DNA of 64,000 nt from Natrinema versiforme (GCF_005576615.1 NZ_CP040330.1:2232001-2296000); one strand, 5' to 3'; shown: positions 1 through 64,000, numbered from the stretch's first letter. Program-made: numbers and translations. The notes: a model not told the origin generated them from the sequence alone.

Positions 1-69
1 GGTCGGTCGTAGGTCGGGTTCCCGGATAAGAATTCCCACCTCGCAGCGGGCAGTGCCGGGCAGTACCGG

Positions 70-1335
70 TCAGTCGCCACGTACCCGCGCAATCTCGAAG
101 GGGAGCCGAGCGTAGACGAGCGCGTTCCGGCGGAGCTTGTCGACGGTCGTGTACTCGTCGACCGCGTGTGCCGTCCCGGTTCCGGTCGCGAATTCGACGG
201 TCGGCACCCCGTTGTCCCGGAAGACCTGCGCGTCGCCGCTCCCGGTCGCGAACCGCCGGTACACCGGCGTCGGGAGGACGTCCTCGGCGACGGACGTCAC
301 CGCCCGGACGATTGCGGACTCGGGGGCCGTGTACGAGCCCGCCTTGCTCGTGACGTTCGCGAGCGTCGCGCCGTCTCGCTCCGCGAGGCAGTCCCGGATC
401 AGCGACACGATCGCCGCGGCGTCGACCGACGGCAACGCGCGAACGTCGAGCGTGGCCTCGGCGCTCGAGGGAACGGTGTTGACCGCGTTGCCGCCGCTGA
501 ACGTGCCGAGGTTGACCGTCGGGGAACGAAACAGGGCCGTCGCGGTCTCTCGATCGAGGTGGGTCGCGTAGTACTCGATGCTCTCCTCGAGGATCGCCTC
601 GTCGATGCCGTCGGTCGGCGCGTCGAACCGCCGCAGCCGCCGCCGACACGTCTCGACCAGTTCGTAGAGGGCGTCGATCGCGTTCTCGCCGAACATCGGC
701 CGCGAGCCGTGGGCCGCGCGGCCCTCGTACCTGATCGTGGGCCAGACGTATCCCCGGTCGCCGACCGCGATCGAGTTGCTCTCGCGTCGGCCGGTCGCTT
801 CGCCGATGACGCAGGCGTCGGGGGACAGTCGATCGCTTCGTAACCGCGTGCTGAGCCCGACCTCGCCGCCGACTTCCTCGTCGCTCACGAGGGCGAACTG
901 GAGGGTGACTGGCGGCTCGGTGTCGGTCCGATCGTACGCGCGGGCGACCTGAATCATCGAGCCGATGGCCCCCTTCATATCCGTCGCGCCTCGACCGTAC
1001 AGTCGATCTCCCTCGATCTGACCGAGCGGGTCGGACTCCCACTCCGCCTCGCGAAACGGAACCGTATCGAGGTGGCCGTTGTACAGGAGCGTGAAGTCGC
1101 GTTCGCCCGGCAGCGTCGCGACGAGGTTCGGTTTCATCGGGTCGACGGCGAACCGCTCGCAGTCGAAGCCGAGCGACGCGAACTCGTCTTCGAGCCACTC
1201 GGCGAGCGTCCGCGTGTTCCCCGGTGGGTTACTGGTGTCCGCGCCTACGAGCCGACGGGTCGTTTCGAGCAGTTCTCGGGGGTGCTCCTCGAGAGACGCA
1301 CACACCCGACCGACGCGGTCTCGCTCGTCGTCCAT
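70..1335 (-). CDS. M20 family metallopeptidase (ArgE/DapE/CPG2 type)
   Basis: A 421-residue cytoplasmic zinc hydrolase of the M20 family, which removes acyl groups or cleaves dipeptides. Metal-site motifs are in the usual order: YNGHLDTVPF (His ligand), GRGATDMKGA (bridging Asp), SDEEVGG (catalytic Glu and metal Glu), and a C-terminal TGTAHAVDEYT (His ligand). A dimerisation domain begins around VGDRGYVWPTIRYEGRAAHGSR. The ATG at 1335 is preferred over an in-frame upstream start at 1425, because the extra 30 residues are Arg-rich and unlike the family N-terminus. The substrate cannot be fixed; succinyl-diaminopimelate, acetylornithine and dipeptides are all possible. It lies downstream of an acidic hypothetical gene on the same strand. 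Confidence 0.88.
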   Translation of the reverse strand: MDDERDRVGRVCASLEEHPRELLETTRRLVGADTSNPPGNTRTLAEWLEDEFASLGFDCERFAVDPMKPNLVATLPGERDFTLLYNGHLDTVPFREAEWESDPLGQIEGDRLYGRGATDMKGAIGSMIQVARAYDRTDTEPPVTLQFALVSDEEVGGEVGLSTRLRSDRLSPDACVIGEATGRRESNSIAVGDRGYVWPTIRYEGRAAHGSRPMFGENAIDALYELVETCRRRLRRFDAPTDGIDEAILEESIEYYATHLDRETATALFRSPTVNLGTFSGGNAVNTVPSSAEATLDVRALPSVDAAAIVSLIRDCLAERDGATLANVTSKAGSYTAPESAIVRAVTSVAEDVLPTPVYRRFATGSGDAQVFRDNGVPTVEFATGTGTAHAVDEYTTVDKLRRNALVYARLPFEIARVRGD

Positions 1336-1447
1336 GTCGGCTCGCTTCGACGGTCGGCGACTAAATCCTCGTCCCGGAGCCTGCGTGGCACCGCGATCGG
1401 GGCGGAGTCGCCACCGCTCGGTCACCGGAGGCGTCGGGTCGCCGCGC

Positions 1448-1894
1448 TCACTCCCACGAATAGCCGAACTCGTTCCCGTCGCTATCGATGTAGTCGCTCT
1501 CGAGTACGTCGCTGACGATCCGGCCGAGCGAGTCCAGTTCCTCCTCGATGTCCTCGATATCGTTGTCGTCGAGGTCGGTGGCCCCCTCCGCGTCCGTCGG
1601 AACCGGCGGCGACCGGTAGCCGACGTCCGACGCGGACTGGTTCCAGTAGAAATCGAACAACTCGAGCAAGCCGAGTTCGCGGACGGTCCGAAACTCGCCG
1701 TCGGTCAGGTAGGTGTCCGCGGCCCACTCCTCGAAGGCGTCCTCCCACGCGCCCGCTTCCAGCAGCCCGGCCAGTTCCTCGCGACGGGCCTCGTCGCCCG
1801 TCCACTCCTCGGGCTCGTCGACGGCGTCGTAGTCGCTCGGGTTCTGCGGTCCGTGGAGCGTCGGCGGGTCTGGAATCTCGACATCGAGTGACAT
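1448..1894 (-). CDS. Acidic conserved-looking hypothetical protein
   Basis: A 148-residue, strongly acidic, soluble protein with no signal peptide and no membrane segment. The middle is Leu-, Glu- and Trp-rich (EEWTGDEARREEL, DAFEEWAADTYL, LLELFDFYWNQ) and probably helical. The C-terminal third has an Asp-rich linker (DLDDNDIEDIEEELDSL). I do not recognise the family. The acidic composition and codon use match the surrounding haloarchaeal genes, so it is likely real. It is followed on the same strand by the M20 peptidase after about 110 bases. Confidence 0.72.
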   Translation of the reverse strand: MSLDVEIPDPPTLHGPQNPSDYDAVDEPEEWTGDEARREELAGLLEAGAWEDAFEEWAADTYLTDGEFRTVRELGLLELFDFYWNQSASDVGYRSPPVPTDAEGATDLDDNDIEDIEEELDSLGRIVSDVLESDYIDSDGNEFGYSWE

Positions 1895-2080
1895 ACATTC
1901 TCATTCGGTCGGCAAGGGTATGGGGCTTTCCCGGCGAGAGACCGGTCCGAACTGCCTCGAGCCCTCGAGCGCCAGCGCCGACGGGGACCGAGCGGGGGCG
2001 GCGGCCCGACAGATGCGTTCGCCGGAACGTCGCGACGGGCAACCAAACACTCAATCGCCGGCCGGTCGTACCGGGAGACG

Positions 2081-2866
2081 ATGACCGACTACGAGGCGGT
2101 GATCCTCGACGTCGACGGAACGATCGTCCGAGGCGAGGAGTTGCTCCCCGGCGCGACCGACGGATTGCGCGCTCTCGAGGCGGCGGGCTGTTTGCGGCTG
2201 CTGTTCTCGAACAACCCGACGCGGGGGGCCGACCACTACAGAGAGACGCTCGCGCCGCACGGAATCGACATCGACCCAGGCACCGTCCTCACGTCCGCGA
2301 CCGTCTCGGCGGAGTACCTCGCGGCGACCCATCCGGACGCGGCGGTCTACCTCGTCGGCGGGGAGCGACTCGAGGCGATCCTCGACGACGCGGCCGTCGA
2401 CCTGACGACCGAGCCCGAGGCGGCCGAGGTCGTGCTCGGCTCGTTCGACAAGGGGTTCTCCTTCGGCACGCTCTGGGAGGCCCTGCGCGCCCTCGAGGGC
2501 GACGTGCCGTTCTACGGCACTGACCCAGACACGACGATCCCGGTCGACGAGGGCGAGATGCCGGGCTCGGGCGCGATCCTCGCCGCGATGGAAGCCGTCG
2601 CCGGCCGCGAGCCCGATGCGATCCTCGGCAAGCCGTCCTCGATCGCGGCCGCGGCGGCCATGAACCGACTGGACGTCGATCCCCGGGACACGCTGGTCGT
2701 CGGCGACCGGCTCGACACCGACATCGAACTCGGGAACCGCGCGGGAATGGAAACCGCCCTCGTCCTCACCGGCGTCACCGACCGCGCGGACCTCGCGGCG
2801 GCCGACGCCGACGCCAGACCGGATCACGTCCTCGAGGCGTTGTCCGCGGTCGACGAACTCCTCTGA
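2081..2866 (+). CDS. HAD-superfamily phosphatase, NagD-like (class IIA)
   Basis: A 261-residue cytoplasmic phosphatase. HAD motif I is DVDGT at residues 10-14 (nucleophile Asp10, acid/base Asp12). Motif II is in LLFSNNPTRG, the conserved Lys in GKPSS, and motif IV is VVGDRLDTDIELG. The cap sits between motifs II and III, as in NagD or phosphoglycolate/4-nitrophenylphosphatase proteins (class IIA), and the length is typical. The substrate, a small sugar phosphate or phosphoglycolate, cannot be told. It stands alone, with about 190 bases of gene-free sequence upstream. Confidence 0.9.
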   Translation: MTDYEAVILDVDGTIVRGEELLPGATDGLRALEAAGCLRLLFSNNPTRGADHYRETLAPHGIDIDPGTVLTSATVSAEYLAATHPDAAVYLVGGERLEAILDDAAVDLTTEPEAAEVVLGSFDKGFSFGTLWEALRALEGDVPFYGTDPDTTIPVDEGEMPGSGAILAAMEAVAGREPDAILGKPSSIAAAAAMNRLDVDPRDTLVVGDRLDTDIELGNRAGMETALVLTGVTDRADLAAADADARPDHVLEALSAVDELL

Positions 2867-2918
2867 TCCCGGATCGGTCCGCAGTACCGAACCAGTCCCA
2901 ACGCGTGCGCTCGAGAGG

Positions 2919-2928
2919 TATATTTATC
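2919..2928 (+). promoter_or_regulatory. TATA box before the glycine-zipper protein gene
   Basis: The sequence gtatatttat lies about 27 bases upstream of the ATG at 2953. This is the spacing expected for a leaderless haloarchaeal transcript and supports the ATG at 2953 as the start. Confidence 0.55.
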
Positions 2929-2952
2929 CGTCATAGTCACCATTGTCGACAC

Positions 2953-3180
2953 ATGAGAGAACGTCTTACCGCAGTGTTGCTCCGTGCCCGATACGCAGCG
3001 ATCGGTGCCGCCGTCGGCGCGGCGATCGGCGGCCTGTTCAGCCGAAACGCAGCGAGTACCGGCGGTGCGATCGGCGGGCTCGTGGGGGCGACCGTCGCGG
3101 ACACCCGCGGGACCCTCGACGCGCTGCTCGAGGACGTCAGAGAGCGGGATCCCCGGTCGCAGGACGCCCACGCGGAGTAA
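2953..3180 (+). CDS. Small glycine-zipper membrane protein
   Basis: A 75-residue protein with two glycine-zipper-like hydrophobic stretches (AAIGAAVGAAIGGLF and GGAIGGLVGATVADT) followed by a charged tail (DALLEDVRERDPRSQD). Such GxxxG-rich segments pack as helical hairpins in membranes. No enzymatic motif is present and I do not assign a function. The TATA box at 2919 fits the chosen ATG. The downstream histidine-kinase gene starts 65 bases later. Confidence 0.7.
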   Translation: MRERLTAVLLRARYAAIGAAVGAAIGGLFSRNAASTGGAIGGLVGATVADTRGTLDALLEDVRERDPRSQDAHAE

Positions 3181-3244
3181 GGACCACCCGGTGGGAACCG
3201 CCGGGAGCGCCACCTTGATACGATTCGGCCGCCAGAGACGGATC

Positions 3245-4423
3245 GTGGAACGGTCGAACGGCGTCCGCGCTCTCGGCGGGAGGGAATTTCTCGTCGTCCT
3301 CGGGGGCCTCTACATTGCGTTCGCACTCGGCTACCCGCTCTTGCCGGGCATCGAGGCGACGCCGATCGGAACCGACCTCGTGATGGCCGTTCTGGTCGGC
3401 GGCCCCGGCCTCGTTCTCTGCTACGGCGGCTACCGGTTGCCGAGGTACGATATCCGACCCGAAGTCTACTCGGTCATCGTCAAATGGTGTGTCGGCGGTA
3501 TCGGGGTGATGCTCTGTCTCCTCGGCCTCACGGCGCTGGCCGCCGGGCTCCGAGATCCGATCCAGAACGTCCTCATCCTCACCGCGATCGGGAGCGTCTC
3601 CGGGTTCGCCGCCGGCATCCACGACGCGCGGGCCAAAACGCGGGAACTCGAGCTTCGGGAGACCGTCGAACAGCTCCGAACGGCGAACGAGCGCCTCGAG
3701 CACTTCGCCTACGCCGCCTCACACGACCTGCAGGAGCCGCTCCGGATGGTCTCGAGTTACCTCCAGTTGCTGGAGTCTCGATACCGCGACGATCTCGACG
3801 CGGACGCACGGGAGTTCATTGACTTCGCGGTCGGCGGCGCCGATCGCATGCGGGCGATGGTCGACGGCCTCCTCGAGTACTCGCGAGTCTCCACCCACGG
3901 CGTGCCTCTCGAGCCGACGGACACCGAAGCGGTCCTCGACGGCGTGCTCGATGATCTCCAGTTGCGGATCGACGAGACCGACGCGACGATTACCGCCGAC
4001 GAACTCCCGACGGTGACGGGGGACGCGGACCAGCTCGCGCAGGTGTTTCGCAATCTGCTCTCCAACGCCCTCGAATACAGCGGGGCGGAGCCTCCGCGGA
4101 TCCACGTGGACGCCGAACGCACGGACGGCGAATGGCGGTTTTCGGTCGCCGACGAGGGGATCGGCATCGATCCCGAGTTCCACGAGCAGATCTTCGAGGT
4201 GTTCGAGACGCTTCCCACCGATACCGACGACCGGAACGCCAGTGCGGGCGGGATCGGGCTCGCCCTCTCCGAGCGGATCGTCGAACGCCACGGCGGGAAG
4301 ATCTGGGTCGAGTCCGAACCCGGCGGCGGAGCCACGTTCTACTTCACGGTTCCGGCAGTCGATTCCCACCGACCCGCATCCATCGCTCGCTCTCAGGAAC
4401 CGGTCTCCGATACCGCAGTCTAA
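3245..4423 (+). CDS. Membrane-bound sensor histidine kinase
   Basis: A 392-residue two-component sensor. Four hydrophobic segments fill residues ~10-120 (for example LVVLGGLYIAFALGYPLL and WCVGGIGVMLCLLGLTALAAG). A short coiled coil (RELELRETVEQLRTANERLEHF) leads into a HisKA domain with the phospho-acceptor His160 in AASHDLQEPLRM. The HATPase_c domain has the N box (FRNLLSNALEYS), G1 (VADEGIGIDP) and G2 (ASAGGIGLALS). The open frame continues upstream with an Arg-rich non-family stretch, so GTG at 3245 is taken as the start; a TTG at 3215 is an alternative. No PAS domain and no response regulator are adjacent, so the signal and partner are unknown. Confidence 0.85.
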   Translation: MERSNGVRALGGREFLVVLGGLYIAFALGYPLLPGIEATPIGTDLVMAVLVGGPGLVLCYGGYRLPRYDIRPEVYSVIVKWCVGGIGVMLCLLGLTALAAGLRDPIQNVLILTAIGSVSGFAAGIHDARAKTRELELRETVEQLRTANERLEHFAYAASHDLQEPLRMVSSYLQLLESRYRDDLDADAREFIDFAVGGADRMRAMVDGLLEYSRVSTHGVPLEPTDTEAVLDGVLDDLQLRIDETDATITADELPTVTGDADQLAQVFRNLLSNALEYSGAEPPRIHVDAERTDGEWRFSVADEGIGIDPEFHEQIFEVFETLPTDTDDRNASAGGIGLALSERIVERHGGKIWVESEPGGGATFYFTVPAVDSHRPASIARSQEPVSDTAV

Positions 4424-4512
4424 CGGTCGCTGGAGAGCGGATCTGAACGACCCGTCGCTCGAGTCGGGGTCACCGTCAAACGGGTTAACCGTCTGAAGGC
4501 CCTTGCTACGCT

Positions 4513-5307
4513 ATGCCCAGCGAAGAGTCCGCCGTCACGGCCCTCGAGCAGTTGGGACTGACCGAGTATGAGGCGCGATGCTTCGTCGCGCTCACCCGTC
4601 TCGAACAGGGAACGGCGAAAGACATCAGTCAGGTCTCCGAGGTCCCTCGGTCGAGGGTCTACGATACGGTCGACCGGCTCCATCGGCGCGGCCTCATCGA
4701 TATCCAGCAGTCCGATCCGCGGGAGTTCCGTGCCGTTTCGAAGGCCGATGCACTCGAGAAACTGCGCCAAGACTACGGCTCGAGCATCGAGGCGGCGGAC
4801 GAGGCCCTCGAGAAGGTCGAATCGACCGAGACCCAAGCGGACGATGGCGTGTGGGCGATTTCGAACACCGACCACGTGACCGACCAGTTGGTGACGCTCA
4901 TCGACGGCGCGGACGACCGCATCCATTTCATCGTCGCCGACGAGACGATGCTCGAACGGGACGCTCTCGATCGATTGGCGGCAGCCAGTGACCGCGGCGT
5001 CACGGTCGTCGTGGAGGTGCCGCCGAACACAGTGAGAGATCGCGTCGAACGGGCCGTTCCGGATGCCCGCGTCACGGTAACGGAGAGCCTGCGAGAGTTA
5101 CAGACGGTCGTCCAGAAGTGGCCCGGCCAGTTGATCCTCGTGGACGAGCGAGCGGTTCTCGCAAGCGGCGTCGCGGAGAGCGATCTTCCGGGAGTCAAAG
5201 ACGAGACCGCGATGTGGACTCACGGGCGCGACCACGGGTTCGCCGCGTGGATGCCGGAACTGCTCGAGGACAGAATCGCCGAAGACGGGCAGCCGAACGA
5301 GGGGTGA
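4513..5307 (+). CDS. TrmB-family transcriptional regulator
   Basis: A 264-residue regulator. The N-terminal winged helix (LEQLGLTEYEARCFVALTRL, then TAKDISQVSEVPRSRVYDTVDRL) is the classic TrmB DNA-binding domain. The C-terminal half (DDRIHFIVADETML, VLASGVAESDLPGVKDETAMW) resembles the PLD-like/sugar-binding effector domain of haloarchaeal TrmB proteins. It is monocistronic, about 90 bases after the histidine kinase. The effector and targets are unknown. Coding bias matches the host. Confidence 0.87.
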   Translation: MPSEESAVTALEQLGLTEYEARCFVALTRLEQGTAKDISQVSEVPRSRVYDTVDRLHRRGLIDIQQSDPREFRAVSKADALEKLRQDYGSSIEAADEALEKVESTETQADDGVWAISNTDHVTDQLVTLIDGADDRIHFIVADETMLERDALDRLAAASDRGVTVVVEVPPNTVRDRVERAVPDARVTVTESLRELQTVVQKWPGQLILVDERAVLASGVAESDLPGVKDETAMWTHGRDHGFAAWMPELLEDRIAEDGQPNEG

Positions 5308-5379
5308 GACCGGCCGGTACGGCCGCGGTCGGGGTCTACGTTCATCGCGACCGACGCTATTCGCTCGAGGCACGTCCTC

Positions 5380-5829
5380 TCAGTCGGCACGTCCCGCCTC
5401 GTCCGCGAGCGCCTCGTCCCGGAGTTGTTCGCCCTCCGCGGTGCTGACGGTTAATTCGGGAACCGTCGTCGGCACGTTGTCCTCGTCGATCGCGACGTAG
5501 ACGAAGTACGACTCGGTGGTTCGCTCGCGCTCCCGTGTCCGGAGGTTCTCGCGCTCGGCGACCAGCCGGACCCGCACGCTCGAGGTGCCCGCGTCGTAGA
5601 CGTAGGCGGTGATGTAGGCCGTGTCCCCGACGGGAATCGGCCGCTCGAAGTTCATCTGATTGACCCGCGCGGTGACACACATCTCGCCCGAAAACCGCAT
5701 GGCACTCATCGCGCCGACTTCATCCATCCACTTCATCACGTTGCCGCCGTGGGCGACGTCGAGCATGTTCGCGTGGTTCGGCTGGACCATCTCCCGGTTC
5801 TCGATCACGGTCTCCATGAGGTCGGTCAT
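5380..5829 (-). CDS. Acyl-CoA thioesterase, hotdog fold (YciA/BFIT type)
   Basis: A 149-residue hotdog thioesterase that would hydrolyse acyl-CoA to free acid and CoA in the cytoplasm. Family motifs are NMLDVAHGGNVMKWMDEVGA and the AYVYDAGTSSVRVRLVAE strand region followed by SYFVYVAIDED. The frame extends upstream by more than 130 residues of non-homologous sequence, so the ATG at 5829 (start MTDLMETVIENREM) is chosen. It diverges from the TraB-like gene, whose start lies 169 bases away. Confidence 0.87.
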   Translation of the reverse strand: MTDLMETVIENREMVQPNHANMLDVAHGGNVMKWMDEVGAMSAMRFSGEMCVTARVNQMNFERPIPVGDTAYITAYVYDAGTSSVRVRLVAERENLRTRERERTTESYFVYVAIDEDNVPTTVPELTVSTAEGEQLRDEALADEAGRAD

Positions 5830-5998
5830 CGGCGGACGTTTCCCGACGCCGACAATCAGTCTTGCTTTCACCGCGTCGGGATCGGGTTCGGGACTCAAGG
5901 CCGGTCGAATCGCCGCCGGGTCGCGGCGCAACCGATCACCAGTTCGTTCCGTGTCGTGTCCGATACTGGTAAAAGTCGCCGCCGAGTTGAAGCCAGTA

Positions 5999-7768
5999 AT
6001 GAGCGATGCAGGCGAGGCCGACGTGCCGGAGCCGCCAGCCCCACCCGACCGCGAGCGCGGCTCCGTCGAGGTCCTCGGGACGGCACACGTCTCGCAAGCG
6101 AGTGTTGACGAAGTTCGCGAAACGATCGATCGCGAGGACCCCGATGTCGTCGCCGTCGAACTGGACGAAGGCCGGTACCGCCAGATGCAGGGCGGGACGC
6201 CCGACGACATCGAAGCGGGCGACCTCCTCTCCGGGAACACGGTCTTTCAATTTCTGGCCTACTGGATGCTGTCGTACGTCCAGTCGCGGCTGGGCGACCA
6301 GTTCGATATCGAGCCCGGCGCGGACATGCGGGCGGCCATCGAGGCCGCCGAAGCGAACGGCAGCGGCGTCGCCCTGGTCGACCGCGACATTCAGGTGACG
6401 ATCCAACGGTTCTGGAGCCGGCTCTCGTTTACGGAGAAACTGAAGATGGTCGGCGGCCTCGCGCTGGGGGTCACCGATCCCCGAACGCTCGGGCTCACCT
6501 TCGGCGCCGTCGCCGGCGCGCTCTTCGGATTCCTCGTCGCCGCCTTTCTCGCCCCGCTGCTCGGGTTCGGTGACCTCCTGTTAGTCGGGCTGTCCGACCC
6601 CACGATACTGCAGTACGCCGGCGGCGCCGTGATCGGTGCGCTCGTCGGCGCGTTCGTCGGCCTCGTCTTCCTCCCCTCCCTCGAGTCCGCCGGGCGGTAC
6701 ACCGGCGGCTACCTCTCCGGGTTCTCGGCCCGGGTCCTCGCCGGACTCGCCCTCGGTATCGGCGGCTGTCTCGCGCTCGTCGCGACCGGAACGTTCGTCG
6801 GCCCGTTTTCGGCCTCGACCGTCGAGAGCGCCGGTATCTATGCAGTCCGCGGGACGACCGGGACGCTGGCCGGTCTCGGCGTCGGCGTCGCCGTCGGTGC
6901 CGTCCTCGGGCTCTTCCTCGACACCGTCAGCGGCGACGTCGAAGATGTCGACGAACTCGATATGGAAGAACTGACCGACGGCGATGTCGTCAACGCCATG
7001 ATGGAGGAGTTCCGCCGGTTCAGCCCCCGCGGCGCGAACGCCCTGATCGACGAACGCGACGCCTACATCGCACACAACCTCCACGAACTCCGCGAACAGG
7101 GCTACGACGTCCTCGCCGTCGTCGGTGCCGGCCACAAGGCCGGGATCGAACGACACCTGCTGAACCCCGAGGAAATCCCCCCGATCGAGTCGATTTCGGG
7201 AACCGCCTCGAGCCGCCGGTTCTCGCCGCTGAAGATCGCCGGCTATCTCGTCACGGTCGGCTTTCTCGCCTTCTTCTTCCTGCTGATCATGGCGGGCGTT
7301 CGGAACACGTTCCTGCTGAAGCTGTTCGGCGCGTGGTTCCTGTTCAACGGCGTCTTCGCGTTCACGCTGGCGCGACTGGCCGGCGCGCGCTGGTCCAGTG
7401 CCGGCGTCGGCGGGGCGGTCGCGTGGTTGACGAGCATCAACCCGCTGCTCGCGCCCGGTTGGTTCGCCGGCTACGTCGAACTCAGACACCGGCCGGTCAA
7501 CGTCCGGGACATCCAGACGCTCAACGAGATCGTCGGCGATACCGAGCGCCCCGTCGGCGAGGCCCTCGACGCGATGTTCGACGTGCCGCTGTTCCGGCTC
7601 ATCATGATCGTCGCGCTCACGAACATCGGGAGCATGATCGCGACGGGCCTGTTCCCGTTCGTGGTACTGCCGTGGATCGCCCCCGAAATCGGCGGCGTCA
7701 ACGCGCTGATGGGCGAACTGGTCGCCGGGGCCGAAAACAGCCTCGAGTTACTCCGGGGGCTCCTCTGA
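5999..7768 (+). CDS. TraB/PrgY-family membrane protein
   Basis: A 589-residue protein of the TraB/PrgY (GumN-related) family, whose bacterial members dampen pheromone signalling. The first half of the TraB domain has VLGTAHVS near residue 26 and VAVELDEGRYRQM. The second half has LIDERDAYIAHNLHELRE and VVGAGHKAGIERHL. Between the two lies a hydrophobic insert with several Gly-rich membrane helices (e.g. YAGGAVIGALVGAFVGLVF), and more helices follow at the C-terminus. The ATG at 5999 removes a non-homologous in-frame extension. It overlaps the next gene by one base (TGATG), so the TraB protein and the M50 protease are probably co-translated. The role in archaea is unknown. Confidence 0.87.
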   Translation: MSDAGEADVPEPPAPPDRERGSVEVLGTAHVSQASVDEVRETIDREDPDVVAVELDEGRYRQMQGGTPDDIEAGDLLSGNTVFQFLAYWMLSYVQSRLGDQFDIEPGADMRAAIEAAEANGSGVALVDRDIQVTIQRFWSRLSFTEKLKMVGGLALGVTDPRTLGLTFGAVAGALFGFLVAAFLAPLLGFGDLLLVGLSDPTILQYAGGAVIGALVGAFVGLVFLPSLESAGRYTGGYLSGFSARVLAGLALGIGGCLALVATGTFVGPFSASTVESAGIYAVRGTTGTLAGLGVGVAVGAVLGLFLDTVSGDVEDVDELDMEELTDGDVVNAMMEEFRRFSPRGANALIDERDAYIAHNLHELREQGYDVLAVVGAGHKAGIERHLLNPEEIPPIESISGTASSRRFSPLKIAGYLVTVGFLAFFFLLIMAGVRNTFLLKLFGAWFLFNGVFAFTLARLAGARWSSAGVGGAVAWLTSINPLLAPGWFAGYVELRHRPVNVRDIQTLNEIVGDTERPVGEALDAMFDVPLFRLIMIVALTNIGSMIATGLFPFVVLPWIAPEIGGVNALMGELVAGAENSLELLRGLL

Positions 7769-8433
7769 TGGGCTACCGCACGACACAGCAACACGAATCC
7801 GAACCCGAACCGGAACTGCGGTTCAGCGATACGGAACTGCGCGACCTCGCGGTGGCGTGGACCGCACTGAGCGTCGCATTCGCGTTGATACGGTCGCCAT
7901 TCCACAGAGGGCTGGCGAGTTTCGGGGCGTTCGTCCTCTCGGTTCTGGTGAGTTTCTTGACGGTGGGTGTCGGCTTCCTCCTCCACGAGATCGCACACAA
8001 GGTCGTCGCGATCGAACACGGCCAGATCGCCGAGTTCAGAGCCGATTATCAGATGCTCCTCCTGGCGCTCATGGGTGGACTGGTCGGCTTCCTCTTCGCC
8101 GCGCCCGGTGCCGTCTACCACCGCGGCCAGATCACGACGCGAGAGAACGGCTTGATCGCGATTGCCGGACCAGTGACGAATCTCCTGCTTACGGTGCTCT
8201 TTCTCCCGCTCCTGATATTCTCCGCAACTCCCGGGTTTTTCCCCCAAGTTCTCGCGATGATCGGACAGATGGGTGTCGCGATCAACCTCTTCTTGGCCGC
8301 GTTCAACATGATCCCCTTCGGCCCGCTCGACGGGAAGTCCGTCCTCGAGTGGCACAAGGGCGTCTTCGCGCTGGTTTTCGTCCCCAGCGCGGCGCTCGCC
8401 GCCTTCGTGCTCTTCCGTGTCGGACTGTTCTGA
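7768..8433 (+). CDS. M50-like membrane zinc metalloprotease
   Basis: A 221-residue intramembrane site-2-protease-like protein. The zinc motif is HEIAH, His73-Glu74-xx-His77, within a hydrophobic segment. The third ligand motif is NMIPFGPLDGKSVLEW (Asp188). About five to six hydrophobic segments flank these motifs, and no PDZ or CBS domain is present. Translation is coupled to the upstream TraB-like gene (ATG overlaps its stop). By family knowledge it would cleave a membrane protein; the pairing with TraB suggests one functional unit, but that is inference. Confidence 0.88.
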   Translation: MGYRTTQQHESEPEPELRFSDTELRDLAVAWTALSVAFALIRSPFHRGLASFGAFVLSVLVSFLTVGVGFLLHEIAHKVVAIEHGQIAEFRADYQMLLLALMGGLVGFLFAAPGAVYHRGQITTRENGLIAIAGPVTNLLLTVLFLPLLIFSATPGFFPQVLAMIGQMGVAINLFLAAFNMIPFGPLDGKSVLEWHKGVFALVFVPSAALAAFVLFRVGLF

Positions 8434-8489
8434 GATGCCGACTCCGCTGGACCGGTGACCTTTTGCTCGCGCCGGGAGGTCGTTCGGGT

Positions 8490-9485
8490 ATGACCGAGAC
8501 GGACGACGAGCGAGGCGACGGGGAGGGACTCACCTACGCCGAAACCGGCGTCGACATCGAGGCGAGCGAGGACGCAACCGCGGCGCTGCTCGAGGCCTTC
8601 GGGAGCGGCCTACGGACCGAGTACGCCGGGATGATCGACATCGGCGACCGGTATCTCGCGCTGGCGACCGACGGCGTCGGCACCAAGCTACTGGTCGCCG
8701 AAGCGATCGAGGACTTCTCGACCATCGGCATCGACTGCATCGCGATGAACGTCAACGACCTCGTGGCCGCGGGTGTCGAGCCGGTCGCGTTCGTCGACTA
8801 CCTCGCGATCGACGAGCCCGACGAGGAGCTGACCAACCAGATCGGCGAGGGCCTCGCGGTGGGGCTCGAGCAGGCCGATCTCACCATGCTCGGCGGCGAG
8901 ACGGCGGTCATGCCCGAGGTCGTGAAAGGGTTCGATCTGGCGGGCACCTGTGCCGGACTCGCCGGCAAAGACGAGATCTTCGAGGGCGAGGCGCAGGTCG
9001 GCGACGCGCTCGTCGGGTTCCCCTCGAACGGCATCCACTCGAACGGGCTGACGCTGGCCCGCGAGGCCGTCACGCGAGACCACGCGTACACGGACGAGTT
9101 CCCGCTCGACCCCGAGCGGTCGATCGGCGAGGAACTGCTGCGGCCGACCCGGATCTACACGGACCTGCTCGAGCCGATGCGCGACCACGAGGTCCGCGCG
9201 GCGGCCCACGTCACGGGCGGGGGCTGGACGAACCTGCTGCGGATGGGCGACCGCGAGTACGCGATCGAGGACCCGCTCCCGGCCCAGCCGATCTTCGAGT
9301 TCGTCCAGCAGGAGGGGAGCGTGACCGACGAGGAGATGCACCGGACGTTCAACATGGGGACCGGGTTCGTCGTCGCGCTGCCCGAGGAACAGGCCGAGAG
9401 TCTCGTGGCCGAAACCGACGGACAGGTCATCGGCCGCGTCGCGGACGGCGACACCGTCGAGATTCGCGGGCTCTCGCTGTCCTGA
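8490..9485 (+). CDS. purM: Phosphoribosylformylglycinamidine cyclo-ligase (AIR synthetase)
   Basis: A 331-residue PurM, which closes the imidazole ring of FGAM to AIR with ATP in de novo purine synthesis. Diagnostic motifs are LTYAETGVDIEA, LATDGVGTKLLVAE, DCIAMNVNDLVAAGVEP, LGGETAVMPE, PSNGIHSNGLTLARE and AAHVTGGGWTNLLRM. The length is normal. The ATG at 8490 is chosen because the upstream frame is unrelated to PurM. No other pur genes are adjacent. Confidence 0.96.
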   Translation: MTETDDERGDGEGLTYAETGVDIEASEDATAALLEAFGSGLRTEYAGMIDIGDRYLALATDGVGTKLLVAEAIEDFSTIGIDCIAMNVNDLVAAGVEPVAFVDYLAIDEPDEELTNQIGEGLAVGLEQADLTMLGGETAVMPEVVKGFDLAGTCAGLAGKDEIFEGEAQVGDALVGFPSNGIHSNGLTLAREAVTRDHAYTDEFPLDPERSIGEELLRPTRIYTDLLEPMRDHEVRAAAHVTGGGWTNLLRMGDREYAIEDPLPAQPIFEFVQQEGSVTDEEMHRTFNMGTGFVVALPEEQAESLVAETDGQVIGRVADGDTVEIRGLSLS

Positions 9486-9822
9486 GAGCGGGGGTCTCTA
9501 TCGAGCGGCTCTCGAATTCGATCTCGAGCGGGAAACGCGAGAGCGCACGGTTCACAACTGACGGGCTCTTTTCAGACAGCTAGCAGTAGATATAAGGCAC
9601 AACAGGTCAACGAGTATACTGGAAGCCGCGCTCCGGAATCAGGGGGCTGTCTCGAAATGCCCCGGGTGCTAGAGCCACCCGAGACGTGGCTTCCATCCGA
9701 GCGGATTGAAGCCATGTTTGCGTTGATTCTTCCGGGATATAAACATCCCGCACGACGGCAGAATCGCCCGACACGGCCAGCGACAGCGTTGCAGCGCCGA
9801 TTACTCTCGCGGGGGAGACGGT
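9486..9822. other. Intergenic stretch without a supported gene
   Basis: About 340 bases with no convincing coding frame. It contains two short hairpins: cgggtg/cacccg around 9662-9681, and cgggat(9733-9738)/atcccg(9745-9750) with a 6-base loop. The minus-strand frame open across it is Arg/Ser-rich and looks like a shadow or decayed sequence. An insertion-sequence relic is possible but cannot be supported by eye. Confidence 0.4.
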
Positions 9823-9993
9823 ATGCGTAGCGGTCCCGACGAGAGCGCCGACGGCGACGGGATGTCATCGCTTCCCGACTGTCCGCGCTGTGGCAAGCCG
9901 GTCGGGTTCGTCACCGCGACCGGCCCCCTGACGGCCTCGGCCAGTCCCTGCGGCTGTTCGGTGCCGCCCGGACTGGTCCACCGAGACGACTGA
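9823..9993 (+). CDS. Small CPxCG zinc-finger-like protein
   Basis: A 56-residue protein (starts MRSGPDESADGDG). It has a CPRCGKPVGF knuckle and a second CGC cysteine pair about 25 residues later, a plausible four-cysteine zinc site. Short CPxCG proteins are abundant in haloarchaea and several affect motility, biofilm or stress responses; that is family-level knowledge only. It is well below common ORF length cut-offs. Coding bias (GC at third positions) and the paired cysteines support it. Confidence 0.6.
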   Translation: MRSGPDESADGDGMSSLPDCPRCGKPVGFVTATGPLTASASPCGCSVPPGLVHRDD

Positions 9994-10132
9994 CTCGGGG
10001 CTCGAGCCCCGACGATCGGCCGGTCGTTCGGCGATGGGGACCGAAACCACCACACCACCCCGCCGACATCGGTCGTCGAGCGGCCGGCTCGGAACCGGGG
10101 CCTCGAGTCACGGTCCGACTCGCTTGCTTCGA

Positions 10133-10190
10133 TTATTTCGAGCGTCCGATCTCCCCGGTCGCTGCCCGAATCGTGTCGTGCTCCTCGTCG
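10133..10190 (-). pseudogene. Detached 3' end of the macrodomain gene (left of the element)
   Basis: Read on the minus strand from 10190, this segment encodes DEEHDTIRAATGEIGRSK and then TAA at 10133-10135. The first codons lie within the 10-bp repeat shared with 15991-16000 and are in the same reading phase as codons 153-155 (Asp-Glu-Glu) of the macrodomain gene at 15955-16455. It is therefore the original C-terminus of that gene, cut off when the element integrated. Joining the two at the repeat restores an uninterrupted frame of about 170 codons. Confidence 0.85.
10181..10190. repeat. Left attachment repeat (attL core)
   Basis: The 10-bp sequence ctcctcgtcg is repeated exactly at 15991-16000. 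The two copies bound the AT-rich element, and the integrase operon starts 55 bases inside this end. Bases directly outside the 10 bp differ between copies, so the core appears to be exactly this length. Confidence 0.8.
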
Positions 10191-10200
10191 GAGTGGTTTG

Positions 10201-10247
10201 GACTATCTATAAGATTTATACACAAGGTGCTTCAATAGACTATCTAT
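10201..10247 (+). promoter_or_regulatory. Promoter of the regulator-integrase operon with a 10-bp direct repeat
   Basis: The decamer gactatctat occurs at 10201-10210 and at 10238-10247, the second overlapping the ATG at 10246. Between them is a TATA-like run (aagatttata). The repeat spacing is 37 bases. This arrangement would suit autoregulation by the first gene product, or integrase arm-site binding; both are inference. Confidence 0.45.
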
Positions 10248-10779
10248 GAGTGAGACAGTTCAGGTAAACTTGCGGGTTGAAGAAGAGAGGAAAGACGAGT
10301 GGCAAGAGTATGTGAGTGAGTCAGACGATTTTCAGACGCTTACTGATCTAATCAGGGTGTCTGTTAGCCAGCAGATGAGACGAGAGGAAGGAAAGGGAGT
10401 ATCTCAGAACATCAACGTAGATCTTGATCCACTCAAAGATGAAATGGGGGATATTCGTAATGTAGTCAAAGGATTGAGTGAGGAAATTGATGAGCTACGA
10501 CAGGTGAATGAGGCACTGATTGAGGAAAGTCAACAGACTCGAGATAGTGATTCAGAACGCTATCAGACTGTTCTGAGCCACGTCCCTAATGAGAAAAAGA
10601 CATCTTCCCCCACTGGACACCAAGTCTCTCGTTCAACAGCAGGGATGATTGCTGAGGAAACTGGTTATAACCGCTCAGCAGTTGACTACTATCTTGAAAT
10701 AGCAGTACAAGAGGGAGATATTTCTAAAGACACTGTTGATGGAGTTGTAGTCTACTGGAAGGGAGATGATGAGCAGTGA
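10246..10779 (+). CDS. Element-encoded DNA-binding protein (RHH-like N-terminus, helix-turn-helix C-terminus)
   Basis: A 177-residue protein. The N-terminus (SETVQVNLRVEEERKDEWQE followed by a segment ending LIRVSVSQQMRR) resembles the ribbon-helix-helix proteins often found before integrases in haloarchaeal elements. The middle is a coiled coil (MGDIRNVVKGLSEEIDELRQ). The C-terminus (MIAEETGYNRSAVDYYLEIA) looks like a winged-helix segment. Its stop overlaps the GTG start of the integrase, so the two are translationally coupled. A role as excisionase or copy/integration regulator is inferred from position. Codon use is AT-rich, unlike the host. Confidence 0.72.
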   Translation: MSETVQVNLRVEEERKDEWQEYVSESDDFQTLTDLIRVSVSQQMRREEGKGVSQNINVDLDPLKDEMGDIRNVVKGLSEEIDELRQVNEALIEESQQTRDSDSERYQTVLSHVPNEKKTSSPTGHQVSRSTAGMIAEETGYNRSAVDYYLEIAVQEGDISKDTVDGVVVYWKGDDEQ

Positions 10780-11765
10780 ATGTACTTGATGAGTTTTTGA
10801 GAAAAAAGAAGATCCGTGGGAAGAAATCTACCCATGCAAATTACAAATCCACACTTAGTCAATATTCAGAGTGGATTATGAATAATACTGAAAGAGGCAC
10901 ACTTATAGATGTATCTACAACAGATATTGAAGAATATCTTTATCATTTGTCTCAGGATGGGTACCGAACCAAATCAATCAGATCACAGTATACTGCTATT
11001 CGTTCCTTCTATAGTTGGATTGAAGAGCAAGATAGCAATTCCTCTGAAGATTTTAATTTAGGGAAAGATAGTTGGGAAAGCCCATGTGAATATATCAAAC
11101 CAAGTGAGATGAATATTCTCAACAACAAGGAGAAATCAATGAAAGCAGAGTATGGGGGTGAGAATATTTCTCTTTCATCAGAGGAAATCAACCAACTCAT
11201 AGAGAATGTACCTGAGCCAGTAACTCGGAATAAACTTCTTATCTCGATTATGGCAGAAACGGGTATGCGCCGACATGAGGCTCGAGACGTGAAAATAAAG
11301 AAGGTACGTATTGATGAAGGCCTTGTTACGATACCTGATAGTAAGACAGGTGAAAATAGAAAGGGTACCTTTGGATCAACTACAAAATCTCTATTGAGAG
11401 AATGGCTTATCTATGGTAAGAGAGATGGGTTTAAGCCCTCTATTAGATCTGATTACCTATTTCTCACAACTAAGTCAGAGAAAATGTCTGGCAAAAGAAT
11501 AAACGAGATAATCAAAGAAGCTGCCGACAATGCAGGTATCCAAGAAGTGATTGGACATGATAAGCGCGGAAATCCACGTTACAAAGTTACAGCCCACTCA
11601 CTGCGCCATTCATTTGGGATGAATCTCCTTGAGAAAGGACATGATATAAGAACAATTCAAGAGGCTCTTGGGCATGAAGATGTAGATACAACGGAAAAAT
11701 ATCTTGGATTGGATAATAAAGATGTGACTGATAGCATTAAGGCAAAAGGCCACTTCCTTGATTGA
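10776..11765 (+). CDS. Tyrosine recombinase / integrase
   Basis: A 329-residue site-specific recombinase. The N-terminal SAM-like core-binding domain spans residues ~1-100 (STHANYKSTLSQYSEWI, RSQYTAIRSFYSWI). The catalytic domain has Arg165 in TGMRRHEARDV, the HSLRH box with His274 and Arg277, His300 in ALGHEDVDTTEKY, and the nucleophile Tyr309. All expected catalytic residues are intact, so it may be active. It starts at a GTG that overlaps the previous stop. It lies next to attL and probably recombines the 10-bp core within the macrodomain gene. Confidence 0.93.
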   Translation: MNVLDEFLRKKKIRGKKSTHANYKSTLSQYSEWIMNNTERGTLIDVSTTDIEEYLYHLSQDGYRTKSIRSQYTAIRSFYSWIEEQDSNSSEDFNLGKDSWESPCEYIKPSEMNILNNKEKSMKAEYGGENISLSSEEINQLIENVPEPVTRNKLLISIMAETGMRRHEARDVKIKKVRIDEGLVTIPDSKTGENRKGTFGSTTKSLLREWLIYGKRDGFKPSIRSDYLFLTTKSEKMSGKRINEIIKEAADNAGIQEVIGHDKRGNPRYKVTAHSLRHSFGMNLLEKGHDIRTIQEALGHEDVDTTEKYLGLDNKDVTDSIKAKGHFLD

Positions 11766-11853
11766 CATCTAACAGCCTTATAGCGATTTCTAAGCGGGTC
11801 CTCATACAAGTGAGACACATATATCAGACATATCTCTGGAAACGTAGTGAGGA

Positions 11854-12222
11854 CTATTCTATATCCGTTACTCCAATAGATACATACAATTTATCATCTC
11901 TATCATTGATATCATTGACAAGACCACTGATAGTGAGACAAGATCCTGTTTCAGTTTCATCAATCTTCTGATGGTATCTACTGGGGATTTCACCACTCAC
12001 GTACACTTGATCACCAGAAAAGGTGATTGAAGATCCATCAAGTGCCTTCCCTTGTAGACTTCCAGTGATAGTTTTCTGGCTACCCAGATCGTCTTCCTCG
12101 AGAGTATCAACATTGGAGTTACAGCCAAGTACTTCCCATGCTCCTACTCCAACTACAGTAGTACCACCAGCAGCACCAAGCAACTTGCGTCTTGTGACTC
12201 CCCTTTCGTCTAAGTCACCCAT
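11854..12222 (-). CDS. Tat-exported small protein of the element, possibly OB-fold
   Basis: A 122-residue protein starting MGDLDERGVTRRKLLGAAGG. A twin-arginine motif (TRRKLLG) is followed by a hydrophobic stretch and a Cys in EVLGCNSN that could serve as a lipobox, so export and lipid anchoring are likely. The mature part is short and beta-rich (KTITGSLQGKALDGSSITF, VYVSGEIPSRYHQK, SCLTISGLVNDINDRDDKLY), reminiscent of OB-fold domains of the tRNA_anti-like type; this is a weak resemblance. The start is placed at the ATG at 12222 rather than a TTG at 12234. It lies downstream of the tail-hub-like gene on the same strand. Confidence 0.68.
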   Translation of the reverse strand: MGDLDERGVTRRKLLGAAGGTTVVGVGAWEVLGCNSNVDTLEEDDLGSQKTITGSLQGKALDGSSITFSGDQVYVSGEIPSRYHQKIDETETGSCLTISGLVNDINDRDDKLYVSIGVTDIE

Positions 12223-12305
12223 GACCCAAGCCAAAACATTCAGTATAGATAGAGTTACTGGTTATTTGACTTTAGGATATTTCGGACAATAACCTCAGAG
12301 AATAA

Positions 12306-13604
12306 TCAGATACTCTTAGTGTTACTACTTACTTCAATATCGTCTTCAGACACTGTACTATTAACTCTAAGGTGGGTTTTCTGGAAAAACCTCTCTGTAT
12401 CTTCTTCAAAACCAATCCTATGAGTCACTTCATTGACTGTGTAGCCAAGTGAAGGTACATCACCCTCAAGGTTGTGAGCACAAGCTGGCTTTGTGTAGAT
12501 ATTATCGTGGGGATTGATGTAGGGAAATAGTCTTGTGACAACCTCACCTGTCCCTCCACCTTCAATGTGGTCAACAAGTTTTTCTATAGCCATATTCTGT
12601 GCCTCACCCTCATTGAAAGCATCTTCAACTTGAGTTGGCTTCTTATACTCTTGTCCAGCAAGTTTCTTTAGAGGTGGATATGTGGCTGTTGCAGTTGGAT
12701 ATTCACCACCTTCTTGGTTCACAAAGTCAGTGACTTTATCTATAGGGCCTTTGGTGGTCTTTCCATTAACAGTTATAGTGTTAACAGGTTGGATTTCGAA
12801 GAGAGCGTTGTTCTTAGAGACAGTTGGTGAAGGATTGTTGTTATCCCCATCTGCATTATTAGCATAGAAATGTCGCTCTCTTTCCTTGTCGTAAGCAAGT
12901 GAAATTTTACCCTGATCACTCCCATTTGGGGTGAAGTAAAATTCACCATTCACTTGCTTAGATACATACTTCATAGCGTCTTTCAGACTATGCTTATTCT
13001 CTTTGAAGGTCTTTACAGTACTTGCTCCAAGGAGATCACCAATAGGCTCTGCAATGGGCTTACCCCATGCTTCATACTCTTCTTCAATTTGGGTACTAAG
13101 AATTTGGTCTATTTGAGTATGAGCAACATCAGTGAAAATATCTTGATTCTCTTCAACCTTTGTTGCTATATCCTCGAGTATATCCCCTACTTTAGCATCA
13201 TAGTTGTAGCTCTTAGAGAAGGGTATTCCCTCAAGTAGTTGTGCTGGATCTGCAATACGCAATTTCCTCTCGAGAGTGCCTTTAGAGCCAGCACCCTGTG
13301 CTATAGGAAAGCCACGGTGATAAGTAATATATCTTGGATTATCAGGATCAGACTCAGGGTCAAGAAGTTTCACGTCAACAGGTTCCCAGATACTTTCCTT
13401 ATCCAGATCAAGGGCTTTGATTGCCTCAGAGATATCATGCCCTTGCCACTCAACAGGAAAGTAGACTTCAGTGAGCCTGTTGATATCCATTGGACCATCA
13501 ATTCTTGCTTTGGAGATTACACCTTCATTGATGGTGGGAATATCATTGCCATTGACCACTACCTTTGCAGGTGGATTACAAGGATATTCATAGTCATATG
13601 ACAT
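12306..13604 (-). CDS. Element structural-type protein, tail hub (gpD/late-control)-like
   Basis: A 432-residue soluble protein with no signal peptide or membrane segment. The N-terminus (PPAKVVVNGNDIPTINEGV) followed by VDVKLLDPESDPDNPRYITY, ERKLRIADPAQLLEGIPF and KVGDILEDIATKVEENQDIF resembles the first domains of phage tail-hub proteins. Those start with a beta-barrel, then an ad-hoc base-plate segment and a 'dil..ia' helix. HSLKDAMKYVSKQVNGEFYF repeats this pattern further on. This assignment is by pattern only and unverified. The gene starts 2 bases after the stop of a small Cys-containing ORF, so the two form an operon. AT-rich codon use marks it as element-derived. Confidence 0.6.
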   Translation of the reverse strand: MSYDYEYPCNPPAKVVVNGNDIPTINEGVISKARIDGPMDINRLTEVYFPVEWQGHDISEAIKALDLDKESIWEPVDVKLLDPESDPDNPRYITYHRGFPIAQGAGSKGTLERKLRIADPAQLLEGIPFSKSYNYDAKVGDILEDIATKVEENQDIFTDVAHTQIDQILSTQIEEEYEAWGKPIAEPIGDLLGASTVKTFKENKHSLKDAMKYVSKQVNGEFYFTPNGSDQGKISLAYDKERERHFYANNADGDNNNPSPTVSKNNALFEIQPVNTITVNGKTTKGPIDKVTDFVNQEGGEYPTATATYPPLKKLAGQEYKKPTQVEDAFNEGEAQNMAIEKLVDHIEGGGTGEVVTRLFPYINPHDNIYTKPACAHNLEGDVPSLGYTVNEVTHRIGFEEDTERFFQKTHLRVNSTVSEDDIEVSSNTKSI

Positions 13605-13606
13605 GG

Positions 13607-13810
13607 TTATTCCTCAGAGGTAACTTCTTCTGTCACAGTGTTACCTTCAAGATCTCTGTGAGTGATTTTGGTCGAATCACTTTCATCTGTACAACCATCA
13701 TCTTCGCAATCAGGAGCGTTTTCACACATAATATCCTCAAATCTGCTTCTTACTGCATCTCTTTGTTTACTCAGTGGATTTTCTGGATATCCATGACCAA
13801 TCCAACCTAT
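13607..13810 (-). pseudogene. Small Cys-containing ORF, probably the 3' remnant of a longer gene
   Basis: The open frame on the minus strand encodes GWIGHGYPENPLSKQRDAVR, then DIMCENAPDCEDDGCTDESD and ends in TEEVTSEE. It has protein-like composition throughout, yet the first ATG (at 13729) lies after the Gly/Trp/Tyr-rich part. A stop at 13811-13813 closes the frame upstream. Either a 40-residue protein (13607-13729) is made, or this is the 3' end of a gene whose front was deleted. The TAA is two bases before the ATG of the 432-residue protein. Confidence 0.4.
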
Positions 13811-13989
13811 TCACAAAGAATCGCTTAGGAACAAATCTCTGCTATACAGAGATATGAGCCAATGAGTGCAAGTTTGGCTCAGATACGTCAATTATACAAA
13901 ACTGCAAATAATATGGCTACAAAGAAAATACAAACCCAACATATAGAATAGAACTACAGATATGACTGATATTGGCGACTTAGATTGAG

Positions 13990-14268
13990 TTACTGACCTA
14001 TCTCAAATTTGTTCATCTGCATACTGACTGCTACCTTGCTACAATCAAGCTCCTCAGCAATTTCCTTCTTTGTGAGGCCAAATGAGTAGTACAGCTTGTG
14101 GAGGACTTCTTTTTCCTTTAGAGGTTTTTCGATATCAGAGAGATCTCCTAATCCCTCAATCTCAATAGGATCATCTTCATCCTCAGTAGAGACTTCTTGG
14201 TCCCCTCTGTAATTCACTTTAGATTTTCCATCACGATTTCGAGTAATCTTCCTAATATTCCGCTTCAT
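13990..14268 (-). CDS. Small HTH DNA-binding protein of the element
   Basis: A 92-residue protein with a basic N-terminus (MKRNIRKITRNRDGKSK), an acidic linker and a C-terminal helix-turn-helix. The HTH (HKLYYSFGLTKKEIAEELDC followed by SKVAVSMQMNKFEIG) is close to sigma-70 region 4/TrmB-like forms. It is probably a transcriptional regulator of the element. It lies upstream of and on the same strand as the tail-hub-like gene. Codon use is AT-rich like its neighbours. Confidence 0.72.
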   Translation of the reverse strand: MKRNIRKITRNRDGKSKVNYRGDQEVSTEDEDDPIEIEGLGDLSDIEKPLKEKEVLHKLYYSFGLTKKEIAEELDCSKVAVSMQMNKFEIGQ

Positions 14269-14840
14269 ATATGAAACGTATTAGTTAGTATATTCTCAAG
14301 ATACTTAAAAGTTTTGTATAAGGTATTGTAATAATATAAGGCCAGACATGGCTGAGTAATTATAATACACTGAGCCCCATCAATAGCAGAGTTAGAGACA
14401 AAACCACTGTACCCCAATTGTCGTGGCTTGATATATAAAATAATTTTTAGAAATAAAACCACCCATCTGATCTAACCCTATGGCTATTGCGACGGGGTGT
14501 ATTGAGTCAGATATATTCTACCCAGAGAGGGACTTGTCGATCCCCTCAACCCGCTGCCGTGGTAACGCCTTTCCAACCTACATTTGACGGGGTACCTTCA
14601 TCCACCTGTCTCGAGACAATAGTATGGCTCATAGACAAGTGTACTATCACTCTGTGAGTGATTGCACGACTGTTGTGGTATCTCTCCATGAGATATTCCT
14701 AAGTATCAAAGCAGTAACTGAAATCACTGTAATCCAGAGTCAGGTAACAAACTACCAATTGATGTGAGAAACATTGATTAATCCCTTACTTGTATGTGTC
14801 CAAAATATTATGACTGTCGGGTTTCTACGGATATGTGTTG
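14269..14840. other. Gene-poor region of the element
   Basis: About 570 bases without a convincing gene; a 65-codon minus-strand frame here is Tyr/Ile-rich and looks like a chance reading. Composition is mixed, with a GC-richer patch at 14520-14620. One perfect hairpin is present, atcactc (14646-14652), loop tgt, gagtgat (14656-14662). This could hold control sequences or a replication origin of the element, but nothing specific can be shown. Confidence 0.4.
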
Positions 14841-14996
14841 ATGAACTTATCAGCATGTGAGACGACAGAGTTGAAACGGGTTGATGATAACCAGATTAGT
14901 TCCAAAAGCCAGCAAGAGATTGATACAGAGCTATCAGAGTATCGTATGTTCGCGACACTCGAGGGTCAGTCAATTAACTTTGACCAGATCCTCTAA
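14841..14996 (+). CDS. Possible 51-residue element protein
   Basis: The short frame encodes MNLSACETTELKRV through SEYRMFATLEGQSINFDQIL and ends in TAA at 14994. It is hydrophilic and has a balanced composition resembling a real protein, unlike other short frames nearby. No family is recognised. It is on the same strand as the 75/89-residue protein that follows. Support is composition only. Confidence 0.35.
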   Translation: MNLSACETTELKRVDDNQISSKSQQEIDTELSEYRMFATLEGQSINFDQIL

Positions 14997-15089
14997 GTTA
15001 CAAAGCTAAACGTCAGATCGCTATAGATAGTTTTGGAGAGTGGTTTTCATCCCCTTGAGGTAGGGTAATAGCAGTGCAAACCCCTTTCC

Positions 15090-15122
15090 AGATCACTGAG
15101 TGAGTCAAAGAGACAGTGATCT
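15090..15122. promoter_or_regulatory. 9-bp inverted repeat before the small element gene
   Basis: The arms agatcactg (15090-15098) and cagtgatct (15114-15122) are perfectly complementary with a 15-base spacer, and are followed at once by the TATA-like ataaagg. It is an operator candidate, or a terminator for the preceding small frame. Confidence 0.45.
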
Positions 15123-15194
15123 ATAAAGGTTACAAAAACAATCTTTATTAAATTGATGAATAGATTTATTAATAATGGTCTTGTACCCAGATAT

Positions 15195-15422
15195 ATGTCT
15201 CAGTCAGTAGTTGCTAATGACGATACGGAAAATCCCTGTAGCCAAGGTCAAGTCATGGATTTTCTTATTAACCAAGATATCGCTGAGTATTCAGATCCAT
15301 GTCTAACACTCAGAGTCAACTCAATCAGTAGCAATGATATTGAACAGTTGCAGGATATGGGGTGGAAAGCAGAGGTCTATCACGACAATGGAGAGACATT
15401 AGTAACTGTTCATCAGATGTAA
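15195..15422 (+). CDS. Small hypothetical element protein
   Basis: A 75-residue protein from the ATG at 15195 (MSQSVVANDDTENPCSQGQV); an in-frame ATG at 15153 would give 89 residues. The C-terminal part (CLTLRVNSISSNDIEQLQDM followed by GWKAEVYHDNGETLVTV) reads like a small alpha/beta domain. No known family is recognised. It is the last recognisable gene before the nested palindrome and the right end of the element. Confidence 0.5.
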   Translation: MSQSVVANDDTENPCSQGQVMDFLINQDIAEYSDPCLTLRVNSISSNDIEQLQDMGWKAEVYHDNGETLVTVHQM

Positions 15423-15954
15423 CTCGAGAGAATGGTCAGTGATATGTTTCCAGTTTCTATTCTAAGGCACTTCATTTAATCCTCATTGGATTCTTTTCTA
15501 TCCTAAGTGGATTTCATCGTCTTAGGGTAAGAAACTCTCACAGACAATCCTATAGACTTCAGTAACTCAGAGATATGGGCATGAAGAACCATTGTAAATG
15601 AGGAAGATGAAAGGGGGACTATAGGGGGTTAGTAAGATGGAGTGCTGTAGTGGTATGTCTTGCTGTAATGTCTATGGTGAGGCTGTATCACTTAGGTTGT
15701 CACTCCGCTCCGTAGCAGTACTTCAGCACAGCAGTACTGCTTACGGTGCTCATTCAACCTTACGTTCACAGCCTCATAGTCACAACTCTGACGTAGGGAT
15801 TGGTGGTGATTGAGTTGGTTCCCCCTCTACTGCGGGATTGAGTTGTGATGGATGTGGCTGCTGTAGAGGATAGATCCCTGCCATTCCTTTCCATGATGGA
15901 GTGGATATGGGTTTGGTTAGTCTCAGAGACAGACCCCCATCCAGATCTACTACC
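15423..15954. other. Non-coding right end of the element
   Basis: About 530 bases without a supported gene, containing the nested palindrome (15672-15779). A second stem, cctctac/gtagagg, lies around 15823-15867 with a loop of about 30 bases. The stretch ends at the macrodomain stop codon and attR. Confidence 0.5.
15672..15779. repeat. Large nested imperfect palindrome
   Basis: Three complementary arm pairs share one centre. Outer: ctatg(gtg)aggctgt at 15672-15686 with acagcctcatag at 15768-15779. Middle: aggttg at 15694-15699 with caacct at 15755-15760. Inner: ccgtagcagtact at 15710-15722 with agtactgcttacgg at 15733-15746 (one bulged base). The whole 108 bp could form a cruciform or a structured RNA. 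It lies about 210 bases from attR, outside any gene. Confidence 0.7.
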
Positions 15955-16455
15955 CTACTTGTCTATACAATGTGTAGATATAACTGATTCCTCCTCGTCG
16001 CTGTAGGCGATGAGCCGCACGTCCTCGAGCGTGTCCGGCTCGTAACCTGCAATCTCCTCGCCGATAATCTCCGCACCCGCCGCGAGGTCGAACCCGGCGA
16101 CACCACAGCCCAGCGCTGGCAGTACGAGCGACCGACAGCCCAGTTCGTCGGCCCGCCCGAGGCTGTTGTGAGTCGCGTCGCGGATGCTGTCCGCGGTCGC
16201 TTCGCCGCTCCCGTAGTGGGGCATCGCCGCGGCGTGGATGACATACTCGGCGTCGAGGTCGTAGGCGTCGGTGACCGCGACCGCGCCGAGGTCGATCGGG
16301 CCGTTTTCCATGGCGTCCTCGTTGATCGCCTCGCCCGCGCCGCGGCGGAGCGCGCCGGCGACGCCGGACCCCATTCGGAGGCTCGTGCCGGCCGCGTTGA
16401 CGAGCGCGTCGGCGGACTGTGCGGCGATGTCGCCCTGAACGACGTCGTACTCCAT
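15955..16455 (-). CDS. Macrodomain (ADP-ribose-binding) protein with element-replaced C-terminus
   Basis: A 166-residue macrodomain, which binds or hydrolyses ADP-ribose derivatives. Motifs are VVQGDIAAQSADALVNAAG, the loop RMGSGVAGALRRGAG, AAAMPHYGSGEA and VLPALGCGVAGF. The last 11 residues (ESVISTHCIDK) are encoded by AT-rich element DNA. The natural ending (after Asp-Glu-Glu at residues 153-155) is found at 10133-10180. The protein is probably still folded, because only the tail after the last core strand changed. The gene is the integration target of the neighbouring element. Confidence 0.9.
   Translation of the reverse strand: MEYDVVQGDIAAQSADALVNAAGTSLRMGSGVAGALRRGAGEAINEDAMENGPIDLGAVAVTDAYDLDAEYVIHAAAMPHYGSGEATADSIRDATHNSLGRADELGCRSLVLPALGCGVAGFDLAAGAEIIGEEIAGYEPDTLEDVRLIAYSDEEESVISTHCIDK
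15991..16000. repeat. Right attachment repeat (attR core) inside the macrodomain gene
   Basis: This is an exact copy of the ctcctcgtcg repeat at 10181-10190. It covers codons 153-155 (Asp-Glu-Glu) of the macrodomain gene plus the last base of codon 152, in the same phase as the left copy. AT-rich element sequence lies to its left and GC-rich host sequence to its right. Confidence 0.8.
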
Positions 16456-16530
16456 ATTCGAGACTGCCGGATCGAGAGCAATGAAACTGATCGTCGATTG
16501 GGTCCCTCGAGTCCGCCGCGAGTCGGCGAC

Positions 16531-16854
16531 TCAGTCCGTCCGAACCCAGTCGTCCCGAACTGGTCGGGGGACGATGTCGGCGTTTGCGATCCCGTAGAAT
16601 TTCTCGCGGCCGACCGGCGTCCGGAGCCGGAGGACGCAGGTGTAGTCGGTCACCTCGAAGGCTGTTACCGTTCGGGTAGACCGTTGATGAGCGAACCGAA
16701 AGAGCTGATTCGCCTCCGCGCCGGTGGTGACGCGATCGCCGAGCGGCCAACTCAGCGACTCGACGTATTCCAGCTCGATGTCGAACAGAGAAGCGATCAG
16801 GTCCCGACCGTGTCGGCCCATTGTTCCCTGTGACCGGTTCTCGTGTGAGCTCAT
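16531..16854 (-). CDS. Hypothetical haloarchaeal protein
   Basis: A 107-residue protein (starts MSSHENRSQGTMGRHG; a second ATG at 16821 would give 96 residues). The sequence has alternating polar/hydrophobic strands (YVESLSWPLGDRVTTG, FEVTDYTCVLRLRTPVG, KFYGIANADIVPRPVRDDW) suggesting a small beta-rich fold. No family is recognised. It lies 75 bases upstream of the macrodomain gene on the same strand and diverges from the iron-box gene at 17095. Confidence 0.55.
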   Translation of the reverse strand: MSSHENRSQGTMGRHGRDLIASLFDIELEYVESLSWPLGDRVTTGAEANQLFRFAHQRSTRTVTAFEVTDYTCVLRLRTPVGREKFYGIANADIVPRPVRDDWVRTD

Positions 16855-17045
16855 ACACCGAACGTTTCGCTCCGTCCCGAAAAAAGATGCTATTTCGCGT
16901 GGCCATCTCTCGCACGGACAACTCGGATCGCTCGAGCGAGAGCGTAGCGAAACACGCCGTCTCATCGCCTTTCCCAGTCGACTATCGTCGTCGGCGGCAA
17001 TCACACCAGTGATAGCAGTCGCACGAACCGCCTCGCCTCGCGATC

Positions 17046-17056
17046 TTAGGCTAACC
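17046..17056. promoter_or_regulatory. Distal iron-box half-palindrome (DtxR/Idr-like)
   Basis: The sequence ttaggctaacc matches the left part of the DtxR/SirR-family iron box used by haloarchaeal Idr regulators (consensus half ttaggctaac). It lies upstream of the TATA-like cctttttaga of the 17095 gene. The assignment is by consensus similarity. Confidence 0.5.
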
Positions 17057-17071
17057 AAAACCTTTTTAGAT

Positions 17072-17085
17072 TTAGGCTCGCCTAA
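17072..17085. promoter_or_regulatory. Proximal iron box, perfect palindrome (DtxR/Idr-like)
   Basis: The sequence ttaggctcgcctaa is a perfect 14-bp inverted repeat matching the DtxR-family core. It lies between the TATA-like element (about 17061-17068) and the ATG at 17095, where a bound repressor would block transcription. Together with the copy at 17046 it brackets the promoter. Iron-dependent control is inferred from established knowledge of Idr/SirR boxes. Confidence 0.65.
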
Positions 17086-17094
17086 CTCAACGTG

Positions 17095-17262
17095 ATGGAC
17101 GTACCCGCGCGCAGGCAGGACCCGGAACTCACCGAGGATATCGAGGAGCCGGCGGCGGTCGTGACCAGTCACGAGACCCGCCCCGGAAAGATCGTCTTTA
17201 CCGAACGAGATAACAACGACGGCTGGATCGCGACGGACCTGGCCGTCGACCTCGAGCCCTGA
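17095..17262 (+). CDS. Small iron-box-controlled protein
   Basis: A 55-residue acidic protein (starts MDVPARRQDPELTEDIEEPA, ends GWIATDLAVDLEP). Short proteins of this look are widespread in haloarchaea, but the function is unknown. A TATA-like run about 28 bases before the ATG fits a leaderless transcript, and two DtxR/Idr-like boxes surround it. The neighbour dpsA stores iron, so this small protein may belong to the iron response; that is inference. Confidence 0.6.
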   Translation: MDVPARRQDPELTEDIEEPAAVVTSHETRPGKIVFTERDNNDGWIATDLAVDLEP

Positions 17263-17390
17263 ACGCGTCGTTACTCGAGTCGATCGGTCCCGACCCAGTC
17301 CCGACTGCGAACGTCTCGCCGTTCTTCTCAGCCGCAAAAAACTGATTCGACGGTCCGGCGCTCGTCGACGCTATTCGTGTACGGCTCGGC

Positions 17391-17936
17391 TCAGTGGGTC
17401 GCTTCTTCGAGCACCAGCGTGTCGTCTTCGAGGTAGTGCTCGAAGTGGTGGCCGTCGTCCTCGAGCGTGACGAGGATCTCGCGCAGGATCTCGGCGGTCG
17501 CGGGATCGCCGAGGTTCTCTGCGAGTTCGATGCTGTCGCGCATCGACTCGATGATGTCGCCGTACATCTCGAGGTCGTTTTCGAACATCGTGCGGACGTC
17601 GTAGACGTCTTCGCCCTCGAATTCGACGGTGGCGCGTTCCTCCTGGTTCGACGGGCCGGAGACGGGGACGCCGCCGATCGCCTGTGCGCGCTCGGCGATG
17701 ACGTCTGCCCCTTCCTCGACGTGTTCGTACGCTTCCTCGAGGAACTCGTGGAGCGGCAGGAACTCGGCGCCCTCGACCACCCAGTGGTGTTTCTTCAGCT
17801 GGTGGTAGAGGACATAGGAGTTGGCGAGCTCCGTGTTCAGCGCGTCGACGATCTGCTCGGCCTTGTCTTGCTCGAGGCGAAGCGCGTTCTCCTCGACACT
17901 GTCAGCCGACTGGCGGACTGTCTTTTGGGTGCTCAT
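17391..17936 (-). CDS. dpsA: DNA starvation/stationary-phase ferritin-like protein DpsA
   Basis: A 181-residue Dps-family ferritin that oxidises Fe(II) with peroxide or oxygen, stores iron in a dodecameric cage and protects DNA. Signatures are LANSYVLYHQLKKHHWVVEG (ferroxidase His residues) and FLEEAYEHVEEGADVIAERA (acidic ligands). Haloarchaeal DpsA proteins have this length and start. A TATA-like cttaaag region lies about 30 bases before the ATG at 17936. It is monocistronic and close to an iron-box promoter. Confidence 0.95.
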   Translation of the reverse strand: MSTQKTVRQSADSVEENALRLEQDKAEQIVDALNTELANSYVLYHQLKKHHWVVEGAEFLPLHEFLEEAYEHVEEGADVIAERAQAIGGVPVSGPSNQEERATVEFEGEDVYDVRTMFENDLEMYGDIIESMRDSIELAENLGDPATAEILREILVTLEDDGHHFEHYLEDDTLVLEEATH

Positions 17937-17989
17937 CCTACTCCTTCATACACGCGCGCATCACTTAAAGGTTACCCATGCAGAAACAT

Positions 17990-18010
17990 TTCTTTGGTAT
18001 ACCTAAAGAA
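17990..18010. promoter_or_regulatory. Near-palindrome between dpsA and the aldehyde dehydrogenase gene
   Basis: The arms ttctttggta and tacctaaagaa are complementary apart from one extra base, with a perfect ggtatacc at the centre (17996-18003). It is placed about 55 bases upstream of the dpsA start and 130 upstream of the divergent dehydrogenase gene. An operator role is possible; nothing identifies the regulator. Confidence 0.4.
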
Positions 18011-18141
18011 TCGTTTCGTTATTGGGCGTTGCATTTGGATATCAGTCTCAATGAACGTATTGCCGAACGGCACCGTCAATATACTCTTTGTTTTTTCACC
18101 CCTGAGTAAACATTTTCAGTGCGGAGGTTCAAGGGACAGAT

Positions 18142-19611
18142 ATGGCAACGAGAATCGCACAGCGGCGAGAGCGGATCTACGTCGACGGCGAGTGGCTCGA
18201 GACCGACGACGAACTGTCGGTTTCGGACCTCGCCGAGGGCGAGACCTTCGCGCGGGTGGCCGCCGCGGGCCCGACGGAGGCTCGAACTGCACTGGCTGCT
18301 GCCCACGAGATCAAACCGGAACTGCGCGAGACCACGGTCGTCGAACGCGCCGAGTGGTGTGAGACGATCGCCGACGGACTGCGCGAGCGCGAGGAGGAAC
18401 TCGCCGAGGTCATCGTCCGGGAGGCGGGCAAACCGATCTCGTCGGCCCGCGGCGAAGTCGGACAGGCAGCCGAGCGCTTCGACCGCGCGGCCGAGGAAGC
18501 GCGCAACATCGTCAGCAAGGGCGAGTTCCGCGAGGGCTCGACGGCGGGCCACGAGGGCTGGCAGGCGATCGTCAAACACGAACCGATCGGTGCCGTCCTC
18601 TGTATCACGCCGTACAACTATCCGCTTGCGACGACGGCCCTGCAGGTCGCACCCGCGCTCGCGGCCGGCAACAGCGTCCTGCTCAAGCCCGCGAGCAAGA
18701 CGCCCATCTCGGCGGCGATCCTCGCCGATGTCATCGCCGATGTCGACGGCATCCCGGACGGCGCGTTCAACTTCGTCCCCGGCGAGGCCAGCGAGATCGG
18801 CGACCTCATGGCCGGCGACGACCGCATCAACGCGATCGCGATGACCGGCTCCTCGGGCGCGGGCAAACACGTCGCCCGCGAGAGCGGCATGGTCAACCTG
18901 CACATGGAACTGGGCGGGAACGCGCCGGCGATCGTCTTCGACGACGCCGACCTCACCGATGTCGCGGGCAACTGCGCGAAGGGATCCTTCAAGTACGCCG
19001 GCCAGCGCTGTTCGGCCATCTCGCGCGTGCTCGCCCACGAGTCCGTCCACGACGAGCTCGTCGAGCTGATCGACGGCCAGATGGACGCGTGGCAGGCCGG
19101 CGACCTCTTCGACGAGGACACCGCCTTCGGCCCGCTCATCAGCGAAGAACAGGCCGACTGGGTCGCCGAACTGGTCGACGACGCCGTCGAGAAGGGCGCG
19201 GAGATCGTCCGCGGTGGCGAGCGACGCGCGCCCGAGGGCGTGCCGGACGATCTGGCCGACCAGTTCTTCGAGCCGACGCTGCTCGCGAACGTCCCTCACG
19301 ACGCCCGCATCGTCGACGAGGAGCAGTTCGGCCCCATCGCCGCCATCACCACCTTCGAGGACGAGGACGAAGCCCTCGAGATCGCCAACAGTTCGGATCT
19401 CGCGCTCGACGCCGCGGTCTTCACGAGCGACTACAAGCGCGCGATGCGGATGGCAGAACGCGTCGACGCCGGCGCGGTCCGGATCAACGGCGCGCCGAGC
19501 CACGGTCTCGGCGACGTTCCGTTCGGCGGCAACAAGGACTCGGGCATCGGCCGCGAAGGGCTCGACGCCTCGATCCACGAGATGATGCGCGAGAAGAGCA
19601 TCATCCTGTAG
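18142..19611 (+). CDS. NAD(P)-dependent aldehyde dehydrogenase
   Basis: A 489-residue cytoplasmic ALDH that oxidises an aldehyde to the acid or thioester. The catalytic Cys290 is in AGQRCSAISR and the general-base Glu256 in NLHMELGGNAP. The cofactor loop is MTGSSGAGKHVA, and PYNYPLATTALQVAPALAAG and FGGNKDSGIGREG are also conserved. The overall look is close to the GapN/lactaldehyde/succinate-semialdehyde branch, so a role as non-phosphorylating GAPDH or a lactaldehyde-type enzyme is possible. The substrate is not fixed. It is monocistronic and divergent from dpsA. Confidence 0.92.
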   Translation: MATRIAQRRERIYVDGEWLETDDELSVSDLAEGETFARVAAAGPTEARTALAAAHEIKPELRETTVVERAEWCETIADGLREREEELAEVIVREAGKPISSARGEVGQAAERFDRAAEEARNIVSKGEFREGSTAGHEGWQAIVKHEPIGAVLCITPYNYPLATTALQVAPALAAGNSVLLKPASKTPISAAILADVIADVDGIPDGAFNFVPGEASEIGDLMAGDDRINAIAMTGSSGAGKHVARESGMVNLHMELGGNAPAIVFDDADLTDVAGNCAKGSFKYAGQRCSAISRVLAHESVHDELVELIDGQMDAWQAGDLFDEDTAFGPLISEEQADWVAELVDDAVEKGAEIVRGGERRAPEGVPDDLADQFFEPTLLANVPHDARIVDEEQFGPIAAITTFEDEDEALEIANSSDLALDAAVFTSDYKRAMRMAERVDAGAVRINGAPSHGLGDVPFGGNKDSGIGREGLDASIHEMMREKSIIL

Positions 19612-19674
19612 GTCGGCATCTACCACTGCCGGCCGTCACTATCGGCCCCGTCTCGAATCCGTCCGCGCCCGTGC

Positions 19675-20808
19675 TCAGAAGGAATACGTGTACGTCGCGA
19701 CGACGGCCTCGGTCTCGCTCCCGACGGCGACGACGGTCAGTTCTCCCGACGCTCCCGCGTCGTACTCGAACGTCATCGTCTCCCCGACTTGGGTCATTTC
19801 CGCTTCGTTCCCGCTCTCATCGCTAATTTCGAGCCGATCAACCGTGCTGCCTCTCGAAACATAAGTCACGGTCACCGTCCGGTCCGACGAGTCGGGGTCA
19901 ATGGATACCCCCGCTTGCGGTCGGGCCGGTTGACTCCCGCGTTCGGCGAACAGATCGCGGTACTCGTACTCCTCGGTCGGAACGGTTCGCGTCGCAACGC
20001 CGACGGTACCGTCGACCTCGACTGTTACGTCGTCGAACCGCTTCGACATCGTTTCCTCGAACTCGGCCGTCCTATCGGCCTCAGCATAGACGGCGAGTGC
20101 CGAATACGTCGCCGTCTCGGCACCGAGCGTCCACGAGAAGGCAGCCCCGGAACCGTCATCGCTGCCCTCGTATTCGCCCCACAGGAACGTGCTATCGCCG
20201 ACTCGATCGGTCAACTGTGCGAAGTTCCCGTGTGCATCGATCCGTCGATCGGTTCCCTCGAGGCCCGCTGCGAGTATCGCATCGAGATCCGCACCGTCGG
20301 ACGGACTGACGACGACGGTCTCCTCGGAGACGGCGACCGAGACGCCGTCGCGCTCGAGGACCTCGAAATCGCCAGCGGCCGACTCGCGGTCAGCGTCGAC
20401 CGAACCGGGGTCGAACGAGCCGGAGACGACGACGTTCCCGGCGACGCCCTTGGAACCGAACCGACAAACGGCGTCCACTGCTGGCTCGCCGTCCGCGACC
20501 TGCTCGACGAACTCGCTGCTCTCTCCGTCCGGCAGCGTCGGCACGGATTCGACCACGTCAGTCCGAAGCGCATCCTCGTACTGCCGAACTGCGGTGAGGT
20601 CCCGGTAGTGAAACAGGAGTTCGGAACTCCCCGACGCGGGCACCCAGCGCTCGAGTGGCGACAGGTCGTTCCCATCGCTTTCGTTCGTTTCGTCCGAGTC
20701 GCCCGGATCGTCGGTCTCGTCGCCCGAGATTTGGTCGAGACAACCCGCGCTGAGCACGGCGAGACCCGTCCCCGCCGAGAGTAGTCCGCGGCGCGAAGTG
20801 TATTTCAT
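19675..20808 (-). CDS. Secreted lipoprotein of unknown function
   Basis: A 377-residue protein with a Tat signal (SRRGLLSAGTGLAVLSAGC) whose Cys23 lies in a good lipobox. An Asp/Asn/Ser-rich spacer (DETDDPGDSDETNESDG) follows, so it should be anchored outside the cell. The mature part has alternating strands and repeated VVVSPSDGADLD/AVAVSEET-type segments. The C-terminus (ATYTYSF) resembles a small immunoglobulin-like beta domain. No catalytic motif is recognised. It diverges from the sugar kinase gene, with 83 bases between the start codons. Confidence 0.8.
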   Translation of the reverse strand: MKYTSRRGLLSAGTGLAVLSAGCLDQISGDETDDPGDSDETNESDGNDLSPLERWVPASGSSELLFHYRDLTAVRQYEDALRTDVVESVPTLPDGESSEFVEQVADGEPAVDAVCRFGSKGVAGNVVVSGSFDPGSVDADRESAAGDFEVLERDGVSVAVSEETVVVSPSDGADLDAILAAGLEGTDRRIDAHGNFAQLTDRVGDSTFLWGEYEGSDDGSGAAFSWTLGAETATYSALAVYAEADRTAEFEETMSKRFDDVTVEVDGTVGVATRTVPTEEYEYRDLFAERGSQPARPQAGVSIDPDSSDRTVTVTYVSRGSTVDRLEISDESGNEAEMTQVGETMTFEYDAGASGELTVVAVGSETEAVVATYTYSF

Positions 20809-20891
20809 ACTGTGATGAGTCGGTTGTAATCGACCTCGTGTATAGCTTGCCAGTCGACAGAACTACCGTCGTCGGCGGCTCACGACCGAAC

Positions 20892-21851
20892 ATGGCCCGC
20901 GAGGTGCTCGTCGCCGGCGAAACGCTCATCGATTGCATCCCCGAGCGACCGGGGCCGCTCGAGGATGTCGCCGGATTCGAGCGCCGCCCCGGCGGTGCGC
21001 CGGCGAACGTCGCCGTCGCGCTCGCCCGACTCGAGCGCCCGCCGCTGTTCTGGACCCGCGTCGGCGCGGATCCGTTCGGTCGATACCTCGAGCGGACGCT
21101 CGCCGACCGCGACCTGCCGACCCGGTTCGTCGAACGCGACGCGGACGCGAAGACCACGCTCGCGTTCGTCACGCACGACGAGACCGGCGACCGCGAGTTC
21201 ACCTTCTACCGGGACGGGACCGCGGATACGCGCCTCGAGCCCGGCCGAATCGACGACGAGACGCTGGCCGACTGCGAGTGGGTCCACGCCGGCGGGGTGG
21301 CGCTGGCCAGCGGGTCGTCCCGCGCCGCGATGTTTGACCTGCTCGAGCGCGCCGCCGGCGCGGGGTGTACGGTCTCGTTCGATCCGAACCTGCGGCCGGA
21401 GCTGTGGGCGGACACCGAAACGTTCGCGAACGTGGTGGGCGACGCGCTCGCACACGTCGACGTCTGTCTCGCGACGGTCGAGGAACTCGCGGCGCTCGAC
21501 TTTGCGGGCGAGTCGCCGACGGCGAGCGCACGCGCGGCGGTCGAGCGCGGGCCGGTTCACACCGCCTTCGTGACGCGGGGCGGCGACGGTGCCGTCGCGG
21601 TCGCGGGTGCGGATGCGCCGTGGCCCGCAGCCGCGGTCGACCACGCCGGATTCGCGGTCGACGCGGTCGATACGACGGGCGCCGGTGACGCCTTCGTCGC
21701 CGGGGCGATCGCCGCCCTGCGAGACGGGCGGGACCTTCGGGAAACGGTGGCTTTCGCGAACGCGGTCGCGGCGACGACGACTACCGCTTCGGGTGCGATG
21801 ACGGTGCTACCGACTCGAGATGAGGTCTCTCCGCTGCTCGAGCCGAAATAG
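20892..21851 (+). CDS. PfkB-family sugar kinase (fructokinase/ribokinase type)
   Basis: A 319-residue kinase that would phosphorylate a sugar with ATP. PfkB signature 1 is represented by RRPGGAPANVAVALARL and signature 2 by VDAVDTTGAGDAFVAGAIAA, with the catalytic Asp in GAGDAF. Substrate-side motifs GETLIDCIPE and SFDPNLRPELW suggest fructokinase, but 2-keto-3-deoxygluconate is another possibility. The ATG at 20892 (MAREVLVAGETLIDC) is preferred over an upstream in-frame start. It is monocistronic. Confidence 0.92.
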   Translation: MAREVLVAGETLIDCIPERPGPLEDVAGFERRPGGAPANVAVALARLERPPLFWTRVGADPFGRYLERTLADRDLPTRFVERDADAKTTLAFVTHDETGDREFTFYRDGTADTRLEPGRIDDETLADCEWVHAGGVALASGSSRAAMFDLLERAAGAGCTVSFDPNLRPELWADTETFANVVGDALAHVDVCLATVEELAALDFAGESPTASARAAVERGPVHTAFVTRGGDGAVAVAGADAPWPAAAVDHAGFAVDAVDTTGAGDAFVAGAIAALRDGRDLRETVAFANAVAATTTTASGAMTVLPTRDEVSPLLEPK

Positions 21852-21921
21852 GCCGTCGACGGCACGAGCGCCGTGTGGTTGCAAGCCGGAGCGCTATCCG
21901 AGTCTGTGACGGACAGCGAGT

Positions 21922-23094
21922 ATGGGTCTCAACGTTCGCGGAGCGGCTCCTTTCGCGAAGTCGGTGGTGGCGGGGATTCAGGAGAAGAACGTGACGTTCA
22001 TGGCGGCCAGCATCGCGTATCAGGCCTTTATCTCGCTGATTCCGCTGCTTGTGCTCGTCTTCTTTCTCGTCTCGTTTCTCGGCGGCGAAGGGCTCGCCCA
22101 ACAGGTGTCGTCGGCGACCGAGGGCTTCCTCCCGGAGAGCGGCCAGATCATCCTCGAGGACGGGATCGAAGGCTCGACCGGGAGCGTGGGAACGTCGATC
22201 ATCGGCCTCCTCGTCCTCCTGTGGGGGTCGCTGAAGATCTTTCGCGGGCTGGACACCGCGTTCTCGGAGATCTACGCGTCGAGCGAAGAGAATTCGCTCG
22301 TCAGCCAGTTGGCCGACGGAGCCGTCGTCTTCGGGACGATCGGGGTCGCGCTCGCGGCGGCCGGAGCGACCAGCATCGTCTTCGCGTTCTTCCCCAACAG
22401 CCTCTTTATCGGCCTGTTGAACCCGCTGTTGCTCGTCGTCGGGCTGACGATCGCCTTCCTGCCGATGTACTACCTCTTCCCCGACGTCGACGTCTCCGTC
22501 CGCGAGGTGTTGCCGGGCGTCCTCGTCGCCGCCGTCGGCTGGGCGGCGCTGCAGTCGCTCTTTCAGGTCTACGTCGCCGTCTCGAGCAGTTCCGACTCGG
22601 CGGGACCGATCGGTGCCATCCTCCTCCTGTTGACCTGGCTGTACTTCGGCGGGCTGATACTGCTCCTCGGAGCCGTCGTCAACGCCACTCACTCGGGACA
22701 CATCGATATCGAACCCGACGCGACGGACGACGGAGCCGACGCGCTCGAGGGCATCCCCGAGGACGGGGAGCGGGGCTCGTTCGTCGACTCGGCCCGGCGC
22801 GACCGCGAGCGACTCGAGGCCCGACTCGAGCGACTCCGGCGCGAGCGCGATCAGTTACAGAACGACCGCGAATCCCAGCGAACGCGTCGCTACCGGCTCG
22901 AGGATCGGGTCGACGATCTCGAGGTGCGGATCGAAACGCTCGAGGCGGAAAACCGGGCGCTCGAGGACGAAAACGAACAGCTTCGACGCGACCTCGCGGC
23001 CCGTCAAGGATCGTCGTGGCGGCGGCGATTGCGCGGCGCGCTGGCGCGGGTTCGGACGCTGAACGTCGGCGTCGTCGAGAACCACGAGGAGTAG
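21922..23094 (+). CDS. YihY/BrkB-family membrane protein
   Basis: A 390-residue protein. The first ~260 residues hold about six hydrophobic segments with family signatures (MAASIAYQAFISLIPLLVLV, LLVLLWGSLKIFRGLDTAFS, ILLLLTWLYFGGLILLLGAV). The C-terminal ~100 residues are a charged coiled coil (RRDRERLEARLERLRRERDQ, RVDDLEVRIETLEAENRALE), a haloarchaeal extension. Family members are often mislabelled ribonuclease BN; they are membrane proteins of unclear function. Monocistronic. Confidence 0.9.
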   Translation: MGLNVRGAAPFAKSVVAGIQEKNVTFMAASIAYQAFISLIPLLVLVFFLVSFLGGEGLAQQVSSATEGFLPESGQIILEDGIEGSTGSVGTSIIGLLVLLWGSLKIFRGLDTAFSEIYASSEENSLVSQLADGAVVFGTIGVALAAAGATSIVFAFFPNSLFIGLLNPLLLVVGLTIAFLPMYYLFPDVDVSVREVLPGVLVAAVGWAALQSLFQVYVAVSSSSDSAGPIGAILLLLTWLYFGGLILLLGAVVNATHSGHIDIEPDATDDGADALEGIPEDGERGSFVDSARRDRERLEARLERLRRERDQLQNDRESQRTRRYRLEDRVDDLEVRIETLEAENRALEDENEQLRRDLAARQGSSWRRRLRGALARVRTLNVGVVENHEE

Positions 23095-23163
23095 CGCCGC
23101 CTCGCCGCGATGGTGGCGTTCCGAGTCGGGACACCTTAGTGAGTTCCCGTCCCACCGGGAACC

Positions 23164-23586
23164 GTGTCCCATCCAGTCCGGGCCGCCCGGCGTCGAATCC
23201 AGTCGGAACACGTGTCGGTCGTCGACGGGATCGACGCCTGTGCCGACGCGATCGCCGATCCGTGGGATACCTCGCGAACCACCGACGGCGACGCGGTCGC
23301 CGACGGACTCCACCGCGCCCTCGAGGAGGCCGGGATACTCCGGGCCCTCCCGGAAGTGCTCGCCGACGCCGTCGATGCGACGGGCCACGAACTGCAGGCC
23401 GATCCCGTCCCGGGGCCGCCGTACGTCGTCGTGACCAGTCGCGGACCCGTCCTCCGGGCGACGATCGGTCCCGGACGGCTCGTGATCCGGTTCGACGCGT
23501 TCGAAATCGTTCCTGACGCCGATCCCGGTCGCAAGCCCGCCTACCGGCGACTCGACGGGGTTCAAATCTCGGTCTCGCTCGAGTAG
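23164..23586 (+). CDS. Conserved-looking hypothetical protein
   Basis: A 140-residue protein starting at GTG 23164 (MSHPVRAARRRIQSEHVSVV). The body is mixed alpha/beta (HRALEEAGILRALPEVLADA, PYVVVTSRGPVLRATIGPG, RLDGVQISVSL). No signal peptide, membrane helix or recognised motif is present. Coding bias matches the host. It stands between the BrkB-like gene and the metal importer operon. Confidence 0.68.
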   Translation: MSHPVRAARRRIQSEHVSVVDGIDACADAIADPWDTSRTTDGDAVADGLHRALEEAGILRALPEVLADAVDATGHELQADPVPGPPYVVVTSRGPVLRATIGPGRLVIRFDAFEIVPDADPGRKPAYRRLDGVQISVSLE

Positions 23587-23648
23587 AGCGTCGACTGCCA
23601 CGCGCCGACGCATGCGTCTATCCGGCGGCGACGGCCCCCGACGACCGC

Positions 23649-23748
23649 GATAATAACTCGGATCGCTATACCGCCTATTTTTGTTAATAGCCTCGGCCAT
23701 CGAAGGCGAGAGTTAACAATAACTGGTTCAGAGATAATAACTCTTATA
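23649..23748 (+). promoter_or_regulatory. Operator-like repeats and TATA box before the metal importer operon
   Basis: The 11-mer gataataactc occurs at 23649-23659 and 23733-23743, the second abutting a TATA-like ttata (23744-23748), which sits about 26 bases before the ATG at 23772. Between them the arms ttgttaa (23681-23687) and ttaacaa (23713-23719) form an inverted repeat. The AT-rich block is unlike surrounding DNA and fits binding by a metal-sensing repressor. The regulator is unknown. Confidence 0.55.
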
Positions 23749-23771
23749 CTCCGGTAGACGTAGTCTCGAGT

Positions 23772-24824
23772 ATGAACCTAACACGACGCGCGCTGGTGAA
23801 AGCGGGTGCCGGCGCGGTCGCGACCGGCACTGTCGCCGGTTGTCTCGACGATATCGATCCGGCGAATCAGGAACTCGACGCCGGCTACGCCGCCTTCTTC
23901 ACCCTGTGGGACTGGGCCGAAACGGTGAGCGGCGACGCGATCGCGTTCGAGGACCCGGTCGGGGCCGGACAGGCCGGCCACGGCTGGTCGCCGAGCGGCG
24001 ACCTCACTCGGGAGATCGTCGACGCCGGCGCCTTCGTCTACCTCGATACCCCCGAGTTCTCGTGGGCACAGGATATCGCGACCACGCTCGAGGCCGACTA
24101 CGACACCGTGACCGTCATCGACGGGCTCGAGGGGTTGGACGACCAGTTGCTCGACTGGGGTCACGAGGTCGAGACGGGGAGCCACGACGACCACGGCCAC
24201 GAGGAGGGTGACGGCCACGACCACGACGAAGACGGGAACGAGAGCGGCCACGATGGTCACGACCACGACGGTTCGTCGGTCGATCCCCACGTCTGGCTCG
24301 ATCCCATGATCGCACAGGACATCGTCGACACCATCGCATCGGGACTCGCCGACGCCGACCCGGACAACGCGGAGACCTACGAGGAAAACGCCGACGCGTA
24401 CACGGCTGACCTCGAGTCCCTCGACCAGCAGTTTCAGGACGTAAGCGACGCGGCAGACCGGCACATCGCCGTCTTCGCCGGCCACGACTCGTTTACCTAC
24501 CTGCAGGATCGATACGGGTTCGAATTGCACACGCCGGCCGGCGTCTCACCCCAAGAGCAGATCACCAGCGAGCAGATCGCCGAGACGATCGATCTCGTCG
24601 ACGCGGAAGGGATCGAAACGATCCTCTACGATCCCTTCATCGCGCCCGACGGCTCCTACCAGTTGGTCGAAAACATCCTCGAGGGGAGCACCGCCACCGA
24701 CACCATGCCGATCACTCACCTTTCGGGGACCCTCGCGACGTGGCGGGACGAGGGCTGGGGCTACCGGGAGCAAATGGAAGAAATAAACCTCCCCGCGCTC
24801 AGAGAGGTACTAGACGCACAGTGA
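23772..24824 (+). CDS. Metal ABC transporter substrate-binding lipoprotein (ZnuA/cluster A-I type)
   Basis: A 350-residue extracellular binding protein for Zn(II) or Mn(II). A twin-arginine signal (NLTRRALVKAGAGAVATG) ends in the lipobox VAGC. A His/Asp-rich loop (roughly residues 137-167, with repeated HDH and HDDHGH units) is the hallmark of zinc-binding ZnuA-type proteins. SVDPHVWLDPMIAQDIVDTI and VFAGHDSFTYLQDRYG carry the metal ligands, and TPAGVSPQEQITSEQIAETI is typical. It is the first gene of a three-gene importer operon; its TGA overlaps the GTG of the ATPase gene. Confidence 0.93.
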   Translation: MNLTRRALVKAGAGAVATGTVAGCLDDIDPANQELDAGYAAFFTLWDWAETVSGDAIAFEDPVGAGQAGHGWSPSGDLTREIVDAGAFVYLDTPEFSWAQDIATTLEADYDTVTVIDGLEGLDDQLLDWGHEVETGSHDDHGHEEGDGHDHDEDGNESGHDGHDHDGSSVDPHVWLDPMIAQDIVDTIASGLADADPDNAETYEENADAYTADLESLDQQFQDVSDAADRHIAVFAGHDSFTYLQDRYGFELHTPAGVSPQEQITSEQIAETIDLVDAEGIETILYDPFIAPDGSYQLVENILEGSTATDTMPITHLSGTLATWRDEGWGYREQMEEINLPALREVLDAQ

Positions 24825-25558
24825 CCGTCGTCGACCTCGAGAACGTGACGTTCGCCTACGGCGAGCAGCCGGCGGTACAGGACGTCTCGCTGACGGTCGA
24901 GCACGGGGAGTTTCTGGGGCTGGTCGGGCCGAACGGCTCGGGGAAGACGACCCTCCTGCACCTCATGCTCGGCCTTCACCGGCCCGACAGCGGCTCGATC
25001 GATCTCTTCGGCGAGCCCGTCGATCAGTTCGACGACGGCGAACGGATCGGCTACGTCTCCCAGCAGGCAACCAGCGGCGGCGGGTCGATGCCGGTCACCG
25101 TCCGCGAAGCCGTCACCATGGGCCGGTTCGCCCACGCGGGCCACGGCCGGCTGACCGACGACGATCGCGCGATCGTCGACGACGCCCTCGAGACGGTCGG
25201 CATCACCGAACTGGCCGACCGGCAGGTCAACCAGCTCTCGGGCGGCCAGCGCCAGCGAGCCTACATCGCACGCGCGCTGGCCTCCGAGGCCGATCTGCTG
25301 GCCCTCGACGAACCCACCGTCGGCGTCGACGCCGAGTCCCGCGACGCGTTCTACCAGTTGCTCGAGTCGCTCAACGAGCGGGGGATCACGATCATCCTCA
25401 TCGAGCACGACATCGGCGTCGTCACGGACCGGGCGAACCGGATCGCCTGCATCAACACGGAACTCTACCACCACGGGGACACCGAATCGTTCGTCGAAAG
25501 CGACGCACTGACCGAGGCCTACGGCGCGACGGGCCAGGTCGTCCACCACCACCACTGA
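24821..25558 (+). CDS. Metal ABC transporter ATP-binding protein (ZnuC-like)
   Basis: A 245-residue ABC ATPase that powers the importer from the cytoplasmic face. Walker A is GPNGSGKTTLL, the Q-loop region is VSQQATSGGG, the signature is QLSGGQRQR, Walker B is LLALDEPTVGVD, and the switch His is in LIEHDIG. The protein ends in a short His run. The GTG at 24821 overlaps the upstream TGA, which decides the start. It is followed by the permease with a one-base overlap. Confidence 0.94.
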   Translation: MTVVDLENVTFAYGEQPAVQDVSLTVEHGEFLGLVGPNGSGKTTLLHLMLGLHRPDSGSIDLFGEPVDQFDDGERIGYVSQQATSGGGSMPVTVREAVTMGRFAHAGHGRLTDDDRAIVDDALETVGITELADRQVNQLSGGQRQRAYIARALASEADLLALDEPTVGVDAESRDAFYQLLESLNERGITIILIEHDIGVVTDRANRIACINTELYHHGDTESFVESDALTEAYGATGQVVHHHH

Positions 25559-26577
25559 TGAGCCGGCACGCCACCCTCCGTCGACGGCTCGAGCGGATCG
25601 GGGTCGGGCTGACCGCCGTCCTCTCGGTCGCGATGATCGTCCTGCTCGCGATCGACGCGCTGCGGGCGTATCCCGTGGTCGGCAGCGTGTACGATCAGGC
25701 GCGGATCGCGGGCCGGATCGCGGACTACTACCTCGGGACGAGCGTCTTCTCCCATCCGTTCATGTGGCGGTCGATCGCGACGGGGATCCTGATCGGCGTC
25801 GTCGCGCCGCTGGTCGGCACCTACCTCGTCCACCGCGAGATGGCCCTGATCGGCGAGACGCTCGCCCACACGGCCTTCGCCGGGGTCGCGGTCGGGCTCC
25901 TCGTGAGTTCGGTGACCGGCTGGAACGGCTCGCTGATGCTCGTCGCCCTGGTCGTCGGCATCCTCGGCGCGCTCGGCGTCCAGTGGCTCGCCGAGCGGAC
26001 AGACACCTACGGCGACGTGCCGATCGCGATCATGCTGACCGGTAGCTTCGCCGTCGGGACGCTCATCATCAGCTACGGCGACGGGATGACCGGCATCAAC
26101 ATCCGGGACTACATTTTCGGCGATATCTCCGTGGTCACCCCGTCGGGCGCCCAGCTGATGGCCGTCATCAGCGTCGTCGTCGTCGCTGTCACCGTCGCGA
26201 CCTACAAACAGCTCCTGTTCATCACCTTCGACGAGCAGGCCGCCCGCGTCGCGCGGCTCAACGTCACCTGGTACAACACCTTACTGATCGTGATGACGGC
26301 CGTGGTCGTCGTCGGCGCGATGCAGATCCTCGGCGTGATCCTCGTCGCCGCGATGCTCGTCGTTCCCGTCGCGGCCGCCACGCAGGTCGCCCACAGCTTC
26401 CGCGAGACGCTGTACCTCTCGATTCTCTTCGGACAGGTCTCGGTCATCGGCGGCTTCGTCTTCTCGATCTCGCAGGGGCTGCCGGCCGGCGGCTCGATCG
26501 TCGTCGTCGCGATCGCCTGTTACCTGCTCGCGGTGCTGGCCTCGAGTCGGTCGATGGCCGCGATTTCGACGCACTGA
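25558..26577 (+). CDS. Metal ABC transporter permease (ZnuB/ABC-3 family)
   Basis: A 339-residue integral membrane permease with about eight hydrophobic segments. Family signatures are LVHREMALIGETLAHTAFAG, YIFGDISVVTPSG, ITFDEQAARVARLNVTWYNT and LLVIMTAVVVVGAMQILGVI-like stretches near the end. It forms the channel through which the metal from the binding protein enters. TGATG overlap with the ATPase gene shows co-translation. It ends the operon, convergent with the next gene. Confidence 0.94.
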   Translation: MSRHATLRRRLERIGVGLTAVLSVAMIVLLAIDALRAYPVVGSVYDQARIAGRIADYYLGTSVFSHPFMWRSIATGILIGVVAPLVGTYLVHREMALIGETLAHTAFAGVAVGLLVSSVTGWNGSLMLVALVVGILGALGVQWLAERTDTYGDVPIAIMLTGSFAVGTLIISYGDGMTGINIRDYIFGDISVVTPSGAQLMAVISVVVVAVTVATYKQLLFITFDEQAARVARLNVTWYNTLLIVMTAVVVVGAMQILGVILVAAMLVVPVAAATQVAHSFRETLYLSILFGQVSVIGGFVFSISQGLPAGGSIVVVAIACYLLAVLASSRSMAAISTH

Positions 26578-26583
26578 GAGCCG

Positions 26584-27039
26584 TCACGCGCGATTTCCAG
26601 CGCGAAACTCGTCGACGAGGTGGAGGACCGCACCGATTCCGGAGCAGCCGATTCCGACCGGAACGAGCAGGAGTCCGATACCGGACCCCGACGTGAGAAA
26701 CGCGGGCGGAAGCCCGCCGACGACCTGTGCGATCAGCATCGGAACGACGAGCAAGACGACGGAGCAACTGCCTGCACCGGCTCCTATCGAGAGTAACTGT
26801 TGTGACCGCTCGGTCGGGTCCCGGAACTGCGTGAGGAGAAACAGGAGCCCTGCCTCCACGAGTGTGAGGGTGCCGATGATGAGACACAGCATCACGAAGA
26901 GTCCGGTGAGACCGGCCGCGAACCCGTCGCCGGGCGGGTCGTCGGGAATCGTCGTGAAGTACACTACTGCGGTCAGCAGACTGATCACGCCCAGCAGCAC
27001 GGTGGCAGCGGTGATCGAACGGGGATGAGGGCGATTCAT
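26584..27039 (-). CDS. Small four-helix membrane protein
   Basis: A 151-residue protein with four hydrophobic segments (ATVLLGVISLLTAVVYF, FVMLCLIIGTLTLVEAGLLFLL, SCSVVLLVVPMLIAQVVGG, IGLLLVPVGIGCSGIGAVLH). Short charged loops separate them. The ATG at 27039 (MNRPHPRSITAATV) is preferred; the upstream in-frame extension is Glu/Ala-rich and not membrane-like. Function unknown. It lies tail-to-tail with the metal permease gene. Confidence 0.7.
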   Translation of the reverse strand: MNRPHPRSITAATVLLGVISLLTAVVYFTTIPDDPPGDGFAAGLTGLFVMLCLIIGTLTLVEAGLLFLLTQFRDPTERSQQLLSIGAGAGSCSVVLLVVPMLIAQVVGGLPPAFLTSGSGIGLLLVPVGIGCSGIGAVLHLVDEFRAGNRA

Positions 27040-27246
27040 GGGGACACCATTCCGTTGACATGACGCCCTGATAACGGTATCGACAATGACTGCTGGCCGG
27101 GCCTCGAGTGCGACCGTCTCGGACAGCTTCGCCTCGTCCGTCGCTTGACCCACTGTGACTCCGTCCGGCACATGAACGGTCTCACGACTCCCCGCGGGCT
27201 GGAACACGCCACACGCTTAACACGCTACTCGGCCAACGCTCGAGCG

Positions 27247-29358
27247 ATGGGACGGTTATCCGCACTCTTCGATCCCGAGACCGTCGCCGTGGTCGGCGCG
27301 ACCGACCGCGAGGGCGCGGTCGGCCGCGCGATCCTCGAGAACCTGCGCGACGGGTTCGCCGGCGAGGTCGTACCGATCAACCCCTCGCGCGAGGAGGTCC
27401 TCGGGCTCGAGTGTTACGAGGACGCGACGAGCGCGCCGCCGATCGATCTGGCGGTGGTCGTCGTCCCGCCAGATATCGTGATCGAATCGATGCGCGACCT
27501 CGCCGAAGCCGGCACCGAAAACGTCGTCGTCATCACGGCCGGCTTCGCCGAAACCGGCGGCGAGGGCGCACAGCGCGAACGACGGCTTCGCGAGATCGCC
27601 GCCGAGCACGACCTCAACGTCGTCGGTCCTAACAGTTTGGGGATCATGGCCACGTCTAACGGCATGAACGCCACGTTCGGCCCCGAAGACGCCATCGAGG
27701 GCTCGATCTCCTTCATGAGTCAGTCGGGAGCGTTCATCACCGCCGTCCTCGACTGGGCCAACGAGCAGGGGATCGGCTTTCGGGACGTGGTCTCGCTGGG
27801 GAACAAGACGGTCCTCGACGAGACGGACTTCGTCCGCGAGTGGGGCGACGACCCCAAGACCGACGTTATCATCGGCTACTTGGAGGACGTCGACGACGGA
27901 CGGGGCTTCATCGACGCCGCCCGCGAGGTGACCGACGACACCCCGATCGTGCTCGTCAAGTCCGGCCGCACCGACGCCGGCGCGCAGGCGGCCTCTTCTC
28001 ACACCGGCGCGATCGCCGGCAGCGAGCGCGCCTACGAAGCGGGCCTCGAGCAGGCCGGCGTGCTCCGCGCCCGCTCGGTGCAGGAACTGTTCGACTACGC
28101 GCGGGCGCTCTCGGGGCTGCCCGAGCCCGAATCCGACGGCGTCGCCGTCGTCACCAACGCGGGCGGGCCCGGCGTGCTCACCACCGACGCCGTCGGCGAC
28201 TCGACCCTCGAGATGGCCGATTTCACCGACGAGACGATCGACCGGCTCGGCGAGGCGATGCCCGACGAGGCCAACGTCTACAACCCGATCGACGCGATCG
28301 GCGATGCCGACGTGGAGCGCTTCGGCGAGGCCCTCGAGATCGCGCTCGAGGACCCGAACGTCGGCAGCGCGGTCGTCGTCGCCGCGCCGACCGCGGTGTT
28401 GTCCTACGACGGCCTCGCCGAGACGGTCATCGAGAAACTCGAGGTACACGACACGCCCGTCGTCACCTGCCTGATGGGCGGCGAGCGGGCCCGCGAGGCC
28501 GAGGCGACGTTGCGCGAGTCGGGCGTTCCGAACTACTTCGATCCCTCGCGGGCGGTGGCGGGACTCGACGCGCTCGCTCGCTACCGAGATATTCGCGAGC
28601 GGACCGTCGAGGGCCCCGAAACCTTCGACGTCGACCGCGAGCGGGCGCGCGAGATCTTGGCGCGCGCCCAGCGCCGGACCGACAACCGCCTCGGCGTCGA
28701 GTCGATGGACCTGCTCGAGGCCTACGGCATTCCGACGCCGGCGGGCGAGATCGTCGACGATCCCGACCGCGCCCGCGAGGTCGCCGAGTCGATCGCGGAC
28801 GACGTCGTCATGAAGATCGTCAGCCCCGATATTTCCCACAAGTCGGACATCGGCGGCGTCAAAGTCGGCGTGGCGGACGAGGATGTATACGACGCCTACG
28901 AGGATATCATCGCTCGAGCGCGCAACTACCAGCCCGACGCGACGATCACCGGCGTCCAGATTCAGGAGCGGCTCGACCTCGAGTCCTCGACCGAGACCAT
29001 CGTCGGGATGAATCGCGACCCGCAGTTCGGCCCGCTCCTGTTGTTCGGGCTTGGCGGCATCTTCGTCGAGATCCTCGAGGACACGTCCGTTCGGGTCGCG
29101 CCGATCGACGAGGGCGAGGCCCGCGAGATGGTCGACGAGATCACGGCCGCGCCGCTGTTGCGCGGTGCCCGCGGTCGCGAACCCGCGGACGTCGAGGGCG
29201 TCGTCGAGACGGTCCAGCGGCTCTCCCAACTGGTGACCGACTTCCCGTCGATCCTCGAACTCGATATCAACCCGCTCGTGGCGGGCCCCGATGGCGTACA
29301 GGCGATCGACCTGCGACTCACCGTCGACGCGGACGAACTCGACACGGAGGAACCATGA
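27247..29358 (+). CDS. Acetate/acyl--CoA ligase (ADP-forming), fused alpha and beta
   Basis: A 703-residue enzyme that converts acyl-CoA, ADP and phosphate to acid, CoA and ATP, the haloarchaeal route for acetate formation. The N-terminal CoA-binding domain starts SALFDPETVAVVGATDREGA. The central ligase domain holds the phospho-His loop SSHTGAIAGSERAYEAGLEQ. The C-terminal ATP-grasp domain (from about residue 480) includes DDVVMKIVSPDISHKSDIGG and LLLFGLGGIFVEILEDTSVR. The ATG at 27247 is preferred over an upstream start. The last four bases overlap the next start codon (ATGA), so the two are co-translated. Confidence 0.94.
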   Translation: MGRLSALFDPETVAVVGATDREGAVGRAILENLRDGFAGEVVPINPSREEVLGLECYEDATSAPPIDLAVVVVPPDIVIESMRDLAEAGTENVVVITAGFAETGGEGAQRERRLREIAAEHDLNVVGPNSLGIMATSNGMNATFGPEDAIEGSISFMSQSGAFITAVLDWANEQGIGFRDVVSLGNKTVLDETDFVREWGDDPKTDVIIGYLEDVDDGRGFIDAAREVTDDTPIVLVKSGRTDAGAQAASSHTGAIAGSERAYEAGLEQAGVLRARSVQELFDYARALSGLPEPESDGVAVVTNAGGPGVLTTDAVGDSTLEMADFTDETIDRLGEAMPDEANVYNPIDAIGDADVERFGEALEIALEDPNVGSAVVVAAPTAVLSYDGLAETVIEKLEVHDTPVVTCLMGGERAREAEATLRESGVPNYFDPSRAVAGLDALARYRDIRERTVEGPETFDVDRERAREILARAQRRTDNRLGVESMDLLEAYGIPTPAGEIVDDPDRAREVAESIADDVVMKIVSPDISHKSDIGGVKVGVADEDVYDAYEDIIARARNYQPDATITGVQIQERLDLESSTETIVGMNRDPQFGPLLLFGLGGIFVEILEDTSVRVAPIDEGEAREMVDEITAAPLLRGARGREPADVEGVVETVQRLSQLVTDFPSILELDINPLVAGPDGVQAIDLRLTVDADELDTEEP

Positions 29359-30515
29359 CCGACACCGACCGAGACCCCGACTCCGGGGCCACCGACAGCG
29401 AGACCAGCACCGACACCACCGACAGCGAACCCGGCGCAGGCGCGACCGCCACCGGCGACACCGACACCCTGCTCGTCAGTTCGCTCGAGGAGAGCACCGG
29501 CAAGACGGCAATCACGCTCGCGCTCGCCCGACTCGCGGCCGCCGAGGGCGAGCGCGTGGGCTACATGAAACCGAAGGGGACCCGCCTGCAGAGCAACGTC
29601 GGGAAGACCTTGGACGAGGACCCGCTGCTCGCTCGTGACCTGCTGGACCTCGAGGCCGAGATGCATGACTTAGAGCCCGTCGTCTACTCGCCGACGTTCG
29701 TCGAGCAGGCGATCCGCGGCCGCGAGGACCCCGACGAACTCCGCGAGCGCATCGCGGAGGCGTTCGACACGCTCGCGGGCGACCGCGACCGGCTGTTCGT
29801 CGAGGGCGGCGGTCGGTACGACGTCGGCGGGATCGTCGACCTCACCGACGCCGACATCGCCGACCTACTCGACGCTCGCGTCCTGCTGGTCGCGCCCTAC
29901 GAAATCCCCGCTGACGTCGACGACGTGCTCGCCGCCGCAGCGGACTTTGGTGACCGACTCGCCGGCGTCGTCTTCAACGACGTGCCCGACGCGGCCTACG
30001 ACCAGCTCGAGACGGACGTCGTTCCGTTCCTCGAGGGGCGAGGTATCCCGGTCCACGGCGTGCTCCCGAGCGAGCGAGAGCTATCGGGCGTGACGGTCGC
30101 CGAACTCGCGGACGAACTCGGCGCGTCGGTGCTCGTCGAGGAGGGCCGAGACGCCTACGTCGAGCGCTTTACCGTCGGCGCGATGGGGCCCGACAGCGCC
30201 CTGCGTCACTTCCGCCGGACGAAAGACGCCGCCGTCATCACCGGCGGTGACCGGGCCGAGATCCACACCGCCGCGCTCGAGGCCCCCGGCGTCCGCTGTC
30301 TCATCCTCACCGGCGGCCACCGGCCCTCGGGCGCGATCGTGGGGCAGGCGAGCGAGAAGGGCGTCCCGATCCTCTCGGTCCAGACGGACACCCTCACGAC
30401 GGTCGAGCGCGCCGAGGACGTCGTTCGCAGCGGCCGGACGCGAGACGCCGAGACCGTCGACCGGATGGAACGGCTGCTCTCGGATCACGCGGCCATCGAT
30501 TCGATTCTGGGGTAG
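29355..30515 (+). CDS. Phosphotransacetylase-type P-loop/DRTGG protein
   Basis: A 386-residue soluble protein. A Thr/Asp/Ser-rich leader (residues 1-38) precedes a BioD/CobB-like P-loop (SSLEESTGKTAITLALARLA). A DRTGG domain follows in the second half (RFTVGAMGPDSALRHFRRTK and VRCLILTGGHRPSGAIVGQA). Such proteins are the regulatory N-terminal part of bacterial Pta but stand alone in haloarchaea, without the catalytic phosphate acetyltransferase domain. The ATGA overlap with the ADP-forming ligase suggests it regulates or assists that enzyme; this is inference. Confidence 0.85.
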   Translation: MTDTDRDPDSGATDSETSTDTTDSEPGAGATATGDTDTLLVSSLEESTGKTAITLALARLAAAEGERVGYMKPKGTRLQSNVGKTLDEDPLLARDLLDLEAEMHDLEPVVYSPTFVEQAIRGREDPDELRERIAEAFDTLAGDRDRLFVEGGGRYDVGGIVDLTDADIADLLDARVLLVAPYEIPADVDDVLAAAADFGDRLAGVVFNDVPDAAYDQLETDVVPFLEGRGIPVHGVLPSERELSGVTVAELADELGASVLVEEGRDAYVERFTVGAMGPDSALRHFRRTKDAAVITGGDRAEIHTAALEAPGVRCLILTGGHRPSGAIVGQASEKGVPILSVQTDTLTTVERAEDVVRSGRTRDAETVDRMERLLSDHAAIDSILG

Positions 30516-30649
30516 GGACTGGGCCTCGAGACGGTCGATTTCTCGCATGGGCTTCGGTCCCGTCCGTTTCCTGGTCGCCGTCGCACGTTCGGTCCGGTGA
30601 CTGTCGCGTCTGACCAAAAGTTAAGAGTCCGCCACGCATGAGCCCAGAC

Positions 30650-30943
30650 ATGGACGACATTCCCCAAGAAATCACGTCTCTCGTCGGCCGCGAGGTCTAC
30701 TCGAACAACGGCGTCTTCGTCGGCGAAGTGGAGGATCTCCGGCTGAACGTCGACGGCGAAGCCGTCACCGGACTGGCGCTCGCGAACCTGAACAGCGAAC
30801 TGTTCGCCGACGAAGCCCGGAGCGGACAGGGTATCATCGTCCCCTACCGCTGGGTCCGTGCCGTCGGCGACGTGATCCTGATCAACGACGTGGTCGAGCG
30901 CGTTCGCGACCCCGACGAGGAAGAAGACGAACTGCTGGCCTGA
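30650..30943 (+). CDS. PRC-barrel domain protein (CdpB-like candidate)
   Basis: A 97-residue single PRC-barrel protein (MDDIPQEITSLVGREVYSNN, then VFVGEVEDLRLNVDGEAVTG and GIIVPYRWVRAVGDVILIND). Haloarchaeal single-domain PRC-barrel proteins include CdpB1/CdpB2, which bind SepF in the division ring; similarity to that group is plausible but not proven here. The start is taken at 30650 because the agttaag TATA-like run at 30617-30623 fits it; an ATG at 30638 adds four residues. It converges with the DHH/TrkA-N gene. Confidence 0.82.
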   Translation: MDDIPQEITSLVGREVYSNNGVFVGEVEDLRLNVDGEAVTGLALANLNSELFADEARSGQGIIVPYRWVRAVGDVILINDVVERVRDPDEEEDELLA

Positions 30944-30975
30944 ATCCGATATCGACTCGCGTTTTCGTTCGGTTC

Positions 30976-32433
30976 TCAGCTTCCGTTCGAGCCTTCGCTG
31001 CTGCTGCCCCCTTCGACACCCATCGCGTCGAACAGGGTCCGCTTGACCGCTTCTTCGGTCAGGTCGAGCAGGGTGTCCCGCGTGTCCTCCGAGATTTCGA
31101 TCCCGGTGAAGATGCCCAGCGGAATCTCCGCGCTGGCCTGCGTGGAGTGGCCGGCCGTCTCGCCGATCTCGCCGTAGGCGTCGGCGAGGACTTTGCCGAT
31201 GTTGATGCGGATGTCCTTCGAGCGACCCGCGAGGAAGATCGTCTCGTCTGCGATGCCGAAGACCGCGGTGGTCGTGACTCCCTCGAGGTTCAGGAGGTGG
31301 CTGGCGGCCTGGGTCAGCGCCTCGCGGTCGCGGACGAACCCGGCGTTCGAGACGAGGTGGCTGCCCTGTACGTCGCGGTTCGTAATCGCCTCCGCGAGCA
31401 CGTCCAGCGTCTCGGGGGACATCGACGGCGACTCCACCTGCTCTAAGGTGTCGTGGTTCGCGAAGGGGTAGAGATAGGCGGCCGCAGTGAGATCGGCGGG
31501 GGTGGTGTCGCGTTTGAAATCCAGCGTCTCCGCGCGGATGCCGTAGAGTAAGGCCGTCGCGACCTCCTCGGAGACGTTCATGTCGAACTCCTGGATGTAC
31601 TTCGTCATGATCGTCGACGTCGAGGACATGTTCGGCCGGATGTCGACGAACTCGGGTTCGAACTCCGACTCCGTCTCGTTGTGATCGATGACGATGTCGA
31701 CCGGGAGCTCCATCTCGCTCGAGGTAGCGTGATCGACCAAGGCGACGGTGTCGTAGACCGAGCGGTCCTCGATCTCGTCCCACTGGACGAGGTCGATCCC
31801 GAGCAGGTTGACGAACGCGCGGTTCTCCTGATGACCCACGTCGCCGAGGTAGATGATGTCGGATTCGATACCGAGATGGTCGGCGATCGCCTGTAAGGCC
31901 GCCGCGCTGGCGATCGAGTCCGGATCCGGACTGTCCTGCGTGATGATCGCCAGCCGGGTCGATGTCTCCTCGACTAACTCGGCGAGTTTGCCCGCGTTGT
32001 ACTCGAGTTCGCCCGACTCGAGGGCTCGGAGCGCCGATTCGGCGATGACCGAGGACGGGTTGATGACGATGTCGGCCCCGAGTTCGGAGAGTTCGTCGCC
32101 GGAGACGGGATCGCTCGCACGGGCGACGATGAACTGGGTGTCGCCGTTGTTGCGGATGTGCTCGACGGCGCGCTTGTTCGATTCGACATCCGAGGCGAGG
32201 ATGAGGACGACGTCGCGGTCGGCCACTAGCTCGGCGATCTCGGATTCGCGAATGTCGGCCGTCTGGGCGTCGAGGTCCTGATCCCGGAGGGATTCGACGC
32301 GGCTCTCGTCTTGATCGATGATGGACACGTCCTTGCCCTGTTCGACGAGTTCCTCCGCGACCGCGTACCCCACGCTCCCACAGCCCAAGATAGCGTAGTC
32401 AGAGATCGACGAAATCGTAACCCCCGTGCTCAT
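30976..32433 (-). CDS. TrkA-N / DHH-family phosphoesterase-like protein
   Basis: A 485-residue cytoplasmic protein. The N-terminal Rossmann/TrkA-N domain has YAILGCGSVGYAVAEELVEQ and binds nucleotide. It is followed by a DHH-type phosphoesterase domain with DSPDPDSIASAAAL, VALVDHATSS and VIDHNETESE. A DHHA1-like C-terminal part (AVFGIADETIFLAGRSKDIR and GHSTQASAEIPLG) completes it. In the third motif the canonical DHH is Asp-His-Asn, a common variant in archaeal TrkA-N/DHH fusions. The likely activity is hydrolysis of small nucleotides such as cyclic dinucleotide products; that is inference. The start at 32433 (MSTGVTISS) fits the family. Confidence 0.87.
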   Translation of the reverse strand: MSTGVTISSISDYAILGCGSVGYAVAEELVEQGKDVSIIDQDESRVESLRDQDLDAQTADIRESEIAELVADRDVVLILASDVESNKRAVEHIRNNGDTQFIVARASDPVSGDELSELGADIVINPSSVIAESALRALESGELEYNAGKLAELVEETSTRLAIITQDSPDPDSIASAAALQAIADHLGIESDIIYLGDVGHQENRAFVNLLGIDLVQWDEIEDRSVYDTVALVDHATSSEMELPVDIVIDHNETESEFEPEFVDIRPNMSSTSTIMTKYIQEFDMNVSEEVATALLYGIRAETLDFKRDTTPADLTAAAYLYPFANHDTLEQVESPSMSPETLDVLAEAITNRDVQGSHLVSNAGFVRDREALTQAASHLLNLEGVTTTAVFGIADETIFLAGRSKDIRINIGKVLADAYGEIGETAGHSTQASAEIPLGIFTGIEISEDTRDTLLDLTEEAVKRTLFDAMGVEGGSSSEGSNGS

Positions 32434-32597
32434 ATGCCCGAGTGGTCGGACCGGTCGCACTTAACGGTCCCGAAGCGTCCTACGTCGTGAAACTCCGAAC
32501 CGGACGACTCGAGGGCGGTGACGCCCCTCGTGGACCACTGCCACGGTGCCCGCCAAGGGAAACGTATTTGAACGACCGAGGGAAAGTCGGAGGTACA

Positions 32598-32671
32598 GGG
32601 CCGGTAGCTCAGTCCGGCAGAGCGTCTGACTCTTAATCAGACGGTCGCGTGTTCAAATCGCGCCCGGCCCG
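32598..32671 (+). tRNA. tRNA-Lys (anticodon CTT)
   Basis: A 74-base cloverleaf. The acceptor gggccgg (32598-32604) pairs with ccggccc (32664-32670). The D-arm is gctcagtccggcagagc. The anticodon arm tctgactcttaatcaga carries CTT. The T-arm gcgtgttcaaatcgcgc follows, and G is the discriminator. CCA is not encoded. Two further copies of its 3' end follow downstream, marking it as an integration site. Confidence 0.95.
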
Positions 32672-32722
32672 CTTTTGCCACGAGCAAGTTCGCGAGTGGC
32701 AAAACGGTCGCCGCGATTTGAA
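32651..32722. repeat. tRNA 3' end plus facing inverted copy (unit 1)
   Basis: The tRNA T-arm sequence ttcaaatcgcg (32652-32662) is matched by an inverted copy cgcgatttgaa ending at 32722. Inside lies a second stem, ttttgccac (32673-32681) with gtggcaaaa (32696-32704). The whole forms a long hairpin immediately 3' of the tRNA, which could act in 3' processing or termination, or be the scar of a mobile unit. Confidence 0.6.
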
Positions 32723-32767
32723 TCGCAGGGAGGTTGCGCGCAACGCAGTGAGCACGTCCGACCGTGT

Positions 32768-32837
32768 GTTCAAATCGCGCCCGGCCCGCTTCTGCGAGGA
32801 ACAATTCGTGACGAGCAGAGCGGCGACCGCGATTTGA
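32768..32837. repeat. Second copy of the tRNA-Lys 3' end with inverted partner (unit 2)
   Basis: Positions 32768-32791 repeat exactly the 24 bases 32651-32674 (T-arm, acceptor 3' strand and two bases). An inverted ttcaaatcgcg again follows, ending at 32837, with an imperfect inner stem (cttctgc/gcagagc). The spacing from copy 1 is 117 bases. This looks like an attachment site duplicated by integration at the tRNA 3' end. Confidence 0.65.
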
Positions 32838-32896
32838 AGTAGACGAGTCGCAGCCCGCGAGCGAGTGTAACGAGCGAGCAGGAACGTCTCGGCGTA

Positions 32897-32920
32897 GTTC
32901 ATAATCGCGCCCGGCCGCTT
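32897..32920. repeat. Third, degraded copy of the tRNA-Lys 3' end
   Basis: The sequence gttcataatcgcgcccggcc and following gctt matches the 24-base tRNA 3' end with a few changes, 129 bases after copy 2. Its decay suggests it is the oldest copy. Past it the composition becomes less GC-rich up to about 35.4 kb, consistent with an old integrated segment. Confidence 0.55.
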
Positions 32921-33250
32921 CCTTCCTTCACGACTTTGAGTCACGCTAACCAGCAGACGGCGTGGGGATAGGCTCCGCGCCGACAGGATTCCCGTTTTAT
33001 TTGAGTTACCCAGTGAACGGCATCCGACAACGTCTGGTATCTAACCTGTAGTTCTCGCGCGCACATCTTCCTTCTGTTGGTCGATATCATCCCACGTCCT
33101 TCCCACAATGATAACTCAGACAAGTTCTCCGAGTTCGGCGTTTCTTGCTTAACAAGAAACGCCTCATCGGAACCGCAGAGGGAGGGAGTCAGGGAGGGAT
33201 GAATAGATCTTCCGAGAATAATCCTGATGGATCCATCTCTTTGATTCGGA
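32921..33250. other. Non-coding, decayed segment after the tRNA repeats
   Basis: About 330 bases with no supported gene. Frames open here (for example minus strand 32941-33276) read as low-complexity shadows. The sequence is less GC-rich than the host and leads into a relic SnoaL-like gene fragment. It is probably decayed insert DNA. Confidence 0.4.
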
Positions 33251-33421
33251 TGTCTAACAGGCAACTTCGTTCTCACTGTGAATGAAGGCGAATTTGCGGG
33301 TAATCACACTGCGTTCTACGACCTGTTCCGTATCGAAAACGGGCACATCGTCGAACACTGGGACATACTCCAAGAGATTCCATCGCGTGATGAGTGGGAG
33401 AATGATAACGGGAAATTCTGA
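33251..33421 (+). pseudogene. 3' relic of a SnoaL/NTF2-like protein gene
   Basis: Frame with GTG at 33278 reads GNFVLTVNEGEFAGNHTAFY, then DLFRIENGHIVEHWDILQEI and PSRDEWENDNGKF before TGA at 33419. This is the typical C-terminal half of SnoaL-like aldol-condensing enzymes of the nuclear-transport-factor-2 fold (the GNF-V-GEF-G-Y-D-F-R-GKI-EHWD-Q-P pattern). The N-terminal half is missing in any frame, so the gene is truncated. It lies in the decayed zone downstream of tRNA-Lys. Confidence 0.75.
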
Positions 33422-33573
33422 TAACAGAATGGACGACTCGTCCGGTCTTGGCCTCGGCTGCTTGGCCGACGGACTTGTATCAGGTTCTCTGGATAAAGCG
33501 CTTGTGTGGGGGACGTCTCGGTGAGAGCGTCGTTTCCGTACTGTACTATCGGGCTGGCATCGTTTATTGGACC

Positions 33574-34212
33574 TTAGTAGCCGACAGCGAGCTGGGTGTG
33601 GACCGCATCGTCAGTCTCCAATTCATCGGCAAACGCGATGGCGAAGTCCTCCATCGAAATGTGACTCTCACCATCCTCATCGGTAACGAGTTCGCCGTCT
33701 GCGGTTCGGTATTCGCCGGTGCGCTCACCCGGTTCGATTAGTGTCGCTGGTGCGATGTATGACCACTGGAGGTCATTGGCGTCGCGGATAATTTCGAGTG
33801 CATCGATATGCGCCTCTGCGATCGGGACGGCCTCCTCCGGGAATTCATCGGTGTCGACGAGCTTTGTATCCGGTCCCACGCTCAGCCCGCCTGCACCACC
33901 TGTCCACACTAGGCGGTCAACGTCCGCTTCACGAAGCCCTTCGATTACTGCCTCGGTCATCTCAGTGAGGATCTCAACGTCTGCGTCCTCTGCTGGACCC
34001 AAGGCGGATGCCACTGTGTCATGTCCTGCCGCGAGGGCGGCGATATCGTCAGGATCAGTCGCGTCACCAGCGACCGCTGTGAAGTCGGGATCGTCGATTC
34101 CGTCGATGTCTCCGCTTCGGGAGACGCCAGTCACTTTGTGCCCACGGTCGAGGAGTTCAGTTGCGATTCGTTGCCCGATTCGTCCGCTTGCGCCGAGTAG
34201 TAGCACGTTCAT
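33574..34212 (-). CDS. NAD(P)-binding SDR/NmrA-like oxidoreductase
   Basis: A 212-residue atypical short-chain dehydrogenase. The dinucleotide-binding loop is at the very N-terminus (MNVLLLGASGRIGQRIATEL). The NmrA/SDR-a5 pattern continues with AVAGDATDPDDIAALAAGHD, LVWTGGAGGLSVGPDTKLVD and WSYIAPATLIEPGERTGEYR. The canonical YxxxK is not seen, as is usual in this branch (NADP-dependent FMN/flavin-reductase-like). The ATG at 34212 is preferred over an upstream one. It diverges from an HxlR regulator, which probably controls it. Confidence 0.9.
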   Translation of the reverse strand: MNVLLLGASGRIGQRIATELLDRGHKVTGVSRSGDIDGIDDPDFTAVAGDATDPDDIAALAAGHDTVASALGPAEDADVEILTEMTEAVIEGLREADVDRLVWTGGAGGLSVGPDTKLVDTDEFPEEAVPIAEAHIDALEIIRDANDLQWSYIAPATLIEPGERTGEYRTADGELVTDEDGESHISMEDFAIAFADELETDDAVHTQLAVGY

Positions 34213-34283
34213 TGTTGTATGGGGTTTGCTGGTAATGTTCGCCCGGCACGCAGATACTGTGTCTGCGATGCCGGTCACATTAC

Positions 34284-34335
34284 CATACCTGATGTAGGTG
34301 CGTGACTGTTATATGGGTTAGCGAACATAGGTATG
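34284..34335. promoter_or_regulatory. Inverted repeat in the SDR/HxlR divergent promoter
   Basis: The arms catacct (34284-34290) and aggtatg (34329-34335) flank the TATA-like ttatatgg of the HxlR gene. Nearby, ggtcacat occurs twice in direct orientation (34273-34280 and 34340-34347). A location between divergent genes makes this a candidate HxlR binding region. Confidence 0.5.
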
Positions 34336-34349
34336 ACCAGGTCACATCG

Positions 34350-34685
34350 ATGTCATCGCAACAGTCACTTGAAGAGAAATACGCAGAGTGTCCGGTCGTG
34401 CAAACGCTCGAAGAGGTTGGGTCGCGGTGGCGGATGACGGTCATCCACGTGCTTCGGGAGGGCGATCTCCGGTTCAACGAACTCAAGCGGGCGACGGGTG
34501 CGAACTCTCAAACCCTGTCTCGCGTCCTCGATGATTTAGATGAGAAGGGCTACGTCACCCGGGAGGTTGAGGAAGAGAGCCCGGTCGCTGTCTACTACTC
34601 GCTGACCCCGAAGGGTGAAGAACTGCTCTCGGCATTCGATGCGATTTACGAATGGGGTGAGAAGTGGGTGATTGATGCAAAGTGA
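34350..34685 (+). CDS. HxlR-family winged-helix transcriptional regulator
   Basis: A 111-residue regulator. It starts with the family Cys motif region EEKYAECPVVQTLEEVGSRW. The winged helix follows (LREGDLRFNELKRATGANSQ then TLSRVLDDLDEKGYVTREV) and ends in VYYSLTPKGEELLSAFDAIY. HxlR proteins often sense electrophiles or oxidants through the N-terminal Cys and control an adjacent oxidoreductase. The ATG at 34350 is chosen; an upstream one adds 16 non-family residues. It diverges from the SDR gene. Confidence 0.92.
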   Translation: MSSQQSLEEKYAECPVVQTLEEVGSRWRMTVIHVLREGDLRFNELKRATGANSQTLSRVLDDLDEKGYVTREVEEESPVAVYYSLTPKGEELLSAFDAIYEWGEKWVIDAK

Positions 34686-34925
34686 TTTTCTGAGATTGAG
34701 CAGTGTATAGGTTGATGCGGGCCGATTTGATCAAAGGATCAGTGGGATTCTGCTGTATCGGTTCTCTACACTGATCAGTTAGACGGAATACTGAACGGTA
34801 ACTACATTTGTTTACTGGTCGCTTCATCCAAATACTGTTCTGAGGACAGTAGTGAATGAAGAAATCCATTCCGGCGTATTCAGAACCACCACCCCATTTT
34901 TATTAGTCGCGGATCAAACGGCGGT

Positions 34926-35144
34926 ATGGGCGTTCAAGACCACTTTGACTCAGACCTTCGATTCTACTATTCGATTGGAGTAGCCATTATTCTATTCTAC
35001 AGTACCGCAATCGCCACAGCAGCAATTTTAGATCTTGCTGTCATTGATAGTCGAATGATTCCACTTACAGTTGGGTTTTTCTTGTTCATGTTCGTCTACT
35101 TTATCTCGATAAGTGTACAGGCTCTCGAACCGGACAGTGTATAG
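34926..35144 (+). CDS. Small two-helix membrane protein
   Basis: A 72-residue protein with two membrane segments (YYSIGVAIILFYSTAIATAAIL and IPLTVGFFLFMFVYFISISV). A TATA-like ttttatt about 30 bases upstream fits the ATG at 34926. Codon use is more AT-rich than the host average, in keeping with the neighbouring island. No function can be assigned. Confidence 0.6.
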   Translation: MGVQDHFDSDLRFYYSIGVAIILFYSTAIATAAILDLAVIDSRMIPLTVGFFLFMFVYFISISVQALEPDSV

Positions 35145-35420
35145 CTAACAGTCCCAGTGAAATTCTACACTGAAAGAACGTATCCGAAATCAGTATTACC
35201 TGTACTGAGCGATCTCCACTTTCGCAAATCGGACCTGATCTCGTGCGACATTCGCGCTGTATACGCTCCCGGCCTGCTCTCGAGTCACTGCCTCGAGACG
35301 ACCCTCTGAAGTCCATCTCGTCGCTCGCGGAAAACCACACCACCTGCCAGCCACACGACGGCCGACGATGGATACTCCCGGACCGGAAATGCTTTGTCCG
35401 GTTCGTCAAACCGTCTTGAC

Positions 35421-36356
35421 ATGAACGCTGACAGGATCGATCCGCAGGCGAAAGCGGCACTCGAGCGCCAGCAGCGGATCCCGATGCCACACAGCCGCTA
35501 CGGACTGAAACTCCTCCGGCTCCTCAGCGGACCGCTGATGCGGCTTCGGAACCGAAACGGGCCGCCCGTCGGGCGGACCATCGATCGAACGATCCCCGGT
35601 CCCGCGGGCGACCTCGACGCTCGCCTCTATCTCCCCGACGCGAGCGGGCCGTTCCCCACGGTCGTCTTCTTCCACGGGGGCGGGTACGTACTGGGGAGCA
35701 TCGAGACGCACGACTGGCTCTGTCGGCACCTCACTCGAGAGAGCGGTTGCGCTGTTCTCTCCGTCGACTACCGACTCGCCCCCGAGTACCCCTTCCCCGC
35801 GGCGGTCGAGGACGCCTACGCCGCCGTCGAGTGGGTGGCCGCACACCCCGAGGCCGTCGCCGGGGACGGCCAGATCGCAGTCGCGGGCGATTCCGCCGGC
35901 GGGGCGCTCGCGGCCGTCGCCGCGCTCATGGCCGCCGAGCGCGACGGCCCCGAGATCGAGTATCAGGCGCTCTGCTATCCGAGCGTCGGCATCGACGCGG
36001 ACCAGCCCTCGGTCCGGGAGCACGCCGGCATCGTCCTCGGGGAGGACGATATGGAGTGGTTTCGGGAGTGCTACTACGAGAGCGAGATCCACGAGCGCAA
36101 CCCCTACGCCGATCCGACGAACGCCGGTGACGTCTCCGGCGTCGCTCCGGCGACGGTCGTCACCGCCGGCTTCGATCCGCTCCGCGACGGCGGCAAGGCC
36201 TACGCCGAACAACTCGTCCGGGACGGCGTTCCGACGCGCTACGAGAACTACGCGGACATGATCCACGGCTTCATGACGCTCCGCGACGTCGATCGCGCCC
36301 GCGACGCGATCGCGGACGTGGCCGGAGATCTCGCCGACGCGCTCGAGCGCGACTGA
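35421..36356 (+). CDS. Alpha/beta-hydrolase esterase (HSL family)
   Basis: A 311-residue hormone-sensitive-lipase-type carboxylesterase. The oxyanion-hole motif is FFHGGGYVLGS, and the nucleophile Ser158 is in VAGDSAGGALAAVA. The acid is in VTAGFDPLRDGG and the catalytic His in DMIHGFMTL. SVDYRLAPEYPFPAAVEDAY is also typical. The ATG at 35421 begins MNADRIDPQAKAALER, like family members. It probably hydrolyses short acyl esters in the cytoplasm. Monocistronic; GC-rich host composition resumes here. Confidence 0.94.
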   Translation: MNADRIDPQAKAALERQQRIPMPHSRYGLKLLRLLSGPLMRLRNRNGPPVGRTIDRTIPGPAGDLDARLYLPDASGPFPTVVFFHGGGYVLGSIETHDWLCRHLTRESGCAVLSVDYRLAPEYPFPAAVEDAYAAVEWVAAHPEAVAGDGQIAVAGDSAGGALAAVAALMAAERDGPEIEYQALCYPSVGIDADQPSVREHAGIVLGEDDMEWFRECYYESEIHERNPYADPTNAGDVSGVAPATVVTAGFDPLRDGGKAYAEQLVRDGVPTRYENYADMIHGFMTLRDVDRARDAIADVAGDLADALERD

Positions 36357-36434
36357 CCACGCCATTACACGGTCGACTCGCGCTCGACCCGCACCGATGA
36401 GAAACAGCCTGCGACGAGCGACGCGACCGGCGCG

Positions 36435-37946
36435 CTACCGATCGTCCCGAACGCCGTCGGGGAACTCGTTGGCCGCGAGGGAGACGGCGCCGGAGTCGTC
36501 GATGATGCGCAGCGAGTAGCCGTCGCCCGCGGAGGCGGCGCGCGTGTCCTCGATCGCGACGCCGTCCGCGCCGTTGACGACGATCGGCGTGTGCGTCGTC
36601 TCGAACTCGGAGTCCGCGACGGTGGCGTCGTCACCTCGGAGCTCGAGCCCGCGGCGCTTGTCGGGTCCCCGCTGGTCGACGGACAGGCCGACGAACCGAC
36701 ACTCGGATCGCTCGCAGAAGATCGCGTGTCGCAGCGTCGTTCCGGCCGCGTCGCCGGTGATCCGGACGTCCTCGAGATCGACCCCCGTGGCGTCCGGGCC
36801 GAGGATCCGGACCGCGTTCCCGCTCCCGTCGATCTCGATGTCGATGTCTTCGATTGTCGCCGACCCCACTCCGGGATCGATCCGGATCCCGCTGTTCGGC
36901 CGGTCGCCGACGGCGATCCGTGAGTCCGCAATCGACGCGCGCTCGACGTCGTTCATGACTCTGATCGCGTCGCCGTTCGGTCGCGGCGCGTCGACGGTCA
37001 CGCCCTCGAGTTCGAACCGTCCCCCGCGATCGAGTCGAATCGCGTGCTGGCCCCTCGAGTCGTGTGGGTTCTCGTCGACGGTGATCGTCGCGTCCCTGAT
37101 CTCGCCCGCTGTTCCGCTGAGTCGGATCGAGGCGGTGCCGCTGTTTCGGAACCGGCCGCCGTCGACGCCGACCCGCCCGGTCTCGCTCGAGACGTACAGC
37201 CCGTTGTCCGGGAAGCCGCCGAGCACGCAGCCGTCGAAGACGAGCGTTCCGCGGTGGTGTTGGTCGACGCTGATGCCGGTCGGCCCGCGCCACATGGTCC
37301 CCGCGTTCGGCGTCTCGTCGACGTGGCGGCCGCCGTCCGACGCACAGAAGCGTTCGACGCGACCGCTCCCGTCGGGGTCGGTAACGTTGAATAGGCCCGG
37401 CCCCCACGTGCCACTGTCGTGGACGCCGTCGACGAAGACGTTCGTCACGACGAGGCCGTCTTCGACCTGTGCGCTGAGGACGCGGATACCCGTCTCCGAC
37501 GCCGTCTGATCGACGTGGAACCCCTCGAAGCGGAGGTCCCGCCCGGGAGCGTCGCTGGTCCCCATTCGGAACAGGCGATACTGGGGCCCGTCGAACTCGC
37601 GGTAGGTCGCCGGCACCAGCGTCGCGTCCTCGCCGACGAACCCGACGTTCTCGAAGCTGGTCAGCCGGAGCTGTTCGTCCATGTAGTACCGCCCCTCGGG
37701 GAACTCGAGTAGTGTATCGTCATCGACGTGCTCGCGCAACACAGGCGTGACGGACTCGCTGCCGCTGTCGTCCGCGCCCGCCTCGACGACGTCGACGACG
37801 GTCTCGTACTCGTCTTCGCGATCGTTCTCGCTATCGGTCGCCGATACTACGCCACCGGCCGAGACCGCCGTCCCGAGTCCGACGAGACAGCCTTTGAGGT
37901 ACGATCGCCGCCGATACCGCCGATTGAGCGACTCGTTCGAAGTCAC
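36435..37946 (-). CDS. Tat-exported right-handed beta-helix protein
   Basis: A 503-residue protein. A Tat-like leader (RRSYLKGCLVGLGTAVSAGG) is followed by repeated short strands rich in Gly/Asp/Val (e.g. RFRNSGTASIRLSGTAGEIR, NAVRILGPDATGVDLEDVRI, VADSEFETTHTPIVVNGADG). This is the stacked-rung pattern of parallel beta-helix (pectate-lyase-like) proteins. Most such proteins bind or cleave polysaccharide; no catalytic residues can be identified. It is monocistronic and convergent with the esterase. Confidence 0.85.
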   Translation of the reverse strand: MTSNESLNRRYRRRSYLKGCLVGLGTAVSAGGVVSATDSENDREDEYETVVDVVEAGADDSGSESVTPVLREHVDDDTLLEFPEGRYYMDEQLRLTSFENVGFVGEDATLVPATYREFDGPQYRLFRMGTSDAPGRDLRFEGFHVDQTASETGIRVLSAQVEDGLVVTNVFVDGVHDSGTWGPGLFNVTDPDGSGRVERFCASDGGRHVDETPNAGTMWRGPTGISVDQHHRGTLVFDGCVLGGFPDNGLYVSSETGRVGVDGGRFRNSGTASIRLSGTAGEIRDATITVDENPHDSRGQHAIRLDRGGRFELEGVTVDAPRPNGDAIRVMNDVERASIADSRIAVGDRPNSGIRIDPGVGSATIEDIDIEIDGSGNAVRILGPDATGVDLEDVRITGDAAGTTLRHAIFCERSECRFVGLSVDQRGPDKRRGLELRGDDATVADSEFETTHTPIVVNGADGVAIEDTRAASAGDGYSLRIIDDSGAVSLAANEFPDGVRDDR

Positions 37947-38182
37947 GTCCGAGCGTGGGCAGCGGACGACCTTTCGTATGCTCGGCGTAATTCCGTTCGA
38001 GATTGCACCGGTATCTGAACTGTCGTAAAATTCGATGGAACCCGGCTGAAGTCGTCGCTAGAACGGTTTCGTCTGGAGGGAACCTTCCGATAATTGTCAG
38101 CTAGGCGCGAGCGACTATCACCGGTTTCGGCGCGGCGAACGGCCGAACTATAAGCCAACTCGGCCCGTACGCTCGAGCGATC

Positions 38183-38857
38183 ATGCCCGTCGACAGCGTC
38201 GACTACGAGACCCTGACGTTCGAGCGACTCGGCCACGCGAGCGTGCGCCTCGAGACCGACGACGGACTCGTCGTCTACGTCGATCCGTGGGGCGAGGTGC
38301 TCGCGGACGAACCGGGCGACGGCGACGTGGTGTTCGTCACCCACGACGATATGGATCACTACGATCCGGACGCGCTCGAGGCCGTCGCGGCGACCGACGC
38401 CACCATCGCGGCCTACGAGGGGGTCGACACCAGCGATCTCTCGTTCGAGGTCATCGACCTGCCCCTCGTGGGCGAGACGACCGTCGCGGGGATCGACGTG
38501 CGGACGGTGCCGGCCTACAACGATCCCGAGGGGGACCACCTCGACGAGGACGGGGGGCCGTTCCACGCCGAGGGCGAGGTGATCGGCCTCCTGCTCGCGC
38601 TCGAGGGGACGACCGTCTTCTTCCCGTCGGATACGGACTTCCTCCCACATCACGAGTCGATCAGCGCCGACGTCTTCGTCCCGCCGATCGGCGGCCACTT
38701 CACGATGGACCGCCGCGAGGCCGCGGCCTTCGCGCGCAGCGTCGATCCTGACCTCGTCTTGCCCGAACACTACGACACGTTCGACCCGATCGAGACCGAC
38801 GCCGAGGCGTTCGCCGACGACCTCGCTGCCGACGGGATTCGCGTCGAACTGTTCTGA
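38183..38857 (+). CDS. Metallo-beta-lactamase-fold hydrolase
   Basis: A 224-residue UlaG/UPF0173-like MBL-fold protein. The metal motif reads VTHDDMDHYDPDAL; the usual THxHxDH is changed so that the second His is Asp (residue pattern His-Asp-Asp-Met-Asp-His). Other pieces are FFPSDTDFLPHHE (Asp ligand) and LPEHYDTFDPIE (His ligand). The start MPVDSVDYETLTFERLGHAS fits relatives. The substrate is unknown, and metal binding may differ from the canonical site. Confidence 0.85.
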   Translation: MPVDSVDYETLTFERLGHASVRLETDDGLVVYVDPWGEVLADEPGDGDVVFVTHDDMDHYDPDALEAVAATDATIAAYEGVDTSDLSFEVIDLPLVGETTVAGIDVRTVPAYNDPEGDHLDEDGGPFHAEGEVIGLLLALEGTTVFFPSDTDFLPHHESISADVFVPPIGGHFTMDRREAAAFARSVDPDLVLPEHYDTFDPIETDAEAFADDLAADGIRVELF

Positions 38858-38997
38858 GACGACTGTTTTCGTCGGCTGTCGGTTCACCGAGATCGCCACC
38901 ACCCTTCTGATCCGGAGATACCCCCTCTGGATTTAAAGACCCCCAATTCGGAGGATTTTGGCGGTAGCGTCCCCAACGCGAGGGAACGTGCGGGTTC

Positions 38998-39009
38998 GGT
39001 TAAAGAATA
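38998..39009 (+). promoter_or_regulatory. TATA-like element upstream of the molybdoenzyme cluster
   Basis: The sequence ggttaaagaata lies about 60 bases before the ATG at 39068, with another TATA-like gatttaaag near 38930. Either could drive the long cluster. Which one is used cannot be told from the sequence. Confidence 0.35.
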
Positions 39010-39067
39010 GAGTGAAAACGTCGTCGTGTATGCTACCGAAACGCTCCGCCACACGAGGTGGTCGGTG

Positions 39068-42000
39068 ATGAGTCTCTCGCGACGCGATTTCCTGGCGGCG
39101 GCCGGGACAGGGTCGGTCGGTGCCCTGCTCGGCTCCGCGTGGGGAGCGACGCAATCGGTCGACACGATCACGCAGGTCGACAACCCGCTCACGTCCTATC
39201 CCAACCGGGACTGGGAGCAGGTCTACCACGACATCTACTCGTACGACAGGGTCGACTGGACGGTCTGTCACCCCAACTGTACGCAGTCGTGTGCGCTGAA
39301 CTTCTACATGAAAAACGGGGTGCCGATCAGGGCCGAACAGATCTACCACGAGGAGGAGGGCAGCCCCGGACCGGGAAGTCCCGGCGGGTACGAGGAGGCG
39401 GGCGTCAGCCGCCACTGGAACCCGCGGGGCTGCATGAAAGGGCTGACGCTCCACCGCCGCACGTTCGAGCCGAGTCGGATCAAGTACCCGATGGTCCGCA
39501 AGGGATGGAGTCCCGACGACCCCAACCCCGAGGGCCGCGGCGAGGACGAGTTCGAGCGCGTCTCGTGGGACGAGGCCATCGACCTGATCGCCGAGAAGAT
39601 GGCGAGCCTCGAGGACGAGAAGCGGTTCCACATCTTCAACGCGATCAAGTCGGACGGGCTGATCACGCGCCACGGGGCCGGGCGACGGCTGGCCTCGATC
39701 TTCGGCGGCTGCGAGTGGACGGAGTACGACTGGTACGCCGACCTGCCGCCGGGTCACGTCATCACGACGGGCTACCAGACCAGCGACGCCGACGCGTCGG
39801 CGTGGCGGGCCGCCGACTACACCATCATTCAGGGGAAGAACCTGATTCACAACAAGCTCGCGGACAACCACTTCCTCCAGGAGACCCGCGAGCGCGGCGG
39901 GAAGATGGTCGGCGTCTACCCGGACTACTCGCCGACGGTCCAGAAGTGCGACCGCTGGCTCCCCGTTCGGCCGGGCAGCGACCCCGCGTTCGCGCTGGGC
40001 GTCGCCCACGTCATCATCGACGAGGAACTGTACGACGCCGACTTCATGCGGAAGTTCACGACGCTGCCGCTCCTGATCCGGCAGGATACTGGCAAGTATC
40101 TCCGCGCACACGAGGTGTTCGCGGACCACGAACCGCCCGCCGAGGACAGCGAGCAGCGCCACGAGGAAAACGACTGGGGCGACTTCGTCGCCCTCGACGA
40201 GAACGGCGACCCCGTCCCCGTCACCCGCGAGGAGGTCGGCGACGAGACGCCCGTTACGCCCCAGCTCGAGGTCGATACCGACCTCGAGTTGGCCGACAGC
40301 AAGTCGGTCGGCGTCCACACCGACTTCACCCGGCAGAAGGCGAACATCATGGCGAACTACGATCCGGAGACGGTCGAGGATATCACGACGATCCCGGCCG
40401 ACGCGCTCCGGACGACCGCCCGGGAGTTCGCCGACGCCGACAAGGGCCAGTGGTTCACCGGCGAGGGGATCAACCACTGGTTCCACTCGAACGACTCGCT
40501 CCAGCGGACGATCTTCTTCGTCCAGTCGATGCTCGGCAACATCGGCGAGCGGGGGGCCGGCTACTACAACTACTCCGGCCAGTACAAGATCGAGTTGCTG
40601 GACGGCTACCCGTCCTACGTCAACCCCGACGGGAACTCAGCCCACGGGATGTATCCCGGCTACGCGTTCGCCTTCTTCGGCGGCGAGCAACTCGACGCCC
40701 ACGAGATCCGCGGGGACTTCGACCGCGAACTCGATCTGGTTCCGCAGGGCGACGCCGAGGAGCCGGTGGTGCCGACCAACGCCGAGTCGTACACGATGTC
40801 GAAGCCGACGGTCCTGTGGACGATGAACTGCAACCTCCTGAACCAGACCAAACATCAGGAGCACGTCATCGAGAACTTCGTCAAACATCCGGACACGAGC
40901 AACGAGCTCTCGATCGTCTCGGACATGCACATGACCTACTCCGCGCGCCACGCGGACATCGTGCTCCCGGTCCCCTCGTGGCTCGAGTGCGAGTATCCCG
41001 ATATCACCGTCGGGCCGGAGAACCCGTTCATCCACATGGACCACGGGGTCATGGACTCGCTGTACGACACGAAACAGGACGGTGAGGCCGTCGCGCTCGT
41101 CGCCGAGAAGTTAGACGAGAAGATCCCGCCCGAAGAGCGCAACGTCGACTCCTACCGGGCGTACTTCGACAAGTTCCTCGACGACGACGAGGACGTCCGA
41201 GACTACATCCAGCAGACGCTGGACGCGGGGATGACGACCCGCGACATCGACGTCGAGGACATCGAGGACGGCCCCGAGCGACTCCAGCTGAAGACCTATC
41301 CGCGGATCCCCTTCTACTCCCAGATCAACGAGGACCGGCCGTTCTACACCAAGACCGGCCGCATGGAGTTCCACAAGGAGGAAGACCGCTTCCTCGAGCT
41401 CGGCAGAGCGGATCTGGACCACATCGAGAGCCCCGAGGGGACTCCCTACGGGGTGAACCAGAAGTGGGAGGACGCGAAAGACGAGGAGAACCCGCTATAC
41501 CACGACGAGGAGTACCAGTTCTACTACAACACGCCCCACCCGAAGTACCGGACTCACTCCTCGTGGGGGATGACCGACTGGAACCTGATCTGGTCGGCGC
41601 GTGACTTCGGCTCGACCAACGCCGACCCAGAGGGGACCGAGCGGCTGGTCGACGACTTCTCGTTCCCGCAAGGGGAGGGCGAGACGGAGGAAACCCCGCC
41701 GTTGGGCGAAGCCTTCGTCGAGATGCACCCCGAAGACGCCGCGAACATCGACGTCGAGAACGGCGATTACGTCCGCATCAGCGGCAAGCGCGGGGACCTC
41801 GTCGTCCGTGTGATGGTCAGCGAGCGCCAGCGGCCGCGCTCGGCCGGCGACATGGGCCAACTGACCCTCTGGCACGGCTGGTGGCCCCAGCAGTTCCCGG
41901 ACGACGAGGAACAGGAGGACGGCGTCAAGGGGTACAACGTCACGACGAACATCTGGCTCGATCCGGCCCAGGAGACCGACGACCTCGTCCACAAGGCCGT

Positions 42001-42229
42001 CTTCGGCGATCCGAACATCTCCGAGCACGTCGAGGACGACATCGCGTGGAAGGGGGCCGAACTCGAGCACGGCTACGAGGAGACCGTCTGGGCACCGACC
42101 GGCACGAACCGGGACGACCTCGTGGAAGTCGAGAAGTACGAGGAGGCGGACTGGTGGCCGGGCGACGCGCGGAAAGACGAGTTGGTGCAGGACTATATCG
42201 GCGGTTCGTTGCAGGGAGGTGACAGCTGA
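39068..42229 (+). CDS. Type II DMSO-reductase-family molybdopterin subunit alpha (Tat-exported)
   Basis: A 1053-residue catalytic subunit. The Tat signal is SLSRRDFLAAAGTGSVGALL. The FS0 cluster region has His68, Cys71, Cys75 and Cys122 (VCHPNCTQSC and RGCMKG). The motif EYDWYADLPPGHVITTG places Asp221 as the molybdenum ligand, equivalent to the NarG aspartate in YDWYADLPP, so it is a type II enzyme (nitrate, selenate, chlorate, dimethylsulfide or ethylbenzene class). C-terminal motifs such as GDYVRISGKRGDLVVRVMV bind the cofactor. The ATG at 39068 is preferred over 39026. It overlaps the beta gene by one base (TGATG). The substrate is not readable. Confidence 0.9.
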   Translation: MSLSRRDFLAAAGTGSVGALLGSAWGATQSVDTITQVDNPLTSYPNRDWEQVYHDIYSYDRVDWTVCHPNCTQSCALNFYMKNGVPIRAEQIYHEEEGSPGPGSPGGYEEAGVSRHWNPRGCMKGLTLHRRTFEPSRIKYPMVRKGWSPDDPNPEGRGEDEFERVSWDEAIDLIAEKMASLEDEKRFHIFNAIKSDGLITRHGAGRRLASIFGGCEWTEYDWYADLPPGHVITTGYQTSDADASAWRAADYTIIQGKNLIHNKLADNHFLQETRERGGKMVGVYPDYSPTVQKCDRWLPVRPGSDPAFALGVAHVIIDEELYDADFMRKFTTLPLLIRQDTGKYLRAHEVFADHEPPAEDSEQRHEENDWGDFVALDENGDPVPVTREEVGDETPVTPQLEVDTDLELADSKSVGVHTDFTRQKANIMANYDPETVEDITTIPADALRTTAREFADADKGQWFTGEGINHWFHSNDSLQRTIFFVQSMLGNIGERGAGYYNYSGQYKIELLDGYPSYVNPDGNSAHGMYPGYAFAFFGGEQLDAHEIRGDFDRELDLVPQGDAEEPVVPTNAESYTMSKPTVLWTMNCNLLNQTKHQEHVIENFVKHPDTSNELSIVSDMHMTYSARHADIVLPVPSWLECEYPDITVGPENPFIHMDHGVMDSLYDTKQDGEAVALVAEKLDEKIPPEERNVDSYRAYFDKFLDDDEDVRDYIQQTLDAGMTTRDIDVEDIEDGPERLQLKTYPRIPFYSQINEDRPFYTKTGRMEFHKEEDRFLELGRADLDHIESPEGTPYGVNQKWEDAKDEENPLYHDEEYQFYYNTPHPKYRTHSSWGMTDWNLIWSARDFGSTNADPEGTERLVDDFSFPQGEGETEETPPLGEAFVEMHPEDAANIDVENGDYVRISGKRGDLVVRVMVSERQRPRSAGDMGQLTLWHGWWPQQFPDDEEQEDGVKGYNVTTNIWLDPAQETDDLVHKAVFGDPNISEHVEDDIAWKGAELEHGYEETVWAPTGTNRDDLVEVEKYEEADWWPGDARKDELVQDYIGGSLQGGDS

Positions 42230-43410
42230 TGCCGGAAACCTACAATCCACAACTCGGGCGCGAGCACAGCTACCCGTATGAACACCGCGAGGAGGAACGC
42301 GACTGGCACTGGGGGATGATCATCAACATCAACCGGTGTATCAACTGCAACACCTGTTCGTTCGCCTGCAAGTCCACGTGGACGAGCGGGGAGGGCGAGG
42401 AGTACATGTGGTGGATGAACGTCGAGACCGAGCCCTATGGCGGCTACCCGATGGGCTGGGACATGCGGCTGCTCGACGATCTGGGCAAAGACGAGACGAT
42501 CTTCGAGGCCGCCGAAGAGGGCGAGGCCGCCAAGGGCTACGTCGCCCAGAAAGAGGAGTGGGAGTACCCCGCGCTGGGCGACGACCAGGTCCACGGCGAG
42601 TACCCCACCGGCGACGTCGTCGAGAGCGATCTCGAGGAAGACGAGTACCACGACATGTGGCAGTTCTACCTGCCGCGTCTGTGCAATCACTGCAAGAACC
42701 CCGCCTGTCTGGCGGCGTGTCCGCGGAAGGCGATCTACAAGCGCGAGGAGGACGGCATCGTCCTGCTCGATCAGGAGCGGTGTCGGGGGTACCGCAAGTG
42801 CGTGAAGTCCTGTCCGTACCACAAGCCGATGTACAACCCCGAGACGGGCGTCTCGGAGAAGCCGGTCGGCTGCTTCCCGCGCATCGAGGAGGGGAACGTC
42901 CCGCGGTGTGTCTCCTCGTGTATCGGGAAGACGCGCCTGCACGGCAACATCAATCGCGGTCCCGACGCCGGCCACCCCAACGGGAACACCGACGCGGCGG
43001 CCGGCCGGAGTCCGGTCAACTACCTCGCCAAGAGTGACGAGAAGATCGCGCTGCCGCTGTACCCGCAGTTCGGGACCCGGCCGCAGGTGTTCTACATGCC
43101 GCCGTACCACGTGCCGCCGGAGTTCCTCACCCAAATGTTCACGCCGAACACCGACGAGAAGCGCAACGACTGGCCCGGCAGCACCTTCGAGGAGTCGATC
43201 AAGATCGTCCAGGACCGCGTCCGAAACCCGAGCCACCACGTCCTCGGTATCCTCCAGTTGTTCGGCGCGACCACCCGCCTCATCGAGACCTACACCGTCA
43301 AAGAACACCGCGTGAAGGGGTGGGACCGCAAGGGGAACAAGGTCGTCGACATGCCCTTCGAGGAAGAGATGGAGGTCCGCGAGGGCGAGATGTGGACCAA
43401 TCAGCCCTAA
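42229..43410 (+). CDS. Type II molybdoenzyme iron-sulfur subunit beta
   Basis: A 393-residue electron-transfer subunit. Four Cys clusters are visible: RCINCNTCSFACKSTW, CNHCKNPACLAACPRKA, CRGYRKCVKSCPYHKP and CFPRIEEGNVPRCVSSCIGK. In the third, the position of the missing Cys is a Tyr; NarH-type proteins have Trp there, giving a [3Fe-4S] centre, so three [4Fe-4S] and one [3Fe-4S] are expected. It has no signal peptide and would be exported as a complex with alpha. The ATG overlaps the alpha stop. Confidence 0.93.
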   Translation: MPETYNPQLGREHSYPYEHREEERDWHWGMIININRCINCNTCSFACKSTWTSGEGEEYMWWMNVETEPYGGYPMGWDMRLLDDLGKDETIFEAAEEGEAAKGYVAQKEEWEYPALGDDQVHGEYPTGDVVESDLEEDEYHDMWQFYLPRLCNHCKNPACLAACPRKAIYKREEDGIVLLDQERCRGYRKCVKSCPYHKPMYNPETGVSEKPVGCFPRIEEGNVPRCVSSCIGKTRLHGNINRGPDAGHPNGNTDAAAGRSPVNYLAKSDEKIALPLYPQFGTRPQVFYMPPYHVPPEFLTQMFTPNTDEKRNDWPGSTFEESIKIVQDRVRNPSHHVLGILQLFGATTRLIETYTVKEHRVKGWDRKGNKVVDMPFEEEMEVREGEMWTNQP

Positions 43411-43417
43411 CAGACCG

Positions 43418-44122
43418 ATGACACCGACCACTCACACAGCCGATTCCGACTACCACGCCGCGCGGGCCACGCTGTACTGTGCCGCCGCCGCGGCGCTCAC
43501 GTATCCGAGCGAGGAGACAGTCAGCGAACTGCTCGACCCCGAGGCCCGCGAGGGGATCGAACGCGCCGCCGAGCAACTCACCGTCTCCGCGGAGGCGACC
43601 GCGCTGCTCGAGGCCCTCGAGGAAACCCCGGTCGAGGACCTGCAGGTGGCCTACAACCAGCTGTTCGGGCTCCCCAGCGACGACGGCACCTACGCCGTGA
43701 TCCCCTACGAGGCCCATTACACGACCCGCGACGAGATCAGCAGCGAGCAGCGCCGGATCGCGACCGTCGTGGGGCTGATGGAGGAGTTCGGCCTCGAGCC
43801 CAGCGACGACTTCGCCGAGCGCCAGGATCACGTCGCCGCCGAACTCGAACTCGCGCAGGTGCTCGCCGGCCAGCGGGCGGTCGCGCTCGAGTCGGGCGAG
43901 GCCGCGGCCGCCGAGCGCGTCGGGCGGGCCGAGGCGACGGTGCTCGCCGACCACTTGGTCGAGTTCGTGCCGGCGCTGGCCCACGACCTACGGCGGGCGA
44001 CCGAGGAAGACGCGTACGCGGCCGCGGCGGACCTCCTCGAGGAACTGGTCACCTACGACAACGGCCAGCATCCGGAGCCGACGGTGTCGGCGGAGGCGGC
44101 GAACGGGGGTGAGGCCCCGTGA
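43418..44122 (+). CDS. TorD/NarJ-like molybdoenzyme assembly chaperone
   Basis: A 234-residue all-helical cytoplasmic protein of the TorD/DmsD/NarJ type, which binds the Tat signal of the alpha subunit and helps cofactor insertion. The family shape is seen in ATLYCAAAAALTYPSEETVS, DLQVAYNQLFGLPSDDGTYA and PYEAHYTTRDEISSEQRRIA. The end is helical and variable. It lies 7 bases after the beta gene, and its stop overlaps the GTG of the next gene, as expected for a dedicated chaperone. Confidence 0.85.
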   Translation: MTPTTHTADSDYHAARATLYCAAAAALTYPSEETVSELLDPEAREGIERAAEQLTVSAEATALLEALEETPVEDLQVAYNQLFGLPSDDGTYAVIPYEAHYTTRDEISSEQRRIATVVGLMEEFGLEPSDDFAERQDHVAAELELAQVLAGQRAVALESGEAAAAERVGRAEATVLADHLVEFVPALAHDLRRATEEDAYAAAADLLEELVTYDNGQHPEPTVSAEAANGGEAP

Positions 44123-45153
44123 GTTCGCGATCCCTCGAGATCGGGTCGATTTCGATCGACCGCAGCGCCGCGCGCTACGCGACGAAACTGGCCGTGATCG
44201 TGCTGTGTCTGGTGCTGATCGCCCAAATCGCGGTGGTCGCGATCTTCACGGGCGGCCCGCTGCCGTTTACCTCGGTCAACACGGTGCCCGCGGAGCCGGA
44301 CGCCGACGCGTGGGACGACGCATCGACGAAAACGGTGTCCCTGGACAGCCAGCAGATGGCACTGCCCCACGGCGGCGGGAGCGTCGACGACGTGACGGTC
44401 CAAGCGGTGACCAACGGCACGCACGTCGCCTTCCGCATGGAGTGGGAGGACCCGACCGCGGACACGGAGATCAACGAGCCCGACGCCTACAGCGACGCCG
44501 CGGCGATCATGCTCCGCAGCGGCAGCGAGCCGCCGGTCGCCATGGGCGCGGCCGGCGAGCCGGTCAACATCTGGTACTGGCGCTCGAGCTGGCAACACTC
44601 CGACGCCGATCCGGGCGGCGACATGTACTCGTACCCGCACCCGGACGACGAGACGAAGCCGGGCGAGGCCGCGGGGAACCCGCTCTCGCAGTCGTCGTTC
44701 AACCGCTACGGGCAGAACTACTACGCCACCGGCTACGGCTCGCTGACCAACGCGGAGACCCAGCCGGTGGCGGCCAACGGCGAGCGGACTGAGGACGGCT
44801 GGGCGGTCGCGTTCCAGCGCGAGCACGACGCCACCGGCGAGCACGACGCCTCCTTCGAGGAGGGCGAGCAGATGTATCTCACCTACGCCGTCTGGAACGG
44901 CAGCGCCGGCGAGGCGAACGGCGAGAAGTCGCTGTCGTACCAGTTCCTCACCCTGGATACCGACGACGGAACGCTCAGCGCGGCGGACTCGGACGGCGGC
45001 GACAGCGCCGACGCGGAGCGCAACGACGGCATTGTGGCCAGCGCGATGGCATCGGCGAGTTGGCTGGCCGGGGCCGCGACCAACTGGCCCGCCGCGATCG
45101 TCCTCGCGACGGTCGCCGCGTGGCTGGTCAGCTACTGGAGGGCGAAACCATGA
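44119..45153 (+). CDS. Ethylbenzene-dehydrogenase-type gamma subunit, heme b-binding
   Basis: A 344-residue membrane-anchored subunit. An N-terminal helix (LAVIVLCLVLIAQIAVVAIF) and a C-terminal helix (NWPAAIVLATVAAWLVSYW) bracket a beta-rich domain of the EbdC/DdhC/SerC class. The domain has SQQMALPHGGG, FRMEWEDPTADTEINEPDAY, GAAGEPVNIWYWRSSWQHSD and a Gly-rich tail. In EbdC-type subunits a Met and a Lys bind heme b, which passes electrons between quinone or cytochrome and the iron-sulfur chain. GTG start overlapping the chaperone stop; the next gene overlaps its end. Confidence 0.87.
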   Translation: MSSRSLEIGSISIDRSAARYATKLAVIVLCLVLIAQIAVVAIFTGGPLPFTSVNTVPAEPDADAWDDASTKTVSLDSQQMALPHGGGSVDDVTVQAVTNGTHVAFRMEWEDPTADTEINEPDAYSDAAAIMLRSGSEPPVAMGAAGEPVNIWYWRSSWQHSDADPGGDMYSYPHPDDETKPGEAAGNPLSQSSFNRYGQNYYATGYGSLTNAETQPVAANGERTEDGWAVAFQREHDATGEHDASFEEGEQMYLTYAVWNGSAGEANGEKSLSYQFLTLDTDDGTLSAADSDGGDSADAERNDGIVASAMASASWLAGAATNWPAAIVLATVAAWLVSYWRAKP

Positions 45154-46049
45154 CCGAATACGCGAACCGAAGTGCCCGCGGCCGGGCGCCCGACGACGAC
45201 GAATCGACGCTCCGGAGCCGACTCGAGGCCGACCGGGAGCGCGACCGCCGGCGCGCCGCGCTCGGGCTGATCGATCTGGCCGACGAGGGCGGTCTGGCAC
45301 CGGCGACGATCGAACGGCTGGCCGAACTGGCGGCCGAGGACGGCTCCGAAGACGTGCGGCAGTTCGCCGTCGAGGCGCTCGGCCTCGCCGCGAGCGCGGC
45401 CGAATCGGCTGCGAAAGACGCGGCCAGCGAGGCGATCCGGTCAGCACTCGCCGACGACCGCGAGTGGGTCCGCGCCGAGGCCGTCGTCGCGCAGTCTCGA
45501 GCCGCGCCCGGGAATGAGACCCCGCTCCGGGCGGCGCTCGAGGACGACAGCGGCTGGGTGCGGCGCAACGCCGTCATCGCCCTGTCGAAGACGGGCGCGT
45601 CGTCCCAGGAGGAACTGATCGACCGGATCAAGAACGATCCCCACTCCGGCGTTCGGGAGTACGCGGCCGACTACCTGCGGGAGTACGCCGACGACGTGAG
45701 CGAGAGCGTCCGCATCCTCGCCGCGGTGCTGGCCCGCGATCCGGCGGCGTTCGTCCGGGCGAAGGCCGCGACCAGTCTGGGCGAACTCGGGACCGAGCGC
45801 GCCGAGGCGGTCCTCGAGCGACACGGACTGAACGACCGCAGCGACGACGTGCGGCGGTCGGCGAAGCAGGCGCTCGCGACGGCCCGCGGCGTCGATCCCG
45901 ACCAACTCGACATCGAACTGGACGACGAGGCCGCGCCCGGCGGCGGTCCGGGCTCGCGGCGGGAGCGCGACCGACAGGGTCCCGGTCCGGGACGCGGCCC
46001 CGCGAACTCGATCGACGGACTGACCCAGGGACAGCGTGATCGACGATGA
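45150..46049 (+). CDS. HEAT-repeat protein of the molybdoenzyme cluster
   Basis: A 299-residue soluble protein made of about six HEAT-like helical pairs (e.g. DEGGLAPATIERLAELAAED, DDSGWVRRNAVIALSKTGAS, DPHSGVREYAADYLREYADD, DPAAFVRAKAATSLGELGTE). The Gly/Pro/Arg-rich tail ends NSIDGLTQGQRDRR. HEAT scaffolds bind other proteins; a role in enzyme maturation is inferred from the overlaps at both ends (ATGA with gamma and with the next gene). No catalytic residues are seen. Confidence 0.82.
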   Translation: MTEYANRSARGRAPDDDESTLRSRLEADRERDRRRAALGLIDLADEGGLAPATIERLAELAAEDGSEDVRQFAVEALGLAASAAESAAKDAASEAIRSALADDREWVRAEAVVAQSRAAPGNETPLRAALEDDSGWVRRNAVIALSKTGASSQEELIDRIKNDPHSGVREYAADYLREYADDVSESVRILAAVLARDPAAFVRAKAATSLGELGTERAEAVLERHGLNDRSDDVRRSAKQALATARGVDPDQLDIELDDEAAPGGGPGSRRERDRQGPGPGRGPANSIDGLTQGQRDRR

Positions 46050-46738
46050 CCGACGAACTCGACAGCACACCCACGGACGAATCGCAGCCGGCCGACGGCC
46101 CGCAGGCGGCCGGCGAATCGAACGCGGCCCCCGACCACGAGCACGAGGGCTCGGACGAGGGCTGTACGACCGAGAGCAGCGCCGCGGGGACGGGATCGGG
46201 CATAGAGGAGTCCCTCGGCGTCACGATCCCGGACGACCACGTCGGCGCGTTCGTCGCGCAGGCGTTCGAGGACGTCGAGCGCTCGACCGAGTGGACGGAG
46301 GCCGTCGAGGCCGTCGTCGCCGACGAGGCCCGCGACGCGTGGCGGTCGCTCTCCGCGCGCCAACAGGTCGTCGAACTGCTGACGATGGCCGACCGGTACG
46401 ACGAGCGGGCGACCGACCTGCTCGAGGGGATCCCCCTCGATCGGGGCGGGCTCGACGACGACCTGCGCGAGCGGTTCGAGGAGGCGACGCGGCTGCGCCG
46501 GAACGCGGACGTCCTCCGGGACGGTATCGCCGCGGGCTACGCCGAGGGGCGGGTCGGCGACGACGAACTGGTCGCGGCCGTCGAGGACTTCGAGTTCGAT
46601 ACCGCGTCGATCGCCGAACGCGAGGACGCGCTCGACACCGTCGCGAACACGTACGATCTCGACTTCCGCCCCTACGGCGGGACGTTGATGACCGAGCGGG
46701 AACCCGACGAGGACGCCGAGGAATTCGAGGCCTGGTAA
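46046..46738 (+). CDS. Halobacterial type II molybdoenzyme-associated accessory protein
   Basis: A 230-residue protein. The first ~50 residues are a low-complexity Asp/Ser/Gly/Glu leader. The rest is helical (DDHVGAFVAQAFEDVERSTE, AVVADEARDAWRSLSARQQV, EEATRLRRNADVLRDGIAAG). No enzyme motif is present. Position and coupling (ATG overlaps the HEAT gene stop; the Mrp ATPase follows one base after the stop) suggest an assembly factor for the enzyme. Confidence 0.75.
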   Translation: MTDELDSTPTDESQPADGPQAAGESNAAPDHEHEGSDEGCTTESSAAGTGSGIEESLGVTIPDDHVGAFVAQAFEDVERSTEWTEAVEAVVADEARDAWRSLSARQQVVELLTMADRYDERATDLLEGIPLDRGGLDDDLRERFEEATRLRRNADVLRDGIAAGYAEGRVGDDELVAAVEDFEFDTASIAEREDALDTVANTYDLDFRPYGGTLMTEREPDEDAEEFEAW

Positions 46739-46739
46739 C

Positions 46740-48017
46740 ATGGCAAAACACGATATCGTCCCCGAGGAGGTACCGACTGACGACCTCGCCGACCGCGTTC
46801 GCGCCAGCCTGCGGTCCGTCGAGGACCCGGATCTCGGCGGGAGCGTCCTCGAGTCCGGACTGGTGACGGACGTGTCGGTCGACGATCGGACCGTCAGAAT
46901 CGCCGCCGATCTCACCGGCTTCGACGAGCCGACCGCGGAAGACATCACCGAGGCGCTCCGGCGAAACGCCCTCGCCACTCCCGGCGTCGAGCGCGCGACC
47001 GTCGAGGGCGAGACGCCCGCGGATGCCGCGGCCGCGGACATCGACGGCGCGGCGGGCGTCGACACCGTAATCGCGGTCGCCAGCGCCAAGGGCGGCGTCG
47101 GCAAGACGACGGTCTCGGCGCAACTCGCTCGAGCGCTGGCGGCCGACCCCGACCGCGAGGTCGGCCTCTTCGACGCCGACCTCTACGGGCCGAACGTGCC
47201 GGACCTGCTCGACCTCGAGGGGCCGGTCTCGGCCGACGCGGAGGGGAACGCAGAGCCGATCGACGACGGCGACCTCACGGCGATGAGCGTCGGGCTCATC
47301 GCGAACGACGAGCCGTTGGCGTGGCGCGGTGCGATGGCCCACGAGGCCGTCAGCGAACTCTTCGAGGACACCGCGTGGGGCGATCTCGACGCGCTCGTTA
47401 TCGACCTGCCGCCGGGGACCGGCGACATCGTCCTGACGGCGCTGCAGTCGCTCCCGATCGACGGCGCGGTGCTGGTCAGTACGCCGCATCCCACGAGCGT
47501 CAGCGATACGGCCCGCAGCGCCACGCTGTTCGAGGAAAACGGCGTTCCGCTGCTGGGCACGGTCGTCAACATGCGCGGCTTTACCTGCGAGTGCGGCCGC
47601 GAACACGACCTCTTCCCCGAGGCCGACATCGAGGCCGAACTCGATCAGCCGGTGCTGTGCGAACTCCCGTTCGACGAGCGGGTTCGGGACTTCGGCACGG
47701 ACGTACCGGACGAGACCGCGGCGCTGGCCGAGACCGTCCTCGAGCGACTGGACGACGTCGGCGACCGCTCGGTGCCCGACCACGCGCTCGACCTGCGCGG
47801 ACTCCCGAAGTCGATCCGCCACGAGCAGGCGATCGAGGAGTTCCGCGCGACCGAGCCCGGCGAGGCGTTCTACCTGCGCAACGACCACGATCCGTCGCCG
47901 CTCGCGGGCGAACTCGTGACGGCCGTCGGGCTCGAGGGACCGCCCGGCGACGCGTTCGAGGAGTACGCGGTTCGTCGGCGGGCACCCGACGAGTGGGTGA
48001 TGGTCGTCGAACGATAG
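46740..48017 (+). CDS. Mrp/NBP35-type ATPase with N-terminal MIP18-like and C-terminal DUF2249-like domains
   Basis: A 425-residue P-loop ATPase of the Fe-S carrier (ApbC/Mrp) family. Residues ~10-95 form a MIP18/DUF59-like domain (LRSVEDPDLGGSVLESGLVT). The Walker A is ASAKGGVGKTTVSAQLA, with DADLYGPNVPDLL and VIDLPPGTGDIVLTALQ typical of Mrp. NMRGFTCECGREHDLFPEAD supplies Cys residues for cluster binding. After about residue 340 comes a DUF2249-like domain (ALDLRGLPKSIRHEQAIEEF, then FYLRNDHDPSPLAGEL). This three-domain build in a molybdoenzyme operon suggests dedicated Fe-S loading. Confidence 0.9.
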   Translation: MAKHDIVPEEVPTDDLADRVRASLRSVEDPDLGGSVLESGLVTDVSVDDRTVRIAADLTGFDEPTAEDITEALRRNALATPGVERATVEGETPADAAAADIDGAAGVDTVIAVASAKGGVGKTTVSAQLARALAADPDREVGLFDADLYGPNVPDLLDLEGPVSADAEGNAEPIDDGDLTAMSVGLIANDEPLAWRGAMAHEAVSELFEDTAWGDLDALVIDLPPGTGDIVLTALQSLPIDGAVLVSTPHPTSVSDTARSATLFEENGVPLLGTVVNMRGFTCECGREHDLFPEADIEAELDQPVLCELPFDERVRDFGTDVPDETAALAETVLERLDDVGDRSVPDHALDLRGLPKSIRHEQAIEEFRATEPGEAFYLRNDHDPSPLAGELVTAVGLEGPPGDAFEEYAVRRRAPDEWVMVVER

Positions 48018-48114
48018 CGTCGGCCGGCGGTCGAGCCGCGTCTCGCGGGACCGCCCTCCGGCCCCCCGGCGATCGTTCGAACGGATCTTGTCGCTGTGAC
48101 GATGATCGAAACAC

Positions 48115-48666
48115 ATGTCCCAGGACTCGAGACTGCGGGTCGTCTGTCTGGCCGGCCCGAGCGACGCCGGGAAGACGACGCTCGTCGAGGCCCTCGTCGG
48201 CCGACTCGCCGCGGACAGTCGCGTCGCGACCGTCAAGTCGATCCACCACGACATCGAGATCGATACGCCGGGGACCGACACCCATCGCCACCGAACCGCC
48301 GGTGCCGAAACCGTCGTCGGCATCACGCCGACCCTCACTTTCGATATCACGACGCGCGGAAAGCGAGATCCGCCCGCGTCCGCGGCCGACCCCCTCCTCG
48401 AGTCCGACGACCCCGAGATTCGCGCGCTCGCGAGCACCCTCGAGCGACTCGCGGGCCGCGGCTACGATCTCGTGCTCGTGGAGGGGTTCGCCGAGTCGCC
48501 GTTGCCGACGATACTCGTCGGCGAGCGAGAGCCCTCGGCGGTGGGTGGGCCCATCGTCGGGCGCGGCGACGACCCGATCGACGAACTGGTCGAGACGATC
48601 CGCTCGCTCGAGGGGCTCGCCATCGATGACCAGACGACCGGAGAGTCGGACGCAGGGGCAGAGTAA
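48115..48666 (+). CDS. mobB: Molybdopterin-guanine dinucleotide biosynthesis adaptor MobB
   Basis: A 183-residue P-loop GTPase-like protein. The Walker A is LAGPSDAGKTTLVEALVGRL. It is followed by the MobB signature region VKSIHHDIEIDTPGTDTHRH and ETVVGITPTLTFDI, and by LVLVEGFAESPLPTIL. MobB helps MobA attach GMP to molybdopterin to make the bis-MGD cofactor. It lies 97 bases after the Mrp gene, fitting supply of cofactor to the alpha subunit. Its end is followed by the transporter genes. Confidence 0.9.
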   Translation: MSQDSRLRVVCLAGPSDAGKTTLVEALVGRLAADSRVATVKSIHHDIEIDTPGTDTHRHRTAGAETVVGITPTLTFDITTRGKRDPPASAADPLLESDDPEIRALASTLERLAGRGYDLVLVEGFAESPLPTILVGEREPSAVGGPIVGRGDDPIDELVETIRSLEGLAIDDQTTGESDAGAE

Positions 48667-48799
48667 ACGCCCGAGAACCTCGCGATTCGGACGCCAGCGG
48701 CAAGCGGACGCTTCAGCTTCGAGTAACCACATTCAGTTATCTTCCCACAATATAGGAACCGAAACCAGTTGTATTTATGCCAGCGATCGAACGGGACGT

Positions 48800-49762
48800 A
48801 TGCACAGTCGCGACGGTCGCGACGACCGACCCGGACCGGCCCGCTGGAGTCGGCGGAACGCGCTCGTCGCGGCGGGCGGACTGACGGCGGGGCTGGTCGG
48901 CACGGCGGGCTGTCTCGGCGGTACCGACGGCGTTCGCGTCCTCGCCGCGGGCAGTCTCGCCGTCGCCCTCGAGGAGGGCATCGGACCGGCCTTCGAGTCC
49001 GAGTCGGGGCTGGGATACGAGGGCGAATACTACGGGACCAACGCCGTGTTGCGGTTGGTCGCGGACGGGACGAAGCATCCGGACGTCGTGATCGGAGCCG
49101 ACATCGACCTCCTGCGGGAGCGGCTCTATCCCGCGCAGGCCGACTGGGATGTCGAGTTCGCGACCAACGAGGTCGTGATCGCCTACGCGCCGGAGACGGA
49201 GCCGGGCGCGCGGCTCGCGGACGGCGAGCCGTGGTACGAGGTCTTCGCCGACGCCGAGGACGGCGCGATCTCGATCAGCGACCCGGACCTCGACCCGCTC
49301 GGCTACCGGGCGCTCCTCCTCTTCGAACTCGCCGAGCGCGAATACGGCCTCGAGGGCTTTCGCGACGCGATGGCCGACCGGGTCGCCCGCGTCGCCGACG
49401 AGCCGCAACTGCTCGCCGGACTCGAGAACGGCACGCGGGCCTGCGCGGTCGCCTACGGTAACATGGCCGCCGAGCGCGATGTCGCCGTCCGGAAACTCGA
49501 CGACGCCTACAACTTCGGCGACCCCGCGTCCGCGGACCGGTACGCGCGGGCGAGTTACACCACCGCGGACGGCCAGACGGTCGAGGGGTCGCCGGTCGTC
49601 TACAACGCGACGGTCCGAACTGACGCCGACGACCCGGACGCGGGCCGGGAGTTCGTCTCGTTCCTCCTCGAGAACGGCGACCTGCTCGCCGACCACGGGC
49701 TGCGCGTCGACGACTCGCTGCCCCGATTCCACGGCGATCCGCCGGAGGGGATCGACTCGTGA
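48800..49762 (+). CDS. Molybdate/tungstate ABC transporter binding lipoprotein (ModA/WtpA-like)
   Basis: A 320-residue binding protein. The Tat signal (SRRNALVAAGGLTAGLVGTAG) ends in a lipobox Cys in TAGCLGG. The fold motif VRVLAAGSLAVALEEGIGPA is typical of WtpA/ModA oxyanion binders, as are YYGTNAVLRLVADGTKHPDV, ISISDPDLDPLGYRALLLFE and VYNATVRTDADDPDAGREFV. The ATG at 48800 is preceded by a TATA-like tatttatg (48772). The permease overlaps its end by four bases. It would bring oxyanion to the nearby molybdoenzyme. Confidence 0.9.
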   Translation: MHSRDGRDDRPGPARWSRRNALVAAGGLTAGLVGTAGCLGGTDGVRVLAAGSLAVALEEGIGPAFESESGLGYEGEYYGTNAVLRLVADGTKHPDVVIGADIDLLRERLYPAQADWDVEFATNEVVIAYAPETEPGARLADGEPWYEVFADAEDGAISISDPDLDPLGYRALLLFELAEREYGLEGFRDAMADRVARVADEPQLLAGLENGTRACAVAYGNMAAERDVAVRKLDDAYNFGDPASADRYARASYTTADGQTVEGSPVVYNATVRTDADDPDAGREFVSFLLENGDLLADHGLRVDDSLPRFHGDPPEGIDS

Positions 49763-50676
49763 GCCGCACGGATCGGGGGCCGAATCGGGACCGGGACCCG
49801 AATCGGAATCGGGATCGGAGCCGCGACCGCCATCGCGACAGCGACCGCGAGCCAGCGGAGTCGACCGCGGGCGCGTCCCGGTTCGACGCGGGCCTCGAGC
49901 GGCTCTCGAGCGGGCTCGCCGTGCCGGCGCTGCTCGGCGCGGTGTTGCTCGCGTACTTCGTCGTTCCCGTCGCGGTCTTTCTGTCCCGAATGCGAACGGT
50001 CGATGTCATCGGCGGGCTCGCAGATCCGACGATTCGGGACGCGATCCGGACCTCACTAGTGACGGCACCGGTTTCGACGGCTATCGCGACCGTCTTCGGC
50101 GTTCCGCTGGCCTACGTCCTCTCGCGGGGCTCGTTCCGCGGGAAGCGGCTGGTCGAAGCCGTCGTCTTGCTGCCGCTGGTCGTCCCCCCGATCGTGGGCG
50201 GCGTGATGCTGCTGACCGTCGTCGGTCGGTACACGCCGGTCGGCGCGGCCGCCGCCGCGCTCGGCATGCCGCTGACCGACAGCCGCGCCGGCGTGGTCCT
50301 CGCACAGACGTTCGTCGCCGCGCCGTTTCTCGTCGTCACCGCCCGCGCGGGCTTCGACGGCGTCGATCCACGACTCGAGGAGGCTTCGCGGACGATGGGG
50401 TACGGACGGCTCCGGACGATCCGGCTGGTGTCGCTGCCGCTCGCGCGCAACGCCATCGCGGCCGGGATCGTCCTCACGTTCGTCCGGGCGCTCGGCGAGT
50501 TCGGCGCGACGATGATGGTCGCGTACACCCCGCGGACCATGCCCACCCAGATCCGCGTCTCGTTTATCGCCCGCGGGATCGACGCGATCGTCCCGATCGC
50601 GCTGGCGCTTCTCGCCGTCGCCGCGATCGTCGTCCTCGCCGTCCAATTGCTGGTCGGGACGCCCCGTCGACGCTAA
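49759..50676 (+). CDS. Molybdate/tungstate ABC transporter permease (ModB/WtpB-like)
   Basis: A 305-residue permease. An unusual Arg/Asn/Asp-rich leader (residues 1-50, repeated DRDPNRNRDRSRDR-like units) precedes six hydrophobic segments. The binding-protein-dependent permease EAA loop reads LEEASRTMGYGRLRTIRLVS. RALGEFGATMMVAYTPRTMP is typical for ModB. GTG start overlapping the binding-protein stop. The ATPase is not in this stretch and must be encoded elsewhere. Confidence 0.9.
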   Translation: MSRTDRGPNRDRDPNRNRDRSRDRHRDSDREPAESTAGASRFDAGLERLSSGLAVPALLGAVLLAYFVVPVAVFLSRMRTVDVIGGLADPTIRDAIRTSLVTAPVSTAIATVFGVPLAYVLSRGSFRGKRLVEAVVLLPLVVPPIVGGVMLLTVVGRYTPVGAAAAALGMPLTDSRAGVVLAQTFVAAPFLVVTARAGFDGVDPRLEEASRTMGYGRLRTIRLVSLPLARNAIAAGIVLTFVRALGEFGATMMVAYTPRTMPTQIRVSFIARGIDAIVPIALALLAVAAIVVLAVQLLVGTPRRR

Positions 50677-50774
50677 CCCGCCGCGTCCGCGACGCTGTCG
50701 CGGCTCCCGCAAGCGAACCGATCAGAACGCGTGTAATTCGCTCAAACCGCTTCTAAGTGCTTTGGAAGTGGGGT

Positions 50775-50799
50775 TATGGACGTTGTCGCCATATCCATA
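50775..50799. promoter_or_regulatory. Short inverted repeat before the DmsR-like regulator gene
   Basis: The arms tatgga (50775-50780) and tccata (50794-50799) face each other 13 bases apart, ending one base before the start codon region at 50801. This could be an autoregulatory site. Confidence 0.35.
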
Positions 50800-50800
50800 G

Positions 50801-51478
50801 ATGAGACTCATGACATCCATCGCAGACATCGAGATCCCGGCCGACGGAACCGGAACCGGCGAGCTGTTCGAGGCCGTCCCCTCTCTGGCGTGTGAAATGG
50901 AGCGGGTAATCGCCTCGAGCGGCCACGGACTCTGGCTGTCGGGGCCGTCCCAGTCGGAGATCGAAGACGCGCTCGACGAGGCCGGTGCGATCGGCACGTA
51001 CTCCCAGATCAGCAGCGACGAGGACCGCTGGCTCTACGACATCGAGTTCGAGCCCGACACCGTCGACCCCTTCGAGATCATCCTCGAGGAAGGCGGCACG
51101 GTCCTGAGCGCGTCGGCCTCGAACGGCACGTGGCTGCTCAGCGTCCGCGTGGTCGACCGCGAGAGCGTGAGTTCGCTGTACGACCGCCTCGATAACAACG
51201 ACGTAACGCCGACCATCGTCCGGCTGTTCGACCTGGCCGAGGAGACCCACTCCCAATGTGGCCTGACGACCCGCCAGTACGAGACGCTGGTCGCGGCGAT
51301 CGATCACGGCTACTTCGAGATCCCCCGCGAGGTCTCGATGCAGGAGCTCTCCGAGGAGCTCGGCATCTCCCATCAGGCGCTCTCCGAACGCCTGCGCCGG
51401 GCCTACCGCGCGCTCGTCACGTCCGAACTCAACGTGACCGAAGAGGACACCGCCGCGCCGCCGATCCCGACGAACTAA
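50801..51478 (+). CDS. DmsR/Bat-type HTH-10 transcriptional regulator
   Basis: A 225-residue haloarchaeal regulator. The N-terminal ligand-like domain (VPSLACEMERVIASSGHGLW and VVDRESVSSLYDRLDNNDVT) is typical of Bat-type proteins. The C-terminal HTH_10 is TRQYETLVAAIDHGYFEIPR followed by EVSMQELSEELGISHQALSE. DmsR of Halobacterium/Haloferax activates its DMSO-reductase operon, and the position at the end of this cluster suggests the same job here. An alternative start at 50810 (MTSIADIEI) exists. Confidence 0.88.
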   Translation: MRLMTSIADIEIPADGTGTGELFEAVPSLACEMERVIASSGHGLWLSGPSQSEIEDALDEAGAIGTYSQISSDEDRWLYDIEFEPDTVDPFEIILEEGGTVLSASASNGTWLLSVRVVDRESVSSLYDRLDNNDVTPTIVRLFDLAEETHSQCGLTTRQYETLVAAIDHGYFEIPREVSMQELSEELGISHQALSERLRRAYRALVTSELNVTEEDTAAPPIPTN

Positions 51479-51659
51479 CTCGCGACCGCACACCGACGGC
51501 CCGCCCACCGGCCAGACTCGATGCTTTTCGGCGACCGCTCGACCGACAGTGAGTCGAATCGCCGGTCGGAAGCGGCCGCTCGAGCCAGCAAACGGATCCC
51601 GATGCCGTGTGGCTCGCGGACCGCCGACCGTTAAGAGCCGGGCCTCCGTTCCTTCCGGT

Positions 51660-52424
51660 ATGCAGATCGACACCGACGACGGCGTGTTGCGGCTGCGGTT
51701 CGATCGACCCGACGCGCGCAACGCCCTCACGACCGAGACAGCCGGCGAACTGGCCGAGACGATCGAAGCCGCGACGCCCGACGAGTACGACGCGATCGTC
51801 ATCACCGGCGAGGGAACGGCGTTCAGCGCCGGCGGTGACCTCGAGTCGCTGGCGGAAACCCCGGAGTCGTCGCAAGCGGCCTACGAGGAGGTCACCGAGA
51901 CCTTCGGCCGCGTCGTCGAGGCGATGCTCGAGTGTCCGGTGCCGATCGTCGCGAAGGTAAACGGCGACGCCATCGGCGCGGGGCTCTCGATCGTCGCGCT
52001 CGCGGACCTCGCGTTCGCCGACGACGACGCGACGTTTTCCTGTGCGTTCGTCAGGGTCGGGCTGATCCCCGACACCGGCGGGACCGTCATGCTGCCCCAC
52101 ATCGTCGGGCTGCGGGCCGCGAAACGGCTCGCCTTTACCGGCGAATTCTTCGACGCCGAGCGCGCGGCCGACCTCGAGTTGGTCAACGAAGCAGTTCCGG
52201 CCGACGAACTCGACGATCGGGTCGCCGAAACCGTCGCGGGGCTCGCGAACGGGCCGACGGCCACGATCGGGATGATGAAACAGGCGATGCACGAGAACAT
52301 GAGCCGCTCGTGGGACGAGGCGCTCGATTACGAGAACCTGCTGCAGGCACAGGCCCGCACGTCCGAGGCCCACGAGGAAGGCGTCGCCGCGTTCCTCGAG
52401 GATCGGGGCCCGGACTTCGAGTAG
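51660..52424 (+). CDS. Enoyl-CoA hydratase/isomerase family protein
   Basis: A 254-residue crotonase. It starts MQIDTDDGVLRLRFDRPDAR. The first oxyanion-hole motif is VITGEGTAFSAGGDLESLAE; the second is VAKVNGDAIGAGLSIVALAD. FVRVGLIPDTGGTVMLPHIV carries the typical acidic region. Hydration or isomerisation of an unsaturated acyl-CoA in fatty-acid or amino-acid breakdown is expected. The ATG at 51660 is chosen over an upstream in-frame start. It stands alone, 182 bases after the regulator. Confidence 0.93.
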   Translation: MQIDTDDGVLRLRFDRPDARNALTTETAGELAETIEAATPDEYDAIVITGEGTAFSAGGDLESLAETPESSQAAYEEVTETFGRVVEAMLECPVPIVAKVNGDAIGAGLSIVALADLAFADDDATFSCAFVRVGLIPDTGGTVMLPHIVGLRAAKRLAFTGEFFDAERAADLELVNEAVPADELDDRVAETVAGLANGPTATIGMMKQAMHENMSRSWDEALDYENLLQAQARTSEAHEEGVAAFLEDRGPDFE

Positions 52425-52524
52425 CTGGACGGTAGCGCTCGGCGTATTAGTCACCCACCGGACACGTCCGCAAGCACCAGCAAGCACCACGGCCTTGCGG
52501 GGATATACCGTTAGTAAAAGCGCA

Positions 52525-53379
52525 ATGTCCCCACAGTTTACCGACGACGACATCGGCAAGCACGTCGTCAACGCCGACGGTGAGGAGGTCGGGATGGTCG
52601 CCGACGTCCAGCAGGGTACAGCACACGTCGAACCGGATCCGGGCATCACGGACACGATCAAGGCGGCGCTCGGCTGGGGCGGCGGCGGTGAGGACACCTA
52701 TCCGCTCCAGGATCAGGCGGTCGGTCGCGTAACCGACGACGAAATTCACCTCGAAAGCGATCTCTCCGGGAGCGGAACCGGAGCGACCGGTGGCAGTGCG
52801 GGAACGGAGACCGGAACGACGGATACCGGCACCGAGACCGGGATGACAGACACCGGCACCGAGACCGAGACCGGGATGACCGACACCGGCACCGACACCG
52901 AAACCGGGATGACCGACACCGGCACCGACACCGAAACCGGGATGACCGACACCGGCACCGACACCGAAACCGGGATGTCCGACACCGGAACGACCGGAGC
53001 CGCCGGCACCGGCACGGACACCGATCGAGGAATCGATCGGGACGAGGACGATATCAGCGGCACCGACGACGAGGGCGTCATCCGCGACGATGACGACGAC
53101 GAACTGCTCGGCGACGACGATGATAGCCTCATCGGCGACGACAGCAACGACAGGCGCGGCACCAGCGACGATGACGGCCTAATCGGCGACGATACCGATG
53201 ATCGTCGCGGGACGAACGATGACGATGGGCTCATCGGTGACGACAACGACGACGATAGCCTCATCGGTGACGACAACGACGACGATAGCCTCATCGGCGA
53301 CGACAACGACGATGATGACGACGATGGGCTGCTGAGCGACGATGACGACGATACCCGTACCGGCAGCAACACCCGGTAA
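52525..53379 (+). CDS. PRC-barrel protein with Thr/Gly and Asp-rich repeats
   Basis: A 284-residue protein. Residues 1-~80 form a PRC barrel (FTDDDIGKHVVNADGEEVGM, VGRVTDDEIHLESDL). Next come about five units of 11 residues (GMTDTGTDTET type), coded by near-identical 33-base repeats, then acidic units of about 10 residues (DDSLIGDDNDD type). The tail is almost all Asp with Gly, Leu and Ile, resembling a metal-binding or salt-adapted disordered region. The ATG at 52525 is chosen. It converges with the Gln-rich gene. Confidence 0.85.
   Translation: MSPQFTDDDIGKHVVNADGEEVGMVADVQQGTAHVEPDPGITDTIKAALGWGGGGEDTYPLQDQAVGRVTDDEIHLESDLSGSGTGATGGSAGTETGTTDTGTETGMTDTGTETETGMTDTGTDTETGMTDTGTDTETGMTDTGTDTETGMSDTGTTGAAGTGTDTDRGIDRDEDDISGTDDEGVIRDDDDDELLGDDDDSLIGDDSNDRRGTSDDDGLIGDDTDDRRGTNDDDGLIGDDNDDDSLIGDDNDDDSLIGDDNDDDDDDGLLSDDDDDTRTGSNTR
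52836..52979 (+). repeat. Tandem 33-base coding repeats
   Basis: Four to five near-identical units coding GMTDTGTDTET follow each other (unit beginnings visible as gggatgac...gacaccggcacc). Such near-perfect DNA repeats are prone to copy-number change. Confidence 0.75.
53230..53330 (+). repeat. Tandem acidic 30-base coding repeats
   Basis: The units code DDSLIGDDND-type peptides and are almost identical in DNA (gatagcctcatcggtgacga repeated). They extend the acidic tail of the PRC-barrel protein. Confidence 0.7.
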
Positions 53380-53528
53380 TACCGCTTCTCAGTCCCCCTC
53401 GAGTCGACCGCCGCGGCTGCGAGCCGGAATCCGTTTTTGTTTCGGCGACACTGCACCCGAACCACTGCAGCCTCCCAGCAACCCCTCGAGCGGCGGGTCG
53501 ACGAGGAGTCAGCCCGCCGAGACGGCGA

Positions 53529-54860
53529 TCACTCCTGATTCGTGCGCTCCTCGTCGGTGCGGCCGCCGTCGTTCGACTGGGGCTGCTCGGACGTGATGTC
53601 CGTTTCCTCCATGGCGCGCCGTTCTGGCGGACCGGTCTCGCCGCGATTCCGGTCGCGGTCGGTCGCCTCGGAGTCGCGACGCTGGGTGTCCTGCGCGGAC
53701 GACTGCCCGCCGCGTTGCTGGGCGTCCCGCGTGGTCGGTCGGTTCCGTTCGCCACCCTCCTGCCGGTCGGTCTCGATCCGCTGTGAGTACTGATCGCGCA
53801 GCCGTCCCTGATCGGTCTGTCCCGGAGCGGACTGGGTTCGAGTCGTCGGCTGGTCGTACTCTCGGCCGCGTCGAGACCGGTCACCGCCCTGAGACGGCCC
53901 GCCCTGCTGGCTCGAGCCCCGTGGCGTCCCGGACTGCGGCTGTGATCCCTGCGGCTGCGTCTGCCGTCCCTGTCGAGTGCCCTGCTCGAACTGGCCGGAG
54001 GACGGCGCTCGCTGGGATTCGCGCTGTGGCCGGGAACCACCGTGTTGGGACTGACGGCCGCCCTGCTGGGACTGCTGTCCGAACTGCTGGGAGTCGTCCC
54101 CTCGAGAGTGAGCGGGCGCGGCGGTCATCGGCTGTTGCTCGTAGCCGGTCGCACCGGCGGACTCGCCGCCGTACTCGTCCGGCGAGACCCACTCGCCGGT
54201 TTGTTGGAACTCGCGGGGCTGTTGGGACTGGTGAGTCTGGGACCCGCCGCTCGGTCCCTGCCGGCCGCCCGTCTGTGCGTGCGACTGCATCTGTGGTTGC
54301 GACTGTGTATTCGGTTGCGACTGCATATTCGTCCCCTGCGGTTGCGTTCTCTGCCCGCTCATCTGTCGTCCGCTACGTTGCTGACTCCCCATCTGTTGTC
54401 CGCTGCGTTGCTGACCCCCCATCTGCTGGCCGCCCATCCCGCCGCTCTGACCGCGCTGGCTCATTCCCTGCTCGGTCATCCGAGCCTGACCGGTCATCTG
54501 CTCTCCCATCCCCTGCATCTGACTCCCCATCTGGTTCATCTGGGGCTGTGCGGCGGCCTGCATGCCCCGTTCCATCACCTGCTCCATCTCCGGCATGACG
54601 GCCTCCATCCCTTGGAGATAGCTCTCCATCATCGACTCCGTGAACTGCGGGCCCGGCGCGCTCTCGAGCATCGATTTCGTCATCTCGAGGCCCTGTTGCT
54701 GGGCGGTCTCTTGCCACTCGAGCGCGCTCAGCGTCATGCGGGCCATGTTGCGCTGGAGGTCGATCAGTTGCTCCATGGCCTGCTGGCTCTGGTTCATCGT
54801 CGATTCCGCCATCCGCTCCGTGTCCGTCTCGGTGGACTGCTGGGTCTGTCGGTCTCTCAT
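53529..54860 (-). CDS. Gln-rich phasin-like protein
   Basis: A 443-residue protein from the ATG at 54860 (MRDRQTQQSTETDTERMAES). Residues ~20-115 are helical and amphipathic (AMEQLIDLQRNMARMTLSAL, EWQETAQQQGLEMTKSMLES), like phasins that coat polyhydroxyalkanoate granules. The remaining three quarters are low complexity and rich in Gln, Gly, Ser and Arg, with repeats such as GGQQMGGQQRSGQQMGSQQ. The phasin idea is by look only. An in-frame extension upstream to 54995 is not used. The TATA and neighbours give no further hint. Confidence 0.72.
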   Translation of the reverse strand: MRDRQTQQSTETDTERMAESTMNQSQQAMEQLIDLQRNMARMTLSALEWQETAQQQGLEMTKSMLESAPGPQFTESMMESYLQGMEAVMPEMEQVMERGMQAAAQPQMNQMGSQMQGMGEQMTGQARMTEQGMSQRGQSGGMGGQQMGGQQRSGQQMGSQQRSGRQMSGQRTQPQGTNMQSQPNTQSQPQMQSHAQTGGRQGPSGGSQTHQSQQPREFQQTGEWVSPDEYGGESAGATGYEQQPMTAAPAHSRGDDSQQFGQQSQQGGRQSQHGGSRPQRESQRAPSSGQFEQGTRQGRQTQPQGSQPQSGTPRGSSQQGGPSQGGDRSRRGREYDQPTTRTQSAPGQTDQGRLRDQYSQRIETDRQEGGERNRPTTRDAQQRGGQSSAQDTQRRDSEATDRDRNRGETGPPERRAMEETDITSEQPQSNDGGRTDEERTNQE

Positions 54861-55128
54861 ATGCGTCACCTGAGGATCCGCGGCCGGCGTCGTCGATCCT
54901 CGGTCACGACAGAGAGCGACCGAGACGCAAATAAAGGCCGCCGTCAGTTGCAACCGATCGCTCGAGCCCAATCGCCCGTAACCGGCGGTCGCCACCGGGG
55001 TCCGCGGACCGGCGAGGCGACCGCGTTATCGCCGAGTAATCGGGGATAAGATCGCTGTACACCGACGTAATATCCGCTTAGGAACAGTTTCGAGAACTGA
55101 GAACCCTCGTCAGATCGGCGGGTCGCGT

Positions 55129-55974
55129 TCAACCGTCCGCGCCGGAGTCCGGGTTGCCGTGTGTCACGCCGTCTCGTTCGTCGGCTCGCATCCGGCGCAG
55201 CGCCGCGCGCCCGTTGCTCGCCTCGTAGCCGAAGAAGACCCCGTTGGCGTACTCCTGGGCGACTTCGACCGCGTGAATCAGATTGTCGACGTCGACGTTG
55301 ACCGCGTACAGTTCGATATCGAACGGCGTCTCGAGCGCGCTCTCGAACCCTTTCGCGATCGTCTCGAGCCAGTAGGTCGTGCCGTAGGCCGTGTCGTACA
55401 GCGGCACGACGAACTCGTCGACGTACTCCTCGATCGCCTCGAGATCGATCCCGGCGCGCTCGTAGAGGTGGCCGGGGTAGGGATCGGGGTAGAGCGTCAT
55501 GTAGACCGTTCCGGGGATGCGGTCGGCGGCTTCGGCGACGAACTCGGTGATGACGCCGGCCCGCCACTCCATGCGGTCGTCGTACTCGCTCTCTTCGAAC
55601 TCGCGCTCGCAGACGCCACAGCGGCAGTACTCCGCGCGGGGGAAGCCGATGTCGTCGAGGCGAACGTCTTCGTTTGCGGCGACGCAGTCGTCGATAATCT
55701 CGAAGAGACCCTCCCGGTAGTCCTCCCGGGAGGGGCAGATATAGGCCCAGTCGAAGTACGATCGCTCGCGGTCGGCCGGCCGGCCCATATCGTCGACGGG
55801 GATCAGCGACGGGTCGGCGTCGGCGGCGGCGTTGTCGCCGAAACAGGAGACCATGTTCACCCCGTCTTCGATCGGTTCGGCGGACCGGCCGGTCACGTCT
55901 TTGACCTCGTAGAAGCCGCGGTCGAACTCCGGCCACCGTACTTCTTCGGCGTTACGAGTGACGACGCCGTACAT
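55129..55974 (-). CDS. Conserved hypothetical protein, TIM-barrel hydrolase-like
   Basis: A 281-residue soluble protein. The sequence MYGVVTRNAEEVRWPEFDRG opens it. A Cys pattern is seen in PRAEYCRCGVCEREFEES. Barrel-like strands follow (TVYMTLYPDPYPGHLYERAG, EFVVPLYDTAYGTTYWLETI, ELYAVNVDVDNLIHAVEVAQ, GVFFGYEASNGRAALR), resembling glycoside-hydrolase-type TIM barrels of archaea. No catalytic pair can be assigned with confidence. Monocistronic. Confidence 0.78.
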   Translation of the reverse strand: MYGVVTRNAEEVRWPEFDRGFYEVKDVTGRSAEPIEDGVNMVSCFGDNAAADADPSLIPVDDMGRPADRERSYFDWAYICPSREDYREGLFEIIDDCVAANEDVRLDDIGFPRAEYCRCGVCEREFEESEYDDRMEWRAGVITEFVAEAADRIPGTVYMTLYPDPYPGHLYERAGIDLEAIEEYVDEFVVPLYDTAYGTTYWLETIAKGFESALETPFDIELYAVNVDVDNLIHAVEVAQEYANGVFFGYEASNGRAALRRMRADERDGVTHGNPDSGADG

Positions 55975-56020
55975 AGCTCAGTGTACGCCGCCGTCCCCGT
56001 AAGCCGTTCGGAATCGAGCG

Positions 56021-56134
56021 CTACTCTTCGGTCGGTTCGAAGTCGACTTCGACGTCCGACGAGCCGCTGAAAGCGACCTTGTAGAGGACGGCGATGACGA
56101 ACAGGGCGAGTACAATCTTGACGGTACGTGACAT
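56021..56134 (-). CDS. Small single-helix membrane protein
   Basis: A 37-residue protein, MSRTVKIVLALFVIAVLYKV followed by an acidic tail ending EPTEE. One membrane helix anchors it, with an acidic outside or inside tail. Too short for usual ORF calls; ATG, stop and coding bias are all in order. It lies 46 bases upstream of the TIM-barrel-like gene on the same strand. Function unknown. Confidence 0.6.
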   Translation of the reverse strand: MSRTVKIVLALFVIAVLYKVAFSGSSDVEVDFEPTEE

Positions 56135-56232
56135 GTACACCTAGAGAATGCGTCGGCAAACACTTAGCTATTCTGGATGGTCGTCTGACCGTGAAAACGC
56201 GATCCCCACGCTGCGCTCGCTCGAGGCAGGTA

Positions 56233-56721
56233 TCAGGTATCGATCAACGATGCGATCTCCTCGCGGACGATCGTCTCGCAGTACGAGCAGCGAACGCCGT
56301 CCTCGAGCACCGAAAACCGCGAGGTCACGGGCTCGTCGCCGGTCGTGATACAGCCGGCGTTGGGACAGGAGAGCACGCCCTCGACGACGTCGGGGCGTTC
56401 GACGCGGTGTTTCTCGACGACGTCGTAGTCCCGGACGATGTTGATCGTCGCGTCCGGCGCGATCAGCGAGAGGACGTCGACCTCGTCCTGACTCAGCTCG
56501 CGGCCCTCGACCTTGACGATGTCCTTGCGCGCGAACCGGTCGGAGGGGACGTTCATCCCGACCGAAACCTCTTCACCGTTGGTGCCGTCGATACCCAGAA
56601 TCGCGAGGACGTTCAGCGCCTGCCCGCCGCGGACGTGATCGATGACGGTGCCGTCGCGGATCTTGCTGACGCGCAGTTCGTGGTCGGCGTCGCCGTCGTG
56701 GTGGTCGTGTTCGTCACTCAT
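56233..56721 (-). CDS. pyrI: Aspartate carbamoyltransferase regulatory subunit
   Basis: A 162-residue PyrI, which binds nucleotides and tunes ATCase in pyrimidine synthesis. Motifs are [40 protein letters not shown] and the zinc site [13 protein letters not shown]...CSYCE (four Cys). A His/Asp-rich leader ([12 protein letters not shown]) is haloarchaeal. The ATG at 56721 overlaps the pyrB end by 8 bases, so pyrB-pyrI are coupled. Confidence 0.95.
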
Positions 56722-57658
56722 CGCTATCACCCCAGATCCCCTTGTCGTCGCTCAACAGGAGGTCGAGCAGCGCCATCCGGACCGGGACGCCGTTGTGCGC
56801 CTGTTCGAAATAGGCCGCGTGATCGGTCTCGTCGATCTCGGGCGCGATCTCGTCGACGCGAGGCAGCGGGTGCATCACCGTCAGGTCGTCGCTCGCGGCC
56901 TCGAGCGTGTCGGCGTCGATCTGGTACTCGCCGGCGATCTTCTGGTACTCGTTTTCGTCGGGGAACCGCTCGCGCTGGATCCGGGTGACGTAGAGCACGT
57001 CGAGCGAGGGCAGGATCGCCTCGAGGGAGTCGTGTTCGCGAATCCCCGCGCCGTCCTGTTGCTGGTGGAGGTCGTAGACGACCTCCCGTGGCAGCTGCAG
57101 GCTCTCCGGACTGATGAAGTGCTGGCGGGTGTCGAAGTTCGTCAGCGCGTAGGCCAGCGAGTGGACGGTCCGGCCGTACTTCAGGTCGCCCATGATGCCG
57201 ATCGTCAGATCGTCCAGTCCGGCGTTTTCCCGAATCGTGTAAAGGTCGAGCATCGTCTGGGTCGGGTGGTGACCCGCCCCGTCGCCCGCGTTCAGCAGCG
57301 GCACGTCGACGAACTCGCTGGCCATCGTCGCCGCGCCCTGCTTGGGATGGCGCACGACGAGCGCATCGGCGTAGCCCTCGATGACCCGGACGGTATCGGC
57401 GAGCGTCTCTCCTTTCTTCACGCTCGAGGAATCGACTGGCCCCATGTCGACGACATCGCCACCGAGGCGCTTCATGGCGGTTTCGAAGCTCATCTTCGTC
57501 CGCGTGCTCGGCTCGAAAAAGAGCAGGCCCAGCAGCGTCTCCGCGTGCCGGCCGGCGACGGTCGACGGATCGTCGTCGATCTCGGCCGCGTGGTCGAGGA
57601 TGTTCTCGATGTTCCCCCGAGAGAGTTGTTTGCTCGTGATGAGGTGATCGTGGCGCAT
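56714..57658 (-). CDS. pyrB: Aspartate carbamoyltransferase catalytic subunit
   Basis: A 314-residue PyrB that makes N-carbamoyl-aspartate from carbamoyl phosphate and aspartate. Signatures are [20 protein letters not shown] (carbamoyl-phosphate loop), [36 protein letters not shown] and [16 protein letters not shown]. The ATG at 57658 begins [16 protein letters not shown], as in relatives; a longer in-frame start is rejected. First gene of a pyrBI operon. Confidence 0.97.
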
Positions 57659-57800
57659 TCGTTCGTGTAGGCTGTGGCGTGCCCCTTGAATCTCTCCATT
57701 CGACGACGCGCGATCACGGACCGAATCGGGGGCTGACCCCGCGACGGCCCTTGTCTCAGAGATGGAGAACGTAAGGCAAAGAGTTATACAGGCACTACAG

Positions 57801-57816
57801 CAATTGATCACAATTG
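57801..57816. promoter_or_regulatory. Palindromic hexamers before the RAD55-like gene
   Basis: The sequence caattg-atca-caattg ends one base before the ATG at 57818. Each hexamer is itself a palindrome, making a symmetrical site that would cover a leaderless start. It may be an operator; the TATA-like ttataca at 57784-57790 lies upstream. Confidence 0.45.
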
Positions 57817-57817
57817 T

Positions 57818-58444
57818 ATGGTCGGTCGGTTAGAGACGGGAATCGACGTGCTCGATCGGAAACTCGACGGCGGACTCCCGCCGGGATGTATCGTCGCGTA
57901 CACCGCCGAGCCGGCCAGTCAGTCCGAACTCCTCCTGTACGAACTCACGGCCGCACGCGGAACGCTCTACCTCTCGACGGAACGCTCCGACGACGCCGTC
58001 CGCCACGCCATCGAGACCTCTCCGTCATCGGTCGGCAGCCCGACGGTCAGACACGTTACCAGCGACGACCCGCTCGAGGAGGCGACCCGGCTCATCGGCG
58101 CGCTCCCGGACGGTGCCAACCTCATCATCGACACGATGGACGTCCTCGAGCGGGCCGACACGGACGAGTACGTTACGTTCCTCAACGAACTCAAAACGAA
58201 GATGCTCGAGACCGGCAGCATCGCCGTCCTCCACTGTCTGAAAGCCGACGACGAACCCGAAAACCGGTCTCGGACCTACCACGCCGCCGACGCCGTCTTC
58301 GATCTTCGGACCGCGATCGCCGGCACCGAACTCGAGAACCACCTGACGATTCCGAAGTTCCGCGGCGGGAGCCAGCCGACCGACGCGATCAAACTCGAGC
58401 TCACCGAAGAGGTGGCGATCGACACGAGCCGCGACATCGCGTGA
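57818..58444 (+). CDS. RAD55/KaiC-like ATPase with degenerate P-loop
   Basis: A 208-residue RecA-superfamily protein of the haloarchaeal RAD55 type. It starts [20 protein letters not shown], a typical family opening, but the Walker A segment reads [18 protein letters not shown] and lacks GKT. The Walker B-like strand is [24 protein letters not shown] and [15 protein letters not shown] are also family-like. Without a P-loop it probably does not hydrolyse ATP and could be a signalling or adaptor form. Monocistronic with a palindrome over its promoter. Confidence 0.83.
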
Positions 58445-58472
58445 GTCGCGGCCGACGGCGGCTCGCCGCCGG

Positions 58473-59468
58473 TCACACCTCCTGTTCCGGTGTCGTAAAC
58501 GGCGTGATGGCGGCGGTCCGTTCGGTGACCGTCGCCGTCCGCAGGATGTACGAAAAGAGGATCGTGAGCGGCAAGACGCCGACCGCCACGGCGATCGGAA
58601 AGACGACCGCGCGGACCGGCCGCCCGAACGGCGGCCCCGTCGCCACGGTCATCACGAACAGCGCGGCGATCGCAGTCCCGACCGCGGGAATCCCGGCGTA
58701 GAACAGGTACCGCGAGAGCCGGGAGAGTTCGACCTGCAGGTAGACGGATTTGAAGTACTGCCTGGCGATGTCCATCTCCCGCAACCGATTCAGCAGGTCG
58801 TCGATCGCGTCGTCCGTGTCCGCGGACATCTCGTCGCCGTGTGCGCGCCGGAACTCCTCGAGTCGCTGTATCTCGTGGGCGAAGTTCGTCTCGAGCATCG
58901 TCGAGAGCGTGTTGAAGATCCCGGAGCCCGACTCCGCGACGAGCCCGTCGATCCGATCGAACTCGTTTGTGAGGTCCGTGACGATCTCGTCGACTTCGTC
59001 GCGGCCGTCCGCCGAGAGGTCGTCGATCGCCGTTCCGCCGAGTCGCTGGGCGTCCCGGCGCGCGCTCTCGACGACGAGGCGGAGAAACCCCGACGGCTCC
59101 GCCGGCGCGGTCTGGTTCGACACCGCTTCGACCTCCTCGCGGTAGTCGACGGTGTCCTCGATTTCGGACTCGAGTTCGCCCGGCGACTGCAACTCCTGTG
59201 AGAGCAACAGCTGATTGATCGAGACGACGACGGTAATCAGCGTGAAGTTGCCCGAGATCAATCCGCTGAACGCGTAGAACAGCGGCTGTCCGTTCGCGAT
59301 CGGAGCGATGCCGACGATCGAGAGGGCGACGTACGCGATCCCGAACGCGGCCGCGATGGCGGCGGCGATCACGAACCGGTCGCCGTCGAGGAGTAGCCAC
59401 TGTTTGAGCCGAGCGGTCGCAGTGTCTGACACCGGCTTCGCCTCGTCCTCGCTCGTCGAGCCGACCAT
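58473..59468 (-). CDS. Haloarchaeal membrane protein of unknown function
   Basis: A 331-residue protein. Two N-terminal hydrophobic segments (FVIAAAIAAAFGIAYVALSI, LISGNFTLITVVVSINQLLL) are followed by a long helical cytoplasmic region (about residues 85-235). Two C-terminal segments follow (LFYAGIPAVGTAIAALFVMT, FPIAVAVGVLPLTILFSYIL). The layout is reminiscent of small sensors or channels, but no motif decides it. Convergent with the RAD55-like gene. Confidence 0.75.
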   Translation of the reverse strand: MVGSTSEDEAKPVSDTATARLKQWLLLDGDRFVIAAAIAAAFGIAYVALSIVGIAPIANGQPLFYAFSGLISGNFTLITVVVSINQLLLSQELQSPGELESEIEDTVDYREEVEAVSNQTAPAEPSGFLRLVVESARRDAQRLGGTAIDDLSADGRDEVDEIVTDLTNEFDRIDGLVAESGSGIFNTLSTMLETNFAHEIQRLEEFRRAHGDEMSADTDDAIDDLLNRLREMDIARQYFKSVYLQVELSRLSRYLFYAGIPAVGTAIAALFVMTVATGPPFGRPVRAVVFPIAVAVGVLPLTILFSYILRTATVTERTAAITPFTTPEQEV

Positions 59469-59558
59469 CGCGGACGCTCGGAGCGTACAGGTTCGCGGGC
59501 GAAAAAGTCGATCCGCGCAGGTTCCGGTCGCCGGCCGTGCCGTCGACCGCAGGTCGCG

Positions 59559-60524
59559 TTACTCCTCTGCGCCTTCGAGTTCGTCGACGATCTCGTCGGC
59601 ATCGACGTCGGCGTCCTCGAGGGCTTCCTCGATGTCGCCGCCGCCCATACCGCCCATGCCGCCCATCATACCGCCCATGCCCATGCCACCCATGCCGTCG
59701 ATGACTTCCTGGACGATGACGCGGTCCACGCCGACCTTCTCGATGATGTCCTGGCCGATCTGCTGTTTGCCCATCATCCACTGCTGGTTCATGGTCATCT
59801 GAGGCGTGGCCTCGAGGTAGAGCGTCTCCTTCTCGACGGTCTCGGTCTCGAACTCGGGCTCAGCGTCCTCGTCATCTTCGTCGGGTTCGACGGGGACCTC
59901 TTCCTCGACTTCGTCCGTCTCGATCCAGAGCTCGGGCTCCATCCCGAGGTACATCTCGAAGAGGCCGGCGGCCTGCTGTTCGCGGTCGTCGACCTCCTCG
60001 GTGACGGTGTACTCGTACTCGACGTCCTCGCCGGCCAGCGGGTGGTTGAAGTCGACGCGGGCGCGGCCGCCGATGATCGTACTGATATAGCCCTGCTCGC
60101 CCTCGATCGTGACGTTCGCGCCGGGGTAGCGGTCGTCCTCGTCGATCTTCTCGGCGCTGACGGTCTGGACGTCGTCCGGGTCGTACTCGCCGAAGGCGTC
60201 CTCGGCGGCGATCGTCACGGTGCCGGAGTCGCCGGGTTCGGAGCCGATGATGGACTCCTCGACGCCCTCGAAGATGTGGCCCTCACCGAGGACGATCGTT
60301 CGCGGCTTGAACTCCTGTCCCTGATCGTCGACGCCCTCTTCCTCGGCGACTTCGGGGTCGGTCGTGTCGACCAGCTGCTCATCTTCGGTGGTGTACGCCG
60401 TGTATTCGAGTTCGACGAAATCGCCCTCCTGAAGCCCCTCGGCTCCGTCGGCTGCGTCCTCGCTTACTTCTTCATCGACGTCATCGGCCTGCTCCTCGAG
60501 CTCGGCCTCTTGTTCCTCGGTCAT
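59559..60524 (-). CDS. FKBP-type peptidyl-prolyl isomerase, SlyD-like
   Basis: A 321-residue prolyl isomerase and chaperone. The acidic leader (EEQEAELEEQADDVDEEV) precedes the FKBP domain (GDFVELEYTAYTTEDEQLVD, EFKPRTIVLGEGHIFEGVEE). The IF (insert-in-flap) domain spans AAEDAFGEYDPDDVQTVSAE and is followed by RARVDFNHPLAGEDVEYEYT, as in SlyD and archaeal long FKBPs. The C-terminal part has a Met/Gly-rich run (GMGGMGMGGMMGGMGGMG) and an acidic tail, unusual for the family. Monocistronic. Confidence 0.92.
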   Translation of the reverse strand: MTEEQEAELEEQADDVDEEVSEDAADGAEGLQEGDFVELEYTAYTTEDEQLVDTTDPEVAEEEGVDDQGQEFKPRTIVLGEGHIFEGVEESIIGSEPGDSGTVTIAAEDAFGEYDPDDVQTVSAEKIDEDDRYPGANVTIEGEQGYISTIIGGRARVDFNHPLAGEDVEYEYTVTEEVDDREQQAAGLFEMYLGMEPELWIETDEVEEEVPVEPDEDDEDAEPEFETETVEKETLYLEATPQMTMNQQWMMGKQQIGQDIIEKVGVDRVIVQEVIDGMGGMGMGGMMGGMGGMGGGDIEEALEDADVDADEIVDELEGAEE

Positions 60525-60612
60525 ACGTGGTACGTCCGGCCGTCTACATTTAAGTACCGCGTTTTCGAGCGAGAGCGACCGATACTTACGACCGCCGTCC
60601 GTTCACCCGCCC

Positions 60613-61155
60613 ATGTACGAGGTCGAAGTGAAGGTCCCCGCCGATCTCGCGGTCGTCCGGGACCGTCTCGCGGCGCTCGAGGCGACGCCCGAGGGCGCGG
60701 TCGTGCAGGTCGACACCTACTACGACGCGCCCCATCGGGAGTTCGCCGAGACCGACGAGGCGCTGCGGATTCGCTCGGAGCGGCCCGAAGACGCCGCCGA
60801 GAAAACGCGGGTCACTTACAAGGGGCCGCTCGTTGACGGCGAGTCGAAGACCCGCGAGGAGGTCGAGACGAGCGTCGCGGACCACGAGAAGACCGACGCG
60901 ATACTGACGAACCTCGGCTTCGAGGCCGCCGCGACGGTCCGAAAAGAGCGCGAACGGTTCTCGATCGCGGGCTACACCGTCACCCTCGATTCGGTCGACG
61001 ACGTCGGCAAGTACGTCGAGGTCGAGACCGAGGTCGAGGACGAATCAGCTCTCGAGGCGGCTCGAGACGGGGCCTACGATGTCCTCGAGCGACTGGAACT
61101 CGATCCGGACGACCAGCTCAGAACCTCGTATCTCGGCTTGCTGCTCGAGTCCTGA
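60613..61155 (+). CDS. CYTH-domain protein (class IV adenylate cyclase/CyaB-like)
   Basis: A 180-residue CYTH (triphosphate tunnel) protein. The N-terminal MYEVEVKVPADLAVVRDRLA carries the ExExK-type motif (EVEVK). VQVDTYYDAPHREFAETDEA, LRIRSERPEDAAEKTRVTYK, VRKERERFSIAGYTVTLDSV and GKYVEVETEVEDES carry the other basic and acidic tunnel residues. Activity could be cyclase or triphosphatase; in haloarchaea this is not settled. Monocistronic. Confidence 0.9.
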   Translation: MYEVEVKVPADLAVVRDRLAALEATPEGAVVQVDTYYDAPHREFAETDEALRIRSERPEDAAEKTRVTYKGPLVDGESKTREEVETSVADHEKTDAILTNLGFEAAATVRKERERFSIAGYTVTLDSVDDVGKYVEVETEVEDESALEAARDGAYDVLERLELDPDDQLRTSYLGLLLES

Positions 61156-61225
61156 ATCGGGACGCGCGCCGGCCGCCGCGTCGAATAACCTGCAAGCATT
61201 TTATGGGCCGTATCTGTTTCCGCAA

Positions 61226-61233
61226 GTTATAGG
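61226..61233 (+). promoter_or_regulatory. TATA box of the SAM synthetase gene
   Basis: The sequence agttatag lies about 28 bases before the ATG at 61258, right for a leaderless transcript. Confidence 0.5.
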
Positions 61234-61257
61234 ACTCCGCTCCGTCAAGTCCCGGCA

Positions 61258-62463
61258 ATGAGCGAGCGGAACATCCGAATCGAGTCTATCGATCGGCAAG
61301 CGGTCGAGGATCAGGAGGTCGAAATCGTCGAGCGAAAGGGGATCGGACACCCCGACTCTATCTGCGACGGGATCGCCGAGAGCGTCGCGGGAGCGCTCGC
61401 ACGCGAGTACTTGGACCGCGTCGGCGAAGTGCTGCACTTCAACACCGACGAGACCCAACTCGTCGCGGGCGAGGCCGCGCCCGCCTTCGGCGGCGGCGAG
61501 GTCATCGATCCCATCTATCTGCTGATCGTCGGCCGCGCGACCAAACACTACGAGGGCCAGACCATCCCCGCCGAGACCATCGCGCTGCGGGCCGCCCGCG
61601 AGTACCTCGAGGAGAACATCCCCCAGCTCACCGTCGGCGAGGACATCGTCGTCGACGTGAAACTCGGCGAGGGCAGCGGCGACCTGCAGGAGGTCTTCGG
61701 CGAAGACGAAGTGTCCGTTCCGATGGCCAACGACACCAGTTTCGGCGTCGGCCACGCGCCGCTGACCGAGACCGAACAGATCGTCCTCGAGGCCGAGCGC
61801 CGACTGAACGGCGAGTACGCCGAGGAAAACCCGGAACTCGGTCCTGACGTGAAGCTCATGGGCAAGCGCGAGGGCGACGAGATCGATGTCACCGTCGCGG
61901 CGGCGATGGTCGACGAGCACGTCGCCGATCTCGACGAGTACATCGCGGCCGTCGAGGATGTCCGCGAGTTCGTCGACGGCGTCGCGCGCGAGCACACCGA
62001 CCGCGCGGTCGACGTCCACGTCAACACGGCCGACGACTACGACGAGGGCTCGATCTATCTCACGGTCACGGGCACCTCCGCCGAGCAGGGCGACGACGGC
62101 TCCGTCGGCCGGGGTAATCGCGCGAACGGACTCATCACGCCTAACCGCTCGATGTCGATGGAAGCGACGAGCGGGAAGAACCCCGTCAACCACATCGGGA
62201 AGATCTACAACCTGCTCTCGACGGAAATCGCCGAGGAGGTCGTCGGCGAGGTCGACGGCATCCGCGACCTGCGCATGCGACTCCTCTCCCAGATCGGCCG
62301 GCCGATCGATCAGCCCCACGTCGCCGACGTGCAGGTCGTCACCGACGAGGGCGTCGCGGTCTCGGACGTCGAGACCGATGTCGAAGCGATCGTCGACCGC
62401 GAACTCGCGGACGTGACCGAGATCACGCGCAGCGTGATCGAGGGCGAACTGTCGACGTTCTGA
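61258..62463 (+). CDS. mat: Archaeal S-adenosylmethionine synthetase
   Basis: A 401-residue archaeal-type methionine adenosyltransferase, making SAM from methionine and ATP. Family signatures are [60 protein letters not shown] and [20 protein letters not shown]. This class is distinct from bacterial MetK. Length is normal for the archaeal family. Monocistronic with a clear TATA box. Confidence 0.97.
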
Positions 62464-62633
62464 GCCGCGGTTTTTCTACGTACACGTCGTTTCCTCGAGA
62501 GACTCGAGACGGGTCCGGGTCCGATCCGTTACCGCGAGTCGGAGGTCGAAACCGGCATAGCGAGTGTGCCGCCCGAATACTCAAGAACGGGCCCGATGTA
62601 CCGGGTTACGAATCGAAACGGGAGTGACCGCCA

Positions 62634-63893
62634 GTGGCAGACTCGAGTTCCGAATCGACCGCCCGTCCCGTCGTCTACGCCGTCGTCGCGAGTACCTTCT
62701 TCGTCGGCTTCGGCGGCGGTGTCGTCTTCCCGATTCTGCCGAACCTCGGCGAAGTGCTGGGGATCTCGGCGTTTCTGGTCGGCGTCATCCTCTCGGCGAA
62801 CCGCTGGACGCGGCTGGTCGCGAACGGGCCGGCCGGCGTGTTGGTCGACCGAATTGGGACACGAAAACCGTTCGTCGCCGGGTTGGCGATCGAGGGGCTC
62901 GCGACCTTCGGCTACGTCATCGCGATCGAGTCCGCAATGCCGGAGGTCTGGTTCATCCTCGCGCGGATCATGTGGGGGATCGGGAGCTCGCTCGTGTTCG
63001 CGACGGCGTACACGATCACCGCCGACGTCAGCGAGGCCACCACCCGGGGGACGAGCATGGGCATCGTGCGGGCCGGGATCACCTTCGGCTTCCCCGCGGG
63101 CATGGTACTGGGCGGGATCGTCAGCGAACTCCAGGGGAACGTGACCGCGTTCGTGCTCGCGGCCTCCTTCGCCGCCCTCGCGAGCGTCATCGCCTTCTTC
63201 ATCGTCCCCGAGACCCACGTCGAGTCGGCCGACTCGTCGATCAAACCGTGGGACCTCGAGACCACCCTCCCCGCGCTCACCGTCGGACTGGTCAACTTCG
63301 GGCTCTACTTCGCGTACATCGGCGTGCTCTTCTCCACGCTCGTCCTGTATCTCGAGGTCGAGTCGCTGACCCTTTCCCTCGAGTTCGCGGGCTACGGCAT
63401 CGACTACGGCGAACAGGGGACGTCCGGACTGCTGATGGCAGTGTCGGCCCTCTCCGGCGCGGTCTTTACCGTCTCCGGCGGGAAGATCAGCGACGCCGTC
63501 GGCGCGCGCATGCCCGTTCTCCTCGCCTTCCTCGCGACCAGCTGTGCGGGGTTCGTCGTCCTCACGGTCGCACCCTCCTTCGGTGCCGTCGTCCTCGCCT
63601 GCGGGCTGATCGGCGCGGGACAGGGCGGCGTCGGCGGCCCGCTGACGGCCCTGCTCGCGGACCTCACACCCGAGGATCGCATGGGCAGGGCGATGGGGAC
63701 GAACAATATCTTCGGCGACGTGGGCGGCGGTCTCGGACCGCTGATATCCTTGCCGTTCGCTAACACGGTCGGGTTCGACGTGCTGTACGCCCTCAGCGCG
63801 GTCGTCCCGCTGGTGGCCGGCGTCGTTCTCGTCGCCGGCATCTACAGCTACACGGGGCGTCTGAGTCCGACGGTCGAGGAGTCCGTCGTCTGA
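62634..63893 (+). CDS. Major facilitator superfamily transporter
   Basis: A 419-residue membrane transporter with about twelve hydrophobic segments, starting at GTG 62634. The MFS loop motif between helices 2 and 3 is NGPAGVLVDRIGTRKPFVAG, and its half-repeat is SGGKISDAVGARMPVLLAFL. A Gly-rich helix is GQGGVGGPLTALLADLTPED. It is like drug-efflux MFS proteins, with no substrate hint. Confidence 0.92.
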   Translation: MADSSSESTARPVVYAVVASTFFVGFGGGVVFPILPNLGEVLGISAFLVGVILSANRWTRLVANGPAGVLVDRIGTRKPFVAGLAIEGLATFGYVIAIESAMPEVWFILARIMWGIGSSLVFATAYTITADVSEATTRGTSMGIVRAGITFGFPAGMVLGGIVSELQGNVTAFVLAASFAALASVIAFFIVPETHVESADSSIKPWDLETTLPALTVGLVNFGLYFAYIGVLFSTLVLYLEVESLTLSLEFAGYGIDYGEQGTSGLLMAVSALSGAVFTVSGGKISDAVGARMPVLLAFLATSCAGFVVLTVAPSFGAVVLACGLIGAGQGGVGGPLTALLADLTPEDRMGRAMGTNNIFGDVGGGLGPLISLPFANTVGFDVLYALSAVVPLVAGVVLVAGIYSYTGRLSPTVEESVV

Positions 63894-63968
63894 GCCGCGT
63901 TCCGTCGCGCCTCGAGCCGGATACCGTCCTCGTAACCCCCTTATAGCCGCGGCCGTCTATCACAGTTC

Positions 63969-64000
63969 ATGCACCCGCCGGGAGCCGATACGGTCCTCAT
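63969..64000 (+). CDS. Start of a gene, probably tRNA 4-thiouridine synthetase ThiI (cut by the window edge)
   Basis: Only ten codons are visible (MHPPGADTVL). The pattern matches the beginning of haloarchaeal ThiI proteins, which continue with a RHGE-type motif. The call is tentative because the rest lies outside the window. Confidence 0.4.
   Translation, partial: MHPPGADTVL

Follow-up and report, generated by a model that had tools for sequence, protein, structure and literature searches.

An integrative element inserted near the 3' end of a haloarchaeal macrodomain gene replaces the C-terminus of the encoded protein

A site-specific integrative element of the tyrosine-recombinase type has inserted near the 3' end of a macrodomain gene in the window (the whole 64-kb stretch of DNA analysed) and has re-terminated that gene, at a site probably chosen for its DNA sequence; we put the probability of this reading at about 0.93. 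The window (G000:C2:2232001-2296000) belongs to a genome placed in Natrinema by its closest named relatives. The insertion itself is real, the empty site in Natrinema versiforme JCM 10478 being its proof. It provides a clean haloarchaeal case, with base-level proof, in which a mobile element rewrites the end of a host protein and leaves the gene open.

The AT-rich element spans 5,810 bp (10181-15990) and is flanked by exact 10-bp direct repeats, CTCCTCGTCG. In the GC profile of the window, GC content falls from ~0.67 to 0.39-0.46 between the repeats and rises again outside both. The left att core (10181..10190, no strand assigned) falls on the empty-site breakpoint of N. versiforme. The right att core (15991..16000, likewise without strand) encodes (S)-D-E-E within the reading frame of the macrodomain gene. 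This 10-mer is not rare in such GC-rich DNA, occurring 8 times in the 64-kb window with both strands counted, so the repeat by itself is weak evidence. In N. versiforme JCM 10478 (L095), the two flanks fall on a single uninterrupted stretch. The left one (window 9176-10190) matches as far as window 10190, corresponding to L095:10456, and the right one (window 15991-19617) from window 15991 onwards, corresponding to L095:10465. The two alignments share exactly 10 bp, and identity is 92.5% on each side. At base level, the empty site of N. versiforme JCM 10478 reads GCCTACAG-CGACGCGGAG-TACGACACGATTCGGGCAGCGACCGGGGA, the right junction of the window GCCTACAG-CGACGAGGAG-GAATCAGTTATATC and its left junction AACCACTC-CGACGAGGAG-CACGACACGATTCGGGCAGCGACCGGGGA. 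The empty state was also found in N. zhouii, N. salsiterrestre and others, and a search of the window's own genome showed that the element is present in a single copy. The crossover lies somewhere within the 10-bp core.

The inserted form of the macrodomain gene is an ORF of 166 aa (15955..16455, minus strand; PF01661, E 4.4e-27), in which 155 host residues are followed by ESVISTHCIDK, encoded with its stop by the element (11 codons plus stop, 15955..15990, minus strand), and the reading frame stays open. The displaced native 3' end, 15 codons (HDTIRAATGEIGRSK) and a stop, lies at 10133..10180 on the minus strand and matches the C-termini of the orthologues. When the flanks of the window are joined, a macrodomain of 170 aa with the C-terminus DEEHDTIRAATGEIGRSK / SDEEHDTIRAATGEIGRSK results, and the C-terminus in N. 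versiforme is SDAEYDTIRAATGEPEHSN. All of the ~109 haloarchaeal orthologue loci, in which some species are counted twice because they come from two collections, go on with the native helix (consensus DEEYETI/VRxA), and none of them has an occupied site at this gene, so that the one in the window is the only one found. Compared with N. versiforme, the first 155 codons of the gene show 24 silent differences and 15 that replace the residue, and they contain no stop.

These results bear out most of what an earlier note on this DNA had claimed from the sequence alone: that a site-specific integrative element bounded by 10-bp repeats has a protein gene as its target, that rejoining the flanks restores a macrodomain of 170 residues, and that the inserted form ends in 11 residues encoded by the element. 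The span that it gave, 10133-16000, is correct, as the 15 codons and stop fill 10133-10180 on the minus strand. The empty site with a continuous macrodomain ORF, which it had proposed to look for in related haloarchaea, was found in N. versiforme JCM 10478, and neither of the two contrary outcomes that it had named, relatives not continuing with the left-end codons or another C-terminus in the orthologues, was encountered when examined. It had also called the change a swap of the C-terminus, which is the right word, the new residues replacing native ones.

The new tail has no significant resemblance to the native one. Scored against a profile of native tails, it ranks in the top 9% of a set of random peptides drawn from the element, short of significance, and the idea that it mimics the native helix was rejected. 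Because the two tails have unrelated sequences, the gene has been re-terminated and not rebuilt, unlike the rebuilt gene ends left by integrases that bring along a copy of the target sequence. The closest solved relative is Thermus TTHA0132 (2dx6, 159 aa); its residue 155 is paired with residue 159 of the query, indicating that the last helix is what was exchanged. For the inserted form, AlphaFold2 predicted a helix at residues 153-163, with pLDDT values of 86-92 for residues 121-160 and 70 for the final six, and a modest 71 for the whole model. The inserted macrodomain probably still folds and keeps at least part of its enzyme activity.

At the left edge of the element, a regulator of 177 aa resembling ribbon-helix-helix (RHH) proteins (10246..10779, plus strand) overlaps by 4 bp the gene for a tyrosine integrase of 329 aa (10776..11765, plus strand; PF00589, E 3.7e-35, and PF13495). 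The regulator has no Pfam match, so its RHH label is inferred; its homologues lie directly upstream of related integrases. Ahead of its gene are two exact 12-bp sites, ACTATCTATRAG, at 10202..10213 and 10239..10250 (both plus strand), the second overlapping the start codon; the pair may serve this gene as an operator. The catalytic motifs of the integrase are complete (R, HxxR, LGH and Y, in TGMR, HSLRHSF, LGH and YLG), and the end repeats are single-copy at the empty site, as is proper to a tyrosine-recombinase element. The integrase gene lies whole within the element, unlike that of suicidal (SSV-type) integrases, and the sole tRNA in the window, a tRNA-Lys at 32598, is not the target.

Five further ORFs of the element were noted. 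A small protein (11854..12234, minus strand), which has a Tat-like twin-arginine and lipobox-like start (RRKLLGAAGG...LGC) by our reading, found no family match in Pfam/PHROG-type searches. A tail baseplate-hub protein of 432 aa is encoded at 12306..13604 (minus strand), and a Cys-containing ORF of 40 codons (13607..13729, minus strand), known from its translation, ends 2 bp before the hub gene. A helix-turn-helix (HTH) protein of 92 aa (13990..14268, minus strand; PHROG 8446, E 1.4e-7; weak GerE/Sigma70_r4 matches) is similar to an HTH protein in another hub-bearing element (L089, E 1e-4), and an ORF of 89 aa (15153..15422, plus strand) is without family match. Scans for sigma-70 promoters and terminators, which are not suited to archaea, gave no excess over shuffled sequences.

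Related integrases were found at 30 other haloarchaeal loci, with identities of 28-36%; nearly all have an RHH-like gene directly upstream, with a GC drop near its start, and none has a tRNA within 1.5 kb. An exact repeat of at least 11 bp joins the RHH-side edge to the far-side GC rise and marks a plausible insertion site at 16 of the 30 loci, against 0.8 expected over all 30 from shuffles of the left zone, the repeats being assigned with varying strength and mostly from sequence instead of an empty site of their own. Joined sites give open frames, and seven recover a recognisable protein family match. Six of these are Pfam matches spanning the junction, namely T2SSE (L084), TctA (L087 and L205), HhH-GPD (L091), TspO (L200) and ABC2_membrane (L212), and the seventh, at L080, is a type IIG restriction enzyme match spanning the junction (PADLOC). 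L202 also appears to fall in TctA; of two repeats there, inspection favoured the one of 15 bp, whose opposite strand encodes the TctA motif NTVFA, over the one of 13 bp. Some targets are shared among the related integrases, including TctA (L087, L205), ABC2 (L203, L212) and an RHH gene (L079, L082). Sampling of the loci went by similarity and a few of the integrases are near-identical, so that counts over the loci are not independent. The insertions at L079, L082 and L213 are at the 5' ends of genes. The host protein usually stops 4 to 20 residues past the junction, indicating that most of the related insertions are truncations.

Integration into protein genes thus appears, from these sequence comparisons, to be the rule for this integrase family. 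The earlier note had held it to be less usual than tRNA integration, which is true of archaea overall but apparently not of this family. Since the family mostly truncates its hosts, the 3'-end insertion in the window is a mild case of the family habit. Elements of this type, with an RHH-like gene ahead of the integrase gene (RHH-Int), seem usually to enter protein genes and often to truncate them, and may therefore repeatedly cause haloarchaeal genes to be lost or switched. In the tree, a long branch leads to the window integrase, with L083 as its sister (94/93). Searches of IMG/VR gave no close relatives of the window integrase and hub, the hub alignment being too divergent for that search, and no paper presenting RHH-Int elements as specialists for protein genes came up in a limited literature search.

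We propose that a circular form of the element would recombine its 10-bp core with the identical 10-bp stretch of the macrodomain gene (codons 152-155 of 170); the insertion is observed through the empty site, and the circular form and the action of the recombinase are deduced from it. The crossover would keep the first 155 codons, the element would supply a new 3' end of 11 codons plus stop, and the native final 15 codons would come to lie beyond the element's opposite end. The last helix would be altered while the enzyme fold and part of its work are probably kept, and excision by the same integrase would give back the original gene. As with the related RHH-Int elements, which enter conserved stretches of unrelated protein genes, the site was probably picked for its DNA sequence and not for the function of the macrodomain.

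The lone baseplate hub is the least expected part of the element. The protein matched the baseplate hub of HATV-2 (tblastn E 3e-4), and its predicted model (pLDDT 74) has a fold matching VgrG, the hubs of contractile injection systems, T4 gp27, Mu gp44 and haloviral proteins. A homologue lies among the tail and baseplate genes of a full myovirus-like provirus in another genome (G008), whose gene roles were read from gene order and sequence. The element could accordingly be seen as the decayed remnant of a tailed provirus, in which the integrase, the regulators and one tail gene were left by chance, an explanation that we consider possible though clearly the less probable one, at roughly one chance in four. 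Homology of the hub to those of the G008 provirus and HATV-2 speaks for such decay, as does the lack of a recognised replication gene in the window element in family searches. The named ORFs are, however, open and the ends of the element intact. Moreover, about nine other genomes or places hold a lone hub, in elements that measure roughly 5-14 kb and have different integrases. Several of these small elements also have an HTH gene and a DUF1424 Rep besides the integrase; random decay would not repeatedly yield such sets. Nor is the element itself a tailed provirus (Caudoviricetes), as only the hub-like tail gene was recognised when head, portal and terminase genes were sought.

Some of the lone-hub elements are located at tRNA genes (L076 and L078 at tRNA-Ser), and in one (L177) a tape-measure-like gene is adjacent to the hub. 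Because lone hubs occur with differing integrases and sites, the hub is best described as cargo common to different backbones. It may be used by a satellite, may poison helper tails or may be a plain relict, and as a sign of a virus satellite the hub protein is suggestive only. Haloarchaeal virus satellites are the subject of a 2025 Nat Microbiol paper (10.1038/s41564-025-02149-7), as cited by PMC13107129. The broader idea that RHH-Int elements form a haloarchaeal class of small elements specialised for conserved parts of protein genes and acting as reversible switches on excision, with the hub-bearing subset being satellites of tailed viruses that hijack or poison helper tails, is speculative, and we consider it rather improbable as a whole. 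Queries with the hub and the RHH-like protein against plasmid and phage records returned only HATV-2, weakly, and no homologue of the baseplate-J protein of the G008 provirus was found in the window's genome, a weak negative. Our limited literature search found no paper describing a recurring lone hub. The recurrence of this tail gene gives a concrete lead toward satellites of archaeal tailed viruses.

Macro domains are found in defence systems such as DarTG. The earlier note had tentatively linked the choice of target to phage defence, and it could be argued that the macrodomain was targeted since ADP-ribose hydrolysis matters for virus defence, the tail swap tuning or disabling a defence protein to the advantage of the element. 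The macrodomain protein does have a weak DarG match, and one related element among many is inserted in a type IIG restriction gene. The DarG match, however, covers the generic macro domain part only and reaches 32 of the 250 bits of the cut-off, for which the assignment as a DarG or defence gene was rejected, and no DarT-like neighbour was recognised when the flanking ORFs were read by eye. The gene stands alone and is widespread (48 of 61 sampled genomes), the change is confined to the last helix, and the family's other targets are unrelated, comprising TctA and ABC transporters, TspO, an AlkA-like glycosylase (HhH-GPD) and T2SSE. The defence link was therefore not borne out; that the macrodomain was chosen for a defence reason is not supported, and we regard it as very unlikely.

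Replacement of a gene tail by an archaeal integrative element has already been published. Among thaumarchaeal elements, 14 of 68 are integrated in 3'-distal parts of protein genes (PMC6563490), and in NitEve-E2 of Nitrososphaera evergladensis the last 8 nt of the gene are replaced, with a stop from the element (Krupovic et al. 2019, PMC6563490). Both NitEve-E2 and the window element are archaeal, lie in a 3'-distal part of a protein gene with a short att (13 bp in NitEve-E2), and replace the gene end and stop while the frame stays open, as seen here in the 166-aa ORF with its element-encoded end and stop. They differ in that NitEve-E2 replaces 8 nt of a Zn-finger gene, whereas in the window 45 nt and a stop give way to 33 nt and a stop in a haloarchaeal macrodomain gene, and in their backbones.

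Archaeal att sites as short as 8-14 bp have been described (PMC8371274). Like the SNJ2-type integrases of haloarchaeal pleolipoviruses, the window integrase is an XerA/C-like tyrosine integrase with a SAM-like N-domain (PMC8371274), and the short att (13-14 bp in the SNJ2 type) and the small regulators in an operon with the integrase have their likeness in the short att and regulator here. In contrast to the SNJ2 type, the window element has its RHH-like gene ahead of int, with the two overlapping, and is inserted in a protein gene; none of its genes was recognised as pleolipoviral. An integrase at one end of the island and direct repeats are also features of the haloarchaeal tRNA-gene integrases (HF2-related, HVO_2815A; PMC3119063), but these have a long tRNA-derived repeat (43 nt in Haloquadratum), compared with 10 bp inside a protein gene here. 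As for the prophages of 'active lysogeny' (phiSa3 in hlb, PMC6597384), the insertion is within a coding gene and restoration is expected on excision; however, the window gene stays open with a changed tail, and excision switches are described for those prophages.

The comparison of Haloquadratum genomes lists indels that touch at most a few C-terminal residues (PMC3119063), and a repeat-mediated deletion in the relatives, as described there, with no insertion in the window, would agree with a repeat of just 10 bp, inside the size range of such deletions, but is virtually excluded by the foreign base composition, by the integrase at the edge of the element, by integrases no closer than ~34% identity in the family's other genomes searched and by the spread of the empty state, the gene being uninterrupted in all orthologues across many genera.

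Small AT-rich integrated elements whose sole tail gene encodes a baseplate hub were found at nine haloarchaeal loci (L076, L077, L078, L089, L090, L175, L176, L178 and L195), which span several genera, and a DUF1424 Rep gene with an HTH gene is present in several of them. One (L078:8596-17101; G000:C2, about 2.40-2.41 Mb), about 8.4 kb long, lies in the window's own genome in addition to the window element, where it is flanked by two tRNA-Ser (TGA) copies and carries a 626-aa hub homologue and integrase genes. In genome G008, a myovirus-like provirus occurs twice on C1 (L193, 573000-592900; L194, 645000-664900), and the copies, spaced about 72 kb apart, are identical over at least 19.7 kb.

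Among elements with an RHH-like gene directly upstream of a related tyrosine integrase, one of about 9.9 kb (L080, G234:C6), with repeats at 6766 and 16660, has split a gene for a type IIG restriction-modification (or DrmMI-like) protein at a YNGGLF motif. Integrases of such elements are nearly identical in genomes of different families (L197 and L198; L079, L081 and L082), suggesting that the elements were transferred recently.

Within the window element, the 12-bp site ACTATCTATRAG occurs twice before the RHH-like gene (10202-10213 and 10239-10250), and a degenerate minus-strand copy with two mismatches lies near the other end (15020-15031); the repeated site is a possible operator. Elsewhere in the window, in the region 32598-35000, a GC dip (0.52-0.54 at 33-35 kb) beginning just past a tRNA-Lys gene (32598-32672) could be a further integrated element.
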